Source: Tetracentron sinense (Eukaryota > Streptophyta > Magnoliopsida > Trochodendrales > Trochodendraceae). From it: 64,000 nt of DNA. The stretch is taken from assembly GCA_015143295.1 (NCBI GenBank), contig CM026556.1, positions 20,522,547 through 20,586,546 of the forward strand. Reading direction: 5' to 3'. Under the pieces are notes generated by a model that was given only the letters and a program-made list of their open reading frames with translations, was not told the DNA's origin and ran no database searches. Shown here piece by piece: positions 1 through 64,000 of the stretch. Numbering within the stretch: the stretch's first letter is position 1; each line of letters begins with the position of its first letter. A program made the translations under genes and the position numbers.

Positions 1-300
1 TAATTCTTCTTGCATATCAATGCCCCACGATTCATCTTCAATAGCTTCTAAGGCATTTTTAGGTTCAATTTGACTTAGAAAGGCAAGGTTCATTAGATTT
101 TTTCTTGTTCTAACCCCTTGTTCCATATTACCAAGTATTAGATCCTTAGGGTGATCTTTTATTAATTTCCAAGCTTTAGGTAGTTGATAGGATTCTTCAT
201 TTTCAATTTCTTCATCATTATCTATTTCAATGGATTTGTTACTTGATTTTTCTTTTTCTTGATCATCTTTATTTTCTTTGTTGATTTCTAAATTAGATAT
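1..300 (-). pseudogene. Copia linker between integrase and reverse transcriptase
   Basis: Below the TAA at 301-303 the same minus-strand frame is open to position 1. It reads an acidic linker (NKENKDDQEKEKSS), then LPKAWKLIKDHPKDLILG, GVRTRKNL, LAFLSQIEPK and DESWGIDMQEEL. The last motifs are those that sit just before the copia reverse transcriptase domain. RT itself must lie to the left of the window. The single nonsense codon at 301-303 is the only lesion seen in this 300-base stretch. Confidence 0.8.
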
Positions 301-1326
301 TTATTTTGTAAGATTATCAATTTCATCATCCATATCAGTATTGATTTTGTTAAATGGATTCGATTCATCAAAAACTACATGAATTGACTCTTCAACAATT
401 AATGATTTCTTATTAAACACTCTATAAACTTTGCTATTAGTAGAGTATCCTAAGAAAATTCCTTCCACAGATTTAGCATCAAATTTCTTAAGATGTTGTT
501 TATCATTAAGTATGAAACATTTACATCCAAACACCTTAAAATAACTTATATTAGGGATTCTTCCATTCCAAAGCTCATAGAGAGTTTTATTTAGTTTGAT
601 TCTTATAACAACTCTATTAATTACATAGCATGAAGTGTTAATGGCTTCAGTCCAAAAATAATTTGGTAACTTATTTTCATTAAGCATTATTCTAGCCATT
701 TCTTGAAGAGATCTATTCTTTCTTTCTACTACCCCATTTTGTTGTGGAGTTCTAGGTGCTGAGAAATTATGATTAAAACCATTTTCATCACAAAATGATT
801 CAAGTTCTTTATTTTTAAATTCTCCTCCTCTATCACTTCTTATGTTGTTAATAGAATAACCTTTTTCATTTTGAACTCTCTTACAAAACTTTTTAAATAG
901 AGAAAGTGTTTCATTTTTATGAAAAAGAATTAGTACCCATGAGTATCTTGAAAAATCATCGACTATAACAAAAGCATACGTTTTTCCAGCTAGGCTAGCT
1001 ACTTCATTTGGACCAAAAAGATCCATATGCAAAAGTTCTAAAGGCCTAGTGGTAGAAATCATTTTCTTGGGTTGAAATAAAGATTTTATTTGTTTTCCAA
1101 GTTGACAAGCATCACAGATTTTATCTTTGATAAATTTAATTTTAGGTATTCCTTTAACTAATTCATTTTTAGAGAGTTTAGACAAAAGATCCATACTAGC
1201 ATGTCCTAGTCTCCTATACCATAGCCAACTTGCTTCATCTACAGCAGAAAAGCATATCATGTTTTGAGATTTTAGTTCATCAAACTCTAAGGTATAAACA
1301 TTCTCATTCCTATGTGTTACGAACAA
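301..1326 (-). pseudogene. Copia GAG-pre-integrase and integrase core
   Basis: A 341-residue open stretch carries the GAG-pre-integrase domain (WLWYRRLGHASMDLLSKL near residues 35-52, then CDAC as part of the zinc finger) followed by the DDE integrase core. The three acidic catalytic residues are seen as HMDLFGP, then RSDRGGEF, then QQNGVVERKN. The C-terminal GYS/FGCKCF region follows. The ATG at 1326 is only the first Met in frame; homology continues upstream in another frame. The frame stops at 301-303 (TAA) and then reopens in the same frame to the window edge. Confidence 0.88.
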
Positions 1327-1331
1327 AGTAT

Positions 1332-1607
1332 TTAGATTATCTTTATCCTAATCATGCAAATATTTGATTTAAATGAGACATTCAATCCCTTTTCACAGAG
1401 TTGGCTAATACTGATGAAATTATGTTTGAGACCATCAACAAGTAGTACATTTTCAATAAAAACAGATTTATTCTTACCAATGTTACCTATGCCGATGATC
1501 TTCCCTTTAGCATTGTCTCCAAATGTCACATGACCGCCATCCTTTGGAGTGATTGATGCAAATAGTTCCTTGTTCCCGGTCATATGTCTTGAGCATCCAT
1601 TGTCCAA
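1332..1607 (-). pseudogene. Copia aspartic protease fragment
   Basis: The 91-residue reading frame begins MDNGCSRHMTGN. In copia elements this site normally reads DSGCSRHMTG, with the catalytic Asp in D-S/T-G. Here the second residue is Asn (DNG), which would be expected to impair the protease. It continues through a GKIIGIGN motif and a VLLVDGLKHNFISISQLCEKG segment, the usual lead into the GAG-pre-integrase domain. The frame ends at a stop near 1332, and the integrase follows in a different frame, so a one-base frameshift lies around 1345-1355. Confidence 0.8.
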
Positions 1608-2094
1608 GAACCATGTTGTCTTGGAAGTTCTTGATTTGAAGCATACCTACACATCCAATTCAAGTAACTCCAAGATACTTTCTCCCAGATACCCAAACAG
1701 TTTTGGATGGCACCCAATGTGATCTGGGTTTTGGTTTGAGAGGATTAGTTCCCTTGGGAACCCATATCATTCTTGGTCCTTTATGGTTAGTTTTTGAAAT
1801 AGAAGATGTTCCTTTTGGAACCCAAAATTTTCTAATTATTTTACCATTATAAAATGAGGTAGATGGTGGAGTTTGGTGACTACTTAATTTTGTAAAGAAG
1901 TGTTGATAATCTTTTTGTTTTAAAAAAGTATTATAACCAAGTCCAGCCTTGTTAAAAACACATCTTTGCTGTCCTAAAAGTCTTTCTAGGTTCTTTTGAC
2001 CATTTGTGAATGTGAGGATAGTATTGGTTAAGTCCTTGACTTTAGCATTTAGCTCATCACATTCACAAGGTAAGTTATGAGGAACATTTTGAAT
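1608..2094 (-). pseudogene. Copia gag C-terminal / pre-protease segment (decayed)
   Basis: Reading the minus strand from about 2070 gives an ELNAKVKDL-type coiled stretch, then LLGQQRCVFNKAGLGYN, then two WVPKGT repeats. Plant copia polyproteins carry such motifs between gag and the protease. Frames change and stops occur before the protease motif, so this is not translatable as one piece. No complete CCHC zinc knuckle is seen; it may have been lost or lie beyond the junction at about 2094. I infer it is the same copy as the protease and integrase that follow, because order, strand and spacing fit. Confidence 0.65.
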
Positions 2095-2635
2095 ATAAAG
2101 ATTCTAAGAGATAGGAAATGCCGAATGTTGGGATTAAGTTAAACTTCCTACATAGCCAAGATTTTTTCTAGGTACAGTATGAGTGATTGTAAGACTACAC
2201 TCATTTCTTTTAGACATGGTATCACTTCATCTAAAAAGATGGCCCCTACATTAGCTGATGAGATCGAGCAGATGAAGAGGTGCCCTTATGCTTCAGCAGT
2301 TGGGAGCCTCATGTATGTCATGTTATGTACTAGATTGGATATCTGTCATGCAGTGGGAGTTGTTAGTCGGTTCCAAAGCCATCCAAGTATGAGATAATTG
2401 GACTGCAGTGAAGCATATCATGAAGTACCTGAAAAGGATTAGGGATTATGTGCTTACTTTTCACATAGAGGAAATATCTTCTCATTAATGAGATTATTGA
2501 AAGATAGAAGCAAGATGTAGTGGTTACAAAGATTAGGTCTCAAATTAATGTTGCAGACACGATGACCAAGGCTTTATCAGATAAAGTATTTGTAACATAC
2601 CTAGATAGTATAAGATTGAAATCTATGGCACAGTG
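2095..2635 (+). pseudogene. Copia RT end and RNase H remnant
   Basis: The plus strand encodes the end of a copia pol: RMLGLS, a stop where Gln is expected, then TSYIAKIFSRYSM, FRHGI, and PYASAVGSLMYVMLCTRLDICHAVGVVSRFQ. After a frameshift near 2395 comes NWTAVKHIMKYLKR. A large part of RNase H is missing after about 2480; the C-terminal piece INVADTMTKALSDKVF resumes near 2540 and ends with TGA at 2633-2635. It is followed directly by a polypurine tract and an LTR, so this is the true 3' end of a copia element, shortened by internal deletion and truncated at the 5' side. Confidence 0.85.
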
Positions 2636-2646
2636 ACTTTTAGGGC

Positions 2647-2657
2647 AAGTGGGAGAT
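2647..2657 (+). other. Polypurine tract of copia element
   Basis: AAGTGGGAGAT lies immediately before the TGTTAGACATG start of the LTR. This is the usual position and sequence type of the plus-strand primer in copia elements. Confidence 0.8.
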
Positions 2658-4460
2658 TGTTAGACATGATGCCCAAAAAAGTCATTTAGATGTTAGAACC
2701 TTATTAATTTGATTAATAAATGCTTCTTTTTAATCTATTGTGTATTTATTATGGGTAATTGACCATGATCATGAGATGATCTATACGATATGAGATATCG
2801 ATAAAGGTCCTTAGGATATATTGTAGGAAAGTTATGTGATTAGATTATCACAGGTAGATATAACTTTCCGGTTCCTTATAACTTATATAGTCACAACTGT
2901 GGGTGAAGCTGGGCACTTTACTTATATGGCCGCCAGAATGCTAAGATGTTCTCAATAGTTGAGATATAGTTCTATCTCGAACTATTTTAGTGGAGACTAC
3001 ACATCAGCATATGGGTGCTTAAATGTACACTGACTGATTGCATTCAATGAGAGACCTCTTGCATAAACATGCTATCAGATAGTTGGTCTCTCATTCACAT
3101 TGAATGGTTTCAATGATCCTTAGATCTGATGAGTTCATCTATGATTGAGCATTGATCTGACTGTTTTGATTCCACCAAAGTATTTTCAAACTTAGGGAAT
3201 ACAATACAGTGACAGTTGGATAGTCAGAAAGTTGTTCGAGTCATGATGAATTTCAAACAAGAAATCCATGCTCATTAATTTGAGAGATTATCCAAGTTCC
3301 GGGTAAGACACTTGATTAAGTTCAAATCATGCGCAGGTGATTTTGAAAACAAAATAAGTTTTGAAATATACTTTTATTAAAAAGTATTATACTTATAAAA
3401 GGATTTTTTCAAAATGTTTTTCATGAGAAATTGTTTCTCATGGCTTAATCATAAGTCTTGGAAACCCGGATGATTTGTAATGGGCTATGGGTTAGATAGT
3501 ATGTCAATCTCGAAAGCCCATTAGGGATAATGTATTTGGAAGGATAAATCAAATTTAAAAGTTCATGTGGCGGGATCTGTAATGGTTAATGTTCATACAC
3601 TGGGATTCAATTGCAACATGGATATCTCACGTTACTTGCAATTCCGATGTAATTCCTGTTTAGGGTCAATGGGATAACATTGGATAAGCCAAGGTAAGAA
3701 TGTCCTAGAGCAATTTGTGGAGGTGCTCACATAAGAAATACAAGCTCACGCCCCCCTTTGGTGTTGGTCTCCTAGTTTGACTTGATTTCCTTCTTTGAGT
3801 TAGGATGTTAACTTATCCCTTTTAATTAAGGAATCCTCTTTTAATAGGGACACTTTGATTAGTAGGATTACTATAACTAAAGTAGTTATAGATTAAGTAG
3901 GTGTTTATTTAATTAATAATAAGAGTTATTGTTAATTAATAAATCCTACAACATAAGATCAAGTTAGAGTAGGATTAGGATAGGATCGTAGTCTATATAT
4001 ACCCTAACACCCTAGACCATTAAGCACTTTCGTCCAGAATTTTTCCTCTACTCTCCTCTCTCTCTCCAAACCATGAGCCCTAGGGGATACCCCTAGGTAT
4101 TTTCGTGAGCTACTAGGTGGTCGAAAGTTGGGTTTTTCAGATTTAGGGTTTTGAACCTTAGTATTTTTGGTGATAGAAGTTCTATTCCATTACTTTATCT
4201 TCTTCCTCTTGCTTATATAATTCCAAATGAGATTTTAAAGCTTTGTGGGGATAGCGAAGAACAAGGATCGAGCTTCTAGTATTTTTTTTAGAGAAATCTT
4301 TTCAAAGAGTTCTGACGGTTCGAGTGGATTAAGCTTCACTGGTGAAAAGCATTCACCGAGGTGATATGACTAAAACTCTTAGATAATTTTGATGCTTTCT
4401 ATGGTGTTAAGATCTAGGGGATCCAATTTTCACATAAATTTTTATCTGGATCCCCCTACA
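2658..4460 (+). repeat. Copia 3' LTR (about 1.8 kb)
   Basis: It begins TGTTAGACATGATGCCC after the polypurine tract and ends CCCCTACA at 4460. It is delimited on the right because the sequence from 4461 (CGGTTGCCTG) matches the interior of the chromovirus LTR family seen at 33893 and 26540. The copia thus sits inside the LTR of element A. A partner LTR and left target duplication are not present; the right flank is CGGTT. A TATA box lies near 3993 and a CT-rich stretch near 4050. Confidence 0.8.
3993..4001 (+). promoter_or_regulatory. TATA box of copia LTR
   Basis: CTATATATA lies about 1.3 kb into the LTR. A CT-rich stretch (CTCTCCTCTCTCTCTCC) follows about 60 bases downstream, typical of plant LTR promoters and leaders. 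Placement is by motif only. Confidence 0.5.
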
Positions 4461-4711
4461 CGGTTGCCTGTGTTTTTGCCCATTTTGCTGTTTTCTCTCA
4501 TTTTTCCCACTTCGGCATTTTGGCCATAACTTTTTACTCGTTCGTCGGATTTTGATGATTCAACTTATGTTGGATTCGTCTTTCGAAGGGGAGCATTTCT
4601 GGCATTTTAGAATCGTCTGATTCTTCTTTATTTATTAGGTGGACTACGTGAAAGGTCAAATTGGCTATGAGAATACTATTCATTAGGTACGAAATGTTCC
4701 GGGGTGCTACA
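4461..4711 (-). repeat. Element A 3' LTR, U3 end only
   Basis: This matches the right-hand 250 bases of the complete LTR at 31848-34145, ending GGGGTGCTACA at 4711. The remainder of the LTR was removed or displaced by the copia LTR ending at 4460. Confidence 0.85.
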
Positions 4712-4715
4712 TTAT

Positions 4716-4724
4716 TCCCCCCTT
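4716..4724 (-). other. Element A polypurine tract
   Basis: On the minus strand AAGGGGGGA lies a few bases before the TGTAGCACCCC start of the 3' LTR. Confidence 0.75.
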
Positions 4725-4803
4725 ACAAAAAATTTCATCTTCGAAATTTGGATGATACGTACTTGTACAAAATCACAACAAAATACAAAGGAATATTAAG
4801 GTC

Positions 4804-6250
4804 CTAAACAAACAATTGAGGATACTTTTCTCTCACTTCGGCCTCTCGTTCCCATGTAGCTTCCTCTGTTGAATGGTGTTGACATCTTACCCAGACCAAG
4901 GGGATGGTCTTGTGGCACAAGACTTGATCTCGCTTGTCTAAGATTTGCACTGGTTGCTCAATTAGTGTGAGATCCTCCCGGATTTCTACCGGATCAAGTT
5001 CAATGACATGGGATGGGTCCGGGATATATTTACGAAGCAGAGAAACATGGAACACATTATGGATCGTTGCCATATGAGCGGGCAAGGCAACATGGTAAGC
5101 CACCTCACCAATCCTAGTGATGATCTCAAACGGACCCGTATATCTTGGATTGAGCTTTCCTTGCTTCCTGAACCTCATAACATCCTTGGTTGGTGAAATC
5201 TTGACAAAAACCAAATCGCTAACTTGAAATCAAGATCTCTCCTTCGGTTGTCGGCATAGCTCTTCTGTCGATCCTATGCAGCCTTCAACCTTTCCCTGAT
5301 AATCTTGACCCTATCTGCAGTCTGTTCAATCAATCGGGGCCTAACACCTTCCTTTCCCCAACATCATCCCAATACAAAGGGGATCTACAACAACTTTCGT
5401 ACAAATTCTAAAAAGGCGCCATCTGTATGCTTGCCTGGTAGCGGTTATTATAAGTGAACTCTACCAAAGGCAAGTGGTCTTCCCAACTTCCCTTGAAGTC
5501 TAGCATATAAGCTCAGAGCATGTCCTCGATGATTGGGTTCACCCGTTCTGTTTGCCCATCCATCTATGGATGGAAGGCAGTGCTAAAGTCCAAATGGGAA
5601 CTGATTGCACTCTGGAAGCTCTTCTAGAACCTGGAAGTGAATCAAGGATCTCTATCTTACACAATGCTCACTGGCACCCCGTGCAACCGAACGATTTCCT
5701 TGATGTATAGTGCCACTAACTGATTTGAATTGAAGGTTGTTCGGCATGGCAAGAAATAAGCGGACTTAGTTAGCCTGTCAACCACAACCCAAATAGCATT
5801 GGAGTTTCTTACCATCCTCGGTAACACCACATTGAAATCCATGGAGATGTGTTCCCATTTCAATTTGGGAATAGGGAGGGACTGTAAAAGTCCTGCCGAT
5901 TTCCTGTGTTCGGCTTTGACTTGCTGGCACACCAAGCACCGAGATACATACTCAGATACTGCTTTTCGCCACCAGAATAACTTCTTGAGATTTCGATACT
6001 TCTTTATTCCTCCAGGGTGTACGGTATATTTGGAACTGTGGGCTTCATCCAAAATTTCCCTTTTTAGCTCTTCATTGGTGGGGATACATGTTCTCCCCTT
6101 GAATGTGATAGTTCCATCTCCCTTCGTAGTGAAGTCATCATTTCCTTTGCTAACCGCCTTGTCATAGAAGTAAATCAACTCAGCATCCACTACTTGTAAC
6201 TCCCGGGTCCAATCAATAATGCATGGTTTCACCGTGACATTTTTCATCAT
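4804..6250 (-). pseudogene. Element A integrase with C-terminal chromodomain
   Basis: The segment 5657-6250 holds the RNase H-integrase linker and the zinc-binding region ([20 protein letters not shown]) and the first catalytic Asp (ISMDF). It stops at IV*DRD, where the second catalytic region begins. The core between 5215 and 5656 is recognisable but frameshifted. The segment 4804-5214 holds the C-terminal domain: VKISPTKDVMRF, GPFEII, VFHVSLLRKYIPDPSHVI, and a chromodomain ending EEATWEREAEVREKYPQLF. Such chromodomains are known in chromoviruses, where they are thought to guide integration to heterochromatin. Broken by several lesions; not functional. Confidence 0.88.
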
Positions 6251-6335
6251 TGGCCCATATCAAGGTTGGAGGCATCCTCCAACAACTTCCATTCTCGGAC
6301 CATCATGTATGCAACAAGTCCATATGACTTCCTAC

Positions 6336-7655
6336 TCAATGCATCCGCCACCACATTTGCTTTACCCGATGGCATTGGATGGAGCAGTCATAGTCTTTCA
6401 AAAACTCTACCCATCTTATTTGCCTCAGATTCAGCTCTTTCTGGGAAAACAAATACTTAAGGCTTTTATGGTCTGTGAATACCTCGAATTGTTCCCCATA
6501 GAGATAATGTTGCCAAATTTTCAAGACAAACACAACCTCGGCAAGCTCTAAGTCCTGTGTAAGGTAGTTCTTCTCATGATCTTTCAATTGCCTTGAGGCA
6601 TAGGTAATGACCTTGCCATGCTGCATGAGCACACATCCCAATCCCACGTGGAAGGCATTACTGTAAACGATAAAAACATCGCTCCTGGATGGTACTGTAA
6701 GTATGGGGGCCGTAGTAAGGCTTTTCTTCAACTCCTGGAAGCCAGCTTCACATCTGTCGCTCTAATTGAACTTGGCATTTTTCCTTGTCAAGTAAGTGAG
6801 GTGCAGCTAAACTGGAGAATCCCTCCACAAATCTCCATTAGTAGTCGGCCAACCCAAGGAAATTCTGAATCTCGGTGATGCTTCTGGGTCTTTCCCAATT
6901 CAATGCTGCCTCTACCTTGGCTGGATCTATTGAAATGCCTTCGGCTGATACTACATGACCCAAGAATGCTACGTTCTCCAACTAAAATTTGTACTTACTT
7001 AGCTTGCCATATAACCTATGCTCTCGAAGCGTCTCTAGAGTAAGGCGAAGGTCTCGATCATGATCCTCCCATATTGGGATTACACCAAAATGTCGTCCAC
7101 AAACACCCTGACACATCTATCGAGATAAGGTCTGAACACCCGGTTCATCAAATCCATGAACAATGCCAGTGCATTCGTCAAACCAAAAGGCATAACGAGG
7201 AACTCATAGTGCCCATACCGAGTCCTGAAAGCCGTCTTCTGAATATCTCCCTCTTTGATCTTCAACTGGTGATAACCCATTCTACGGTCAATCTTGGAGA
7301 AATATCTAGCTCCTTTCAGTTGATCGAACAAGTCGTCTATCCTTGGGAAAGAATAATGATTCTTGATAGTGACTTTATTCAACTATCTGTAGTCGATACA
7401 TATTCTCATCAACCCATCCTTCTTCTTCGCAAATAGAACCGGAGCTCCCCATGGCGACACACTTGGTTGTATAAAACCAAGTTTTTGTAACTCCTCGATT
7501 TGCCTTTTCAATTCCTCAAGCTCTATTGGGGCCATTAGATACGGTGCCCTTGAAATTGGAGCAGTGCCCAGAGTAAGTTCTATAGCGAACTCGATCTCTC
7601 TATTAGGAGGCAATCCGAGAAGTTCTTCCGGAAACACATCCAAGAACTCACTCAC
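6336..7655 (-). pseudogene. Element A reverse transcriptase and RNase H
   Basis: RT begins in 7383-7655 ([28 protein letters not shown]) and hits an in-frame TAG where Gln is expected just before [10 protein letters not shown]. It continues in 7080-7382 with [30 protein letters not shown] and the catalytic box VFVDDILV. A decayed thumb/connection region follows. RNase H is seen in 6336-6731 ([61 protein letters not shown]). The first RNase H Asp, normally in YSDAS, is Asn here (YSNAF). Inactive by stops, frameshifts and this substitution. Confidence 0.88.
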
Positions 7656-7667
7656 AATCGGAATGGC

Positions 7668-8098
7668 TTAGGAGTTTGGTGCCTCTAGGTTTGCTATACT
7701 CAAAGTTACGAGGTGGGCAATGTCCCTTTCTCTCAGTCCTCTAAAGTGAAATGGCTTAGCCCCTTTCGGCTTGATGTTCACCATCTTTTCAAAGCAAGCA
7801 ACATGGCCGTGGTGAGTCGATAACCAATCCATTCCAAGGATGACATCGAAGTCCAAGTCTTGAAAATCCAAATTGATCAGGTTGGTTAATAGTTCATTCT
7901 CCCCCACTTGAACCGTAGTATCCTTGTATATTCGGTCCATATCCACTGACTTGCCAAGTGGAGTTGCAATGGTTAACTCTCGCTCCAACGGAGTAGACTC
8001 AGTTGAAACGCCCTTTGCAAAACTGGGTGACACAAAAGAGTGAGTGAATCTTGTATCGATCAACACTTGGGCGAGACACTCATTCACTAATAAGGCGC
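7668..8098 (-). pseudogene. Element A aspartic protease
   Basis: This region reads NECLAQVLIDTRFTHSFVS, where related elements here read [10 protein letters not shown], so the D-T-G catalytic triad is changed to D-T-R. The C-terminal [19 protein letters not shown] motif is intact. It lies between the gag-side gap (8099-8228) and RT, the normal chromovirus order. There is no natural ATG at the start of protease; upstream sequence reads LLVNECLA without a Met before it, which fits expression as part of gag-pol. Confidence 0.85.
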
Positions 8099-8228
8099 TT
8101 GTGCGATTAAATAACTAACATCAATAGATTTCAAGCATACATACATCATACGTGGGTAACCTATTGGATACTAACAAACATAACATCATAGTAAACATTT
8201 TTAAAGTAGAATTTAGCATTTCGCGTAC
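8099..8228 (-). other. Element A gag-protease gap, intron-like (acceptor degraded)
   Basis: Coding similarity stops after DDVVQG with CAAG|GTACGC (donor-like) and resumes at LLVNECLA. The gap is 130 nt, contains stops and is AT-rich. The position matching the AG acceptor of F and B reads AA here. See the intron finding. Confidence 0.4.
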
Positions 8229-9222
8229 CTTGCACAACATCATCCAATGCATGTGCGTCCCTTTCTGACAAGGTAAAGACTCGCCCTTGAGTTTCTTGAC
8301 GACGCGGCCGAGTAGATGGTGAGGGCCTCGATGCCTAAGACGATCTCTGCTAAGATGCTTGCCTAACAGGGGGCCTACTCCCTTGAGACTGAGCGGGTAG
8401 ATGACGTTGGGGGCAATCTTTGATAATGTGGCCTTGGTCACCACAATGAAAATAACTTCCAGTAGCCTTTCGACACTCGCCGGCCAAATGCCTCCTTCCA
8501 TAAAGGGTGCAGATGTCATAAGAATAGGTGAAAGGTGCATAACCCGTAGCCTGAGTCACTGCAGGGCGAGGGCCCTGAATAGTAGCCGGATGAAAATTCG
8601 GTGGAGAAAAAGTGCAAAGAGACTGAGGTATAGAGTACATCCTCTATGACTAAGCCGACCCTGCGGATTGGTATAACATAGTCCTAGCTCTCTTCTCCCC
8701 TGAACTACTAGACTGGCCTTTCTCCATTAACATTCTCTTGATGAATTCCTTAGAATTTGACTCTGCTAAAAGTGCCTCGTCCCCTACCTCGGCATATGTC
8801 TCATGCCGGAACATCAAAACTCAATCCTTGAGGTAGGCCTTCAATCCCCTCTCGAATTTTTGGGCTTTCATCGCCTCGGTAGCTATCATGTGAGGAGCAA
8901 ATCTTAATAACTCCGAAAACTTAGCCTCATAGGCAGCTACTGATATATTACCTTGCTCCAAGGTAATAAATTCGACCTCTTTCTTCTCCTTCATCCCGAC
9001 AGGAAAGACCTTCTTGTAAAAAACGTCCAAAAATTTACCCCATGTCCACTCTTGACCCTGTGTGGTCAAATCTCGGGCCCTAAGTGCGGACCTCCACCAA
9101 TGATGGGCCTCGCCTTCAAGCATAAAGGTGGCCCAAGTGTACCTTTTCCCTTCAGTTGACGTCAACCCAGACAAGATCTTTTCAAGTTGCTAGATCCATC
9201 CTTCTGCAACTAGAGGGTCAAT
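8229..9222 (-). pseudogene. Element A gag, C-terminal two-thirds
   Basis: The segment 8821-9174 carries the retrotransposon gag domain (FMLEGEAHHWWRSAL, FLDVFYKKVFPVGMKEKKEVEFITLEQG, YEAKFSELLRFAPHM). The segment 8350-8640 carries two metal-binding motifs. The first, CTLYGRRHLAGEC, has lost its second Cys to Tyr. The CCHC knuckle reads YFHCGDQGHIIKDC, its first Cys changed to Tyr. These substitutions would impair nucleic-acid binding. The gene is split at 9222 by a solo LTR and resumes at 12060-12200. Several frameshifts are present. Confidence 0.85.
9218..9222. repeat. Target-site duplication, left copy (TCAAT)
   Basis: TCAAT at 9218-9222 matches TCAAT at 12060-12064 exactly. It flanks the solo LTR and is also present once at the equivalent gag site of element C (near 31279). 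Confidence 0.92.
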
Positions 9223-9647
9223 TGTAGAGCCCCGGACTTTTTCACATTTAATGCATGACACTTTCGTTGCCATTTTGCCTTTAAAGAGGTATAATTAATA
9301 AATAAGGAAGAAATTGGAAATTCCAAAACGTCAGAAATGTTCCTTTTCGAAGTACGAACCCAACGCAAGTTGAATCGTCAAAATCGGACGAACGAGTCAA
9401 AAGATATGGCCAAAACAGTCTGGACCTGCAGGCAATCGTAGCTCGGAAGGCACTAAGGACGTAGCTCGGAAGGCACTAAGGACGTAGCTCTAGCTCTGAT
9501 AACGTGTACTTTGTGCATCCGTTGTGTAACAGACAACGGATACGTCGTGCAGCAGACAACGTGTACGTTGTACAGCAAACAACGTGTACGTTGTACATAA
9601 GACAACGGACAACGAGCTCAGCACTATGCACAACACAACTTGACAAC

Positions 9648-10205
9648 GGGTTCGGCACCCTTCACAGCACAACGTGCTCGACACTATTCACAGCACAACG
9701 TGTTTAACACTATTCACAGCACAACGTGTTCGGCACTATTCACAGCACAACGTGTTCGGCACTATTCACGGCACAACGTGTTCATCACTATTCACAGCAC
9801 AACGTGTTCGGCATTATTCACAGCACAACGTGTTCGGCACTATTCACAGCACAACGTGTTCGGCACTATTCACAGCACAACGTGTTCGGCACTATTCACA
9901 GCACAACGTGTTTGGCACTATTCACAGCACAACGTGTTCGGCACTATTCACAGCACAACGTGTTCGGCACTATTCACAGCACAACGTGTTTGGCACTATT
10001 CACAGCACAACGTGTTCGGCACTATTCACAGCACAATGGGTTCGACACTATTCACAGCACAACGTGTTTGGCACTATTCACAGCACAACGGGTTCGGCAC
10101 CCTTCACAGCACAACGTGTTCGGCACTATTCACAGCACAACGTGTTCGGCACTATTCACAGCACAACGTGTTTAGCACTATTCACAGCTCAACGTGTTCG
10201 GCACT
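9648..10205 (+). repeat. 26-bp minisatellite, about 21 copies, in LTR U3
   Basis: The unit CACTATTCACAGCACAACGT plus GTTCGG repeats every 26 bp; the ACAACGTG core occurs at 9669 and every 26 bases to about 10189. Because 26 is not a multiple of three, all three frames look open and give repetitive pseudo-proteins; none is likely real. Related 25-bp units occur in both F LTRs on the other strand. Confidence 0.92.
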
Positions 10206-11063
10206 CGTGTTTTTGCAGAAATTTCAGTAAGGGTATTATGGTCTTTTGGTCGGTTCACTCTTACCTTAAGAGTTTAACCCGAGCCTTTAGGGCTCATTCT
10301 CAACACTTAGAGGATTTGGGGGATTAGAAGAGAGGAGAAAGGGTTTCCTAAGCTAGGGTTTTGCTTTTGGTGAAGAATCAAAGGGGTTTTGAGACCCTAG
10401 ATCACTTCAAGTCTGGTTTTTCTCCAAGATCACGGCTGAAGCACTCGTGGAGAGCGTTCCCCAAGCTAGGGCAGCACCTCACGGTCGTTTTTGGAAGGGG
10501 TTTCTTCCTCATTTCTTCAAGGTCGGTACTTCTTACTACCCTCCTAGTTATAGTTCCTCTTTTCCCTTTATTTCTTTTGATTTTCTTTCAATTACAAATG
10601 TGCTATGAGATGGATGGTTGTGAATGGTGAATGGAGATGGAATGGCCGATTGGATGCCAAAGGTTGTGTTCTGATGATTAAAATGGGGAGGGCATTATAT
10701 CCATAATAAACACACCTTTATGATGTGAGTAAACTCACCTAGAAAAGCATGATTTAGGTTTAAATGAATAATGAATAATGAACACACCATGTTTGATGAA
10801 ATGCCAAGGTGAATAAAATGAGTTGTAAATTAGGAAATGCATGCCTAATAAATTATGAATATTGCTAGGGCCTATGATAGTGTGTTTTCTTGCTTTCCCT
10901 AAATGATATGAATATTACATTGCTCAATCATTGATGTTATATGTGTTATGAAATTACCCAAATGTCATATTTAAATTTAAATGCAAGTATGTACACGGTT
11001 CTCACGAGCACGGCATGCATGACATGATTTATCGAGGTTTTCAAGAACATGGTTAGAGGTGGG

Positions 11064-11081
11064 ACATATCCTACAATATGT
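11064..11081 (+). promoter_or_regulatory. Conserved ACATATC inverted repeat
   Basis: ACATATCCTACAATATGT, flanked by GGTGGG and TTTACCTC. The same inverted repeat, often with a perfect 7-bp stem, occurs in nearly all chromovirus LTRs here. Function unknown. Confidence 0.45.
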
Positions 11082-11099
11082 TTTACCTCGCTTTTCACA

Positions 11100-11260
11100 A
11101 GAAAACAAGAACCAACATTCCACGAGGGGTCTCCCCTCACTCACAAGTGCATTTCATGAAGAAGGGCCTCCCTTCCCTCGCAAGTACATACATATCATGA
11201 AGAAGGGTCTCCCTTCCCTCGCAAGTGCATTGCATAAAGAAGGGTCTCCCTTCCCTCTCA
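11100..11260 (+). repeat. Imperfect GGGTCTCCCTTCCCTC repeats
   Basis: About four imperfect units built on GAAGGGTCTCCCTTCCCTC followed by GCAAGTGCAT. Equivalent arrays are at 17940-18060, 38630-38760, 43085-43220, 46960-47105 and 54670-54815. Confidence 0.75.
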
Positions 11261-11610
11261 AGGCATCTCTCAAGCGCATCTCACAAGGATATCTCACAAG
11301 TGTATCTCACAAGTTACATGATCACAAGCAAGCACGCATGACATGCATGACATGACACGTACGACACGCTCGACAAGATCAAGTAAGACAAACACGACAA
11401 GCTTTCAAGTACGAAAAGATATTTCAAGCCAAGTCAAGTGCACGATGTTTTCAAGAGGTTTTATCGGCTTTCTACGAAATACAAGCATGATTATAAATTG
11501 CTTTACTTCCTAGTATGATATGAATTGTTTCCGTCTAACATATATGAATTGCTCCTAATTTATGTATTGCCATTTTTATGCTATGACTATTGGTTAGTAT
11601 TTGGTACCCG

Positions 11611-11629
11611 CTGAGTATTCCATGCTCAG
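11611..11629 (+). promoter_or_regulatory. Conserved hairpin upstream of LTR short ORF
   Basis: CTGAGTAT-TCC-ATGCTCAG folds as an 8-bp stem (one G-U pair) with a 3-base loop, 11 bases before the conserved ATG. See the finding on covariation. Confidence 0.5.
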
Positions 11630-11640
11630 CCGTACTTCTT

Positions 11641-11760
11641 ATGTCGGCAGGTTCTGAGGGAGCTGCTGCTCCATTTGATGTTTGTGCTCCTTATCCATCG
11701 GTGGAAGAGGAGTACGTCGAGGAGCCTTTGGAGGAACCTCCCATAGAGGGTTATCAGTAG
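11641..11760 (+). CDS. LTR-encoded short acidic protein (MSAG family), 39 aa
   Basis: An intact 39-codon frame starts ATGTCGGCAGGT (MSAG) and ends TAG. It reads MSAGSEGAAAPFD, then VCAPYPS, VEEEYVEEP, LEEPP and EGYQ. Related frames occur at the same relative place in every chromovirus LTR here that includes the site: sense strand, ending about 270-320 nt before the LTR 3' end. Conservation of amino acids with length changes only in multiples of three suggests selection on a protein. I do not recognise the family. It could be an upstream ORF in the RNA leader, or an exon of a spliced leader (the start region GTCGGCAG|GT also looks like a splice acceptor). Confidence 0.5.
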   Translation: MSAGSEGAAAPFDVCAPYPSVEEEYVEEPLEEPPIEGYQ

Positions 11761-12059
11761 GTGGTGTTAGATTCTGAGTGGATTAGCTGTGGGTGAGCAT
11801 GAGTGATTATATCCATGTATTTTGGCGGGCATGTCCGCACTTTCTTTGTTTTGATTTCTTTGTATTAGACTTGGACCATGTGTATATACTTAGAGGTTGT
11901 TAGACTTCCGCTGTGTTTTATAGTTATGTTTCCGCTGTCATCCTCTATTGTATATGCTCTGTGGGTTTTTGCAGGTTGGTTTGTCAAACAAGTCATGTAA
12001 GCCATGATTAGTCGTCCAAAGTTCACTCTAACTCCTAGGGTGGGTTTTGGGTCGCGACA

Positions 12060-12064
12060 TCAAT
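12060..12064. repeat. Target-site duplication, right copy (TCAAT)
   Basis: Matches 9218-9222. Confidence 0.92.
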
Positions 12065-12200
12065 ACTCCCACAAAATGTTGGAGGCCTCATTCTCTGAAA
12101 AGCCTCTGTTTCGGCTTGTGCTCGATTGGGAGGAGTAGTTACAAGTGTGCCGGTCGGAGGAGGAGTAGGTTGCCTTGCGGCCAACATAGCCAAGGTCTCG
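12060..12200 (-). pseudogene. Element A gag, resumed after solo LTR
   Basis: This aligns with element C gag at 31280-31421 (TTPPNRAQAETEAFQRMRPPTFCGSID on the minus strand), continuing directly from the gag sequence left of the solo LTR. It ends abruptly at 12200, where it is fused to the chromodomain end of element B. The N-terminal part of gag up to 21937 is missing. Confidence 0.85.
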
Positions 12201-13594
12201 TGTTGCCTCGTCTCGAGCATGATGTTGCCATTGCACGAGAACCAATGGGATAGTCTTATTGTGAAGCACTTGATCTCTCTGATCCAATATCTGAACAGAA
12301 TTTTCAACCAAAGTGAGATCCTCTTGGATTTCCAACGGTTCAAACTCTATGACATGCGAAGGGTCTGGAATGTATTTCCGTAGCATAGACACATGGAAAA
12401 CGTTGTGAACAGCGGCCATGTGAAGTGGAAGATCTACCCGCTAAACAACTTCTCCAACTCGCGTGATAATCTCAAAGGGCCCAACATACTGAGGACTAAG
12501 CTTGCCTCTTTTGCCAAATCTCATAATCCCCTTGCTAGGAGATACCTTCACGAAGACTTGATCCCCAACTTGAAATTCCAAGTCCCTACTGCGAGTGTCA
12601 GCATAGCTCTTTTGACGATCTTGAGCGGCTTTTAACCGATCCTAGATGATCTTAACTTTGTTCGTAGTTTGCTCAATCAACTCAGGACCCAACACTGTTC
12701 TCTCCCTTACTTCATCCTAGTAGAGAGGAGACCTACAGCTTCGCCCATACAAGGCTTCAAATGGTGCCATTTGGATGCTTTCCTGGTAGCTATTGTTATA
12801 GGTGAATTCAACCAAAGGCAAGTGCTCTTCCCAGTTGCCCTTAAAGTCTAACATACATACCCGAAGCATGTCTTCGATGAGCTGGTTCACCCTCTCGGTC
12901 TACCCATCCGTTTTTCGATGAAAGGCGGTGCTGAAATCAAGTCGGGAATCGGGAGGGACTGTACTGTTTCTTTGATATACAACGCAGCAAATTGGTTCGA
13001 GTTAAAAGTGGTTCGGTAAGGCAAGAAATGTGCAAACTTCGTCAAACGGTCTACCACAACCTATATTGCATCAGAGTTCCTTGCTGTATGTGGCAAGCCA
13101 ACTATGAAGTCCATAGAAATGTGCTATCATTTCTACTCGGGAATTGGGAGGGACTGTAATAGACTTACCGGTCGCATGTGCTCTGCTTTCACCTGTTGGT
13201 ACACCAAACACTGTGCCACATACTCTGCAACATCCCTCTTCATATTTCACCACCAAAAATGCCGTTTGAGGTTTCGGTACATCTTTGTACCCCCAGGATG
13301 CACTGTATACTTCGAACGGTGAGCTTCATCCATAAACTCCCACCTCAACTCTACATCAGCAGGGAAACACAGTCTTCCCCTGAATGTGATAGCACCTTGG
13401 CTAGTCAGAGAGAAGTCTTCACTGCCCTTGGCCACTTCCTTGTCCCGAAAAGCCAACAAGTTAGCATCTGAGGCCTCTAACTCTTGGATCCGATCAATGA
13501 TGTACGACCGAACCGTAATATTTGCCATCACTAGACTGCGGACGGAAGCATTGACACTAATTTCCAGATTTACCAATCTTCCAATAGCTTCCAT
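12201..13594 (-). pseudogene. Element B integrase with chromodomain (truncated)
   Basis: The segment 13247-13594 covers the linker and the start of the zinc-binding region ([22 protein letters not shown]). The core between 12420 and 13256 is broken into several frames but retains the MAHFYGLHSW-side antisense of the usual MDFIVGLP region and later VFHVSMLRKYIPDPSHVI. The C terminus reads chromodomain VQILDQRDQVLHNKTIPLVLVQWQHH and is then cut at RDEAT, after which reading runs into element A gag out of frame. Non-functional. Confidence 0.82.
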
Positions 13595-13743
13595 TCCCGC
13601 ACCAACATGTGAGCCAACAACCCCGGAGGTCTTCTACTCAAAGCGTTGGCCACTACATTTTCTTTGCCCGGGTGGTATTGGATGGTGCATTTGTAGTCTT
13701 TCAAAAATTCCATCCAACGCCATTGTCATAAATTTAGATCATT

Positions 13744-14330
13744 TTAGGAAAAGAGGTACTTGAGGCTCTTGTGGTCCGTGAACATATAGAACTCTTCCCC
13801 ATAAAGGTAATGTCGCCAAATCTTTAGTGTGAACACTACTGTGACGAGCTCTAAGTCATGCATGGGGTAATTCTTTTCATGCTCCTTTAATTGCCTTGAT
13901 GCATAGGCAATGACCTTCTTGTGTTGCATGAGAACACACCCAAGCCCAACGTGCGAGACATCACTGTATACCTCATAACCACCACGTCTGGATGGCACCG
14001 TAAGGACAGGGGCTGTGGTAAGCCTCTTCTTTAGGTCCGTGAAACTGATCTTGCACTTATCGCTCCATATAAATTTGGTATTCTTCCTGGTCAGAAAAGT
14101 GAGTGGCACTGCAAGGCTGGAGAATCCCTCTACAAATCTCCTGTAGTAGCCTGCCAACCCAAGGAAACTACGTATCTCAGTGACACTCTTGGGCCTCGCC
14201 CAATTCATGACTGCCACTATCTTCTTCGGATCTACCGAGATGCCTCCTACATAAACGACGTGGCCTAGGAATGCCACTTCCTCCAACCAAAATTCACACT
14301 TGCTTAGTTTGGCATACAGTTTGTGCGCCC
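13744..14330 (-). pseudogene. Element B RT thumb and RNase H
   Basis: A 180-residue open stretch reads [30 protein letters not shown], then the RNase H domain [43 protein letters not shown] and [12 protein letters not shown]. The first Asp, the Glu and the second Asp of the RNase H active site are present in these motifs. The stretch stops at about 13744, before the ADALSR region, because of a nonsense codon. Confidence 0.85.
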
Positions 14331-14358
14331 TCAGTATTTCTAAAGCAAGGCGAAGGTC

Positions 14359-15080
14359 TCACGTGTGATCTTCCTGTGTCTGGGAATAGACCAGGACGTC
14401 ATCGAAAAACACTATCACGCATCGATTCAGATATGGTCGGAACACCTGGTTCATCAAATCCATAAAAGCTGCCGGCGCGTTCGTGAGACCAAAAGGCATC
14501 ATCAAGAACTCGTGATGCCCAAATCGAGTCCTGAAGGCAGTTTTGGAAACATCTTCCGCCTTGATCTTCAACTGATGGTATCCAGACCGAAGATCAATTT
14601 TAGAGAAAAATTTTGCTCCCTTTAACTGATCGAATAAGTCATCAATCCTAGGCAATGGATACCTATTCTTTATTGTGACCTTGTTCAACTACCTGTAATC
14701 GATGCACATCTGCATCGAGCCATCCTTCTTCTTAACAAATAGCACCGGGGCACCCCACGGTGAGACACTTGGTCAAATGAAACCAAGGTCTTGCATCTCT
14801 TCCAATTGAGTCTTCAACTCCTTGAGTTTAATCGGGGCTATCCTGTACGGAGCCCGAGAGATGGGAGCTGTGTCTGGTGCAAGCTCAATCATAAACTTGA
14901 TCTCCCTGTCTGGGGGCAACCCTGGCAACTCCTCTAGGAATACATCCAGGAATTCACTCACGACTGGGATAGTCGAAGTGTCCTTTCCTCGGGGTTCGCT
15001 AGGCTCAACGCCGCAAAGCGGGCAATATCCTTACTTCTTAACCCCTGAAAATGAAATGGCTTTCCTTCCACTGGCTTAAA
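14359..15080 (-). pseudogene. Element B reverse transcriptase, N-terminal and palm
   Basis: The segment 14359-14688 reads [58 protein letters not shown] and the catalytic box [10 protein letters not shown] (FFDD, where F and G here have FVDD or similar). The segment 14773-14961 holds the upstream [16 protein letters not shown] and [13 protein letters not shown] region. Stops separate the pieces. Confidence 0.85.
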
Positions 15081-15099
15081 GAGCACCATCTTGTCAAAG

Positions 15100-15397
15100 C
15101 ATGCCACCTGACCATGGTGAACTGCTAACTAATCCATTCCCAAGATGATGTCAAAATCCTAAAATCCAAGGACGATGAGATCGGCTGCCAACTCGCGGCT
15201 TCCAACTTGGACTGGACTGCCTTTGAAAATGCTATCTGCTACCACTGTCTTGCCGAAAGGAGTCGAAACGAATAACTCTAGTTCCAGTTGACTAGGCTCT
15301 ATAGAAAAGCCTTGGAAAAAACTCACCGAGACAAATGAATGAGTAGACCTGGGGTCGATCAACACATGAGCCAAACATTCATTGACTAATAAATTTC
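15100..15397 (-). pseudogene. Element B aspartic protease
   Basis: The region reads LLVNECLAHVLIDPRSTHSFVS, so the DTGST active site is DPRST. The frame stops after ADLIVLGF at 15159 and resumes with DFDIILGMD before another stop. It starts right after the candidate acceptor TTTCAG|GAA at 15398/15397. Confidence 0.82.
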
Positions 15398-15538
15398 CTG
15401 AAATTATAACTATCTAAGTTAATACATGCATCAACAACGTATGTATAGATAGATAGATAGGTAACATGCCATATACGTACACAAGGAATAAGGCATAATA
15501 AGACAACAATGGATAAATGAATAACTCCAAACGCGTAC
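15398..15538 (-). other. Candidate intron between gag and protease, element B (141 nt)
   Basis: Donor CAAG|GTACGC and acceptor TTTCAG|GAA bound an AT-rich stretch. Excision joins DDVVQG to a LLVNECLA-type sequence in frame. Although 141 is a multiple of three, the unspliced reading hits stops just before the acceptor. Confidence 0.5.
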
Positions 15539-16811
15539 CTTGCACCACATCATCCGATGCAAGTGCATCTCCCTCTGTCAAGGCAAATACTCGCCCTTGG
15601 TTCACCTATCGTGGCGGAGGTACAGACCATGCAGGTTGGGAGGACACCTGGTATGATCCCGTTAGGCGGACTGGGGGCCTAATCCCCTGAGACTGGCCTG
15701 GTAAGTGCCGATTGGGGCAATCCCTAATCATATGGCCCTAGCGACCACAGTGAAAATATCCACCCGATGCCTTCTGGTAATCTCCTACTGGGTGCCTTCA
15801 GCCGTAAGACATGCAGACCTTATATGTGTAGGTCGGAGGGGCTGGAGGTAGGGCATACCTCGCTGCCTAAGGTGCAATGGGCCATAAGGCTAGAAGAGCC
15901 TAAGGTCGTGGTGCCTGAGGCCTGTACGGTCATGGAGCTAGAGGAGTATAAGATGGCCTCTGTGGTGGTGCTGGCCAGGCATACTGAGGTGGTGCTGGCC
16001 AAGTGTACTGATAAGGGCCAGTCTGGGCCCACCTCTCTGGAGGTGCTGGACTACTGGATTGGCCTCTCGCTAAATCCCTCTTTTTAGATATGGCCTCTGA
16101 GTTGGCCTCGATCAACAAGGCCTTGTCCACCACTTCTGGATAAGTGGCGTGCCTGAAGGCTGAGACTCTCTCCATAATGATGTCTTTGAGCCCTTGCTCA
16201 AACCCCCTCGCCTTCATTGCCTCGGTGGCTATCATGTGAGGCATAAATCTCGAGAGTTATCAAAACTTGGCCTCATATGTGGCCACAGTCATTGAACCCT
16301 GCTCGAGATTGATGAACTCCCTCTCCTTCTTTTCCCGAGCTCCAACTAGGAAGTACTTCTTGTAGAAGGAATCCTTGAACTCGTCCCAAGTCAATGGTTG
16401 ACCTTGCCTGGTCAAATCCTGAGTCCTCAAGGCGGACAACCACCAGTGGTGGGCCTCACCCTCTAGCATGAAAATAGCCCATGCCACTTTATCTTCCTAG
16501 GTGGACGAGAGGACTACGAAGATCTTCTCCAGCTGGAGGATCTAAGCCTCTACAGTAAGAGGGTCCACACTCCCATGGAATAATTGAGGCCTCATCCTCT
16601 GAAATGCCTCAACCCCAGCTGTTCGATGTACCAGAGCTACAGGTGGTGGAGTAGGTGCTGCCGATGATGAAATAGTCTGCCGAGCTACCAGTATGGCTAG
16701 TGTCTCAGCAATAGAGCCTAAGACCTGAGAGAGGTCTGGCTGCTCATCCTCATCCCTAGAAGAAGAGGAAGCTCTAGTGTGTGGCCCACGACCCCATGTG
16801 CCCCGCCTCAT
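15539..16811 (-). pseudogene. Element B gag
   Basis: The start is an ATG at 16809-16811 (MRRGTWGRGPHTRASSSS), at the same place as in G and F. It continues in 16542-16928 with QVLGSIAETLAILVARQ and EAFQRMRPQLFHGSVDPL, then the gag domain in 16260-16487 (EGEAHHWWLSALR, FINLEQGSMTVATYEAKF) and 15930-16244 (APHMIATEAMKA-type motif, YPEVVDKALLIEANSE). The zinc-knuckle part (about 15620-15790) is degraded. The end reads GRVFALTEGDALASDDVVQG at the donor-like site. Stops and frameshifts separate the pieces. Confidence 0.83.
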
Positions 16812-17154
16812 GACTAAAGTCCTGAGAACAATAGCACCACATGAGTCTAACTTGGAACAACAATTTATCGCATTGAGCCAATTTTCATAATAAAGCAATT
16901 GATAATAGTATAGTACTATCATATTCATAACATCAAGTTATTAGAGTATTTATAATATTATACTTTAGTGTTCTATCTTCACTAAGACCCATAGTTGGTT
17001 GAAGCAACCATTTTAGACTAAGACTATAGTTTAGTCTTGCACTTGGAACATGACTCGCTTCTGACTTACTTCCTTTCTAACTTGCTTCTTGATATATGCT
17101 CCTATCAAGCCGTGGTACCAGATTCTAAGTGACCTTATAACACCTAAAGCCTAG
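16812..17154 (-). other. Element B leader between gag and PBS
   Basis: A noncoding leader of about 340 bases. It matches leaders at 53538-53882 (F) and 21937-22171 (A) in part, including a TTAGTCTAAAATGG-type stretch. No gene seen. Confidence 0.7.
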
Positions 17155-17166
17155 GCTCTGATACCA
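17155..17166 (-). other. Element B primer-binding site (initiator tRNA-Met)
   Basis: On the minus strand TGGTATCAGAGC, the complement of the 3' end of plant initiator tRNA-Met, four bases after the LTR. Confidence 0.9.
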
Positions 17167-17467
17167 CTTCTATCGCGACCCAAAACCTAAACTAGGAGTT
17201 AGAGTGAATCTTGGACGACTTATCATGACTTACATGACATGCTTGACAACCATCCTGCAAAACACACCGAGTATACGATAAAGGACAAAATAGCGAAAGC
17301 ATAACTAACATGGCACAACAGAAGTCTAACAAAAACCTCTATGTATATACATGTGATCCAAGTTTGTACAAAAGAGAAAACAAAATAAAGAAAGTGCGGA
17401 CATGCCTGCCAAAAATACATGGGTATAAGTCTCACATGCTTACCCACACTCACCTAGAATCTACCAC

Positions 17468-17584
17468 CTAATAGTAACCATCTATAGGAGGCTCCTCCAC
17501 AGGTCCCTCAACATACTCCTCCACCCATGGGCCAAGAGCACAGATGTTGAAAGGAGCAGCTGCTCCACCATCACTTGCCGACAT
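17468..17584 (-). CDS. LTR-encoded short acidic protein (MSAG family), 38 aa
   Basis: ATG at 17584 and TAG at 17468. It begins MSASDGGAAAPFN, then ICALGPWVEEYVEGPVEEPP and DGYY. One codon shorter than the copy at 11641 and still open. The hairpin lies at 17596-17614. Otherwise as described for 11641-11760. Confidence 0.5.
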   Translation of the reverse strand: MSASDGGAAAPFNICALGPWVEEYVEGPVEEPPIDGYY

Positions 17585-17595
17585 GAGATGTAAGG

Positions 17596-17614
17596 CTGAG
17601 CATGGAATACTCAG
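17596..17614 (-). promoter_or_regulatory. Conserved hairpin upstream of LTR short ORF
   Basis: Plus-strand CTGAGCATGGAATACTCAG; the same 8-bp stem with TCC loop on the sense strand. Confidence 0.45.
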
Positions 17615-18751
17615 CGGGTACCAGATACTAACCAATAGTCATAACATAATAATAATATAAATAAAGCAGGAAGCAGTTCATATCATTGAAAGAAAAGTAA
17701 GCAATTGTATATCATGCTTGCATCACATCAAAGCTGGAAAAACTCTTGAAATCATTGTGTACTTGACTTGGCTTGAAATACTCTTTTCATGTTTGAAAAC
17801 TTGTCATGTCATGTTCTGTCTTGTTTGTTTTGTCCGGTCATGCTTGTCTTGTGATGTTATGCATGTCATGTCATGTTCTTTTTGTACTCATGCTTGCTTG
17901 CTTGCAAATTAAACATGCTCATATAACTTGTGAGATGCACTTGTGAGGGAAGGGAGACCCCTCTTTCAATGGGATACAGTTGCGAGGGAGGGGAGACCCC
18001 TCTTTCAATGAGATGCACTTGCGAGGGAGGGGAGACCCCTCTTTCAATGAGATGCACTTGTTCTTGTCAAAAGTGAGGCAAAACATATCGTAAGATATGT
18101 CCCACCTCTAATTACCAACCCTTACATTTGGCTTTGTTGTGGTATTCTTGAATCGAAAATAAAACCTTTGTCTTGGAAAAACACCGATAAACCATGTCAT
18201 GCATGCCGTGCTCGTGAAGTCGTGTACATGCTTTGGCTTGGAATTAAACGTGACATTTGGATTTCAATAATACATGAGATAACATTCAATTCAACTCATA
18301 ATTTTATTCATGCCGTTATATAAAGACGAATCAATTTATACATGCATTTCTAGAACTAATTCTTCACCTTGGCATTTCATCAAACACTTGGTGTGTATAC
18401 TATGGTTAAAGCCTGCATCAGGCTTTTCTAGGTGGAATAATATTCACAACATACATGTATGTTCATTATTCTGTCACGCCCCAAAATACCCCCTAGGAGT
18501 TAAGGGATACTTTAGAGGTGACTACGTGTACCTGTCAAACCATCCTGTAATACAAGAGGCTAAACATAATATAATACAATGATAATCAGAGCGCGGAAAC
18601 TAAACATAAGTGCGGAAGCATAAGCCAACTTTTTCTTTTCTTCTATTACTCCATATAGTATTCCAAGTTAACATATACTAAATACAATCAAAGTAAAGGT
18701 GGACATGCCCACCTATCAAAATACAAAAAGGAACTCTCTAACCCTCTCCTC

Positions 18752-18892
18752 TCAACAGTAGTCGAGGTATGGCCACACATCCAAGTCCCCATCCTCCTGA
18801 GACTGCCATGGGATAGGTGGCTCCCTCTCCTCTACATACTCCTCCTCGACCCAAGGCTCGGGGTCGAGGACATCCACAGTACCTGCCGACAT
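18752..18892 (-). CDS. LTR-encoded short acidic protein (MSAG family), 46 aa
   Basis: ATG at 18892 and TGA at 18752. It begins MSAGTVDVLDPEPW, then VEEEYVEEREPP and ends DLDVWPYLDYC. This longer form, with a WPYLDY tail, matches the intact copy in the LTR at 31848-34145. The shared core PW-VEEEYVEE aligns with the shorter forms. Confidence 0.5.
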   Translation of the reverse strand: MSAGTVDVLDPEPWVEEEYVEEREPPIPWQSQEDGDLDVWPYLDYC

Positions 18893-19170
18893 AAAAGTAC
18901 GGCTGAGCATGGAATACTCAGCGAGTACAAACTACTAGCTAACCATAACAATAGCGAAAGTATAACAACAGTGAGCAATACAAGATATTAATTTAAAGCA
19001 ATAGTGAAAGCATAAGATACATAGCCATATCTTGACATGCGTATATGAATGCAAAAACCTCGGTAAAACTCATGTCTCGGAAACCCTTTTCGTATCTCGG
19101 TCAAATCATGTATGTGTATCGTGTCTTGTCTTGTATTTCATGTCTTGACTTGTTCTTGACTTGTATACTT

Positions 19171-19653
19171 GTGAGCCAGAGGCTAGCACCCTTCCTTGGG
19201 CTACCAACCTCCTTGTCATGTTCTTGTTCCGTTTCTCTTGTGAGCCAGAGGCTAGCACCCTTCCTTGGGCTACCAACCTCCTTGTCATGTTCTTGTTCCG
19301 TTTCTCTTGTGAGCCAGAGGCTAGCACCCTTCCTTGGGCTACCAACCTCCTTGTCATGTTCTTGATTCATTTCTCTTGTGAGCCAGAGGCTAGCACCCTT
19401 CCTTGGGCTACCAACCTCCTTGTCATGTTCTTGTTCCATTTCTCTTGTGAGCCAGAGGCTAGCACCCTTCCTTGGGCTACCAACCTCCTTGTCATGTTCT
19501 TGATTCATTTCTCTTGTGAGCCAGAGGCTAGCACCCTTCCTTGGGCTACCAACCTCCTTGTCATGTTCTTGTTCCGTTTCTCTTGTGAGCCAGAGGCTAG
19601 CACCCTTCACTTGGGCTACCAACCTCCTTGTCATGTTCTTGTTTCATTTCATA
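19171..19653 (-). repeat. 69-bp tandem array, seven copies
   Basis: Units begin GTGAGCCAGAGGCTAGCACC at 19171, 19240, 19309, 19378, 19447, 19516 and 19585, exactly 69 bp apart; the last has one extra base. As 69 is divisible by three, long repetitive frames are open on both strands. On the element sense strand the unit reads KEVGSPRKGASLWLTRE. Confidence 0.93.
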
Positions 19654-20604
19654 TACAAATACAATCTTGGAAAAACCTGGTTTCATGCATGCATGTGTGG
19701 TGTGTGTAACACTTGTAATATCATGATGACAATGTGACATGAAGAGTAGTGTATAGCAATTCAATCCACAGTATAACCATATAGGAATTTGAGTAATCTA
19801 CGTGACATTTGAATAGTTCATCCTTCATAAGAACACATGCATAAGGTCTACTTTCATTTTCTTCATTTATGTCATTTATTCCTAGTTTAGGCATTTTGTC
19901 AAACACATAGCATGCAAGGTTCCTTAATGGTTCATCTTCTTCTTTTTAGTGCCTACTTTCCATCCAAAAATCAAGGTATGTTCATTATTGGTAAAGTACC
20001 CATCCACCATTTCCATCACAACATCACCCAACATACACCTCGGCATCCCATCGCCACCTCAACACCCACACACATCCATACCTTTTTCTTATCTTATTTA
20101 GGTTCATTGGAGATGATACATTTCATATGGGAGGCAAACATAATAGCATAAATCACATTTCATAAGGAAAACCTAGATTTATTGCTAGGGTAAGTTAGTA
20201 GGGTGTACTAACCTTGAATCGGAGCTTGATCTTGGTGTAGACCTTGATTTAAACTCCAACTTGGAAGAAGAAAGCCCTTACTCAAACTATACTTGCTTGG
20301 GTAGGAAACCCTCTTGAAAATACCGTAGAGAGTGCTGCCCTAGCTTGAGAAGGGAACCCCACACGAGCTTGAGTTGAAATCTTGAAGAAAACGTGTTTGG
20401 GGACGATCTAGGGTCTTCACCCCTTTGATTTCTTCTCCAATGGAAAACCCTAGTTGCAATTCCCCTTCTCCTCTCTCTCTATCTCTCAAAATCCCTTAAG
20501 TGTTGTGAATCAAGCCCTAAAGGCTCGGGCAAGCCTTAAGGAGAAAGGGTTTAACCCCCAAAAGACGATAAAGCCCTTACTGAAATTTCTGCAAAAACGC
20601 GAAG

Positions 20605-20790
20605 ACCGAGCGATCGGTGGTTATGACCGATCGATCGGTTGCCTACCGAGCGATCGGTGTTTATGACCGATCGACCGGTCAAAAACTCACTCTCTGGAAA
20701 ATTTCCCCATACAAAATTTCTGACCGCGCGATAGCTACCGATCGATCGGTTATGAACCGATCGATCGCTGATTGAACCGAGCGATCGGTT
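20605..20790. repeat. Cluster of CGATCGATCGG palindromes in U3
   Basis: At least seven palindromic or near-palindromic units such as CCGATCGATCGGT and GAGCGATCGGT, spaced about 20-30 bases, just upstream of the presumed promoter of this LTR. Confidence 0.75.
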
Positions 20791-21936
20791 CTCTATATGT
20801 CTGGACTGTTTTGACCATATCTTTTGACTCTCTCGTCGGATTTCGACGATTCAACTTGCGTTGGGTTCGTCTTTCGAAAACGCACATTTCTGACGTTTCG
20901 GAATTTCCGATTTCTCCCTTATTTATTAATTAGACTATAAAAACGGCCAATTAGCTACGAAGGTGGTATTCATTAAAGATGAAAAAGTCTGGGGTGCTAC
21001 AGGTACAATGCCCTTCCCATTTCGTTCATCATAAAACATACACACGGCATCCATCGCCCTTACACATCCACACAACCATCCATCTCATATTGTGTTCATG
21101 AGTTAGGAAAAACAAGAATAAGAAAAAGGGAAGAGGAAAAAAAATGACTAGGAGGGTAGCGTAGGGTACCAACCTTAAAAGAAGAAAACCCTCCAAAACG
21201 TGCATGTATTTGCTGTCGAGCTTGGAGAACGTGCTCCTCACTTGCTTTGCCTTGGATTTGAAGAATCCAAGCCTTTGGAATGATCTAGGGTTCTTAAACC
21301 TTTGATTTCTTCTCAAGTTGAAACCCTAGGTTAAAAACCCTTTCTCCTCTCCTCACTCTCTCTCAAAATGCAAGCTTGAGGGTTTATGAAACCCTCAACC
21401 CATGAACTTGGGCTTATATAAAAAAGGGGATGGTTAAAGACCATCATACCCTTAATGATCTGCTTAAAAAGACCAAACCAGGTAAGTTCGTGAAGGAGTG
21501 GTCGACCGGTCATGAGGAGCGGTCGATGGGTCCAAAAGACCCTCTCTAGAAAATTTTCCCATACAAAATTAGTGCGATAGTATTCGACCGGTGGGTAGAG
21601 TGGTCAACCGGAAGGCAAGCGGACGATCGGTCATTCTTAGCGGTCGATCGGTAGGCTACCGGTCGATCAATCCTCGGAGCGATCGACCAGTTGGTCTGTG
21701 TTTTGCCCATTTTGCTGATTTCACTCATTTTTCCTACTTCAGTGTTTTGGCAATAACTTTTGTCTCGTTTGTCAGATTTTGATGATTCAACTTGCGTTGG
21801 ACTCGTCTTTCAAAAATGAACATTTCTAACATTTTAGAATTTTCAATATCTTCTTCATTTATTAGTTGGACTAAGTTGAAGGCCAATTGGCTATGAGAGT
21901 GCTATTCATTAGGTACAAAAAGTTCGGGATTCTACA

Positions 21937-22171
21937 TGCTCAAAACGTATTCACTAAGCATAGAATAATGCACACATGATTTACATAACAATGTCATAGC
22001 ATAAAATCCGTATTCCTAGCGTAGGACTCCAAGTTTGGTTGAACCTTAACCGGTTTTAACTAAGACTAACTTGTTAGTCTATACTTGGAATACGACTCTT
22101 TCATAACACCTATTGCCTTGTTCAATCATGGTATCGAGTATTAAGTGACCCTAGGGACTCTAATGCCTAGA
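21937..22171 (-). other. Element A leader (5' untranslated)
   Basis: Nearly identical to element C leader at 31598-31831. It starts abruptly at TGCTCAAAACG next to the end of the B LTR, marking the right edge of the B insertion. Confidence 0.85.
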
Positions 22172-22183
22172 GCTCTGATACCA
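22172..22183 (-). other. Element A primer-binding site (initiator tRNA-Met)
   Basis: TGGTATCAGAGC on the minus strand, four bases from the LTR that starts at 22188. Confidence 0.9.
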
Positions 22184-22571
22184 CTTCTGTCGTGCCCCAA
22201 AATACCCCCTAGGAGTTAAGGGATACTTTAGAGGTGACTATTCTTACCTGTTAAACCACCCTGTAATGAACGAGGTAAACATACCATAATATAACGTGAA
22301 TCAGAGTGTGGAAGCTATATCATGAATGTGGAAGCGTAAACCAAAAATTTTCTTTTCTATATATGGTGGTTTGTATTCCAAGTGAATATATACAAAACAT
22401 ATCGAGTCAAAGGTGGACATGCCCACCTATCAAAATATCAAAATACAAAAAGAACTATTGAGCCCACTATGCTCAACAGTAATCTAAATATGGCCACACG
22501 TTGCAATCTCTATCCTCCTACTATTGCATCAGGATAGGAGGCTCTCTCTCCTCAACAAACTCTTCCCCAAC

Positions 22572-22613
22572 CTAAGGCTCAGGGTTGAGGGCTTCCTCGG
22601 TACCTGCCGACAT
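22572..22613 (-). pseudogene. LTR short ORF (MSAG family), early stop
   Basis: It starts MSAGTEEALNPEP like the intact copy at 32133-32273 but has TAG where Trp (TGG) is expected, at 22572-22574. The remainder (VGEEFVEEREPP) is still recognisable. Confidence 0.5.
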
Positions 22614-22623
22614 AAAAGTACGG

Positions 22624-22642
22624 TTGAGTATGGAATACTCAA
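22624..22642 (-). promoter_or_regulatory. Hairpin with compensatory base change
   Basis: TTGAGTATGGAATACTCAA. The outer pair is T-A instead of the C-G pair found elsewhere and all eight pairs remain complementary. Confidence 0.45.
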
Positions 22643-23090
22643 CGAGTACAAGCTACTGGCTAACCATAGCAATAACAATCACACAAGGCAACAAGATATA
22701 GTTCATTTCATCAATTTTAAAACAAATAATAGCAGCATCTGACAATAGCATTGGAAGTAAAGCAATATGATAATCTTGACATGCTCAAATGAATTTGAAA
22801 CTCCGGTAAAACTCATACTTTAAAAATCATGTGTTACTCTAGAAAATAGCTTTTCATGTTTCTTTCAAAACTTGCTTGTCATGTTTGAAAACTTATTTCT
22901 TGTCTTGGTCTTCTTCGTAAGAATCACGCATGCTTGTCTTGTCTTGCTTGTTCTTGTCATGTTCTTGACATGTTCTTGACTTGACTTGCTTGTATACTTG
23001 TTAGCTAGAGGTTAGTGCCCTTGAAGCGACTTGTGAGCTGGGAATGTAAATTCCCTTCAGCAAAATAGATATATATAGAAAAGGGTAAAT

Positions 23091-25353
23091 TGTAGAGCCT
23101 TGGAACTTTTTGTAAATGTCTTGGAACGTATGCCAAGGCTTTATGGGTTGATTACTTCCCATATCTATGAAATGAGATTCCTAAGTCGGATATGTTAAAA
23201 ATCCGGTTTGCTTAATTCCATTTTTAGATCTGTCAACTTTGAGGAAAATTTGGTCCATAAATAAAATAGAAATTAGAAATTCTAAATTTCCAAAAATGTT
23301 CATCTTCGAAAGATGAATCCAATGCAAGTTGAATCGTAAAAATCCGACAAACGAGTCAAAAGTTATGGCCTAAATATCGAAGTAGGAAAAATGAGGAAAA
23401 TCAGCAAAATGGACAAAACATAGACCAACCGGTCGATCGCTCCCAGGACCGATCGACCGGTAGCCTACCGCTCGACCGCTAAGATTACCGATCAACCGCT
23501 CTAACCACCAGTCGACCACTATTGCACTAATTTTGTATGGGGTTATTTTCCAGAGAGGGTCTTTTGGACCGATCGACCGCTCATCATGACTGATCGACCG
23601 CTCCTTTACGAATTTGATTGGTTTCATCTTTTTAAGCAGATCATTAAGGGTATGATGGTGTTTGACCATACCTTTTTCTATATAAACCTAAGTTCGTGGG
23701 TTGAGGATTTCATAAACCCTCAAACGTGCATTTGAGAGAGAGTGAGAAGCAGAGAAGGTTTTCTAACCTAGGGTTTTAAACTTGAGAAGAAATTAAGGGT
23801 GTGGCTACCCAAGATCATTCCAAAGGCTTGGATTCTTCAAATCCAAGACAAAGCAAGTGAGGAACACGTCTTCCAAGCTCAGCAACAACCTCACACACGC
23901 ACCAAGGGGATTTCTTCCCTTCTTCAAGGTCGGTACCATATGCTACCCTCCTAGTTCACATTCTTCTTTCTTTTCTTCCTTTTTATGATCTTTCTCTACT
24001 ATCTAAACACATGAATGCTATGGGATGAATGAATGGAGGATGATGGGTGATGGATGCCGTGTGCATGTATTGTGATGAATGAAATGGGGAAGGGTATTGT
24101 ACCAGTAATGAATACACTTGTATGTTGTGAACATAAACCCACCTAGAAAAGCATGGTGTAAGCTTTAATGAATAATGTACACACCACATGTTCGATAAAA
24201 TGTCAAGGTGAAGAAAATGAGTTGTAAATCAAGAAATGCATGTTTAAAAGTGTAAGAAATTGCTAGGGTTTATGATAGTGTGATTAATTGCTTTCTTTAA
24301 ATGACATGAATATTTACTTGTTTAATATTTTGATATTCTATATATTGTTGAAATCCTAAATGTCATATTTAATTCCAAATAAAAGCATGTACATGATTCC
24401 ACGAGCACGGCAAGCATAACATGGTTTACCGGCGTTTTCAAGAATAAGGTTTAGAGGTGGGACATATCTTACGATATGTTTTGCCTCGTTTTTGACAAGA
24501 GGACAAGAACAAGCATTGCATCAGAGAGAGTTTACACTTCCCTCCCTTCCATGAGGGGTCTCCCCTTACTCACAAGTGCATATCATCGAAAGAAGGGTCT
24601 CCCTTCCCTCCCATTGCATCTCTTAAGCGCATCTCACAAGTTACATGAGCATGTTAAATTCCAAGTAAGCACGCATGACATAACACGCTCGACAAGATCA
24701 AGCAAGACAGACATTACAAGTTTTTCACGCACGAAAGGGTATTTAAGTCAAGTAAAGTGCACGATGATTTCAAGAGTTTTATCGGCTTTTATGTGATGCA
24801 AGCATGAATATAAACTGTTTACTTTCCTATCATTATATGAATTGCTTCTTGCTTTAAATATCGTTTTTGTTATGATGTGGCTGTTGGTTAGCATTTGGTA
24901 CACGCTGAGTATTCCATGCTCAACCGTACGTTTATGTTGGTAGGTACTGAGGGGGCTGCTGTTCCTTTCGACATCTGTGCTCCTGGCCCATGGGTAGAAG
25001 AGGAGTATGTTGAGGAACCTACGGAGGAACCTCATGTAGTCGAGTACTACTAGGTGGTAGATTCTGAGTGATCCGTGGGTGAGCTTGAGAGAGTATGTCC
25101 ATGTATTATGGCGGGTCTGTCCGCACTTTCTTTTGTTTTCCCTTTTTGTATAAACTTGGATCACATGTATATATATAACTAGAGGTTTGGTTAGTCTTCC
25201 GCTGTGCCATGTAGTTATGTTCCCGCTTTTATTGTCCTCTATTGTATATGCTCCAGGTATTTTTCTAGGTTGGTTTCTCAAGCAAGTTATGTAAGTCATG
25301 ATGAGTCGTCCAAGATTCACTCTAACTCCTAGGGTGGGTTTTGAGTCGTGACA
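23091..25353 (+). mobile_element. Solo LTR of a chromovirus, nested in the A/C LTR
   Basis: It begins TGTAGAGCCTTGG and ends GGTTTTGAGTCGTGACA. The intact sister LTR at 32735 reads AGGGTACACC across this point, so the insertion is clear. Flanks are TAAAT and TACAC, compatible with a duplication of TACAC that has decayed at two bases. A TATA box (CTATATAAAC) lies near 23678. The U3 holds a CGATCGACCGG-type cluster at about 23425-23615. Confidence 0.85.
24934..25053 (+). CDS. LTR-encoded short acidic protein (MSAG family), 39 aa
   Basis: ATG at 24934 and TAG at 25051-25053. It begins MLVGTEGAAVPFD (start of the core changed from MSAG), then ICAPGPWVEEEYVEEP and EEPHVVEYY. Same length as the copy at 11641 despite many base changes. 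Confidence 0.5.
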   Translation: MLVGTEGAAVPFDICAPGPWVEEEYVEEPTEEPHVVEYY

Positions 25354-26790
25354 TACACCAACCTCCTTGTCTTGTTTTCTTGTGAGTCAGGTATGACATA
25401 TCTTACGATATACCCTACCCTTGACCGGCCCCGATGTCTGGCTTTATTAATCATGCTTGATTTCTTATGAGCCAGGTATGACATATCTTGTGATATGCCC
25501 TACCCTTGACCAGCCCGATGTTTGACTTTATCATTCATATCGTGAATTATTTTCATGTTCTTGTTGTTTCGTATACTTTATACTTTAGGAAAATCTCGGT
25601 TAATACATGCATGTGTGTGTGAGGCAATGTGTAATAATCATGATAGCATGTGCAACAAAGGGAAGATGTATAACATTTTCATTCGTAGTAAAATCATGTG
25701 AGAATTTAGAAAACATATGGGGCATTTGATCAACTTATCATCTTTTGGGAAAATCACATAAAGCCTAAGCCTACTTTCATTTTCTTCATTAAATCCATTA
25801 GATTCTCGTTTAGGTATTTTATCAAACACGTGGCATGCAACACATTCATAGTCATTTCATTTTGATTTCTTAGTGCATACATTTCATCAAACCACATAAA
25901 GTGTATTCATTATGCTTGAAATGCCCATCCACCATTTTTCCAACACACATTTATCACCCATACGGCATCCAATCGCATAAGCAAACATACATTCACACCT
26001 TTTATTTGTCTTATTTATAGTTTGGAAAGATGGTATATTTCAAAGAAAATAAGAACACAAGATCAAGAATAATCATTTTCAATAGAGAAACCTAGGTTAT
26101 TGCTAAGGGAGTTAGTAGGGTGTACTAACCTTGAGGATTACTCCTTGATTTGGAAGAAAACCCTTGATTGAGCTCCCAACTCAATATAGATGATCCCTCT
26201 TTGAAGAAAATGCTCCAAACTTGAAATGGGGGAAAGATCCTTGCAATCCAAAGCCCACTTGAGCAAAAGCCTAACCCTTCCTCCTCTCTCAATCTTCAAA
26301 AATACAAGTTTGAGGGTTTTGGAAACCCTCAACCCCGAAATTGGGTATATATAGGAAAAAGGGGAGGTCAAAGTCCATTTTACCCTTAATGATTCGGCTT
26401 AAAAGACCGAATTGGGCAATTTCGGAATGACCGGTCGACCAGTCAAAAATGACCTCTCTGGAAAAATAACTCATACAAAAAGTACGATGTTCGGTCGACC
26501 GGTAATGGGCATCAGTCGACCGGTAGGAAATTTGGTCAATCGGTTCCCTGTGTTTTTACCCATTTTGCTGTTTTCTATAATTTTTTCCACTTCGGCATTT
26601 TGGCCATAACTTTTTACTCGTTCACCGGATTTTGACAATTCAACTTGCGTTGGATTCGTCTTTCGAAGGGGAACAGTTTTGGTAGTTTAGAATCATCCGA
26701 TTCTTCTTTTTTTTTAGTTGGACTATGTGAAAGGTCAAATTGGCTATGAGAACACTATTCACTAGGTACGAAAAGTTCTGGGGTGCTACA

Positions 26791-26803
26791 TTCTCCCCCG
26801 CTT
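26791..26803 (-). other. Element C polypurine tract
   Basis: AAGCGGGGGAGAA on the minus strand directly before the 3' LTR. Confidence 0.8.
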
Positions 26804-26879
26804 ACAAAAGATTTCGTCCTCCAAATTTAGACGATATATACATGTACAAAATCACAACAAAATACAAAGGAATTCAAGG

Positions 26880-28330
26880 TCCTAAACAAACAATTGAGGA
26901 TACTTTTCTCTCACTTCGGCCTCTCGTTAATATGTAGCTTCCTCTATTGAATGGTGTTACCATCTTACCTAGACCAAGGGGATGGTCTAGTTGCGCAAGA
27001 CTTGATCTCGCTTGTCTAAGAATTGCACTGGTTGCTCAATTAGTGTAAGATCCTCCCGAATTTCTACTGGATCAAGTTCAATGACATGGGATGGGTCCGG
27101 GATATATTTTTCAAAGCATAGAAACATGGAACACATTATGGACTGTTGTCATATGAGTGGACAAGGCAACATGGTAAGCCAACTCACCAACTCTAATGAT
27201 GATCTCGAACAGATCCACATATCTTGGACTGAGCTTTCCTCTCTTCCCGAACCTCATAACACCCTTGGTTGGTGAAATCTTGACTAAAACCAAGTCACCA
27301 ACTTGAAATTCAAGATCTCTCCTTCAGTTGTGGCTAGAGCCCTTCTGTCGATCCTGTGTAGCCTTCAACCTTTCCCTGATAATCTTGACCCTGTCTATGT
27401 TTTGTTCAATCAACTCGGGGCCTAACACCTTCCTTTCCCCAACTTCATCCCAATACAAAGGGGATCTACACCTCCTTCCGTACAAAGCGTCAAAAGGCAT
27501 CATCTGTATGCTTACCTGGTAGCTGTTATTATAAGCGAACTTTACGAAAGGCAAGTGGTCTTCCAAACTTCCCTTGAAGTCTAGCATACATGCCTGGAGC
27601 ATGTCGTCGATGATTTGGTTCACCCGTTCTGTTTGCCCATCCCTCTGTGGATGAAAGGCGGTGCTAAAGTCCAAATGGGAACCGATTGTACTCTGGAAGC
27701 TCTTCCAGAACTTGGAAGTGAATCAAGGATCTCTATCCGACACAATGCTCAATGGTACCCCGTGCAACCGAACGATTTTCTTGATGTACAGTGCCGCTAA
27801 CTGATTTGAATTGAAGGTAGTTCGGTATGGCAAGAAATGGGTGGACTTAGTTAGCCTGTCAACCACAACCCAAATAACATCGGAGTTTCTTACCATCCTC
27901 GGTAACCCCACAATAAAATCCATGGAGATGTGTTCCCATTTCCACTCTAGAATAGGGAGGGACTGTAAAAGTCCTGCCGATCTCCTGTGTTCGGCTTTGA
28001 CGTGCTGGCACACCAAGCACTGGGATACATACTCAGCTACTACTCTCTTCATGTTCCGCCACTGTAATAACTTCTTGAGATTTTGATACATCTTTGTTCC
28101 TCCAGAGTATAGGGTATATTAGGACCTGTGGGCTTCATCCAAAATTTCCCTTTTTTGCTCTTTATTGGCGGGGATACATGGTCTCCCCTTGAATGTGATA
28201 GTTCCATCTCCCTTCGAAGTGAAGTCATCATTCCCTTTCCTAACTGCCTTGTCACGGAAGGAAATCTACTCAGCAACCACAATTTGCAACTCCTCCCGGA
28301 TCTGATCAATAACGCATGGTTTCACCATGA
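26880..28330 (-). pseudogene. Element C integrase with chromodomain
   Basis: The zinc-binding and first core part is in 27723-28091 ([32 protein letters not shown]), carrying the first two catalytic Asp residues. The segment 27324-27674 carries TAFHPQRDGQTERVNQ with the catalytic Glu. The C-terminal domain is in 27111-27293 (VKISPTKGVMRFGKRGKLSPRY). The chromodomain (26880-27100) is present but carries stops, including at Trp codons. One stop (27720s) separates the second Asp from the Glu region. Confidence 0.86.
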
Positions 28331-28906
28331 CATTTTCCATCATTGGCCCATGAATAGGAGGACTGAAGCTAATATCGAGTTTGGAGGCATCCTCCAACAA
28401 CTTCCATTCTCGAACCATCATGTATGCAACAAGTCCATGTGACTTCCTACTCAATGCATCTGCCACCACATTTGCTTTACCCAGGTGGTATTGGATGGAG
28501 CACTCATAGTCTTTCAAAAACTCTACCCATCTTCTTTGCCTCAGATTCAGCTCTTTCTGGGAAAACAAATACTTAAGGCTTTTATGGTCTGTGAATACCT
28601 CGAACTGTTCCCCATAGAGATAATGTCACCATATTTTTAAGGCAAACACAACCGCGGCAAGCTTTAAGTCGTGTGCAGGGTAGTTCTTCTCATGATCTTT
28701 CAATTACCTTGAGGCATATGCAATGACCTTACCGTGTTGTATGAGCACACATCCCAATCCCACATGGGAGGCATCACTGTAAATAACAAAACCACTGCTC
28801 CCAGATGGTACTGTAAGTACAGGGGCCTTAGTAAGGCATTTCTTCAACTCCTAGAAGCTCGCTTCGCATCTGTCGGTCCAACTGAACTTGACATTTTTCC
28901 TCGTCA
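28266..28906 (-). pseudogene. Element C RNase H and linker
   Basis: The segment 28266-28568 reads [36 protein letters not shown] and a linker to integrase. The upstream part (28569-28906) reads [21 protein letters not shown] sequence with the DHKSLKY motif in broken frames. The ADALSR motif supplies the last catalytic Asp. Confidence 0.82.
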
Positions 28907-28907
28907 A

Positions 28908-29756
28908 TTAAGTGAGAGGTGCAGCCAAACTGGAGAATCCCTCCACAAATCTCCGGTAGTAGCCTGGAAACCCGAGGAAACTCTGAATCTCGGTGATGCT
29001 TCTGGGTCTTTCCCAATTCAATACCGCCTCTACCTTGGCTGGATCTCTTGAAATGCCTTCAGCTGATACTACATGACCCAAGAATGATACCTTCTCCAAC
29101 CAAAATTCGTCCTTACTTAGCTTGGCATATAACCTGTGTTCTTGAAGCGACTCTAGAGTAAGGCGAAAGTCTCGATCACGATTCTCCCATGTCGGGGAGT
29201 ACACCAAAACGTCATCCACAAACACCACGACACATATATCGAGATAAGGTCTAAACACCCGGTTCATCAAATCCATGAATGCTGCCGGTGCATTCGTCAA
29301 ACCAAAAGGCATAATGAGGAACTCGTAGTGCCCATACCGAGTCCTGAAAGCCTTCTTCTAAATATCTCCCTCCTTGATTTTCAACTGGTGATAACCTGTT
29401 CTAAGGTCAATCTTACAGAAATATCTAGTTCCCTTCAATTGATCAAACAAGTCAATTATCCTTGGCAACGGATAATGATTCTTGATAGTGATTTTATTCA
29501 ACTGTCTGTAGTTGATACATATTCTCATTGACCCGTCATTCTTCTTCACAAATAGAACCGGAGCTCCCCATGGCGACACACTTGGTCGTATAAAACAAAG
29601 TTGTTGTAACTCCTCGATTTGCTTTTTCAGTTCCTCAAGCTCTATTGTGGCCATTCTATACGGTGCCCTTGAAATTGGAGCAGTGCTCGGAGTAAGTTCT
29701 ATAGTGACCTCGATCTCTATCAGAAGGCAATCCGGGAAGTTCTTCCGGAAACACAT
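28908..29756 (-). pseudogene. Element C reverse transcriptase
   Basis: The segment 29358-29756 holds fingers and palm ([46 protein letters not shown]) and ends at TAG where Gln is expected. The segment 28908-29312 continues [20 protein letters not shown], the catalytic [12 protein letters not shown] and [31 protein letters not shown]. The upstream link to protease is broken by a one-base deletion near 29717. Confidence 0.87.
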
Positions 29757-30215
29757 CTAAGAACTCACTCACAACTGGAATGGCTGAGGAGTTTGGTGCC
29801 TCTGGGTTTGCTATGCTCAAAGCTGCGAGGCGGGCAATGTCCCTTTCTCTCAGTCCTCTAAAGTGAAATGGCTTAACCCCTTTTGGCTCGAAGCTCACCA
29901 TCTTTTCAAAGCAAGCAACATGGCCATGGTGAGTCGATAACCAATCCATTCCAAGGATGACATCGAAGTCCAATTGTTGAAAATCCAGAATGATCAGGTC
30001 GGTTAATAGTTCATTCTCCCCCACTTGAACCACATTATCCTTGTATATTCGGTCCGTATCCATTGACTTGCTAAGTAGAGTCGCAATAGTTAACTCTCGC
30101 TCCAACGGAGTAGACTCAGTTGAAAGGCCCTTTGCAAAACTGGGTGACACAAAAGAGTGAGTGGATCCTGTATCGATCAACACTCAGGCGAGACACTCGT
30201 TCACTAATAAGGTTC
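29717..30215 (-). pseudogene. Element C aspartic protease
   Basis: The active site is intact ([15 protein letters not shown]), as is [19 protein letters not shown]. The natural reading starts at LLVNECLA just after the gap at 30216-30348 and meets a TGA between LA and VLID; element F has TGA at the same codon. The 3' end runs out of frame with RT near 29717. Confidence 0.85.
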
Positions 30216-30348
30216 TTGTGTGATTAAATAACTAACATCAAATAGATTTCAAGCATACAAACATCATACGTGGGTAACCTATTGGATACTAACAAACATC
30301 ATATCATCGTAAGCATTTTCAATGTAGAACTTTAGCATTTTCTCATAC
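30216..30348 (-). other. Element C gag-protease gap, intron-like (acceptor AA)
   Basis: Donor-like CAAG|GTATGAG, a 133-nt AT-rich gap with stops, then GAACC and the LLVNECLA reading. The acceptor position is AA instead of AG, as in element A. Confidence 0.4.
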
Positions 30349-31527
30349 CTTGCACGACATCATCCGATGCCGAGTAGATGGTGAGGGCCTCGATGCCTGA
30401 GACGAGCTCTGCTGAGATGCCTGCCTAACAGGGGGCCTACTCCCTTGAGACTGAGCGGGTAGATGATGTCGGGGGCAATCTCTGATAATGTGGCCTTGGT
30501 CACCCCAATGAAAACAACTTCTGGTAGCCTTTCGACACTCCCCGGCCAAATGCCTCCTTCCACAAAGAGTGCAGATGTCATAAGAATAGGTGGAAGGTGC
30601 ATAACTAGTAGCATGAGTCATTGCGGGGCGAGGGCCCCAAATAGTAGCCGGGTGAAAAGTTGGTGGAGCAAAAGGGTGAAGAGACTGAGGTGCAGAGTAC
30701 ATCCTCTATGACTGAGCTGGCCCTGCGGACTGGTATGACATAGTCCTAGCTTTCTTCTCCTTTGAACTACTAGACTGGCCTTTCTTCATTCCCCATCTCT
30801 TGAAGAATTCCTCAAAATTCAACTCTGCCAAAAGTGCCTTGTCCACTACCTCGGTATATGTCTCATGTCGGAACATCGAAACTCGATCCTTGAGGTAGGC
30901 CTTCAACCCCCTCCCGAATTTCTGGGCTTTCATCGGCTCGGTAGCTATCATGTGAGGAGCAAATCTTGGTAGCTCCGAAAACTTAGCCTCATAGGCGGCT
31001 ATTGACATATTAGCTTGCTCCAAGGTAATGAATTTGACCTCTTTATTCTCCTTCATCCTGACAGGAAAGTACTTCTTGTAAAAAACGTCCAAAAATTCAC
31101 CCCATGTCCACTCTTGACCCTGTCGGGTCAGATCTCGGGTCCTAAGTGCGGACCTCCACCAATGATCGGCCTCGCCTTCAAGCATAAAGGCGGCCCAAGT
31201 GACCCTTTCTGCTTTAGTAGGCGTCAACACAGAGACAATCCTTTCAAGTTACCAGATCCATCCTTCGGCAACTAGCGGGTCAATACTCCCACAAAATGTT
31301 GGAGGCCACATCCTCCGAAAGGCCTCTATTCTGACTTGTGCTCGATTGGGAGGAGTAGTTACAAGTGTGCCAACCAAAGGAGGAGTAGGTTGCCTTGGGG
31401 CCAACATAGCCAAGGTCTCGGCTATTGAACCAAAAGCTTGGGCAAGGTGGGGTTTATCATCACCCGATGGAGCATCACTTCCATTGCTCCTTATGTTGTA
31501 TCCGTCAACCCGTACATTGCGTCTTAT
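30349..31527 (-). pseudogene. Element C gag
   Basis: The expected start codon at 31525-31527 is ATA, where G and B have ATG, followed by RRNVRVDGYN. Then QAFGSIAETLAMLAPRQ and EAFRRMWPPTFCGSIDPLVAEGWIW, a stop, the gag domain in 30706-31230 (EGEADHWWRSALR, FYKKYFPVRMKE, YEAKFSELPRFAPHM, ETYTEVVDKALLAE), and the zinc-binding part in 30343-30702. The first finger CTLCGRRHLAGEC is intact; the CCHC knuckle reads CFHWGDQGHIIRDC, second Cys changed to Trp. A deletion relative to element A lies near 30372. Confidence 0.86.
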
Positions 31528-31831
31528 GATTAGATCTTGAGAATGACAATACACATGTGTCTAACTTGGATACACATTTAGTAACGATTTCACCATTTGC
31601 TCAAAACGTATTCACTAAGCATAGAACAATGCACACATGATTTACATAACAATGTCATAACATACAATCCGTGTTCCTAGCGTAGGACTCTAAGTTTGGT
31701 TGAACTTAACTGGTTTTGACTAAGACTAACTTGTTAGTCTATACTTGGAATAAGACTCTTTCATAACACCTATTGCCTTGTTCAATCATGGTATCGAGTA
31801 TTAAGTGACCCTAAGGACTCTAATGCCTAGA
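31528..31831 (-). other. Element C leader
   Basis: Noncoding leader between PBS and gag, nearly identical to 21937-22171 over its shared part. No gene seen. Confidence 0.75.
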
Positions 31832-31843
31832 GCTCTGATACCA
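31832..31843 (-). other. Element C primer-binding site (initiator tRNA-Met)
   Basis: TGGTATCAGAGC on the minus strand, four bases from the LTR at 31848. Confidence 0.92.
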
Positions 31844-32132
31844 CTTCTGTCGCGCCCCAAAATATCCCCTAGGAGTTAAGGGATACTTTAGAGGTGACTA
31901 TTCTTACCTATTAAACCACCCTATAATGAACAAGGTAAACATACTATAATATAACATGAATCAGAGTGCGGAAGCTATATCATGAATGTGGAAGCGTAAA
32001 CCAAAATTTTACTTTTCTATATAAGGTGGTTTGTATTCCAAGTGAATATATACAAAACATATCAAGTCAAAGGTAGACATGCTCACCTATCAAAATATCA
32101 AAATACGAAAAGAACTATTGAGCCCACTATGC

Positions 32133-32273
32133 TCAACTGTAATCTAAATATGGCCACACGTCGTGATCTCTATCCTCCTGCGACTGCATCAGGATAGGAG
32201 GCTCTCTCTCCTCAACATACTCTTCCTCAACCCAAGGCTCAGGGTTGAGGGCTTCCTCGGTACCTGCCGACAT
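32133..32273 (-). CDS. LTR-encoded short acidic protein (MSAG family), 46 aa
   Basis: ATG at 32273 and TGA at 32133. It begins MSAGTEEALNPEPW, then VEEEYVEEREPP, SQEDRDHDVWPYLDYS. Intact, and the same length as the copy at 18752-18892. The paralogous copy at 22572 is broken by a TGG-to-TAG change. Confidence 0.5.
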   Translation of the reverse strand: MSAGTEEALNPEPWVEEEYVEEREPPILMQSQEDRDHDVWPYLDYS

Positions 32274-33719
32274 AAAAGTACTGCTGAGTATGGAATACTT
32301 AGCGAGTACAAGTTACTAGCTAACCATAGCAATAACAATCACACAAGGCAACAAGATATAGTTCATTTCATCAATTTTAAAACAGATAATAGCAGCATAT
32401 GACAATAGCATTGGAAGTAAAGCAATATGATAGTCTTGACATGCTTGAATGAATGCGAAACTCCAGTAAAACTCGTACTTTATAAATCATGTCTTACTCT
32501 TGAAATTAGTTTTTCTTGTTTCTTTCAAAACTTGCTTGTCATGTTTGAAAACTTATTTCTTGTCTTGGTCTTGTTCGTAAGAATCACACATGTTTGTCTT
32601 GTCTTGCTTGTTTTTTTCATGTTCTTGACTTGACTTGCTTGTATACTTGTGAGCCAGAGGTTAGTACCATTGAAGCGACTTGTGAGCCGGGAATGTAAAT
32701 TTCCTTCAGCGAAATAGATATATATAGAAAAGGGTACACCAACCTCCTCATCTTGTTTTCTTGTGAGCCAGGTATGACATATCTTGCGATATGCCCTACC
32801 CTTGACCGGCCCAATGTTTGGCTTTATCAATCATACTTGTTTTCTTATGAGCCAGGTATGACATATCTTGCAATATGCCCTACCCTTGATCGGCCCAATG
32901 TTGGACTTTATCATTCGTATCGTGAATCACATTCTTGTTCTTGTTGTTTCGTATACTTTATACTTTAGGAAAATCTCAGTTAATGCATGCATGTGTGTGT
33001 GAGGCAATGTGTAATAATCATGATAGCATGTGCAACAAAGGGAAGATGTATAACATTTTCATTCTTAATAAAATCATGTGAGAATTTAGACAACATATGG
33101 ATCATTTGATTAACTTATCATCTTTTGGGAAAATCACATAAAACCTACTTTCATTTTTTTCATTAAATCCATTAGATTCTCGTTTAGGTATTTTATCGAA
33201 CACATGACATGCAACACATTCATAGTCATTTCATTTTGATTTCTTAGTGCATACATTTCATCAAACCAAATAAAGTTTATTCATTATGCTTGAAATGCCC
33301 ATCCACCATTTTTCTGACACACATTCATCACCCATATGGCATCCAATCGCCAAACCAAACATACATTCACACCTTTTATTTGTCTTATTTATAGTTAGGG
33401 AAGGTGGTACATTTCAAAGAAAATAAGAATACAAGATCAAGATTCATCATTTTCAATATAGAAACCTAGGTTATTGCTAAGGGAGTTAGTAGGGTGTACT
33501 AACCTTGAGGATTACTCCTTGATTTGGAAGAAAACCCTTGATTGCGCTCCCAACTCAATATAGATGATCCCTCTTTGAAGAAAATGCTCCAAACTGGAAA
33601 TCGGGGAAAGATCCTTACAATCCAAAGCCCACTTGAGAAAAAGCCTAACCCTTCCTCCTCTCTCAATCTTCAAAAATACAAGTTTGAGGGTTTTGGAAAC
33701 CCTCAATCCCGAAATTGGG

Positions 33720-33727
33720 TATATATA
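33720..33727 (-). promoter_or_regulatory. TATA box of A/C LTR
   Basis: TATATATA, about 420 bases from the LTR 5' end and followed on the sense strand by a GAGAGAGGAGG stretch. It implies a short U3 and an RNA leader of about 1.8 kb within the LTR. Confidence 0.5.
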
Positions 33728-34150
33728 GGAAAAAGGGGAGGTCAAAGATCATTTTACCCTTAATGATCCAGGTTAAAAGACCGAATTGGGCAATTTCGGT
33801 ATGATCGGTCGACCGGTCAAAAATGACCTCTCTGGAAAAATAACTCATACAAAAAGTGCGATGTTCAGTCGACCGGTAATGGGCATCGGTCGACCGGTTC
33901 CCTGTGTTTTTGCCCATTTTGCTGTTTTCTCTTATTTTTCCCACTTCGGCATTTTAGCCATAACTTTTTACTCGTTTGCCAGATTTTGACGATTTAACTT
34001 GCGTTGGATTCATCTTTCGAAGGGGAACATTTCTGGCAATTTAGAATTGTCTGATTCTTCTTTATTTATTTGTTGGACTACGTGAAAGGTCAAATTGACT
34101 ATGAGAACACTATTAATTAGGTACAAAAAGTTCTGGGGTGCTACACTCTT

Positions 34151-35334
34151 ACTGCAAAAGGATTTGTTCTTTAAATCCAATTCTTGATATTGTTCAAAGA
34201 ATTTAAGAGTGATGTAGGCATTTTCCAATTATATTATATTTAAAATTTAAATATGTTATGTGATACTTTCTTAAAAGTGGAAATTAGAAAAATAATAATA
34301 ATTTTTTTGGGTACAATAATTTTTTTTAATAGCTTTGTAAAAGAATTTGGAGCTATAGCTAAATGCTTGCTTTAAATTAATTAGTATGAAACACATGGAC
34401 CGTGACTAGACTATGAATTGTTGTTGTAGGTCTTGATTTTTTTCAATTTTAGCTGGAATTCCTCAACAAAATTTTAAATTATCTTTCCATAGAATAAAAG
34501 AATGACAATTATATTCCCACTTGTGCATTATGGTTCAGAGAAAAGATTAGGATTAATAAGCAAACAAGAAAGGAACATATGACCGGCTAATAACTAATTG
34601 AAATAAAGAAGTATGTTCCACATCTTTGTACTTGTGTCAGGAGTAAGATTGCAAAGAAAGCTTATCTTTGCAATTTTTCTAGAAAAAATAAGTGATTTTT
34701 TTGTGGGTCAAAGGTTGATTTGTATGTAACAATATTTTAGTGGAACTATCCAATTAATGGTTGAATGCATTGTTGGAACTTGAAAGGTTGTTTATTGATT
34801 TGAGAAATTGCTTGGGTAGTTGGAGTAACAAATGGTCAAAATTGAGAATTAAAAAAAAAAAAAAAAACAAATTTGTGAGGTCAATGTTTTTTATTTGTTT
34901 ATGATCATAGATTTTTATGGTTCTTTATCGCATTAGTTAGGGATTGGAAGTAAGACTACAAGTAGGCCTAGCATGTAGCTTATAATATTGTTGAGCATAT
35001 GAGTTGTGGATGAGTCTCTAGGAGGGTGTGGAGGGAGAGAGAACTTTTGCTTATTGTAATCTCTAAGGCATTTGAGAACTTTTGCACATTGTAATCTCTA
35101 GGCCTGTCAATGAGTCATGTCGGAGTTATCTAGACCTATCACCCAGGCTAGTGTGTAGGCCATGAAAAGTAGAAAAAGAAAAGAAATGTCATCATATTTA
35201 AAAAATATATATACCCCTAGTTGCCAACCACATCGACCATCTTCCCTTATTGGAACCAATAATGTAACTGAAAGAACAACACGACAAAGTTTTAAAAAAA
35301 TATTACTGGTAGACCAATGACGAAGTAGAAAATT
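34151..35334. other. AT-rich DNA, unassigned
   Basis: No reading frame with recognisable domains and no match to the other elements in the window. It contains a run of 17 A (34851-34867) and an imperfect direct repeat (GAGAACTTTTGC...ATTGTAATCTCTA) at about 35039-35067 and 35074-35100. It is the only stretch over 1 kb not assigned to a retroelement. It may be host intergenic DNA or a decayed element. Confidence 0.5.
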
Positions 35335-37382
35335 TGTAACGTCCCAAAATCCCATCTAGACTAAAATGGGACTTTAGGCCCATTACACTATTTGTCCCAA
35401 ATTAACCTGTAAGCATGCAAGGCAATACTAAAAGGAACTTGAAAATTTTCTTCCAAATTTTTTTATATCAATTGAACTACTATGACAATCTAACTAACAA
35501 CCGAGTTCATAATGTCATAATCCTCTAAAACATAATTCTCAAAATGGAAGTAATCTAAGAATCATCAAAATGAAACCCTGTATCAACACCCTATTACAAC
35601 TTTTAAACCAAGAGAAAGTCTAACAACCTAATAGTAAGGAAAGTTGTCCAAGTCTCATGTTCCCTCCTCACGAATGTCACCTTCTTCCTCTATGTCATAT
35701 ACTTCTTGCACCCAAGGCTCTTTTGTGGTCTCGGAACCTAAACCTATTGACATGAAAACATATCTGTTGAGTACAAGCAGGTCGATGAATATGAAATCCT
35801 AACTAGCAATATCAGAATATTAACATAGCATAATCATCATGGATACACAATCAATAGTATGAACATGTTCATAATAGTATTTTATAACATTATTCATATG
35901 AGTAGGTTCATAATAACATTTCATAACATTATTCATAGGAGCAGGTTCATCATGGTATTTGAAAAATATACAAATGTACATAACTCAGAGTGCAGAAGCA
36001 TCATAATTATTTCATCATTCTTTTTTTCTTTTTTTATTCATTTCCTTTCGTATCTTACTTTGCTTTCTTTTCTTTCATGAGTCATTGTTCTTTTTCTATT
36101 TTCATGTGAGCATCATTGCATGCATAATCATTATTATTAGTTTAAAATAATTCTTCACTATATAGGTGAAAGAGATTATTATAGACAAACCAAGTACCAT
36201 CCCATAACACTTTACTTTAATGCTTCCAGAATTACTTGTGATTAATTTTTTTTCATACACATATCCCTTGATCTTAGACTGGTGGAACTCGGGCAAGGAA
36301 AATTAACATACAATTTCACTTACACTTTGCTTATTTTCGATTATTTATGTTTGTACTCTTATCATGCTTGTACAACTATCATAAAAGTGAGTGAGGGGTG
36401 ATACACTCAACGATTAAGTAACATTTTAGATTTCCGACCTTGGCACTTTTGGTGATCCATCATATGTCCCATTCTATCATGATAGAAGACTAAGACTCAC
36501 AAGGTTTAAATCCAAAGGTTTACTTACCCGAATTTAGATCACTAAATACAAGGCCAACATCATACATTATTTATCGAGATATGTAAATCCATAATTTCAT
36601 CAATTGAACAAGTATAATCATGTTATCTCAATATGAAGTTCTTAACAATTCTAGTATTCAACACATCATTTTAAATGTTATAACATAGAGCATATAAGAT
36701 CTTAAATCATCATTTGCATACCAAACCCAACATTTCACACAAAAACCACAAATCCATTCATCCAAAGCTCCACAACATAACCCATTCTCCATTCAAAACC
36801 CAAACATGCATCTCATCCTCTTTGCTTATTAATACAATACCAAATCATTCGCTTCCTTCACATTAAACCATCCAACATTTATCATTTCACATAAAAATCA
36901 TGATAAAACATGGATATAAGAAATATTTCTACAATAAATCATGCTCAAACTAATCTTTACTTCAACACCAACTTTAAAAAAACCTAGGATATATCAATGA
37001 TTCATGGTATTGATAGTGAAGAAGTCATATTTACATTGCCCTATTTATAGTCTAGGGGTTAAAAACCCCAATTTCCATAACTCTTTTTAAAAATCTTGTG
37101 CATGATCTGCGATCGATCGGCTATACAGTGCAGTCGATCGCCTATATAGGTGCGATCAATTGTACTCATAATAGAAGACTACCCAAATTTATGACCTAGG
37201 GCGATCGATCGTAAGTTACCTTGCAATCGATCACAGCTCTGTTTTCCCATTTTCATCCGTTTAGGCATTTTAAACACCCCATACGCTTTAGTTATTATTA
37301 AACACACCTATTAACATATCATGGACAAATATACCCCGATTAAATAAGCTAATAATCGGGAAAATAACTTCGGGTCTCTACA
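35335..37382 (-). repeat. Element E 3' LTR (2,048 bp)
   Basis: Plus strand TGTAACGTCCCAAAA to TCTCTACA, followed by a purine-rich tract. A TATA-like CTATAAATAG on the minus strand lies at 37041-37050. A cluster of CGATCGATCG-type palindromes lies at about 37100-37225, in the same relative place as in other LTRs. Left flank AAATT. Confidence 0.8.
35655..35753 (-). CDS. LTR-encoded short acidic protein, divergent (MSIG), 32 aa
   Basis: ATG at 35753 and TGA at 35655. It begins MSIGLGSETTKEPW, then VQEVYDIEEEGDIREEG. It shares the MS-x-G start and the EPWV-x-E-x-Y core followed by an acidic tail with the copies in other LTRs, although the surrounding LTR is hardly alignable by eye. Position (about 320 nt before the LTR 3' end) is the same. 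This divergent member is the best argument that the frame is under selection. Confidence 0.45.
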   Translation of the reverse strand: MSIGLGSETTKEPWVQEVYDIEEEGDIREEGT

Positions 37383-37394
37383 TCCTCCCTCCTT
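37383..37394 (-). other. Element E polypurine tract
   Basis: AAGGAGGGAGGA on the minus strand directly before the 3' LTR. Confidence 0.75.
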
Positions 37395-37424
37395 AAAATA
37401 ATTTTTCCCCCAAAATTTCATACC

Positions 37425-37828
37425 TTAGGTAAATAGGTGGGGATATTTTGCTCGAACTTCATCTTCCCACTCCCACATGGGCTCTATCAAATGATGTTGC
37501 CAACGCAAAAGAACCAAAGGAATGGTCTTTGTGTGAAAGACTTGTTCCTTCCAATCCAAAATTTGCCCCGGTTGCTCAACTTGAGTCCAATCTTTCCGAA
37601 TTTCCAGTGGTTCCAAGTCAATGACGTGTGAAGGATCCGGGATGTACTTCCTTAGCATAGAAACGTGGAAGACATTATGCACATTTGCAATGTGAAGAGT
37701 AAAAATAATTCGGTAAGCAACTTCCCCGACCAGGGTGGTGATCTCAAAAGGTCCCATATACCTTTGGCTCAACTTGCCCCGTTTGCCAAACCTCATCACC
37801 CCCTTTGTAGGTGAGATCTTGAAAAATA
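37425..37828 (-). pseudogene. Element E integrase C-terminal domain and chromodomain
   Basis: It reads FFKISPTKGVMRFGKRGKLSQRYMGPFEI, VFHVSMLRKYIPDPSHVIDLEPLEIRK and a chromodomain VEQPGQILDWKEQVF, IPLVLLRWQHH, ending PMWEWEDEVRAKYPHLF. This segment is open from the D insertion point to its stop. The N-terminal residues of the 154-residue open frame ([16 protein letters not shown]) come from the D LTR and are not part of the gene. Confidence 0.85.
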
Positions 37829-37833
37829 CAAAA
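37829..37833. repeat. Target-site duplication of D, left copy (CAAAA)
   Basis: Matches 44605-44609 exactly. Removing D and one copy rejoins the integrase reading GDFVFFKISP. Confidence 0.92.
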
Positions 37834-40109
37834 TGTCGCGACCCAAAACCCACCCTAAGAGTTAGAGTGAACTTTGGACGACTAATCATGACTTACATGA
37901 CTCGCTAGACAAACCCTCCTGGAAAAACCCACAGAGCATATACAAAGAGGATATAAACAGCGGAAACATACTTAACCATAGCACAGCGGAAGACTTAACC
38001 AAACCTCTATGTATATACAAGTGATCCAAGTTATACAAAAAGATACACAAAAGAAAGTGCGGACATGCCCGCCAAAATACATAAATCTAACTCTCAAGCT
38101 CACCCACAGCTATCCACTCAAAATCTACCACCACCTAATAATAGCCCTCTACCGGAGGTTCCTCCACAGGCTCCTCAGCGTACTCCTCCTCCACCCAAGG
38201 GCTCGGAGCACAGACATCAAATGGAGTAGCCGCTCCGCTATCACCTGCCGACATAAGAAGTACGGCTGAGCATGGAATACTAAGCAGGTACCAAATACTA
38301 ACCAACAGTCATAGCATAAAAATGACAATACATAAAGCAGGAGCAATTCATATATGTAAAACGGGAACAAGTCATATCATACAAGGAAGTAAAGCAATTT
38401 ATAATCATGCTTGTATTTCGTAGAAAGCTGATAAAACCTCTTGAAATCATCATGCACTTGACTTGACTTGAAATATCTTTTTCGTACTTGGAAGCTTGTC
38501 ATATTTGTCTTGCTTGATCTTGTCGAGCGTGTCATGCGTGTCATGCCATGCCATGCCATGCCATGCGTGCTTGCTTGTGATCTTGTGACTTGTGAGATAC
38601 ACTTGTGAGATGTCCTTGTGAGATGCACTTGAGAGGGAAGGGAGACCCTTTTTGATGAGAGGCACTTGAGAGGAAAGGGAGACCCTTCTTGATGAGATGC
38701 ACTTGAGAGGGAAAGGAGACCCTTCTTTATGCAATGCACTTGTGAGTGAGGGGAGTCCCCTCGTAGAATGTTTGTTCTTGTTTTCTTATGAAAAGCGAGG
38801 TAAAACATATCGTAAGATATGTCCCACCTCAATTCTTGTTCTTGGAAAAACACGATAAAACATATCATGCATGCCGTGCTCGTGGAACCGAGTGCATACT
38901 TGCATTAGAATTTAAATATGACATTTGGGGATTTCACTATATATATAGCATGTTGCAATTTAAACAATAAGCATTCATGACATTTTAAGGAAAACAAGAA
39001 CTCACACTATCATAAACCCTAACAAGTTCATAAGTAATTAAACATGCATTTTCTTTTCCATTTATCCTTCATTTTATTCACCTTGGCATTTCATCAAGCA
39101 TAGGGTGTGTCCATTATTTATTGAAACCTAAATCATACTTTTCTAGGTGGGTAATACTCTCATCATACATGTGTGTTCATTATGGATACAATGCCCTCCC
39201 CATTTCATTCATCACATCATTTCACACGACATCCAATCACCAACCCCTCTCCATTCACACCGTTTAGACGTCCAATTCATAGCACATAGATGGATGAAGG
39301 AAAAAAATAAAGGATGATAGGAATAAGGGAAGAAAATAAAGAACTATAACTAGGAGGGTAGCAAAAGGTACCGACCTTGACAAATGAGGGAAAGAATTCC
39401 CTCCCAACACGTCCGTGAGTCGCTGTCCTAGCTTGGAGAAACTACTCCTCGCGTGCTTCAACCGGAATCTTGAAGCAATCCAAGCTTGAGGTGATCTAGG
39501 GTTCTTAAACCCTTTGATTTCTTCTCAAAAATCAAACCCTAGGTTAGGAAAACCCTTTCTCTCCTCTCCTTAGCTCTCAAATGTCCTAAGTGTTGAGAAT
39601 GAGCCCTAAAGGCTTGGGCAACCCTTAAGAGGAAGGAGTGAAACGCCCAAAAGATGAAAACACCCTTAATGAAATTTCTGCAAAAACATGAAGACCGAGC
39701 GATCGGTGTTTATGACCGATCGATCGGTTGCCTACCGAGTGATCGGTGTGTTGACCGAGCTCTCGACCAAAAATCAACTCCCTGGAAAATTTCCCCATAC
39801 AAAATTTTCAACCGATCGATCGCTGAATGGACCGAGCGATCGGTTGGCCTGCAAACTTGATCCTAAGCCCATTTTCTCACCCATTTCACTACTTAAACTG
39901 ATCATAGTTCTCTTTTGACCTTTCCTAAACATGACTAGGGTCTCTTTAAAGCTTGTATATGTGCTTAAATAATTCATTAAATTATTCATAGCATTCTTGA
40001 CACAATTTTCTCACAGTTCCAAATTTCCATTTCATGAATTTGAGACTACATAGGCTACATGCCTTGGTACTCATACCAAGACATGTACGAAAAGTTCCGG
40101 GGCTCTACA
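37834..40109 (-). repeat. Element D 3' LTR (2,276 bp)
   Basis: Plus strand TGTCGCGACCC to GGGGCTCTACA. It has the GGGAGACCC-type repeats (38630-38760), the CATATC hairpin (about 38807-38824) and a U3 cluster of CGATCGATCGG palindromes (39688-39850). Confidence 0.9.
38135..38254 (-). CDS. LTR-encoded short acidic protein (MSAG family), 39 aa
   Basis: ATG at 38254 and TAG at 38135. It begins MSAGDSGAATPFD, then VCAPSPWVEEEYAEEP, VEEPP and EGYY. Compared with the copy at 11641 I count about seven silent codon changes and nine replaced codons, fewer replacements than expected for neutral drift. The hairpin upstream is disrupted in this copy (TCAG changed to TAAG). Confidence 0.5.
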   Translation of the reverse strand: MSAGDSGAATPFDVCAPSPWVEEEYAEEPVEEPPVEGYY

Positions 40110-40121
40110 TCCTCCCCCCTT
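40110..40121 (-). other. Element D polypurine tract
   Basis: AAGGGGGGAGGA on the minus strand before the 3' LTR. Confidence 0.8.
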
Positions 40122-40208
40122 ACAAAAATTTCATCCTCGAAATTTGGATGATTACATGCATTACAAAACAAAAAAAATTTAGAAGTCACATACAAAACCC
40201 ATTAAAAC

Positions 40209-41640
40209 TCATTCAAACAATTCTGGGTACTTCGCTTTGACTTCGGCCTCACGCTCCCATGTAGCTTCTTCTCGAGCATGATGCTGCCATTGTACAAGAA
40301 CTAATGGAATAGTTTTGTTGCGAAGGACTTGATCTCTCCGATCGAATATATGAACCGGGTTCTCTACTAAAGTGAGATCCTCTCGAATTTCCAATGGTTC
40401 TAAGTCTATGACATGCGAAGGATCCGCAATGTACTTCCAAAGCATAGACACATGGAAAACATTGTGAACCGAGGCCATGTGAGGTGGAAGAGCTACTCGT
40501 TAAGCAACTTCACCAACCCGCGTGATAATCTCAAACGGTCCAACGTAGCGAGGACTAAACTTGCCTCTTTTGCCAAATCTCATAATCCCTTTGCTAGGAG
40601 ATACTTTCACAAAGACTCGATCCCCAACCTGGAATTCCAAGTCCCTTCGGCACGTGTCCGCGTAGCTCTTTTGACGATCTTGAGCGGCTTTCAACCGATC
40701 CCGGATGATCTTAACTATACTTGCAGTTTGCTCAATCAACTCCGGACCATGTACTTTTCTTTCTCCTACCTCATCCCAGTAGAGAGGAGACCTGCAGCTT
40801 CGCCCATATAAGGCCTCAAATGGTGCCATTTGGATGCTCGCCTGGTAGCTGTTATTGGAGGCGAATTCAACCAAAGGCAAGTGTTCTTCCCAACTGCCTT
40901 TGAAATCCAGCATACAAGACCGAAGCATGTCTTCGATAACTTGGTTCACTCTCTCGGTTTGTCCATCCATTTGTGGATGAAAGGCGGTGCTGAAATCAAG
41001 TCGGGAACCCATAGCTTTCTGAAAACTCTTCCAGAATCTTGATGTGAATCTCGGATCCTGATCTGAGACAATACTGACTGGCACCCCATGTAGCCTAACC
41101 ACTTCCTTGATGTATAGCGCGGCCAACTGGCTAGAGTTGAAAGTAGTTCGGTAGGGTAGGAAATGAGTGGACTTTGTCAAACGATCCACTACTACCCATA
41201 TCGCATCTGAGCCCCTTGCCGTCTTTGGCAAGCCAACTATGAAGTCCATGGAGATGTTCTCCCATTTCTACTCGGGAATAGGAAGAAACTGTAATAGGCC
41301 AGCGGGCCGCATATGCTCTGCTTTCACCTGTTCGCACACCAAGCCCTGTGCCACGTATTTCGCAACATCCCTCTTCATATTCTGCCACCAAAAGTGACTC
41401 CTGAGGTTCCGGTACATCTTCGTACCCCCAGGATGCACAATATACTTCAAACGATGTGCTTCATCCATGATCTCTCATCGAAGATCCGCATTGGCTGGAA
41501 CACACAGCCTTCCTTTAAATGTAATAGCACCTCGACTAGTGAGAGAAAAGTCTTCACTACCCTTGGCAACTTCCTTGTCCTGGTAAGCCAACAATTCAGC
41601 ATCCGTGGCTTGGTATTCTTGGATCAAATCTATAATGTAC
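40209..41640 (-). pseudogene. Element D integrase with chromodomain
   Basis: A 249-residue open stretch (40500-41249) contains all three catalytic acids: MDFIVGLP (Asp at residue 2), IVSDQDPRF (Asp 63) and DGQTERVNQ (Glu 99), a D-35-E spacing. It ends at TAA where the VAYR Tyr codon is expected. The segment 40209-40478 then gives VFHVSMLWKYIADPSHVI and the chromodomain to EEATWEREAEVKAKYPELFE. The zinc-binding part lies in 41268-41468 (LVCEQVKAEHMRPAGLLQF). Frameshift and stop make it inactive. Confidence 0.88.
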
Positions 41641-42334
41641 GGCCAAACCGTGACATTGCCAAAACAGGACCGCGAACTGTATCATTCACACTAATGTCTA
41701 GATTTGCCAAATCCTCCAATAATCTCCATTCTTGCACCAACATATGTGCTAATAACCCCGGAGGTCTTCTACTCAAGGCATCTGCTACAATGTTTGCTTT
41801 GCCCGGGTGGTATTGGATGGTGCAGTCATAGTCTATCAAAAACTTCATCCAACGCCGTTGCCTTAGATTCAGCTCCTTTTGGGAAAAGAGATACTTGAGA
41901 CTCTTGTGATCCGTGAACACATAGAACTCTACCCCGTAAAGGTAATAGCGCCAAATCTTGAGTGCAAACACGACTGCCGCAAGCTCCAAGTCGTGCGTGG
42001 GATAATTCTTTTCATGCTCCTTCAATTGCCTTGATGCATAGGCAATGACTTTCTTGTGCTGCATGAGTACACACCCAAGTCCAAGATGCGAGACATCACT
42101 GTACACCTCATAACCACCATGTCCGGATGGCATTGTAAGGACGGGGGCCGTGGTAAGCCTCTTCTTGAGTTCCGTGAAACTGATCTCATACTTATCACTC
42201 CATACAAATTTTGAATTCTTCCTTGTCAAATAAGTGTGCGATGCCGCAAGGCTGGAGAAACTCTCTACAAATCTCCTGTAGTAGCCTGCCAACCCAAGGA
42301 AACTGCATATCTCTGTGACACTCTTGGGCCTCGC
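41630..42334 (-). pseudogene. Element D RNase H and RT remnant
   Basis: A 220-residue open stretch: [80 protein letters not shown], then the linker. RNase H active-site acids are present. Upstream only a few RT thumb codons remain before the deletion junction at about 42335. Confidence 0.86.
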
Positions 42335-44604
42335 CCAAACCCACCCTAGGAGTTAGAGTGAACTTTGGACGACTAATCATGACTTACATGACTCGCTAGA
42401 CAAACCCTCCTGGAAAAACCCACAGAGCATATACAAAGAGGATATAAACAGCGGAAACATACTTAACCATAGCACAGCGGAAGACTTAACCAAACCTCTA
42501 TGTATATACAAGTGATCCAAGTTATACAAAAAGATACACAAAAGAAAGTGCGGACATGCCCCGCCAAAATACATAAATCTAACTCTCAAGCTCACCCACA
42601 GCTATCCACTCAGAATCTACCACCACCTAATAGTAGCCCTCTACCGGAGGTTCCTCCACAGGCTCCTCAACGTACTCCTCCTCCACCCAAGGGCTCGGAG
42701 CACAGACATCAAATGGAGTAGCCGCTCCGCTATCACCTGCCGACATAAGAAGTACGGCTGAGCATGGAATACTCAGCGAGTACCAAATACTAACCAACAG
42801 TCATAGCATAAAAATGACAATATATAAAGCAGGAGCAATTCATATATGTAAAATGGGAACAAGTCAAATCATACAAGGAAGTAAAGCAATTTATAATCAT
42901 GTTTGCATTTCGTAGAAAGCCGATAAAACCTCTTGAAATCATCATGCACTTGACTTGACTTGAAATATCTTTTTCGTACTCGGAAGCTTGTCTTGTTTGT
43001 CTTGCTTGATCTTGTCGAGCGTGTCATGCGTGCTTGCTTGTGATCTTGTGACTTGTGAGATACACTTGTGAGATGTCCTTGTGAGATGCACTTGAGAGGA
43101 AGGGAGACCCTTTTTGATGAGAGGCACTTGAGAGAGAAGGGAGACCCTTCTTGATGAGATGCACTTGAGAGGGACGGGAGACCCTTCTTTATGTAATGCA
43201 CTTGTGAGTGAGGGGAGTCCCCTCGTGGAATGTTTGTTCCTGTTTTCTTATGAAAAGCGAGGTAAAACATATCGGAAGATATGTCCCACCTCAATTCTTG
43301 TTCTTGGAAAAACACGATAAAACATATCATGCATGCCGTGCTCGTGGAACCGTGTGCATACTTGCATTGGAATTTAAATATGACATTTGGGGATTTCACA
43401 ATATATATAGCATATCGCAATTTAAACAATAAGCATTTATGACATTTTAAGGAAAACAAGAACTCACACTATCATAAACCCTAACAAGTTCATAAGTAAT
43501 TCAGCATGCATTTTCTTTTCCATTTATCCATCGTTTTATTCACCTTGGCATTTCATCAAGCATAGGGTGTGTCTATTATTTATTGAAACCTAAATCATAC
43601 TTTTCTAGGTGGGTTATACTCTCATCATACATGTGTGTTCATTATTGATACAATGCCCTCCCCATTTCATTAATCACATCATTTCACACGGGCATCCATC
43701 CCCAACCCCTCTCCATTCACACCATTTAGACGTCCAACTCATAGCACATTGATAAATGAAGGAAAAAAATAAAGGATGATAGGAATAAGGGAAGAAAATA
43801 AAGAACTATAACTAGGAGGGTAGCAAAAGGTACCGACCTTGACAAATGAGGGAAATAATTCCCTCCCAACACGTCCGTGAGTCGCTGTCCTAGCTTGGAG
43901 AAACTACTCCTCGCGTGCTTGAACCGGAATCTTGAAGCAATCCAAGCTTGAGGTGATCTAGGGTTCTTAGACCCTTTGATTTCTTCTCAAAAATCAAACC
44001 CTAGGTTAGGAAAACCCTTTCTCTCCTCTCCTTAGCTCTCAAATGTCCTAAGTGTTGAGAATGAGCCCTAAAGGCTCTGGCAACCCTTAAGAAGAAGGAG
44101 TGAAATGCCCACAAGACGAAAAAACCCTTAATGAAATTTTTGCAAAAACATGAAGACCGAGTGATCGGTGTTTATGACCGATCGATCGGTTGCCTACCGA
44201 GCGATCGGTGTGTTGATCGAGCTCTCGACCAAAAATCAACTCTCTGAAAAATTTCCCCATACAAAATTTTCAACCAGTCGATAGCTACCGATCGATCGGT
44301 TTTGGACCGATCGATCGCTGAATGGACCGAGCGATCGGTTGCTCTGCAAACTTGATCCTAAGCCCATTTTCTCACCCATTTCACTACTTAAACTGATCCT
44401 AGTTCTCTTTTGACCTTTCCTAAACATGACTAGGGTCTCTTTAAAGCTTGAATACGTGCTTAAGTAATTCATTAAATTAATCATAGCATTCTTGACACAA
44501 TTTTCTCACAGTTCCAAATTTCCATTTGATGAATTTGAGACTACATAGGCTACATGCCTTGGCACTCATACCAAGACATGTACGAAAAGTTTCGGGGTTC
44601 TACA
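42335..44604 (-). repeat. Element D 5' LTR, missing its PBS-side terminus
   Basis: It aligns with 37845-40109 throughout and ends GGGGTTCTACA at 44604. Its U3 cluster at 44150-44345 has an extra CGATCGATCGG unit relative to the partner LTR, which lacks the stretch around 44277-44310. Confidence 0.9.
42627..42746 (-). CDS. LTR-encoded short acidic protein (MSAG family), 39 aa
   Basis: ATG at 42746 and TAG at 42627. Same as the D copy at 38135 apart from a few base changes, e.g. EEEYVEEP here and EEEYAEEP there. Intact. Confidence 0.5.
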   Translation of the reverse strand: MSAGDSGAATPFDVCAPSPWVEEEYVEEPVEEPPVEGYY

Positions 44605-44609
44605 CAAAA
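44605..44609. repeat. Target-site duplication of D, right copy (CAAAA)
   Basis: Matches 37829-37833. Confidence 0.92.
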
Positions 44610-45525
44610 TCTCCCACTTGGAACTCAAGATCCCTCCTACGAATATCGGCATAGCTCTTCTGTCTAGTTTGGACCATTTTCAATCTTTCCCTGATCCACA
44701 GTTAGTCCAGCAAGACAACTTCTTCCTTAAAGTGCCTCAAACGGTGCCATTTGAATACTCACCTGGTAGATTTTGTATAGGTGAACTCAATAAATGGTAA
44801 GTGTTCGTCCCAAATACACTGAAAATCAAGCATACAGGCCTGAAGCATGTCTTCAATAATTTGGTTCACCCTCTCAGTCTGCCCATCTGTCTGTGGATGA
44901 AAAGTCGTGCTAAAATCTAGGTGAGAACCTATGGCATGCTGAAAACTCTTTCAAAACCTTGAAGTGATCCTCGGGTCTCGATCAGACAGAATACTGACTG
45001 GTACTCCATGCATATGGACTACCTCCTTGATGTACAAACTTACAAGTTGGTTTGCATTGTAGTTCGATAAAAGAGGAAATGAGTTGACTTGGTCAAACGG
45101 TCCACCATAACCCATATAACATCAAAGTTCTTAGCCGACCTTGGCAAACCCACAATGAAATCCATAGAGATGTTCTCCCACTTTCACTCTGGAATCGGAA
45201 GGGATTGGAGAAGCCCGACTGGTCTTCAATGCTCGGCTTTGACATAATGCAAAACCAAATAATTGGACACATAGGTAGCCATATCTCTTTTTACATTCCT
45301 TCCATAGAAGTAGTTTTTGAGGTTCTGGTACATCTTGGTGTCTCCCGGATTGACAGTGTACTTAGATTTGTGTGCTTCATCTAGAATCTCTCTTCTCAAT
45401 TCTTTATTTGTCGGAACACAAAGTCTTTCTTTGAAGGAGACCGTACCATTTCTCCAGCAGAAGTCCTCAAAACCGTTGTTAATCGACTTGTTCATAGAAG
45501 CATGCAGTTCTTCATCATTCCACTA
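44610..45525 (-). pseudogene. Element E integrase core and zinc region
   Basis: From 45495 it reads [44 protein letters not shown]. The zinc-finger Cys pair normally in CLVCQ reads YLVLH, so both are lost. Core fragments ([14 protein letters not shown]) follow towards 44610 in changing frames and join the C-terminal domain left of D. Heavily decayed. Confidence 0.8.
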
Positions 45526-46179
45526 CAAGTCTTTTTTCATGTCTAAGATGGCTGGCCTAACTACAATGCTGGCCACTAAGGCTCTATATACTCCAACACT
45601 GAGTGTAGAACCCTGGATTTTGATGGCATGGCACGGTGAATAGTGTTGTGAATAGTGTTTACCAATGCCTAAAGCCTTGATGTAATTATGGGTTTATGTT
45701 TGAAATGAAATAGGGGTTTTTATTTTTAATATAAGTGTTTTTAAGTATTATAAATGTGTTAATATCTTGAGAGGGGTTTTCCTTTTGATTATAGGAGTGA
45801 AAACATAATTGGGACAAGTTCTAAGTTTGAAAAAGAAAGATGCCTAATCATAACCTCGACTTTAAGGAGCTCTAGTTTTGTCACCGTTAATTAGAATCAA
45901 ATGATTCTTGAATCATTAGAAAGGTATGGAAACCCTCTTCGAGGTTCATGTTTATCATTTTTCCATATTTTTAGTTGAAGAAAGGTTAAGCATCGAATTT
46001 CCAAAATCGGGTCTGCTGAAAAATCTGAGCTACTGAAATTCATTCCAGACCAGTTAGCTTTAGAGCTCATTTAGGTAATTAAGAAGTCCAAATCTGGATG
46101 TTCTCATTAGAGACAAAATTATTCCCCTTTGAATGATGAGTCCAACACAAGTTGAATTGCCTAAATCCGATAAGTGAGT

Positions 46180-46184
46180 GAACA
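46180..46184. repeat. Target-site duplication of F, left copy (GAACA)
   Basis: Matches 56433-56437 exactly. Confidence 0.95.
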
Positions 46185-48724
46185 TGTCGCGACCCAAAAC
46201 CCACCCTAGGAGTTAGAGTGAACTTTGGACGACTAATCATGACTTGCTTGACAAACCAACCTGCAAAAACCCACAGAGCATATACAATAGACGATGACAG
46301 CGGAAACATAATCTAACATAACACAGCGGAAGTCTAAACAAACCTCTATGTATATACGAATCCAAGTTTACACAAAAGGAATCCAAAAGAAAGTGCGGAC
46401 AGACCCGCCAAGATACATGAAGGTATATCTCTCATCTCACCCACAGCTAATCCACTCAGAATCTAACACCACCTACTGATAACCCTCTACGGGAGGTTCC
46501 TCCAAAGGCTCCTCGACGTACTCCTCTTCCACCCATGGACCAGGAGCACAAACATCAAATGGAGCAGCAGCTCCCTCAGAACCTGCCGACATAAGAAGTA
46601 CGGCTGAGCATGGAATACTCAGCGGGTACTAAATACTAACCAACAATTATAGTATAAAAATGGTAATACATAATTCAGGAGCAATACATATATGTTAGAC
46701 GGAAAAAATTCATATCATAAAAGGAAGTAAAGCAATTTATAATCATGCTTGTATTTCGTAGAAAACCGATAAAACCTCTTGAAACCATTCGTGCACTTGA
46801 GTTGACTTAAAGTACCATTTTCGTGCTTGAAAACTCATCTTGTCTATCTTGCTTGATTCTTGTATGTCGTGTCATGTCATGCATGTCATGCGTGCTTGCT
46901 TGTGATCATGTAACTTGTGAGATACACTTGGAAGATGTACTTGTGAGATGCGCTTGTGAGATGCCTTGAGAGGGAAGGGAGACCCTTCTTTATGCAATGC
47001 ACTTGAGAGGGTAGGGAGACCCTTCTTCATGATATGTATGTACTTGCGAGGGAAGGGAGACCCTTCTTCATGATATGCACTTGTGAGTGAGGGGAGACCC
47101 CTCGTGGAATGTTTGTTCTTGTTTTCTTGTGAAAAGCGAGGTAAAACATATCGTAGGATATGTCCCACCTCTAACCATGTTCTTGAAAACCTCGATAAAT
47201 CATGTCATGCATGCCGTGCTCGTGGGAAACGTCTACATACTTGCATTTAAATTTAAACATGACATTTGGGTAATTTCACAACACATATAACGTCAATGAT
47301 TGAGCAATGTAACATTCACATCATTTATGGAAAGCAAGAAAACACACTGTCATAGGCCCTAGCAATATCCATAATTTATTAGGCATGCATTTCCAAATTT
47401 CCAACTCACTGTATTCACCTTGACATTTCATCAAACATGGTGTGTTCATTATTAATTAATCATTTAAACCTAAATCATGCTTTTCTAGGAGGGTTATGGT
47501 CACATCACACTTGTATGTTCATTATTAGTACAATGCCCTTTCCCATTCATTCATCACATCATCCACACGGCATCCATTCGCCAACATCCACCTCCATTCA
47601 CCATTCACCATTCATACCTCCAATCTCATAACCCATATATAAGTGAAGGAAAAATACGAAGAAATAAAGGAAAAGAGAAGCTATAACTAGGAGGGTAGCA
47701 AGAAGTACCGACCTTGAAGAAATGAGGAAGAAACCCCTCTTCCAAACGACTGTGAGTTGCTGCCCTAGCTTGGAACACGAGCTTCGAACGAGCTTGAGCC
47801 GAGATCTTGAAGAAAACCGGATTGGAAGTAATCTAGGGTTTCAAAACCCTTTGATTTCTCTCCAAAATGGAAACCCTAGGTTGGAATCGCCTTCTCCCCT
47901 TTCTCCTATTCTCTCAAACTCTCTAAGTGTCGAATGATGCCCTAAAGGCTCGGGTTAAACTCTTAAGGAAAGAGTGAACCGACTAAAAGACCATAATACC
48001 CTTACTGAAATTTCTGTAAAAACACGAATGCTGAACACGTTGATCTGTGGACAGTGCTAAACTCGTTGTGTTGGTCATAGTGCCAACTCGTTGTGCTGTG
48101 AATAGTGCCAACTCGTTGTGCTGTGAATAGTGCCAACTCGTTGTGGTGTGAACAGTGCCAACTCATTGTGGTGTGAATAGTGCCAACTCGTTGTGCTGTG
48201 AATAGCGCCAACTCGTTGTGCGTTGAATAGTGCCAACTCGTTGTGCTGTGAATAGTACCAAACACATTGTCCGTTGTGAAGGGTGCCGAACCCGTTGTCA
48301 CGTTGTGTCGTGCATAGTGCTGAGCTCGTAGTCCGTTGTTTTATGTACAACGTGCCCGTTGTGCTGTACAACGTACCCGTTGTGAGCTGTACAACGTACC
48401 AGTTGTGAGCTGTACAACGGATGCACAACGTATACGTTAAGAGTACGTTGTCTGTGCTACGTTATCAGAGTACGACGTCAGAGCACGTCCTTAGTGCCTT
48501 CCGAGCTACGTTTTGCCTACAGGTTCAGATTTTTTGGCCATATCTTTTGACTCGTTCGTCCGATTTTGACGATTCAACTTGCGTTGGGCTCATACTTCGA
48601 AAAGGAACATTTCTAACATTTCGAAATCTCTAATTTCTTCCTTATTTATTTATTATACCTCTTTAAAGGCAAAATGACAACGAAAGTGTCATGCATTAAC
48701 TGTGAAAAGGTCCGGGGCTCTACA
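46185..48724 (-). repeat. Element F 3' LTR
   Basis: Plus strand TGTCGCGACCC to GGGGCTCTACA. A minisatellite of about ten 25-bp units (CAACTCGTTGTGCTGTGAATAGTGC type) lies at about 48010-48300. Confidence 0.94.
46473..46592 (-). CDS. LTR-encoded short acidic protein (MSAG family), 39 aa
   Basis: ATG at 46592 and TAG at 46473. It begins MSAGSEGAAAPFD, then VCAPGPWVEEEYVEEP, LEEPP and EGYQ. Nearly the same as the solo LTR copy at 11641. The hairpin is at 46604-46622. Confidence 0.5.
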   Translation of the reverse strand: MSAGSEGAAAPFDVCAPGPWVEEEYVEEPLEEPPVEGYQ

Positions 48725-48738
48725 TCCTCCCCCCCTTA
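48725..48738 (-). other. Element F polypurine tract
   Basis: AAGGGGGGGAGGA on the minus strand immediately before the 3' LTR. Confidence 0.88.
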
Positions 48739-48817
48739 CAAAAATTTCGTCCTCGAAATTCAGACTCTACTTGCATTGCAAACCAAAAAAAGAAAATTAC
48801 CAGTCATATACAAACAC

Positions 48818-50020
48818 TCATTCAATCAAATCTGGGTACTTTGCTTTGACTTCGGCTTCACGCTCCCATGTAGCTTCTTCCCGAGCATGGTGTTGCCATT
48901 GCACAAGAACCAAAGGGATTGTCTTGTTGCGAAGCACCTGATCTCTTCGATCCAAAATCTGAACCGACTTTTCAATCAAGGTGAGGTCCTCTCGAATTTC
49001 CAACGGTTCCAAGTCTATGACATGCGAAGGATCCGCAATGTACTTCCGAAGCATAGACACATGGAAGACGTTGTGAACTGCGGCCATGTGAGGTGGGAGA
49101 GCTACCCTGTAAGCAACCTCACCAACTCGTGTGATAATCTCAAAAGGCCCAACATACCGAGGACTGAGCTTGACTCGCTTTCCAAATCTCATGATCCCTT
49201 TGCTAGGAGATACTTTCACAAAAACTTGATCCCCTACTTGAAATTCCAAGTCCCTACGGCGCGTGTCCGCATAACTTTTCTGGCGATCTTGAGCGGCTTT
49301 CAATCGATCCCGAATGATCTTAACTGAGTTTGCAGTTTGCTCAATCAATTCTGGACCAAGTAATTTCCTTTCTCCTACCTCATCCCAATAGAGAGGAGAC
49401 CTACAACTTCGCCCATACAAGGCCTCAAATGGTGCCATTTGGATACTTGCCTGATAGCTGTTATTATAGGCGAATTCAACCAAAGGCAAGTGCTCTTCCC
49501 AACTGCCTCTGAAATCCAACATACAAGCCCGAAGCATGTCTTCAATGACTTGGTTCACTCTCTCGGTTTGTCCATCCGTCTGTGGATGAAAAGCGGTGCT
49601 GAAATCAAGTCGGGAACCCATAGCCTCCTGGAAGCTTTTCCAGAATCGTGATGTGAATCTTGGATCCCGATCTGACACAATACTAACGGGCACTCCGTGC
49701 AACCTCACCACTTCCTTGATGTACAAAGCGGCTAACTGACTAGAGTTGAAAGTAGTTCGGTAAGGTAAGAAGTGAGCGGACTTCGTCAAACGATCCACTA
49801 CTACCCATATCGCATCTGAGCCCCTTGCCGTTTTTGGCAAGCCAACTATGAAATCCATGGATATGTTCTCCCATTTCCACTCGGGAATAGGAAGAGAATA
49901 CAATAGACCAGCCGGCCACATGTGCTCTGCCTTCACCTGTTGGCACACTAAGCATCGTGCTACATACTCCTCAACATCCCTCTTCATATTCCGCCACCAA
50001 AAGTGACTCTTGAGGTTCCG
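48818..50020 (-). pseudogene. Element F integrase with chromodomain
   Basis: A 389-residue open stretch from the first Met at 49987. Zinc-binding Cys at CLVCQQ (residues 12-15). The catalytic triad is Asp45 (SMDFIVG), Asp106 (SDRDPRF) and Glu142 (GQTERVN), exactly 35 residues between the last two. The C-terminal domain has VKVSPSKGIMRFGKR, GPFEII and VFHVSMLRKYIADPSHVI. The chromodomain from about residue 335 ends EEATWEREAEVKAKYPDLIE. All catalytic residues are kept, but it is cut off from RNase H by a TAG at 50021-50023 where Tyr of KMYRN is expected. Same frame as the upstream pieces. Confidence 0.92.
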
Positions 50021-51181
50021 CTACATCTTTGTACCCCCTGGATGCACTGTGTACTTCGAACGATGTGCTTCATCCAAAATCTCTCTTCGAAGATCTGCAT
50101 TGGCTGGGACGCACAGCCTTCCCTTGAATGTGATAGCACCCCGACTAGTGAGAGAGAAGTCCTCACTTCCCTTAGCAACTTCCTTGTCCCGATAAGCCAA
50201 CAATTCCGTATCCATGGCTTGATATTCTTGGATCAAATCTATAATGTACGGCCGAACCGTAACATTTGCTAAGGTAGGACCATGGACAGAGTTATTCACA
50301 CTGATGTCCAGATTTGCCAAATCTTCTAGTAGCTTCCATTCTTGAACCAACATGTGTGCTAACAACCCTTGAGGTCTTCTACTCAAAGCATCAGCCACTA
50401 GATTTGCTTTACCCGGGTGGTATTGAATGGTACAATCATAGTCTTTCAAAAATTTCATCCAACGCCGTTGCCTTAGATTCAGCTCCTTTTGGGAAAAGAG
50501 ATACTTGAGACTCTTGTGATTAGTGAACACATAGAACTCCACCCCATAAAGGTAATGACGCCAAATCTTAAGTGCAAACACGACCGCCGCAAGCTCCAAG
50601 TCGTGCGTGAGATAATTCTTCTCATGCTCCTTCAACTGCCTTGATGCATAGGCAATGACTTTCTTGTGCTGCATGAGTACGCACCCAAGTCCAACGTGCG
50701 AGGCATCACAATACACCTCATACCCATAAGGTCCGGATGGCACAGTAAGGACAGGGGCTGTAGTAAGCCTCTTCTTCAGTTCCGTGAAACTGATCTCGCA
50801 CTTATCACTCCATACAAACTTGGCGTTCTTCCTTGTCAGGTAAGTGAGCGGTGCCGCAAGGCTAGAGAAGCCCTCTACAAATCTCTTGTAGTAGCCTGCC
50901 AATCCAAGGAAACTACGTATCTCTGTGACACTCTTGGGCCTTGCCCAACTCATGAGTGCATCTATCTTCTTTGGATCAACCAAGATGCCTTCCACAGAAA
51001 CAACGTGGCCTAGAAATGCCACCTCTTCCAACCAAAACTCACACTTACTGAGTTTAGCGTATAGCTTGTGCTCTCTTAGCATTTCCAAAGCAAGGCATAG
51101 GTCGCGTGTGTGATCTTCCCGTGTCTGGGAATAGACCAAAATGTCATCAACAAATACAATCACACACCTATCAAGATATGG
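50021..51181 (-). pseudogene. Element F RT palm, RNase H and linker
   Basis: It begins just after a TAG at 51182-51184 with PYLDRC, then the catalytic box [10 protein letters not shown]. The thumb reads [10 protein letters not shown] and [17 protein letters not shown]. RNase [43 protein letters not shown] (the usual FTDHKS Asp is Asn here), [16 protein letters not shown]. It then runs through the linker to [12 protein letters not shown] of the integrase zinc region. Confidence 0.92.
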
Positions 51182-52143
51182 CTAGAACACCCGGTTCATC
51201 AAATCTATAAAGGCTGCCGGCGCGTTCGTGAGTCCAAAAGGCATCACCAAGAACTCGTAGTGTCCATACTGAGTCCTGAAAGCAGTTTTGGGAACATCTT
51301 CCACCTTAATCTTCAACTGGTGATAACCCGATCGAAGGTCTATCTTCGAGAAAAATCTCGCTCCCTTCAACTGATCGAACAAGTCATCAATCCTAGGCAA
51401 GGGATACCTATTCTTTATAGTGACTTTGTTCAATTGACTGTAATTGACGCACATCCGCATCGAGCCATCTTTCTTCTTAACAAACAACACCGGGGCACCC
51501 CACGGTGAGACACTTGGTCGAATGAAACCAAGACCTTGTAATTCTTCCAACTGGGTCTTTAACTCTTTGAGTTCAATAGGGGCCATTCTATACGGAGCTC
51601 TGAAAACAGGAGCTGTGCCTGGTGCAAGCTCGATCACAAACTCAATCTCCCTATCTGGAGGTAATCCTGGCAACTCCTCTGGAAACACATCCAGGAATTC
51701 ACTCACAACTGGAATAGTCGATGAGTCCTTTGCCTCGGGTTTAGCTAAGCTCAACGCCGCAAAACGAGCAATATCTCTACCTTTCAACCCCTGAAAGTGA
51801 AATGGTTTTCCTTCTACCGGCTTGAAGAGTACCATCTTCTCAAAGCAAGCTACATGCCCATGATGTGCTGCTAACCAATCCATTCCCAATATGACATCAA
51901 AGTCTTGGAATCCAAGGACGATGAGATCAACCGCCAACTCGTGGCTTCCAACTTGGACCACACTATTTCTATACACTTTATCTGCCAATACTGTTTTGCC
52001 GAGAGGAGTCGAAATTGCTAACTCCGGTTCTAGCTGACTTGGCTCTACAGAAAAGCCTTCTGAAAAACTCGGCAAGACAAATGAATGAGTAGACCCGGTA
52101 TCAATCAACACTCAAGCCAAATACTCATTGACTAGTAGGGTTC
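51182..52143 (-). pseudogene. Element F protease and RT N-terminal part
   Basis: It starts after the candidate acceptor at 52144 with TLLVNEYLA, a TGA, then [16 protein letters not shown] (intact DTG triad) and [21 protein letters not shown] follows in the same frame without a break: [91 protein letters not shown], then TAG. Protease, RT and integrase of F all lie in one frame. Confidence 0.92.
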
Positions 52144-52289
52144 CTGAAATTTTAACTAGCGGAGTTAATCCATGCATCAACAGTGTATACATGTAGGTAT
52201 ATATACATATATAACATGCCAAGTACGTACACAAAGAATATAGCATAACATAACAATCCCGAATAAAGAAAATAACTCCAAACGCGTAC
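52144..52289 (-). other. Candidate intron between gag and protease, element F (146 nt)
   Basis: Donor GCAAG|GTACGCG and acceptor AATTTCAG|GAACCC on the minus strand. Gag is in one frame up to 52290 and pol in another from 52143; removal of 146 nt joins them through a GGA codon. The interior is AT-rich with stops. Confidence 0.55.
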
Positions 52290-53537
52290 CTTGCACCACA
52301 TCATCGGATGCAAGTGCATCACCCTCTGTCAAAGCAAATACACGCCCCTGGTTCGCCTGGCGAGACTGAGGTGTAGACCGGGTAGTCTGAGATGACGCCT
52401 GATATGATCCTCCTGGGCGCGCTGGTGGACTAATCCCCTGAGACTGGCCTGGTAAATGCCGACTGGGGCAATCCCTGATCATATGGCCCTGGCGACCACA
52501 ATGAAAACATCCACCCGATGCCCTTCGGCAATCTCCTGCCGAGTGCCTTCGGCCGCATGAAGTGCAGACCTCGTGTGTATAGGTCGGAGGGGCCGGAGGT
52601 GGAGCATACCTCACCATCTGAGGTGTAATAGGCCGTGGGGCCGGAAGAGCCTGAGGTCGCGGTGCTTGAGGCACATACTGCCGTGGAGCTGGAGGCGCAT
52701 AAGATGGCCTCATCGGTGGTGCTGGCCATGCATACTGATAAGGGCCGGTACGAGCCCGCCTCTCTAGAGGTGTTGAACTACTGGATTGGCCTCTCATCAA
52801 TTCCCTCTTCTTGGACACCGCCTCAGAGTTGGTCTCAACCAACAAGGCCTTGTCTACCACTTCAGGGTAGGTAGCATGCCTGAAAACGGAAACCTTCTCC
52901 ATAATAACATCCTTGAGCCCTTGCTCAAACCTTCTTGCCTTCATTGCCTCGGTAGCCACCATGTGAGGCGCAAATCTAGAGAGCTCCGAGAACTTAGCTT
53001 CATATTGTGCTACTGACATCGAACCTTGCTAAAGGTTGATGAATTCTCTCTCTTTCCTTTCCCGTGCTCCGATCGGAAAGTACTTCTTATAAAAAGTGTC
53101 CTTGAACTCCTCCCAAGTCCAAGGTTGACCCTGCATGGTCAAATCTCGCATCCTCAGTGCGGACAACCACCAATGGTGGGCTTCGCTCTCTAGCATGAAA
53201 GCTGCCCATGCTACTCTCTCCTCCTCTGTAGGCAAGAGGACCGCAAAGATCTTCTCCATCTGGAGGATCCATGCCTCCGCAGCAAGAGGGTCCACACTTC
53301 CATAGAATGGTGGAGGCCTCAATCTCCTGAATGCCTCAACTCCAGCGGTACGATGTACTGGAGCTGCGGGTGGTGGAGTAGGTGCCGCCGATGATGGTAT
53401 AGCCTGCCGAGCTGCCAGTATGGCGAGTGTCTCAGCAATAGAGCCTAAGACCTGAGAGAGGTCCAGCTGCTCATCCTCACCCGTGAAGAAGAGGAAGCTC
53501 TGGTATGTGGTCCACGACCCCGTGTGTTCCGTCTCAT
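52290..53537 (-). pseudogene. Element F gag
   Basis: The start is an ATG at 53535-53537 (MRRNTRGRGPHTRASS). A one-base deletion near 53480 breaks the frame after the Ser run. The body reads SQVLGSIAETLAILAARQ, EAFRRLRPPPFYGSVDPLAAEAWI, ESEAHHWWLSALRMRD, FYKKYFPIGARERKEREFINL, then TAG in place of Glu, and QGSMSVAQYEAKFSELSRFAPHM. Zinc-binding motifs are intact: CTSCGRRHSAGDC and CFHCGRQGHMIRDC (CCHC). The end GRVFALTEGDALASDDVVQG lies at the candidate donor. Confidence 0.9.
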
Positions 53538-53882
53538 GACTAAAGTCCTGAGAATAATAACACCACATGAGTCTAACTTGAAACCACAGTTTATTTCAAT
53601 ACCTTTTCACAATAATTCAATTTGTATTAGTTGTATAATACTAATACACATCACATCAAGTCATAAGAGTATTCATCACATTATACTTATACTTTAGTGT
53701 TCTAGCGTACCTAGGACCCGTACTTGGTTAAAGCAACCATTTTAGACTAAGACTAAAGTTTAGTCTTACACTTGGATCAAGACTCTCTTCCGACTTACTT
53801 TCTTCCCAACTTGTTTCCTGACATATGCTCTTGTCAAGCCGTGGTATAAGATTCTAAGTGACCCTAGAGACCTAAAGCCTAA
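53538..53882 (-). other. Element F leader
   Basis: About 345 bases between PBS and gag, with TAATACTAATACAC and TTTAGACTAAGAC-type stretches. No gene seen. Confidence 0.75.
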
Positions 53883-53894
53883 GCTCTGATACCA
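53883..53894 (-). other. Element F primer-binding site (initiator tRNA-Met)
   Basis: TGGTATCAGAGC on the minus strand, four bases from the 5' LTR. Confidence 0.95.
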
Positions 53895-54186
53895 CTTCTG
53901 TCGCGACCCAAAACCCACCCTAGGAGTTAGAGTGAACTTTGGACGACTAATCATGACTTGCTTGACAAACCAACTTGCAAAAACCCACAGAGCATATACA
54001 ATAGAGGATGACAGCGGAAACATAGTCTAACATAACACAACGGAAGTCTAAACAAACCTCTATGTATATACGAATCCAAGTTTACACAAAAGGAATCCAA
54101 AAGAAAGTGCGGACAAACCCGCCAAGATACATGAAGGTATATCTCTCATCTCACCCACAACTAATCCACTCAGAATCTAACACCAC

Positions 54187-54306
54187 CTACTGATAACCCT
54201 CTACGGGAGGTTCCTCCAAAGGCTCCTCGACGTACTCCTCTTCCACCCATGGACCAGGAGCACAAACATCAAATGGAGCAGCAGCTCCCTCAGAACCTGC
54301 CGACAT
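54187..54306 (-). CDS. LTR-encoded short acidic protein (MSAG family), 39 aa
   Basis: ATG at 54306 and TAG at 54187; the coding sequence matches the partner LTR copy at 46473. In the genomic RNA of F this 5' copy would lie upstream of PBS and gag. Otherwise as at 11641-11760. Confidence 0.5.
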   Translation of the reverse strand: MSAGSEGAAAPFDVCAPGPWVEEEYVEEPLEEPPVEGYQ

Positions 54307-54317
54307 AAGAAGTACGG

Positions 54318-54336
54318 CTGAGCATGGAATACTCAG
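54318..54336 (-). promoter_or_regulatory. Conserved hairpin upstream of LTR short ORF
   Basis: CTGAGCATGGAATACTCAG on the plus strand, 8-bp stem with TCC loop on the sense strand. Confidence 0.45.
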
Positions 54337-54859
54337 CGGGTACTAAATACTAACCAACAATTATAGTATAAAAATGGCAATACATAATTCAGGAGCAATA
54401 CATTTATGTTAGACGGAAACAATTCATATCATACAAGGAAGTAAAGCAATTTATAATCATGCTTGTATTTCGTAGAAAACCGATAAAACCACTTGAAACC
54501 ATCGTGCACTTGAGTTGACTTAAAGTACCATTTTCGTGCTTGAAAACTCATCTTGTCTATCTTGCTTGATTCTTGTATGTCGTGTCATGTCATGCATGTC
54601 ATGCGTGCTTGCTTGTGATCATGTAACTTGTGAGATACACTTGTAAGATATACTTGTGAGATGCGCTTGTGAGATGCCTTGAGAGGGAAGGGAGACCCTT
54701 CTTTATGCAATGCACTTGAGAGGGAAGGGAGACCCTTCTTCATGATATGTATGTACATGCGAGGGAAGGGAGGCCCTTCTTCATGATATGCACTTGTGAG
54801 TGAGGGGAGACCTCTCGTAGAATGTTTGTTCTTGTTTTCTTGTGAAAAAGCGAGGTAAA

Positions 54860-54877
54860 ACATATCGTAGGATATGT
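54860..54877 (-). promoter_or_regulatory. ACATATC inverted repeat, perfect stem
   Basis: ACATATC-GTAG-GATATGT, a 7-bp perfect stem with four-base loop. The same motif is in the other LTRs. Confidence 0.45.
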
Positions 54878-56432
54878 CCCACCTCTAACCATGTTCTTGA
54901 AAACCTCGATAAATCATGTCATGCATGCCGTGCTCGTGGGAAACGTCTACATACTTGCATTTAAATTTAAACATGACATTTGGGTAATTTCACAACACAT
55001 ATAACGTCAATGATTGAGCAATGTAACATTCACATCATTTAGGGAAAGCAAGAAAACACACTGTCATAGGCCCTAGCAATATCCATAATTTATTAGGCAT
55101 GCATTTCCAAATTTCCAACTCACTGTATTCACCTTGACATTTCATCAAACATGGTGTGTTCATTATTCATTAATCATTTAAACTTAAATCATGCTTTTCT
55201 AGGAGGGTTATGCTCACATCACACTTGAATGTTCATTATTAGTACAATGCCCTTTCCCATTCATTCATCACATCATCCACACGGCATCCATTCGCCAACA
55301 TCCACCTCCATTCACCATTCATACCTCCAATCTCATAACCCATATATAAGTGAAGGAAAAATACGAAGAAATAAAGGAAAAGAGAAGCTATAACTAGGAG
55401 GGTAGCAAGAAGTACCGACCTTGAAGAAATGAGGAAGAAACCCCTCTTCCAAACGACTGTGAGTTGCTGCCCTAGCTTGGAACACGAGCTTCGAACGAGC
55501 TTGAGCCGAGATCTTGAAGAAAACCGGACTAGAAGTGATCTAGGGTTTCAAAACCCTTTGATTTCTCTCCAAAATGGAAACCCTAGGTTGGAATCGCCTT
55601 CTCCCCTTTCTCCTATTCTCTCAAACTCTCTAAGTGTCGATTGATGCCCTAAAGGCTCGGGTTAAACTCTTAAGGTAAGAGTGAACCGACCAAAAGACCA
55701 TAATACCCTTACTGGAATTTCTATAAAAACACGAATGTCGAACACGTTGATCTGTGGACAGTGCTGAACACGTTGTGCTGTGAACAGTGCTAACTCGTTG
55801 TGCTGGTCATAGTGCCAACTCGTTGTGCTGTGAATAGTGCCAACTCGTTGTGCTGTGAACAGTGCCAACTCGTTGTGCTGTGAATAGTGCCAACTCGTTG
55901 TGCTGTGAATAGCGCCAACTCGTTGTGCGTTGAATAGTGCCAACTCGTTGTGCTGTGAATATTACCAAACACGTTGTCCGTTGTGAAGGGTGCCGAACCC
56001 GTTGTCACGTTGTGTCTTGCATAGTGCTGAGCTCGTAGTCCGTTGTCTTATGTACAACGTGCCCGTTGTGCTGTACAACGTACCCGTTGTGAGCTGTACA
56101 ACGTACCCGTTGTGAGCTGTACAACGGATGCACAACGTATACGTTAAGAGTACGTTGTCTGTGCTACGTTATCAGAGTACGATGTCAGAGCACGTCCTTA
56201 GTGCCTTCCGAACTACGTTTTGCCTACAGGTTCAGACTGTTTTGGCCATATCTTTTGACTCGTTCATCCGATTTTGACGATTCAACTTGCGTTGGGCTCG
56301 TACTTCGAAAAGGAACATTTCTGACATTTCGAAATCTCTAATTTCTTCCTTATTTATTTATTATACCTCTTTAAAGGCAAAATGACAACGAAAGTGTCAT
56401 GCATTAACTGTGAAAAGGTCCGGGGCTCTACA

Positions 56433-56437
56433 GAACA
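56433..56437. repeat. Target-site duplication of F, right copy (GAACA)
   Basis: Matches 46180-46184. The G LTR resumes here with GAACAGTTATGGTCAAAAC. Confidence 0.95.
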
Positions 56438-56670
56438 GTTATGGTCAAAACATCGAGCAGGAAAAAACAGGGGTTGCTGGTGAATTCCGGTCGACCGCCC
56501 CTCATGGCCGGTCGACTGAATGTCACCAAAAATGGGCTTACAATAGGGGTTTTAGCCTGGCTGTTTGACTGCCCCACCTAGCTGGCCGACTGGGACCCCG
56601 AGAAATTGCCCAGTTGGGCCATTTTCACCATTTCATTAAGGGTAGGAAGGTCCTTTGACCTCCCCTTACT

Positions 56671-56678
56671 CTATATAT
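56671..56678 (+). promoter_or_regulatory. TATA box of element G LTR
   Basis: CTATATAT within TTACTCTATATATTCC, just after the palindrome cluster, the same order as in the other LTRs. Confidence 0.5.
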
Positions 56679-58055
56679 TCCCCAAATTCATGGGTGGGGG
56701 TTTCATAAACCCTCAAAAAATAATTCGAGAGAGTTGGAGAAGGGAGAAAGGGAAAAGCTAGGGCTTTTGACTAAGGGAGCTTGGGTGATCTTTCTTCAAA
56801 GCTTGGATCCTTTTTTCAAATCTTGGATTCTTAATCAAGGGGTTTTCTTCAAGTTAAGAGTTAATCCTCAAGGTTAGTACATCCTTCTAGTTGGCTTTAG
56901 TAATAACCTAGATTTCCTTGAAATAGTTGTGGATTGATCTTGTCTATTTCCTTCTTCCCTGAAATCTACCATGTTCCTTAAAAAGATTGAGACTAAAGTA
57001 AATGGTAATGGAAGTGTGGAATGGATGGATGGTTGAGGCGATTGGATGCCAAGTAGATGTGGATTTGTTGTGTGATGGAAATGGGGAAGGGCAATGTACA
57101 CATAATAAACACACACAAGATGTTTGATGAAATGTGAATGATGAAAATATGAGTTAAAAGACTTAAGGAAATGTTGAACATTAGGTGTTTGACGAAATGC
57201 ATGTCTGAAAATTAAACTCAAGATTATGGACCCTGATTTAGGGGTTTTCCCCAATTTGTAAAGTGTGCTAATATGCTTTATGTGTTTTCTCAAATTTTCT
57301 TATGTCTATAGAAGTTGGAAATGGCAAATGATGTTCTTTAATTGTTCATGTTATCATGATTGCCACCTATTGCTACACACAAGCACACATGAATCGAGTT
57401 TTTTTTAATATATGTACATGGGGAAAACAAGCAAGAACAAGACATGTGATTCACAAAATGAATGATAAAGCCGAACTTCGGGTCGGTCAAGGATAGGGCA
57501 TATCCTAGGATATGTCATATCTGGCTCACAAAAAAACAAGCAAGACGGATAAAGCCTAACTTTGGGCCTGTCAAGGATAGGGCATATCCTAGGATATGTC
57601 ATATCTGGCTCATAAGAAAAAAAGACAATCATGATAATGCCGGACAAAGGGCCGGTCAAGGATGTTGGTGTACCTTTTCTATTTCGCTGAAGGGTACTTA
57701 CGTTCCCGACTCACAAGTTACTTTCTATATTTCGTTGAAAGGTATTTACATACCCAGCTCACAAGATAAGAATGACAAGGCAAGTCAAGACAAGCATGAC
57801 AAGGCAATTGTGATTCTAAACATGACAAGAAAGACAAGACATGTATGATTCTCACAAGACAAGTATGAGTATTTAAACACGACAAACAAGTTGGCACGAA
57901 AAGCTATCTTCAAGAATAAGTATGATTTATGAACATGGGTTTTATTTGGAGTTTTCGCATGTATTCTCACGCATGTCATGATCATCATGTTTAATTGAGT
58001 TGAAATTGTGCTTTTCATTTTTTTATTACTATTGCCAGCTAGTGGTTTGTACTCG

Positions 58056-58074
58056 CTGAGTATTCCATACTCAG
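58056..58074 (+). promoter_or_regulatory. Conserved hairpin upstream of LTR short ORF
   Basis: CTGAGTAT-TCC-ATACTCAG, eight Watson-Crick pairs, 12 bases before the ATG at 58087. Confidence 0.5.
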
Positions 58075-58086
58075 TCGTACATATTG

Positions 58087-58224
58087 ATGTCGGCAGGTAC
58101 ACGGTTCAACATATGTGCTCCTGGTCCTTGGATCGAGGAGGATTACGGTGAGGAGGACCCTATGGTGGAGCCTCAAGTGGAGGCCAGAGACTTAGATAGC
58201 TGGCCTTACCCGAATGAGTATTGA
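58087..58224 (+). CDS. LTR-encoded short acidic protein (MSAG family), 45 aa
   Basis: ATG at 58087 and TGA at 58222-58224. It begins MSAGTRFNICAPGPW, then IEEDYGEEDPMVEPQ and ends DLDSWPYPNEY. It combines the FNICAPGPW start of the short forms with the WPY tail of the long forms, which links the two groups as one family. Intact, although G gag just downstream is badly decayed. Confidence 0.5.
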   Translation: MSAGTRFNICAPGPWIEEDYGEEDPMVEPQVEARDLDSWPYPNEY

Positions 58225-58498
58225 GAGAGAGAGACGATTTATGATTTTGTATTTTGATAGGTTCGCATGTCAACCTCTACTTATTACGTTTTTGTATATG
58301 AACTTGGAATACATACTACGTATAGAAAAGGAAAAAGTAGGTTTTCACTTCCGCATTGTTTTAGCTTTCGCACTCTGTATCATGTCTTCATTATATAATG
58401 TTTGCCTTGTTCAGTATACAGCATTGTTGCCAAGTCATGTATAGTCACACCTAAAGTCTCCCTTAACTCCTAAGGGGGATTTTGGGGCATTACAGAAG

Positions 58499-58510
58499 TG
58501 GTATCAGAGC
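58499..58510 (+). other. Element G primer-binding site (initiator tRNA-Met)
   Basis: TGGTATCAGAGC, four bases after the LTR end at 58494. Confidence 0.95.
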
Positions 58511-58815
58511 TCTAGGGATTAGATTCCCTAGGGTCATTTAGTACTTGATACCATGATTTAAACAAGGCATTAGGTTTTAGGAAGGATTCGTATTCCAAGT
58601 ATAGACTAACCACTTCGTCTTAGTCCATAACCGGTTGGAAACCGACCGAACTTAGTGTCATATGCTAGAAATACAAATTGTATGCCTATCATTTTGTTAT
58701 CTATACCTTGGTGTGTTGTTGCATACATAATAAATATTAAGTGATTGTGGAAATGATTATAGAATGTGTGTCCAAGTTAGACTCATGTGGTACTATTGTT
58801 CTCAGGATTTAATCA
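58511..58815 (+). other. Element G leader
   Basis: Leader between PBS and gag with no coding signal. It corresponds to the leaders of A, B, C and F. Confidence 0.75.
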
Positions 58816-60048
58816 TGAGACGCGGTACTTGGGGTCGCGGATACAATACAAGGGGAAATGAAGGTGATGCTCCATTGGGTGATAAACAACCCGACTTTGC
58901 TCAAGCTTTTACGTCTATAGCCGAGACATTGACTATGCTAGCGGGCTAAGCAACCTGCTACTTCTCCTATTGCCGCACTTATAGCTGCTCCTCCAAATAG
59001 AGCACAAGCAGGGATAGAGGCTTTTAGGAGGATGAGGCCTCCTATATTTTGTGGGAGCATTGATCCACTAGTGGCAGAAGCATGGATCAAGCAGCTTGAA
59101 AAGCTCTTTTCAGTCTTGTTGCCTACTAAGGCGGAGAGGTCACCTAGGCTACCTTTATGCTCGAAGGTGAGGTTGACCATTGATGGAGGTCCATGGTAAA
59201 GACTCAAGATTTGACCCGACAGGGTCAAGATTGGACTTGGGGAGAATTCTTGGATGTTTTCTACAAGATATACTTCCCTATGGGAATGAAGAAAAAGGAG
59301 GTTGAGTTTATCACCTTGGAGCAAGATAACATGTCTGTGGCCGCATACGAGGCTAAGTTCTCATAGCTATCTAGATTCGCTCCTCACATGATAGCTACTG
59401 AGGCTATGAAAGCCTGGAAGTTTGAGAGAGGGTTGAAGGCATACATCAAGGATAGAGTCTCGATCTTTAGGCATGAGACATATGCCGAGGTAGTGGACAA
59501 AGCCCAACTTACTGAGTCTAATTCCGAAGGATTCTTCAAAAGAAGGGGAATGGAGAGAGGCCAGTCTAGTGGCTCAGTAGAGAAGAGAGCCAGGATTACT
59601 TCCTACCAGCCTTTAGGGCCAACACAGTCACAGAGGTTGTATTCAGTGCCACAGGCTCCTCGTTTGTTTGCCCCACAGGCTTCACGCCCGGCTACTACTT
59701 AGGCACCTCGCCCTGCACTATCTCAGGCCACGGGATATGCGCCCTCCTCATTCTCTTATGAGATTTGTACTTATTATGGTAGGAGACATTTGGCTGGAGA
59801 GTGTAGGAAGATCTCGGGGGGATGCTTTCATTGTGATGACCAGGGCCACATCATCAGAGATTGTCCTTGCCCTCAGATGCCACCTCAGTGTCAAGGGAGT
59901 AGGCCCCCTATCAAGTAGTCCTCTCAGCAAAGCTCGTCACAGGCGTCGAGGCCCTCACCATCTACACGGTCGCCTCGCCAAGCAAATCAAGGTCGAGTTT
60001 TTGCCTTGTCAGAAAGAGACGCACGTGCATCTGATGATGTCGTGTAAG
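58816..60048 (+). pseudogene. Element G gag
   Basis: ATG at 58816 (MRRGTWGRGYNTRGN). It then reads QAFTSIAETLTMLA, a one-base insertion near 58946, EAFRRMRPPIFCGSIDPLVAEAW, a one-base deletion near 59141, and the gag domain with TAG and TGA in place of Trp codons (ACC-TAG-GCT, CAT-TGA-TGG). The segment 59388-59702 is open (APHMIATEAMKA-type motif, YAEVVDKAQLTESNSEGFFKRRG). The CCHC knuckle CFHCDDQGHIIRDC is intact; the first finger reads CTYYGRRHLAGEC, second Cys lost. It ends DDVV, TAA, then the donor-like G|GTATGC at 60048/60049. Confidence 0.88.
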
Positions 60049-60126
60049 GTATGCTAGGATGCTAAATTTTGTAAGTTGTGAATACCTACTATTATATGAT
60101 ATGATGGTTGTGTGTACAATATGCTA
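60049..60126 (+). other. Start of element G gag-protease gap, cut by H
   Basis: Begins GTATGCTAGGATGCTAAA, like the gap of A and C. Element H starts at 60127, so the acceptor side is not in the window. Confidence 0.4.
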
Positions 60127-61833
60127 TGATAAGTGCTTAATTTTGCTTAATTATCCTCATTTAAATAAGCATTATCATACTTCTTTGGTTTATATCTTCA
60201 TTTTTACACGTAAAGTGGTGTATTTCTCCTCACCATTGCGTTGTCCTCTTTCTCTTAATTTTCATGATACATTTGCATGTATTTATACATGTCTTGGAAG
60301 GCCGCATGCAAAATATTTTTAAGAGAGACTTATTACGTGTATTTATTTTTTGTAGGAATCCTAACCCCAGATTACTCTCGGGATTCAAGAAGTCCAAAGT
60401 TTCAAATAGCCCATGTTCAACTCAAAGATCTAAAGGAGTTAGAGCCCAAAGTGCAAAGCCCAAGCCAAAAGTCCAAGAAGCCAAGTCTCAAGTCAAAGAG
60501 TCAAAGCCCAAGAGCAAAGCCCAAGACCAAGTATAGAAAGATTCTACAACATGGCTGGAGAATCTTAGGAAGATATGGATTAATATGATTTTGGCATAAA
60601 AATGGTGGAATTCTCTTGAATTAGAAAGAAGAAGTGTGCTATATTGATGTTTCTATTTCAGAAAAAAGGAGAAAGCCTATTTTGGTCACAAGAACTCTTT
60701 ATTTTGGGTGAATTTTGGAATTCAAGTAAGGAGTTTAATGGAGTTCAACTAAATCTACAAGAAAGGCAAGAAATTTCGTGGATGGCTAGAGGAATGCTAT
60801 TATTTAGCAACCAATCTCAAACAAAGAAGGAGGATTTCCCGGATTCCCGCCTAATCTGGACAGTACTTACTAATTTGGATATAACTTTTGACTCAAAATT
60901 CGGATTAAGGCAAGGTTTGATGTTTTGAAAAGAAGACGTAAAGGGAAACAAAATTGTATTTCATAAAGATCACCTAATTCGGACGTTTAAGGGGTCAAAA
61001 CATGTCATCAAGAGGAGGGAAGTGCAATTTTGGTTGGAATTTTGGAATTAGAAGTTTCTCTTTTGTTTTTCTTTCCCTTCTCTTCTTCCCTTTAGTCTAT
61101 ATAAACCTAAAGTGAGAGACTTTTGGGGCTCTCTCTGATCTTTTCTCATTCTATTTTCTCTCTTCTTCTTTTAGTTTTTTTTGGAGTTATTTTATTGTAG
61201 TGTTTGGAAAACCATTAAGGAGGATAACAACTCCAAACATGGTTGGCTAAACACCCTTCTAAGGTTAGGGAAATTTTTTCCAATTTATGTGGATGATGTG
61301 GATGGTTTGATTATTTATTTTAATTGAATAATTTTCTTAGTTTGGTTAATTGTTCCTCTCTATATGTTCTTTGATTTCATATGATCGAATGATATATGGA
61401 ATGCTTGGATCCCCTGTGAGTTGGATACAAAGTGATTTTTTATTTCTCTAATTATTCAATTGAATTTAATGGTCAGTGGTTTTATCGTATAATTTTCCAT
61501 CTAGATTAAATTATTATTTATTTCTAGATGTGTTTTCATCCAAATCTAAGCATAAGGAGGGATAGGTGGATTTTCCTGAAACCTTAGACCTCTTTTTCAT
61601 TGCTTTACAGTAACAGTGATTTTTGCTCCATTCTCATTGAGTGGAAAACTGATTTTAAATCTCTTTTTTCTCTAGATTTCGTTTCCTTAATTCTTGTTGC
61701 ACAATAGTCAATCCCTGTGGATTCGACCCTGTGCTCACCAGATACATCAACTGTGTCACTTGTGCACTTGCAAGTATATTATTTTTACTCTTGATTTTAT
61801 GTCCATTAATTTGGATTAAATTAAGTTGTAACA
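60127..61833 (+). repeat. Element H 5' LTR (about 1.7 kb)
   Basis: It begins TGATAAGTGCTTAATTTTGC and ends TTGTAACA, followed by AGTTTT and the PBS. A low-complexity CCCAAG/AAAGCCCAAG stretch lies at about 60425-60535, and a TATA box at 61098. The left boundary is placed by the TG start typical of this lineage; the partner LTR is outside the window. Confidence 0.72.
61098..61107 (+). promoter_or_regulatory. TATA box of element H LTR
   Basis: CTATATAAAC, followed within 50 bases by CTCTCTCTGATC and CT-rich sequence. Confidence 0.55.
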
Positions 61834-61839
61834 AGTTTT

Positions 61840-61857
61840 TGGCGCCGTTGCCGGGGA
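61840..61857 (+). other. Element H primer-binding site (tRNA-Asp type)
   Basis: TGGCGCCGTTGCCGGGGA, the PBS known from Athila-like elements. Confidence 0.9.
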
Positions 61858-62478
61858 TTGCAACGTGTGACGAGAACACGGGTTATGAAATTCTCCCATT
61901 CCCCATTCCCTCTAATTCTAACTCTTAACTTTTACTTTCTGCACCTGACATCTAACTTTTACTTTCTTGCTCCTAACTTCTAACTGCTAACTGCTAACTT
62001 TTACCTTCTTGCTTCTAACTTCTAACTCTTAACTTCTAACTTCTATTTTTTTGCTTTTTAACTTGATTGAAAAAAAAAAGGAGTCTGATTTTTTTTATTT
62101 TTTTTAGTGGAAGGTTGGAATTCCGTGCACCCTCCCATGGTAGGAAATCAATTAACTTGCTTGAAGGGATTATATCACATAGGTGGAAGGTTGGAATTCC
62201 GTGCTCCCTCCCACGGTAGGTAATTAAGCGGATTGATATTGCTTGTTTTAAACAGGTACATCTATTGCTTGCCTACTTGGAAACAAACATTGCTTTGCCT
62301 AAGTTCAGGAATTTCTTCACTTCTGGTAAACTCACTCCTTCACTCTCATTATTCTCCTACTTATCTTGCATCTACTGTCAACTTACAACCTAGTGGGGAA
62401 GCTCGGCGTATACTCTGTATACGTGCCTCGTCTGTCGCCCCCTTTAGCTAGCTTGTTCGTATAGAAGACTTATAGGAG
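61858..62478 (+). other. Element H leader with repeats
   Basis: No coding signal. It holds a low-complexity TAACTTCTAACTTTTA stretch (about 61911-62065), an A-run, and two 38-bp copies of GTGGAAGGTTGGAATTCCGT... at 62107-62144 and 62183-62220. Confidence 0.75.
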
Positions 62479-64000
62479 GTGCATGCATTCTTGTTTGAAT
62501 CCCCGACTTTCCCTTTAAGTTCTCTCATTTGTATGATCACGTGGCAACGAGATCACACAAGCCGCTTGAGGAGAACAGACTTTGAGATTGAAGACTTGTC
62601 TAATAACTTGTTTGAAGATTCTGATCATTCTTATTCATCAGACACTATGACTGACAATGAAAGTGATCAGGGGGATAATGGAGTTCATAATAATCCACCA
62701 ATGCTGACCTTGCGTGAATATTTGCAACCAACAAGGATGAGTTCTCCGTCTTGTATGGTTTTTCCCACTAATGCAAATACTTTTGACTTAAAACCGGGAG
62801 TGATTCAATTACTTCCTAAGTTCCATGGCTTAGATTCAGAAAGTCCTTACCTACACTTGAAAGAATTTGATGAGGTTTGTGCAACCTTGCACAATCAAAA
62901 TGTTAGTGATGATGTGGTTAGGTTAAAATTGTTCCCTTTCTCTTTAAAAGAGAAGGCCAAAAATTGGCTAAATTCTCTAAAGCCAAGGTCCATTGGCACA
63001 TGGCAAGAACTGACCAGGGAGTTTCTAAAAAAATTCTTCCCTACCCATAAGACTAATACTCTCAGGAGGAACATCATGAATTTCTCCCAAAAGGAGAATG
63101 AAACTTTTTTCCAATGTTGGGAACGTTTCAAGGAATTATTGTTGACTTGCCCCCATCATGGCTACGAGACATGGCGTACTGTTAGTTTTTTCTATGAAGG
63201 TTTAACTTCTCAAATGCATCAGTTCGTAGAGATGATGTGCAATGGTGAGTTTTTAAATAAAGATCCCGAAGAGGCTTGGGATTATTTTGACCAATTAGCT
63301 GAAAATGCCCAATCTTGGGATAACACTGATAGATCTGATAGGTCTGATAAAACCAAGCCTAATGCCATGACTAAGGGAGGTATGTACCTCCTGAAAGAAG
63401 AGAATAATGATGTGAATGCCAAAATAGCCAGTTTGACCAGAAAAGTAGAAGCCATGGAACTTATGAAAGTAAACTCAATTAGGCCACTGAAAAAGTGGAA
63501 GATGTTTGTGGCATATGCGAGACTAATGTACACCGAACTCAGGATTGTCCAACAATCCCAGCTTTTCAAGAGGTGTTACATGATCAAGCAAATGTCATGA
63601 ACACCTATAAAAGGCCTTTTTCTTCTCCCTACTCGGAAACTTACAATCCTGGTTGGAGGAACCATCCCAACTTTAGTTGGAAAAATGGTCCTACTGCAAA
63701 CAACTCTCCTCAGGGGCCTTCCACTCATACTCCTTATGTGCCTCCACATAAGAAGACCCTTGAAGAGACGTTGCAACAATTCATGCAAGGTCAAACAAAC
63801 ATTAATAATCAGACAATGCAAGCTATCAATGATCTGAAGAATTCTGTCAAAGAGTTGACCTCTTCGTTGAGCTTTCAAGAAAAGGGCAAATTTCCTGCTC
63901 AACCTCAACCAAATCCTAGAGGTCAATTTGAGGTAAGTAATTTAAATTCTTCAGATTCCCAAGAGGAACATATCAAGTCCATCACCACTCTACGAAATGG
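62479..64000 (+). pseudogene. Element H gag (Athila-like), one frameshift, incomplete
   Basis: Open from ATG 62479 (or the Met at 62536) for 373 codons, then a frameshift. Order: acidic N terminus; LKPGVIQLLPKFHGLDSESPY; the retrotransposon gag domain with KAKNWLNSL, WQELTREFLKKFFP, FFQCWERFKELLLTCPHHG, FYEGLT, LAENAQSWD; then a linker. At the A-run 63490-63494 one base appears to be missing. In the next frame the CCHC knuckle CGICETNVHRTQDC follows, then PGWRNHPNFSWKN and a Gln-rich tail open to the window edge. A single-base loss is the only lesion seen. Confidence 0.87.

Follow-up and report, generated by a model that had tools for sequence, protein, structure and literature searches.

Nearly all of the long terminal repeats (LTRs) sampled here from Tekay/Del-like retrotransposons of Tetracentron sinense carry a short open reading frame (ORF), which is under purifying selection between the subfamilies of its families A and B, and single copies of which drift neutrally. 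Judged from its codon pattern, the frame very probably encodes a translated protein under selection. The best overall explanation, which we hold with somewhat better than even confidence, is that a genuine small gene sits in the LTR, most likely within U3, and that its product would be a separately expressed, trans-acting accessory or regulatory protein.

The window (the whole stretch of DNA analysed, 64,000 nt) was proposed in a sequence-only reading to hold twelve copies of this frame, and all twelve are present at their positions and on their strands, with eleven of them open from ATG to stop. On the plus strand lie a family A copy of 39 aa (11641–11760), a family A variant of the same length (24934–25053) and a family B2 copy of 45 aa that has parts of both A and B (58087–58224). 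The minus strand holds a family A variant of 38 aa with one in-frame codon fewer (17468–17584), a family B copy of 46 aa (18752–18892), a broken family B copy that stops at a Trp codon (22572–22613), a family B variant of 46 aa (32133–32273), a family C copy of 32 aa that is the most divergent and is without the upstream hairpin (35655–35753), two further family A variants of 39 aa (38135–38254 and 42627–42746), and two family A copies in the 3' and 5' LTRs of the best-preserved element (46473–46592 and 54187–54306, respectively). The copies sit in the final ~420 nt of their LTRs. A profile built from nine of the window proteins, which it is therefore bound to recover, matches all eleven open copies at E ≤ 1e-10 and the broken copy at E 0.11, and up to E = 10 it has only two other matches in the window, at E 0.58 and 1.3. 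That the frame lengths are multiples of three, which had been offered as a sign of coding, is true of any frame running from ATG to stop and is thus uninformative.

Across the families the proteins range in length from about 32 to 51 aa and follow a common plan, with an MSAG-type start, a central PW(V/I)E motif and an acidic tail, to which several families add WPY at the C terminus. Family A proteins have 38–39 aa and a TAG stop; family B proteins have 46 aa, a C-terminal pattern ...D.D.WPYLDYC and a TGA or TAG stop. Family B2 consists of three copies that bridge A and B, two of them with 45 and 51 aa and the third, L043, running to 69 codons. Family C (32 aa) has one copy in the window, and there are two further families, D and E. 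A grouping by length put 29 copies in family A, one of which, L029, is a family B copy with an early stop. The description of the product as a conserved short acidic protein inside chromovirus LTRs holds with regard to coding, as the codon tests below indicate, and with regard to acidity for the proteins examined from families A, B, B2 and C, which are strongly acidic (9–14 D/E against 0–4 K/R), but not for those of D and E, which are less so. AlphaFold2, given an alignment of nine window sequences, returned no fold (mean pLDDT 66, pTM 0.16), and the protein is probably disordered. Profile searching, suggested earlier as a way to find its relatives, gave none in Pfam, where seven proteins (five minus-strand ones without their first Met) matched no family at E ≤ 1. 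Two queries against 5.8 billion proteins, in a search that requires several 5-residue words in common with the query, returned no candidate; the best match among PDB sequences had an E of 0.61, and viral contigs held no match to an exact 27-base DNA pattern.

The best-preserved element lies on the minus strand, with its 3' LTR at 46185–48724 and its 5' LTR at 53899–56432, the two being 97.3% identical over 2542 columns. Between them, at 48818–53028, are gag and pol pieces in several stop-separated frames (zinc knuckle, protease, RT, RNase H, integrase and chromodomain). Pfam searches of four of these pieces recover gag, then protease-RT-RNase H-integrase and a C-terminal chromodomain, the order of a Ty3/gypsy chromovirus, which this element is; the Chromo match (E 2.6e-5) falls slightly below the Pfam cut-off (24.5 against 25.1 bits), and gag and rve are likewise below theirs. 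The 5' LTR ends in ACA and is followed directly, at 53898, by the tRNA-Met-type primer-binding site (PBS) TGGTATCAGAGC, and a PBS of this type after an LTR ending in ACA is typical of the Tekay/Del clade. A Tekay/Del placing is consistent with the long LTRs and with the LTR ends. Elsewhere in the window, a Ty1/copia-type integrase piece (gag_pre-integrs, rve, SH3_retrovirus) lies at the edge (301–1344, minus strand), and a family A LTR contains short direct repeats resembling AAGAAGGGTCTCCCTTCCCTCGCAAGTGCAT at 11120–11260.

The frame is abundant in the genome searched (1.16 Gb in 1479 contigs). With a family A sequence as the protein query, 131 of the 150 matches scored, the best of 32,252 candidates, were identical over 39 aa. 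A 32-nt hairpin pattern taken from just 5' of the ATG occurs, with at most three mismatches, at 13,409 + 13,389 = 26,798 sites, and the reversed pattern, used as a control, at 0. A pattern of LTR end plus PBS occurs at 4163 sites, and through 100 of these we obtained a sample independent of the ORF, consisting of 70 LTRs, all on contigs C1–C3; left out of the 70 were a rearranged copy (L051), one whose frame breaks immediately after its start (L073) and one with a run of N (L096). The frame is recognisable in 67 of these 70 LTRs, 64 of the 67 have the ATG, and 60 have the ATG and at least 31 open codons. Among 30 loci found by the hairpin, the ATG is present in 29, and 23 are open for at least 31 codons.

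Raw pN/pS was computed for gap-free pairs with at least five differences among seven (family A) and six (family B) chosen open copies, and it lies between 0.11 and 0.60 in 20 family A pairs and between 0.06 and 0.26 in 14 family B pairs. In ten of these pairs, examined in all six frames, sense frame 0 gives values of 0.11–0.35 (P 0.0005–0.03 versus random placement of the same substitutions), and sense frames +1 and +2 give neutral-looking values of 0.71–3.24. Antisense frame f1, which has its third positions in common with the ORF, looks constrained (0.21–0.59) but contains 3–5 stops per pair. When the same substitutions were put at random places, 18–70% of the ORFs remained open, so the openness of eleven of the twelve window copies, correct as a count, is weak as evidence and was set aside; with the null limited to shuffles that stay open, P is 0.00025–0.034. 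RT-RNase H pieces of the window elements, used as a yardstick, show ratios of 0.12–0.51 in nine HSPs, a strength of constraint similar to that of the ORF.

Codon models were fitted to open copies only (23 representatives out of 109 copies, with 11 sequences for A, 9 for B and 23 for A, B and B2 combined). The fitted omega under the MG and GY models is 0.20 and 0.24 for A, 0.14 and 0.17 for B, and 0.17 and 0.20 for the combined set, and the codon-alignment check that had been suggested for this frame thus came out, within this genome, on the side of constraint between subfamilies. The MG log-likelihood with omega fitted and with omega = 1 is -608.8 and -636.1 for A, -618.4 and -656.1 for B, and -1574.7 and -1666.2 for the combined set, which are gains of 27.3, 37.7 and 91.5, respectively. 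Singletons within young clusters, which are mostly post-insertion changes, behave differently, with a ratio of 0.90 in one cluster (5 synonymous and 18 non-synonymous, 41 copies) and 0.83 in the other (5 and 14, 20 copies); contrasted with the changes between one subfamily pair, they give P 0.012 for family B and 0.068 for family A. A ratio near one among young copies had been named in advance as speaking against a coding frame, and such ratios are indeed seen, but they are what drift after insertion is expected to produce and do not refute coding. Near-neutral singletons together with constraint between subfamilies indicate that selection acts on the propagating lineages, as it would for a gene of the element. 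A chance ORF was ruled out by the frame-specific pN/pS, the open-shuffle null and the singleton contrast.

In within-group alignments of A, B and B2, 7 of the 8 gaps that fall in the ORF have lengths divisible by three, compared with 18 of 66 among the gaps downstream of it (P 0.0016); a coarser pairwise comparison of 14 distant representatives had 212 triplet gaps of 541 in the ORF and 221 of 865 downstream. The expectation that indels would keep the frame thus held in A, B and B2 but failed in an alignment of D with E, where one of seven gaps in the ORF is a triplet. The spacer between hairpin and ATG shifts by 1–2 nt between families and the ATG is kept, from which it follows that the frame starts at the ATG.

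Family D appears relaxed, with pair ratios of 0.38–1.44 over codons 5–31 (15 pairs of six copies), and the reading frame of its C-terminal half is shifted with respect to that of E. Family E, for which the best 150 of 789 candidates were scored, has a pN/pS of 0.42–0.54 despite sampling by protein similarity. In 13 of the 23 E copies examined, ATT or ATC replaces the ATG, a figure that is not a rate since 20 of the 23 were hand-picked, in part for having a match that starts beyond residue 1; one further locus, L111, was dropped because its match was not at the expected place. A multiplied E sub-branch (L113–L125) starts with ATT or ATC and keeps the frame open, to WPYG in 12 of 13 copies. Lineages of D and E have multiplied even though their frames are relaxed or decayed, so an element can do without the gene in cis, and intact families may possibly supply the protein to them in trans.

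A second kind of conservation overlaps the start of the frame. At 11610–11630 (plus strand), 10 nt 5' of the ATG of the first window copy, is an 8-bp stem-loop, longer if its flanking GTAC/GTAC is included; the form GTAC..GCTGAGTA-TTCCA-TRCTCAGC..GTAC, 9–10 nt ahead of the ORF, is very conserved. The 8-bp hairpin is fully pairable in 97 of 109 copies, and in 67 of 79 when the 30 selected by the hairpin are taken out. Codons 2–4 (TCG GCA GGT) are almost without synonymous change and later codons vary freely, which places part of the conservation at the nucleotide level; these codons probably overlap a DNA or RNA signal, and the start block and hairpin together are under a second, nucleotide-level constraint.

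The position of the frame in the element's RNA was approached through predicted promoter motifs in 22 representatives, to which 67 LTRs were collapsed so that their first 130 nt are under 90% alike. Downstream of the ATG, 24 of 26 TATAWA motifs start 200–279 nt from it, beyond the usual stop, and 14 of the 22 representatives have a motif at this distance; in the first window copy a conserved predicted TATA motif, TATATA, lies at 11883–11888 (plus strand), at +242 from the ATG and downstream of the ORF. A conserved TATA in this place predicts a transcription start downstream of the ORF, so that the main promoter would follow the frame, which would put the frame in U3 and close to the 3' end of the genomic RNA; on these motifs we regard the U3 position as likely. 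TATAWA also occurs upstream of the ORF, at -160 to -121 in 5 of the 22 representatives, at -120 to -81 in 6 and at -80 to -41 in 2, and a promoter internal to U3 would therefore be allowed.

Separate expression from gag-pol might then use a second promoter within U3, upstream of the ORF, or a spliced subgenomic RNA. A splice-acceptor-like TTCTCAG/G immediately precedes the gag ATG in 21 of the 30 loci L039–L068, ~290–350 nt past the LTR end, with a branch-point-like CTCAT ~20 nt 5' of it in 19 of these 21, and donor-like sites occur ~100 nt past the LTR in family A and some family B loci; these signals probably mark a leader intron. Since the leader holds both donor- and acceptor-like sites, a spliced subgenomic RNA is conceivable, and in such a route the donor would be in the leader and the acceptor 5' of the ORF. 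Retrocopies lacking the leader intron, sought with the family A junction only, gave 0 matches, as did the control, and poly(A)-tailed retrocopies that might mark the RNA 3' end, sought within 30 nt after CTTCCGC, gave no signal, with 15 matches (overlaps counted) against 33 in the control. We put the existence of a separate mRNA for the ORF at slightly better than an even chance.

The same region can be read with the start of transcription upstream of the hairpin, which would make the ORF the first frame of the genomic RNA, an upstream ORF (uORF) in the 5' leader that adjusts how gag is translated, through leaky scanning, re-initiation or shunting. Plants do have uORFs with conserved peptides. 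The hairpin ahead of the ATG is strong: of the five copies folded, four have z between -1.6 and -3.7, and the fifth, from family C, has -0.12. The ATG itself stands in an unfavourable context in families A, B, B2 and D (a pyrimidine at -3 and T at +4), as would suit leaky scanning, and the upstream TATAWA motifs counted above, like the far upstream TATA that the paper on Retrosat2 predicts in a relative's LTR (PMC3485330), would provide the start. The most regularly placed TATA motif is nevertheless the one downstream of the ORF, and the leader position, with the role in translation that the sequence-only reading had raised for an upstream ORF, is unlikely and not the reading we favour.

The nucleotide-level constraint at codons 2–4 also bears on the start of the frame itself, since the ATGTCGGCAGGT block might hold a splice site (YAG/GT), the acidic frame then being a later coding exon of a spliced protein with its start codon elsewhere. 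The E sub-branch that lacks the ATG and keeps the frame would fit this arrangement. Set against it are the ATG in 64 of 67 PBS-anchored copies, the lack of any consistent in-frame reading upstream, the varying hairpin-to-ATG spacer, and the bases after the GT, which vary and misfit the donor consensus, and we consider such an exon quite improbable. That there is no protein at all, only a conserved promoter or RNA element that happens to produce an ORF, would agree with the conservation of hairpin to codon 4 as nucleotides and with the spread of families with relaxed or decayed frames, but from codon 5 onward the subfamilies differ from one another mainly at the synonymous sites of sense frame 0, gaps are triplets and singletons are near-neutral, which leaves this reading very improbable.

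A selected small gene in the LTR, the reading we prefer, has partial parallels in known systems. The lentiviral nef reading frame overlaps U3 of the 3' LTR; it differs from the ORF described here in encoding an unrelated protein and in lying only partly inside the LTR. The Sag protein of MMTV is larger than the plant product. By position, the MMTV sag gene is the nearest precedent, being mostly inside the LTR U3 and served by separate promoters that include one within U3, as described in PMC4667437. Like the plant ORF, for which the U3 position is predicted, sag is a gene in the U3 of a reverse-transcribing element's LTR, and separate expression by either of the routes outlined above would be much like that of sag; MMTV is an animal retrovirus, the likeness is positional and claims no relation in sequence, and expression of the plant ORF is inferred.

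Among plant elements, ORF0 of rice and the 5' additional ORF (5'aORF) of sunflower Tekay elements are the closest comparisons, and both, as we take it, lie outside the LTR. ORF0 is likewise an extra ORF in long-LTR elements of what is apparently the same lineage; in the description of Retrosat2, RIRE3 and RIRE8 it is placed upstream of the gag-pol ORF and confined to the grass family, and the LTRs of these elements end in GGGCGTGACA (PMC3485330), as against GGGGCGTGACA in many copies here. The 5'aORF of sunflower Tekay group 2 is described as a conserved extra protein of a Tekay chromovirus, 402 aa in length and mostly disordered (PMC11728184), and is thus about ten times longer than the ORF here. 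The floor for ORFs in that study is given as minimum_length = 300 (PMC11728184), at which a 40-aa gene would be missed whether the unit is bases or residues. An additional ORF (aORF) of plant LTR retrotransposons has been defined as an extra ORF in the internal region that is present in most copies (PMC7264820); the ORF described here is likewise present in most copies but lies inside the LTR. The word "orf" is absent from the main text of PMC4029996, on Del elements, and of PMC11656987, on plant LTRs, and the titles and abstract openings of the open-licence literature yielded no report of a small ORF within the LTR of a plant element.

The protein could act in trans as an accessory or regulatory factor that binds a host or element partner through its acidic and aromatic motif, and we would assign a low probability to any specific molecular role. 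More tentatively than the selected gene itself, and as something we find doubtful on balance, the LTR as such may be a micro-gene, every LTR including solo LTRs being potentially transcribed to yield an acidic regulator that acts in trans, on the element's own expression or against host silencing. If this were true, the tens of thousands of LTR copies would form a dosage-bearing gene family, and broken lineages, such as D and those of E with ATT, could spread on protein supplied by others. Plant LTRs have been regarded as non-coding, and genes of 40 aa escape ORF scans that impose a minimum length. A protein under selection and encoded by the LTR would bring one more component into the life cycle of an abundant plant element, would change the view of solo LTRs, and would offer a testable handle on how such elements regulate themselves or meet host silencing.
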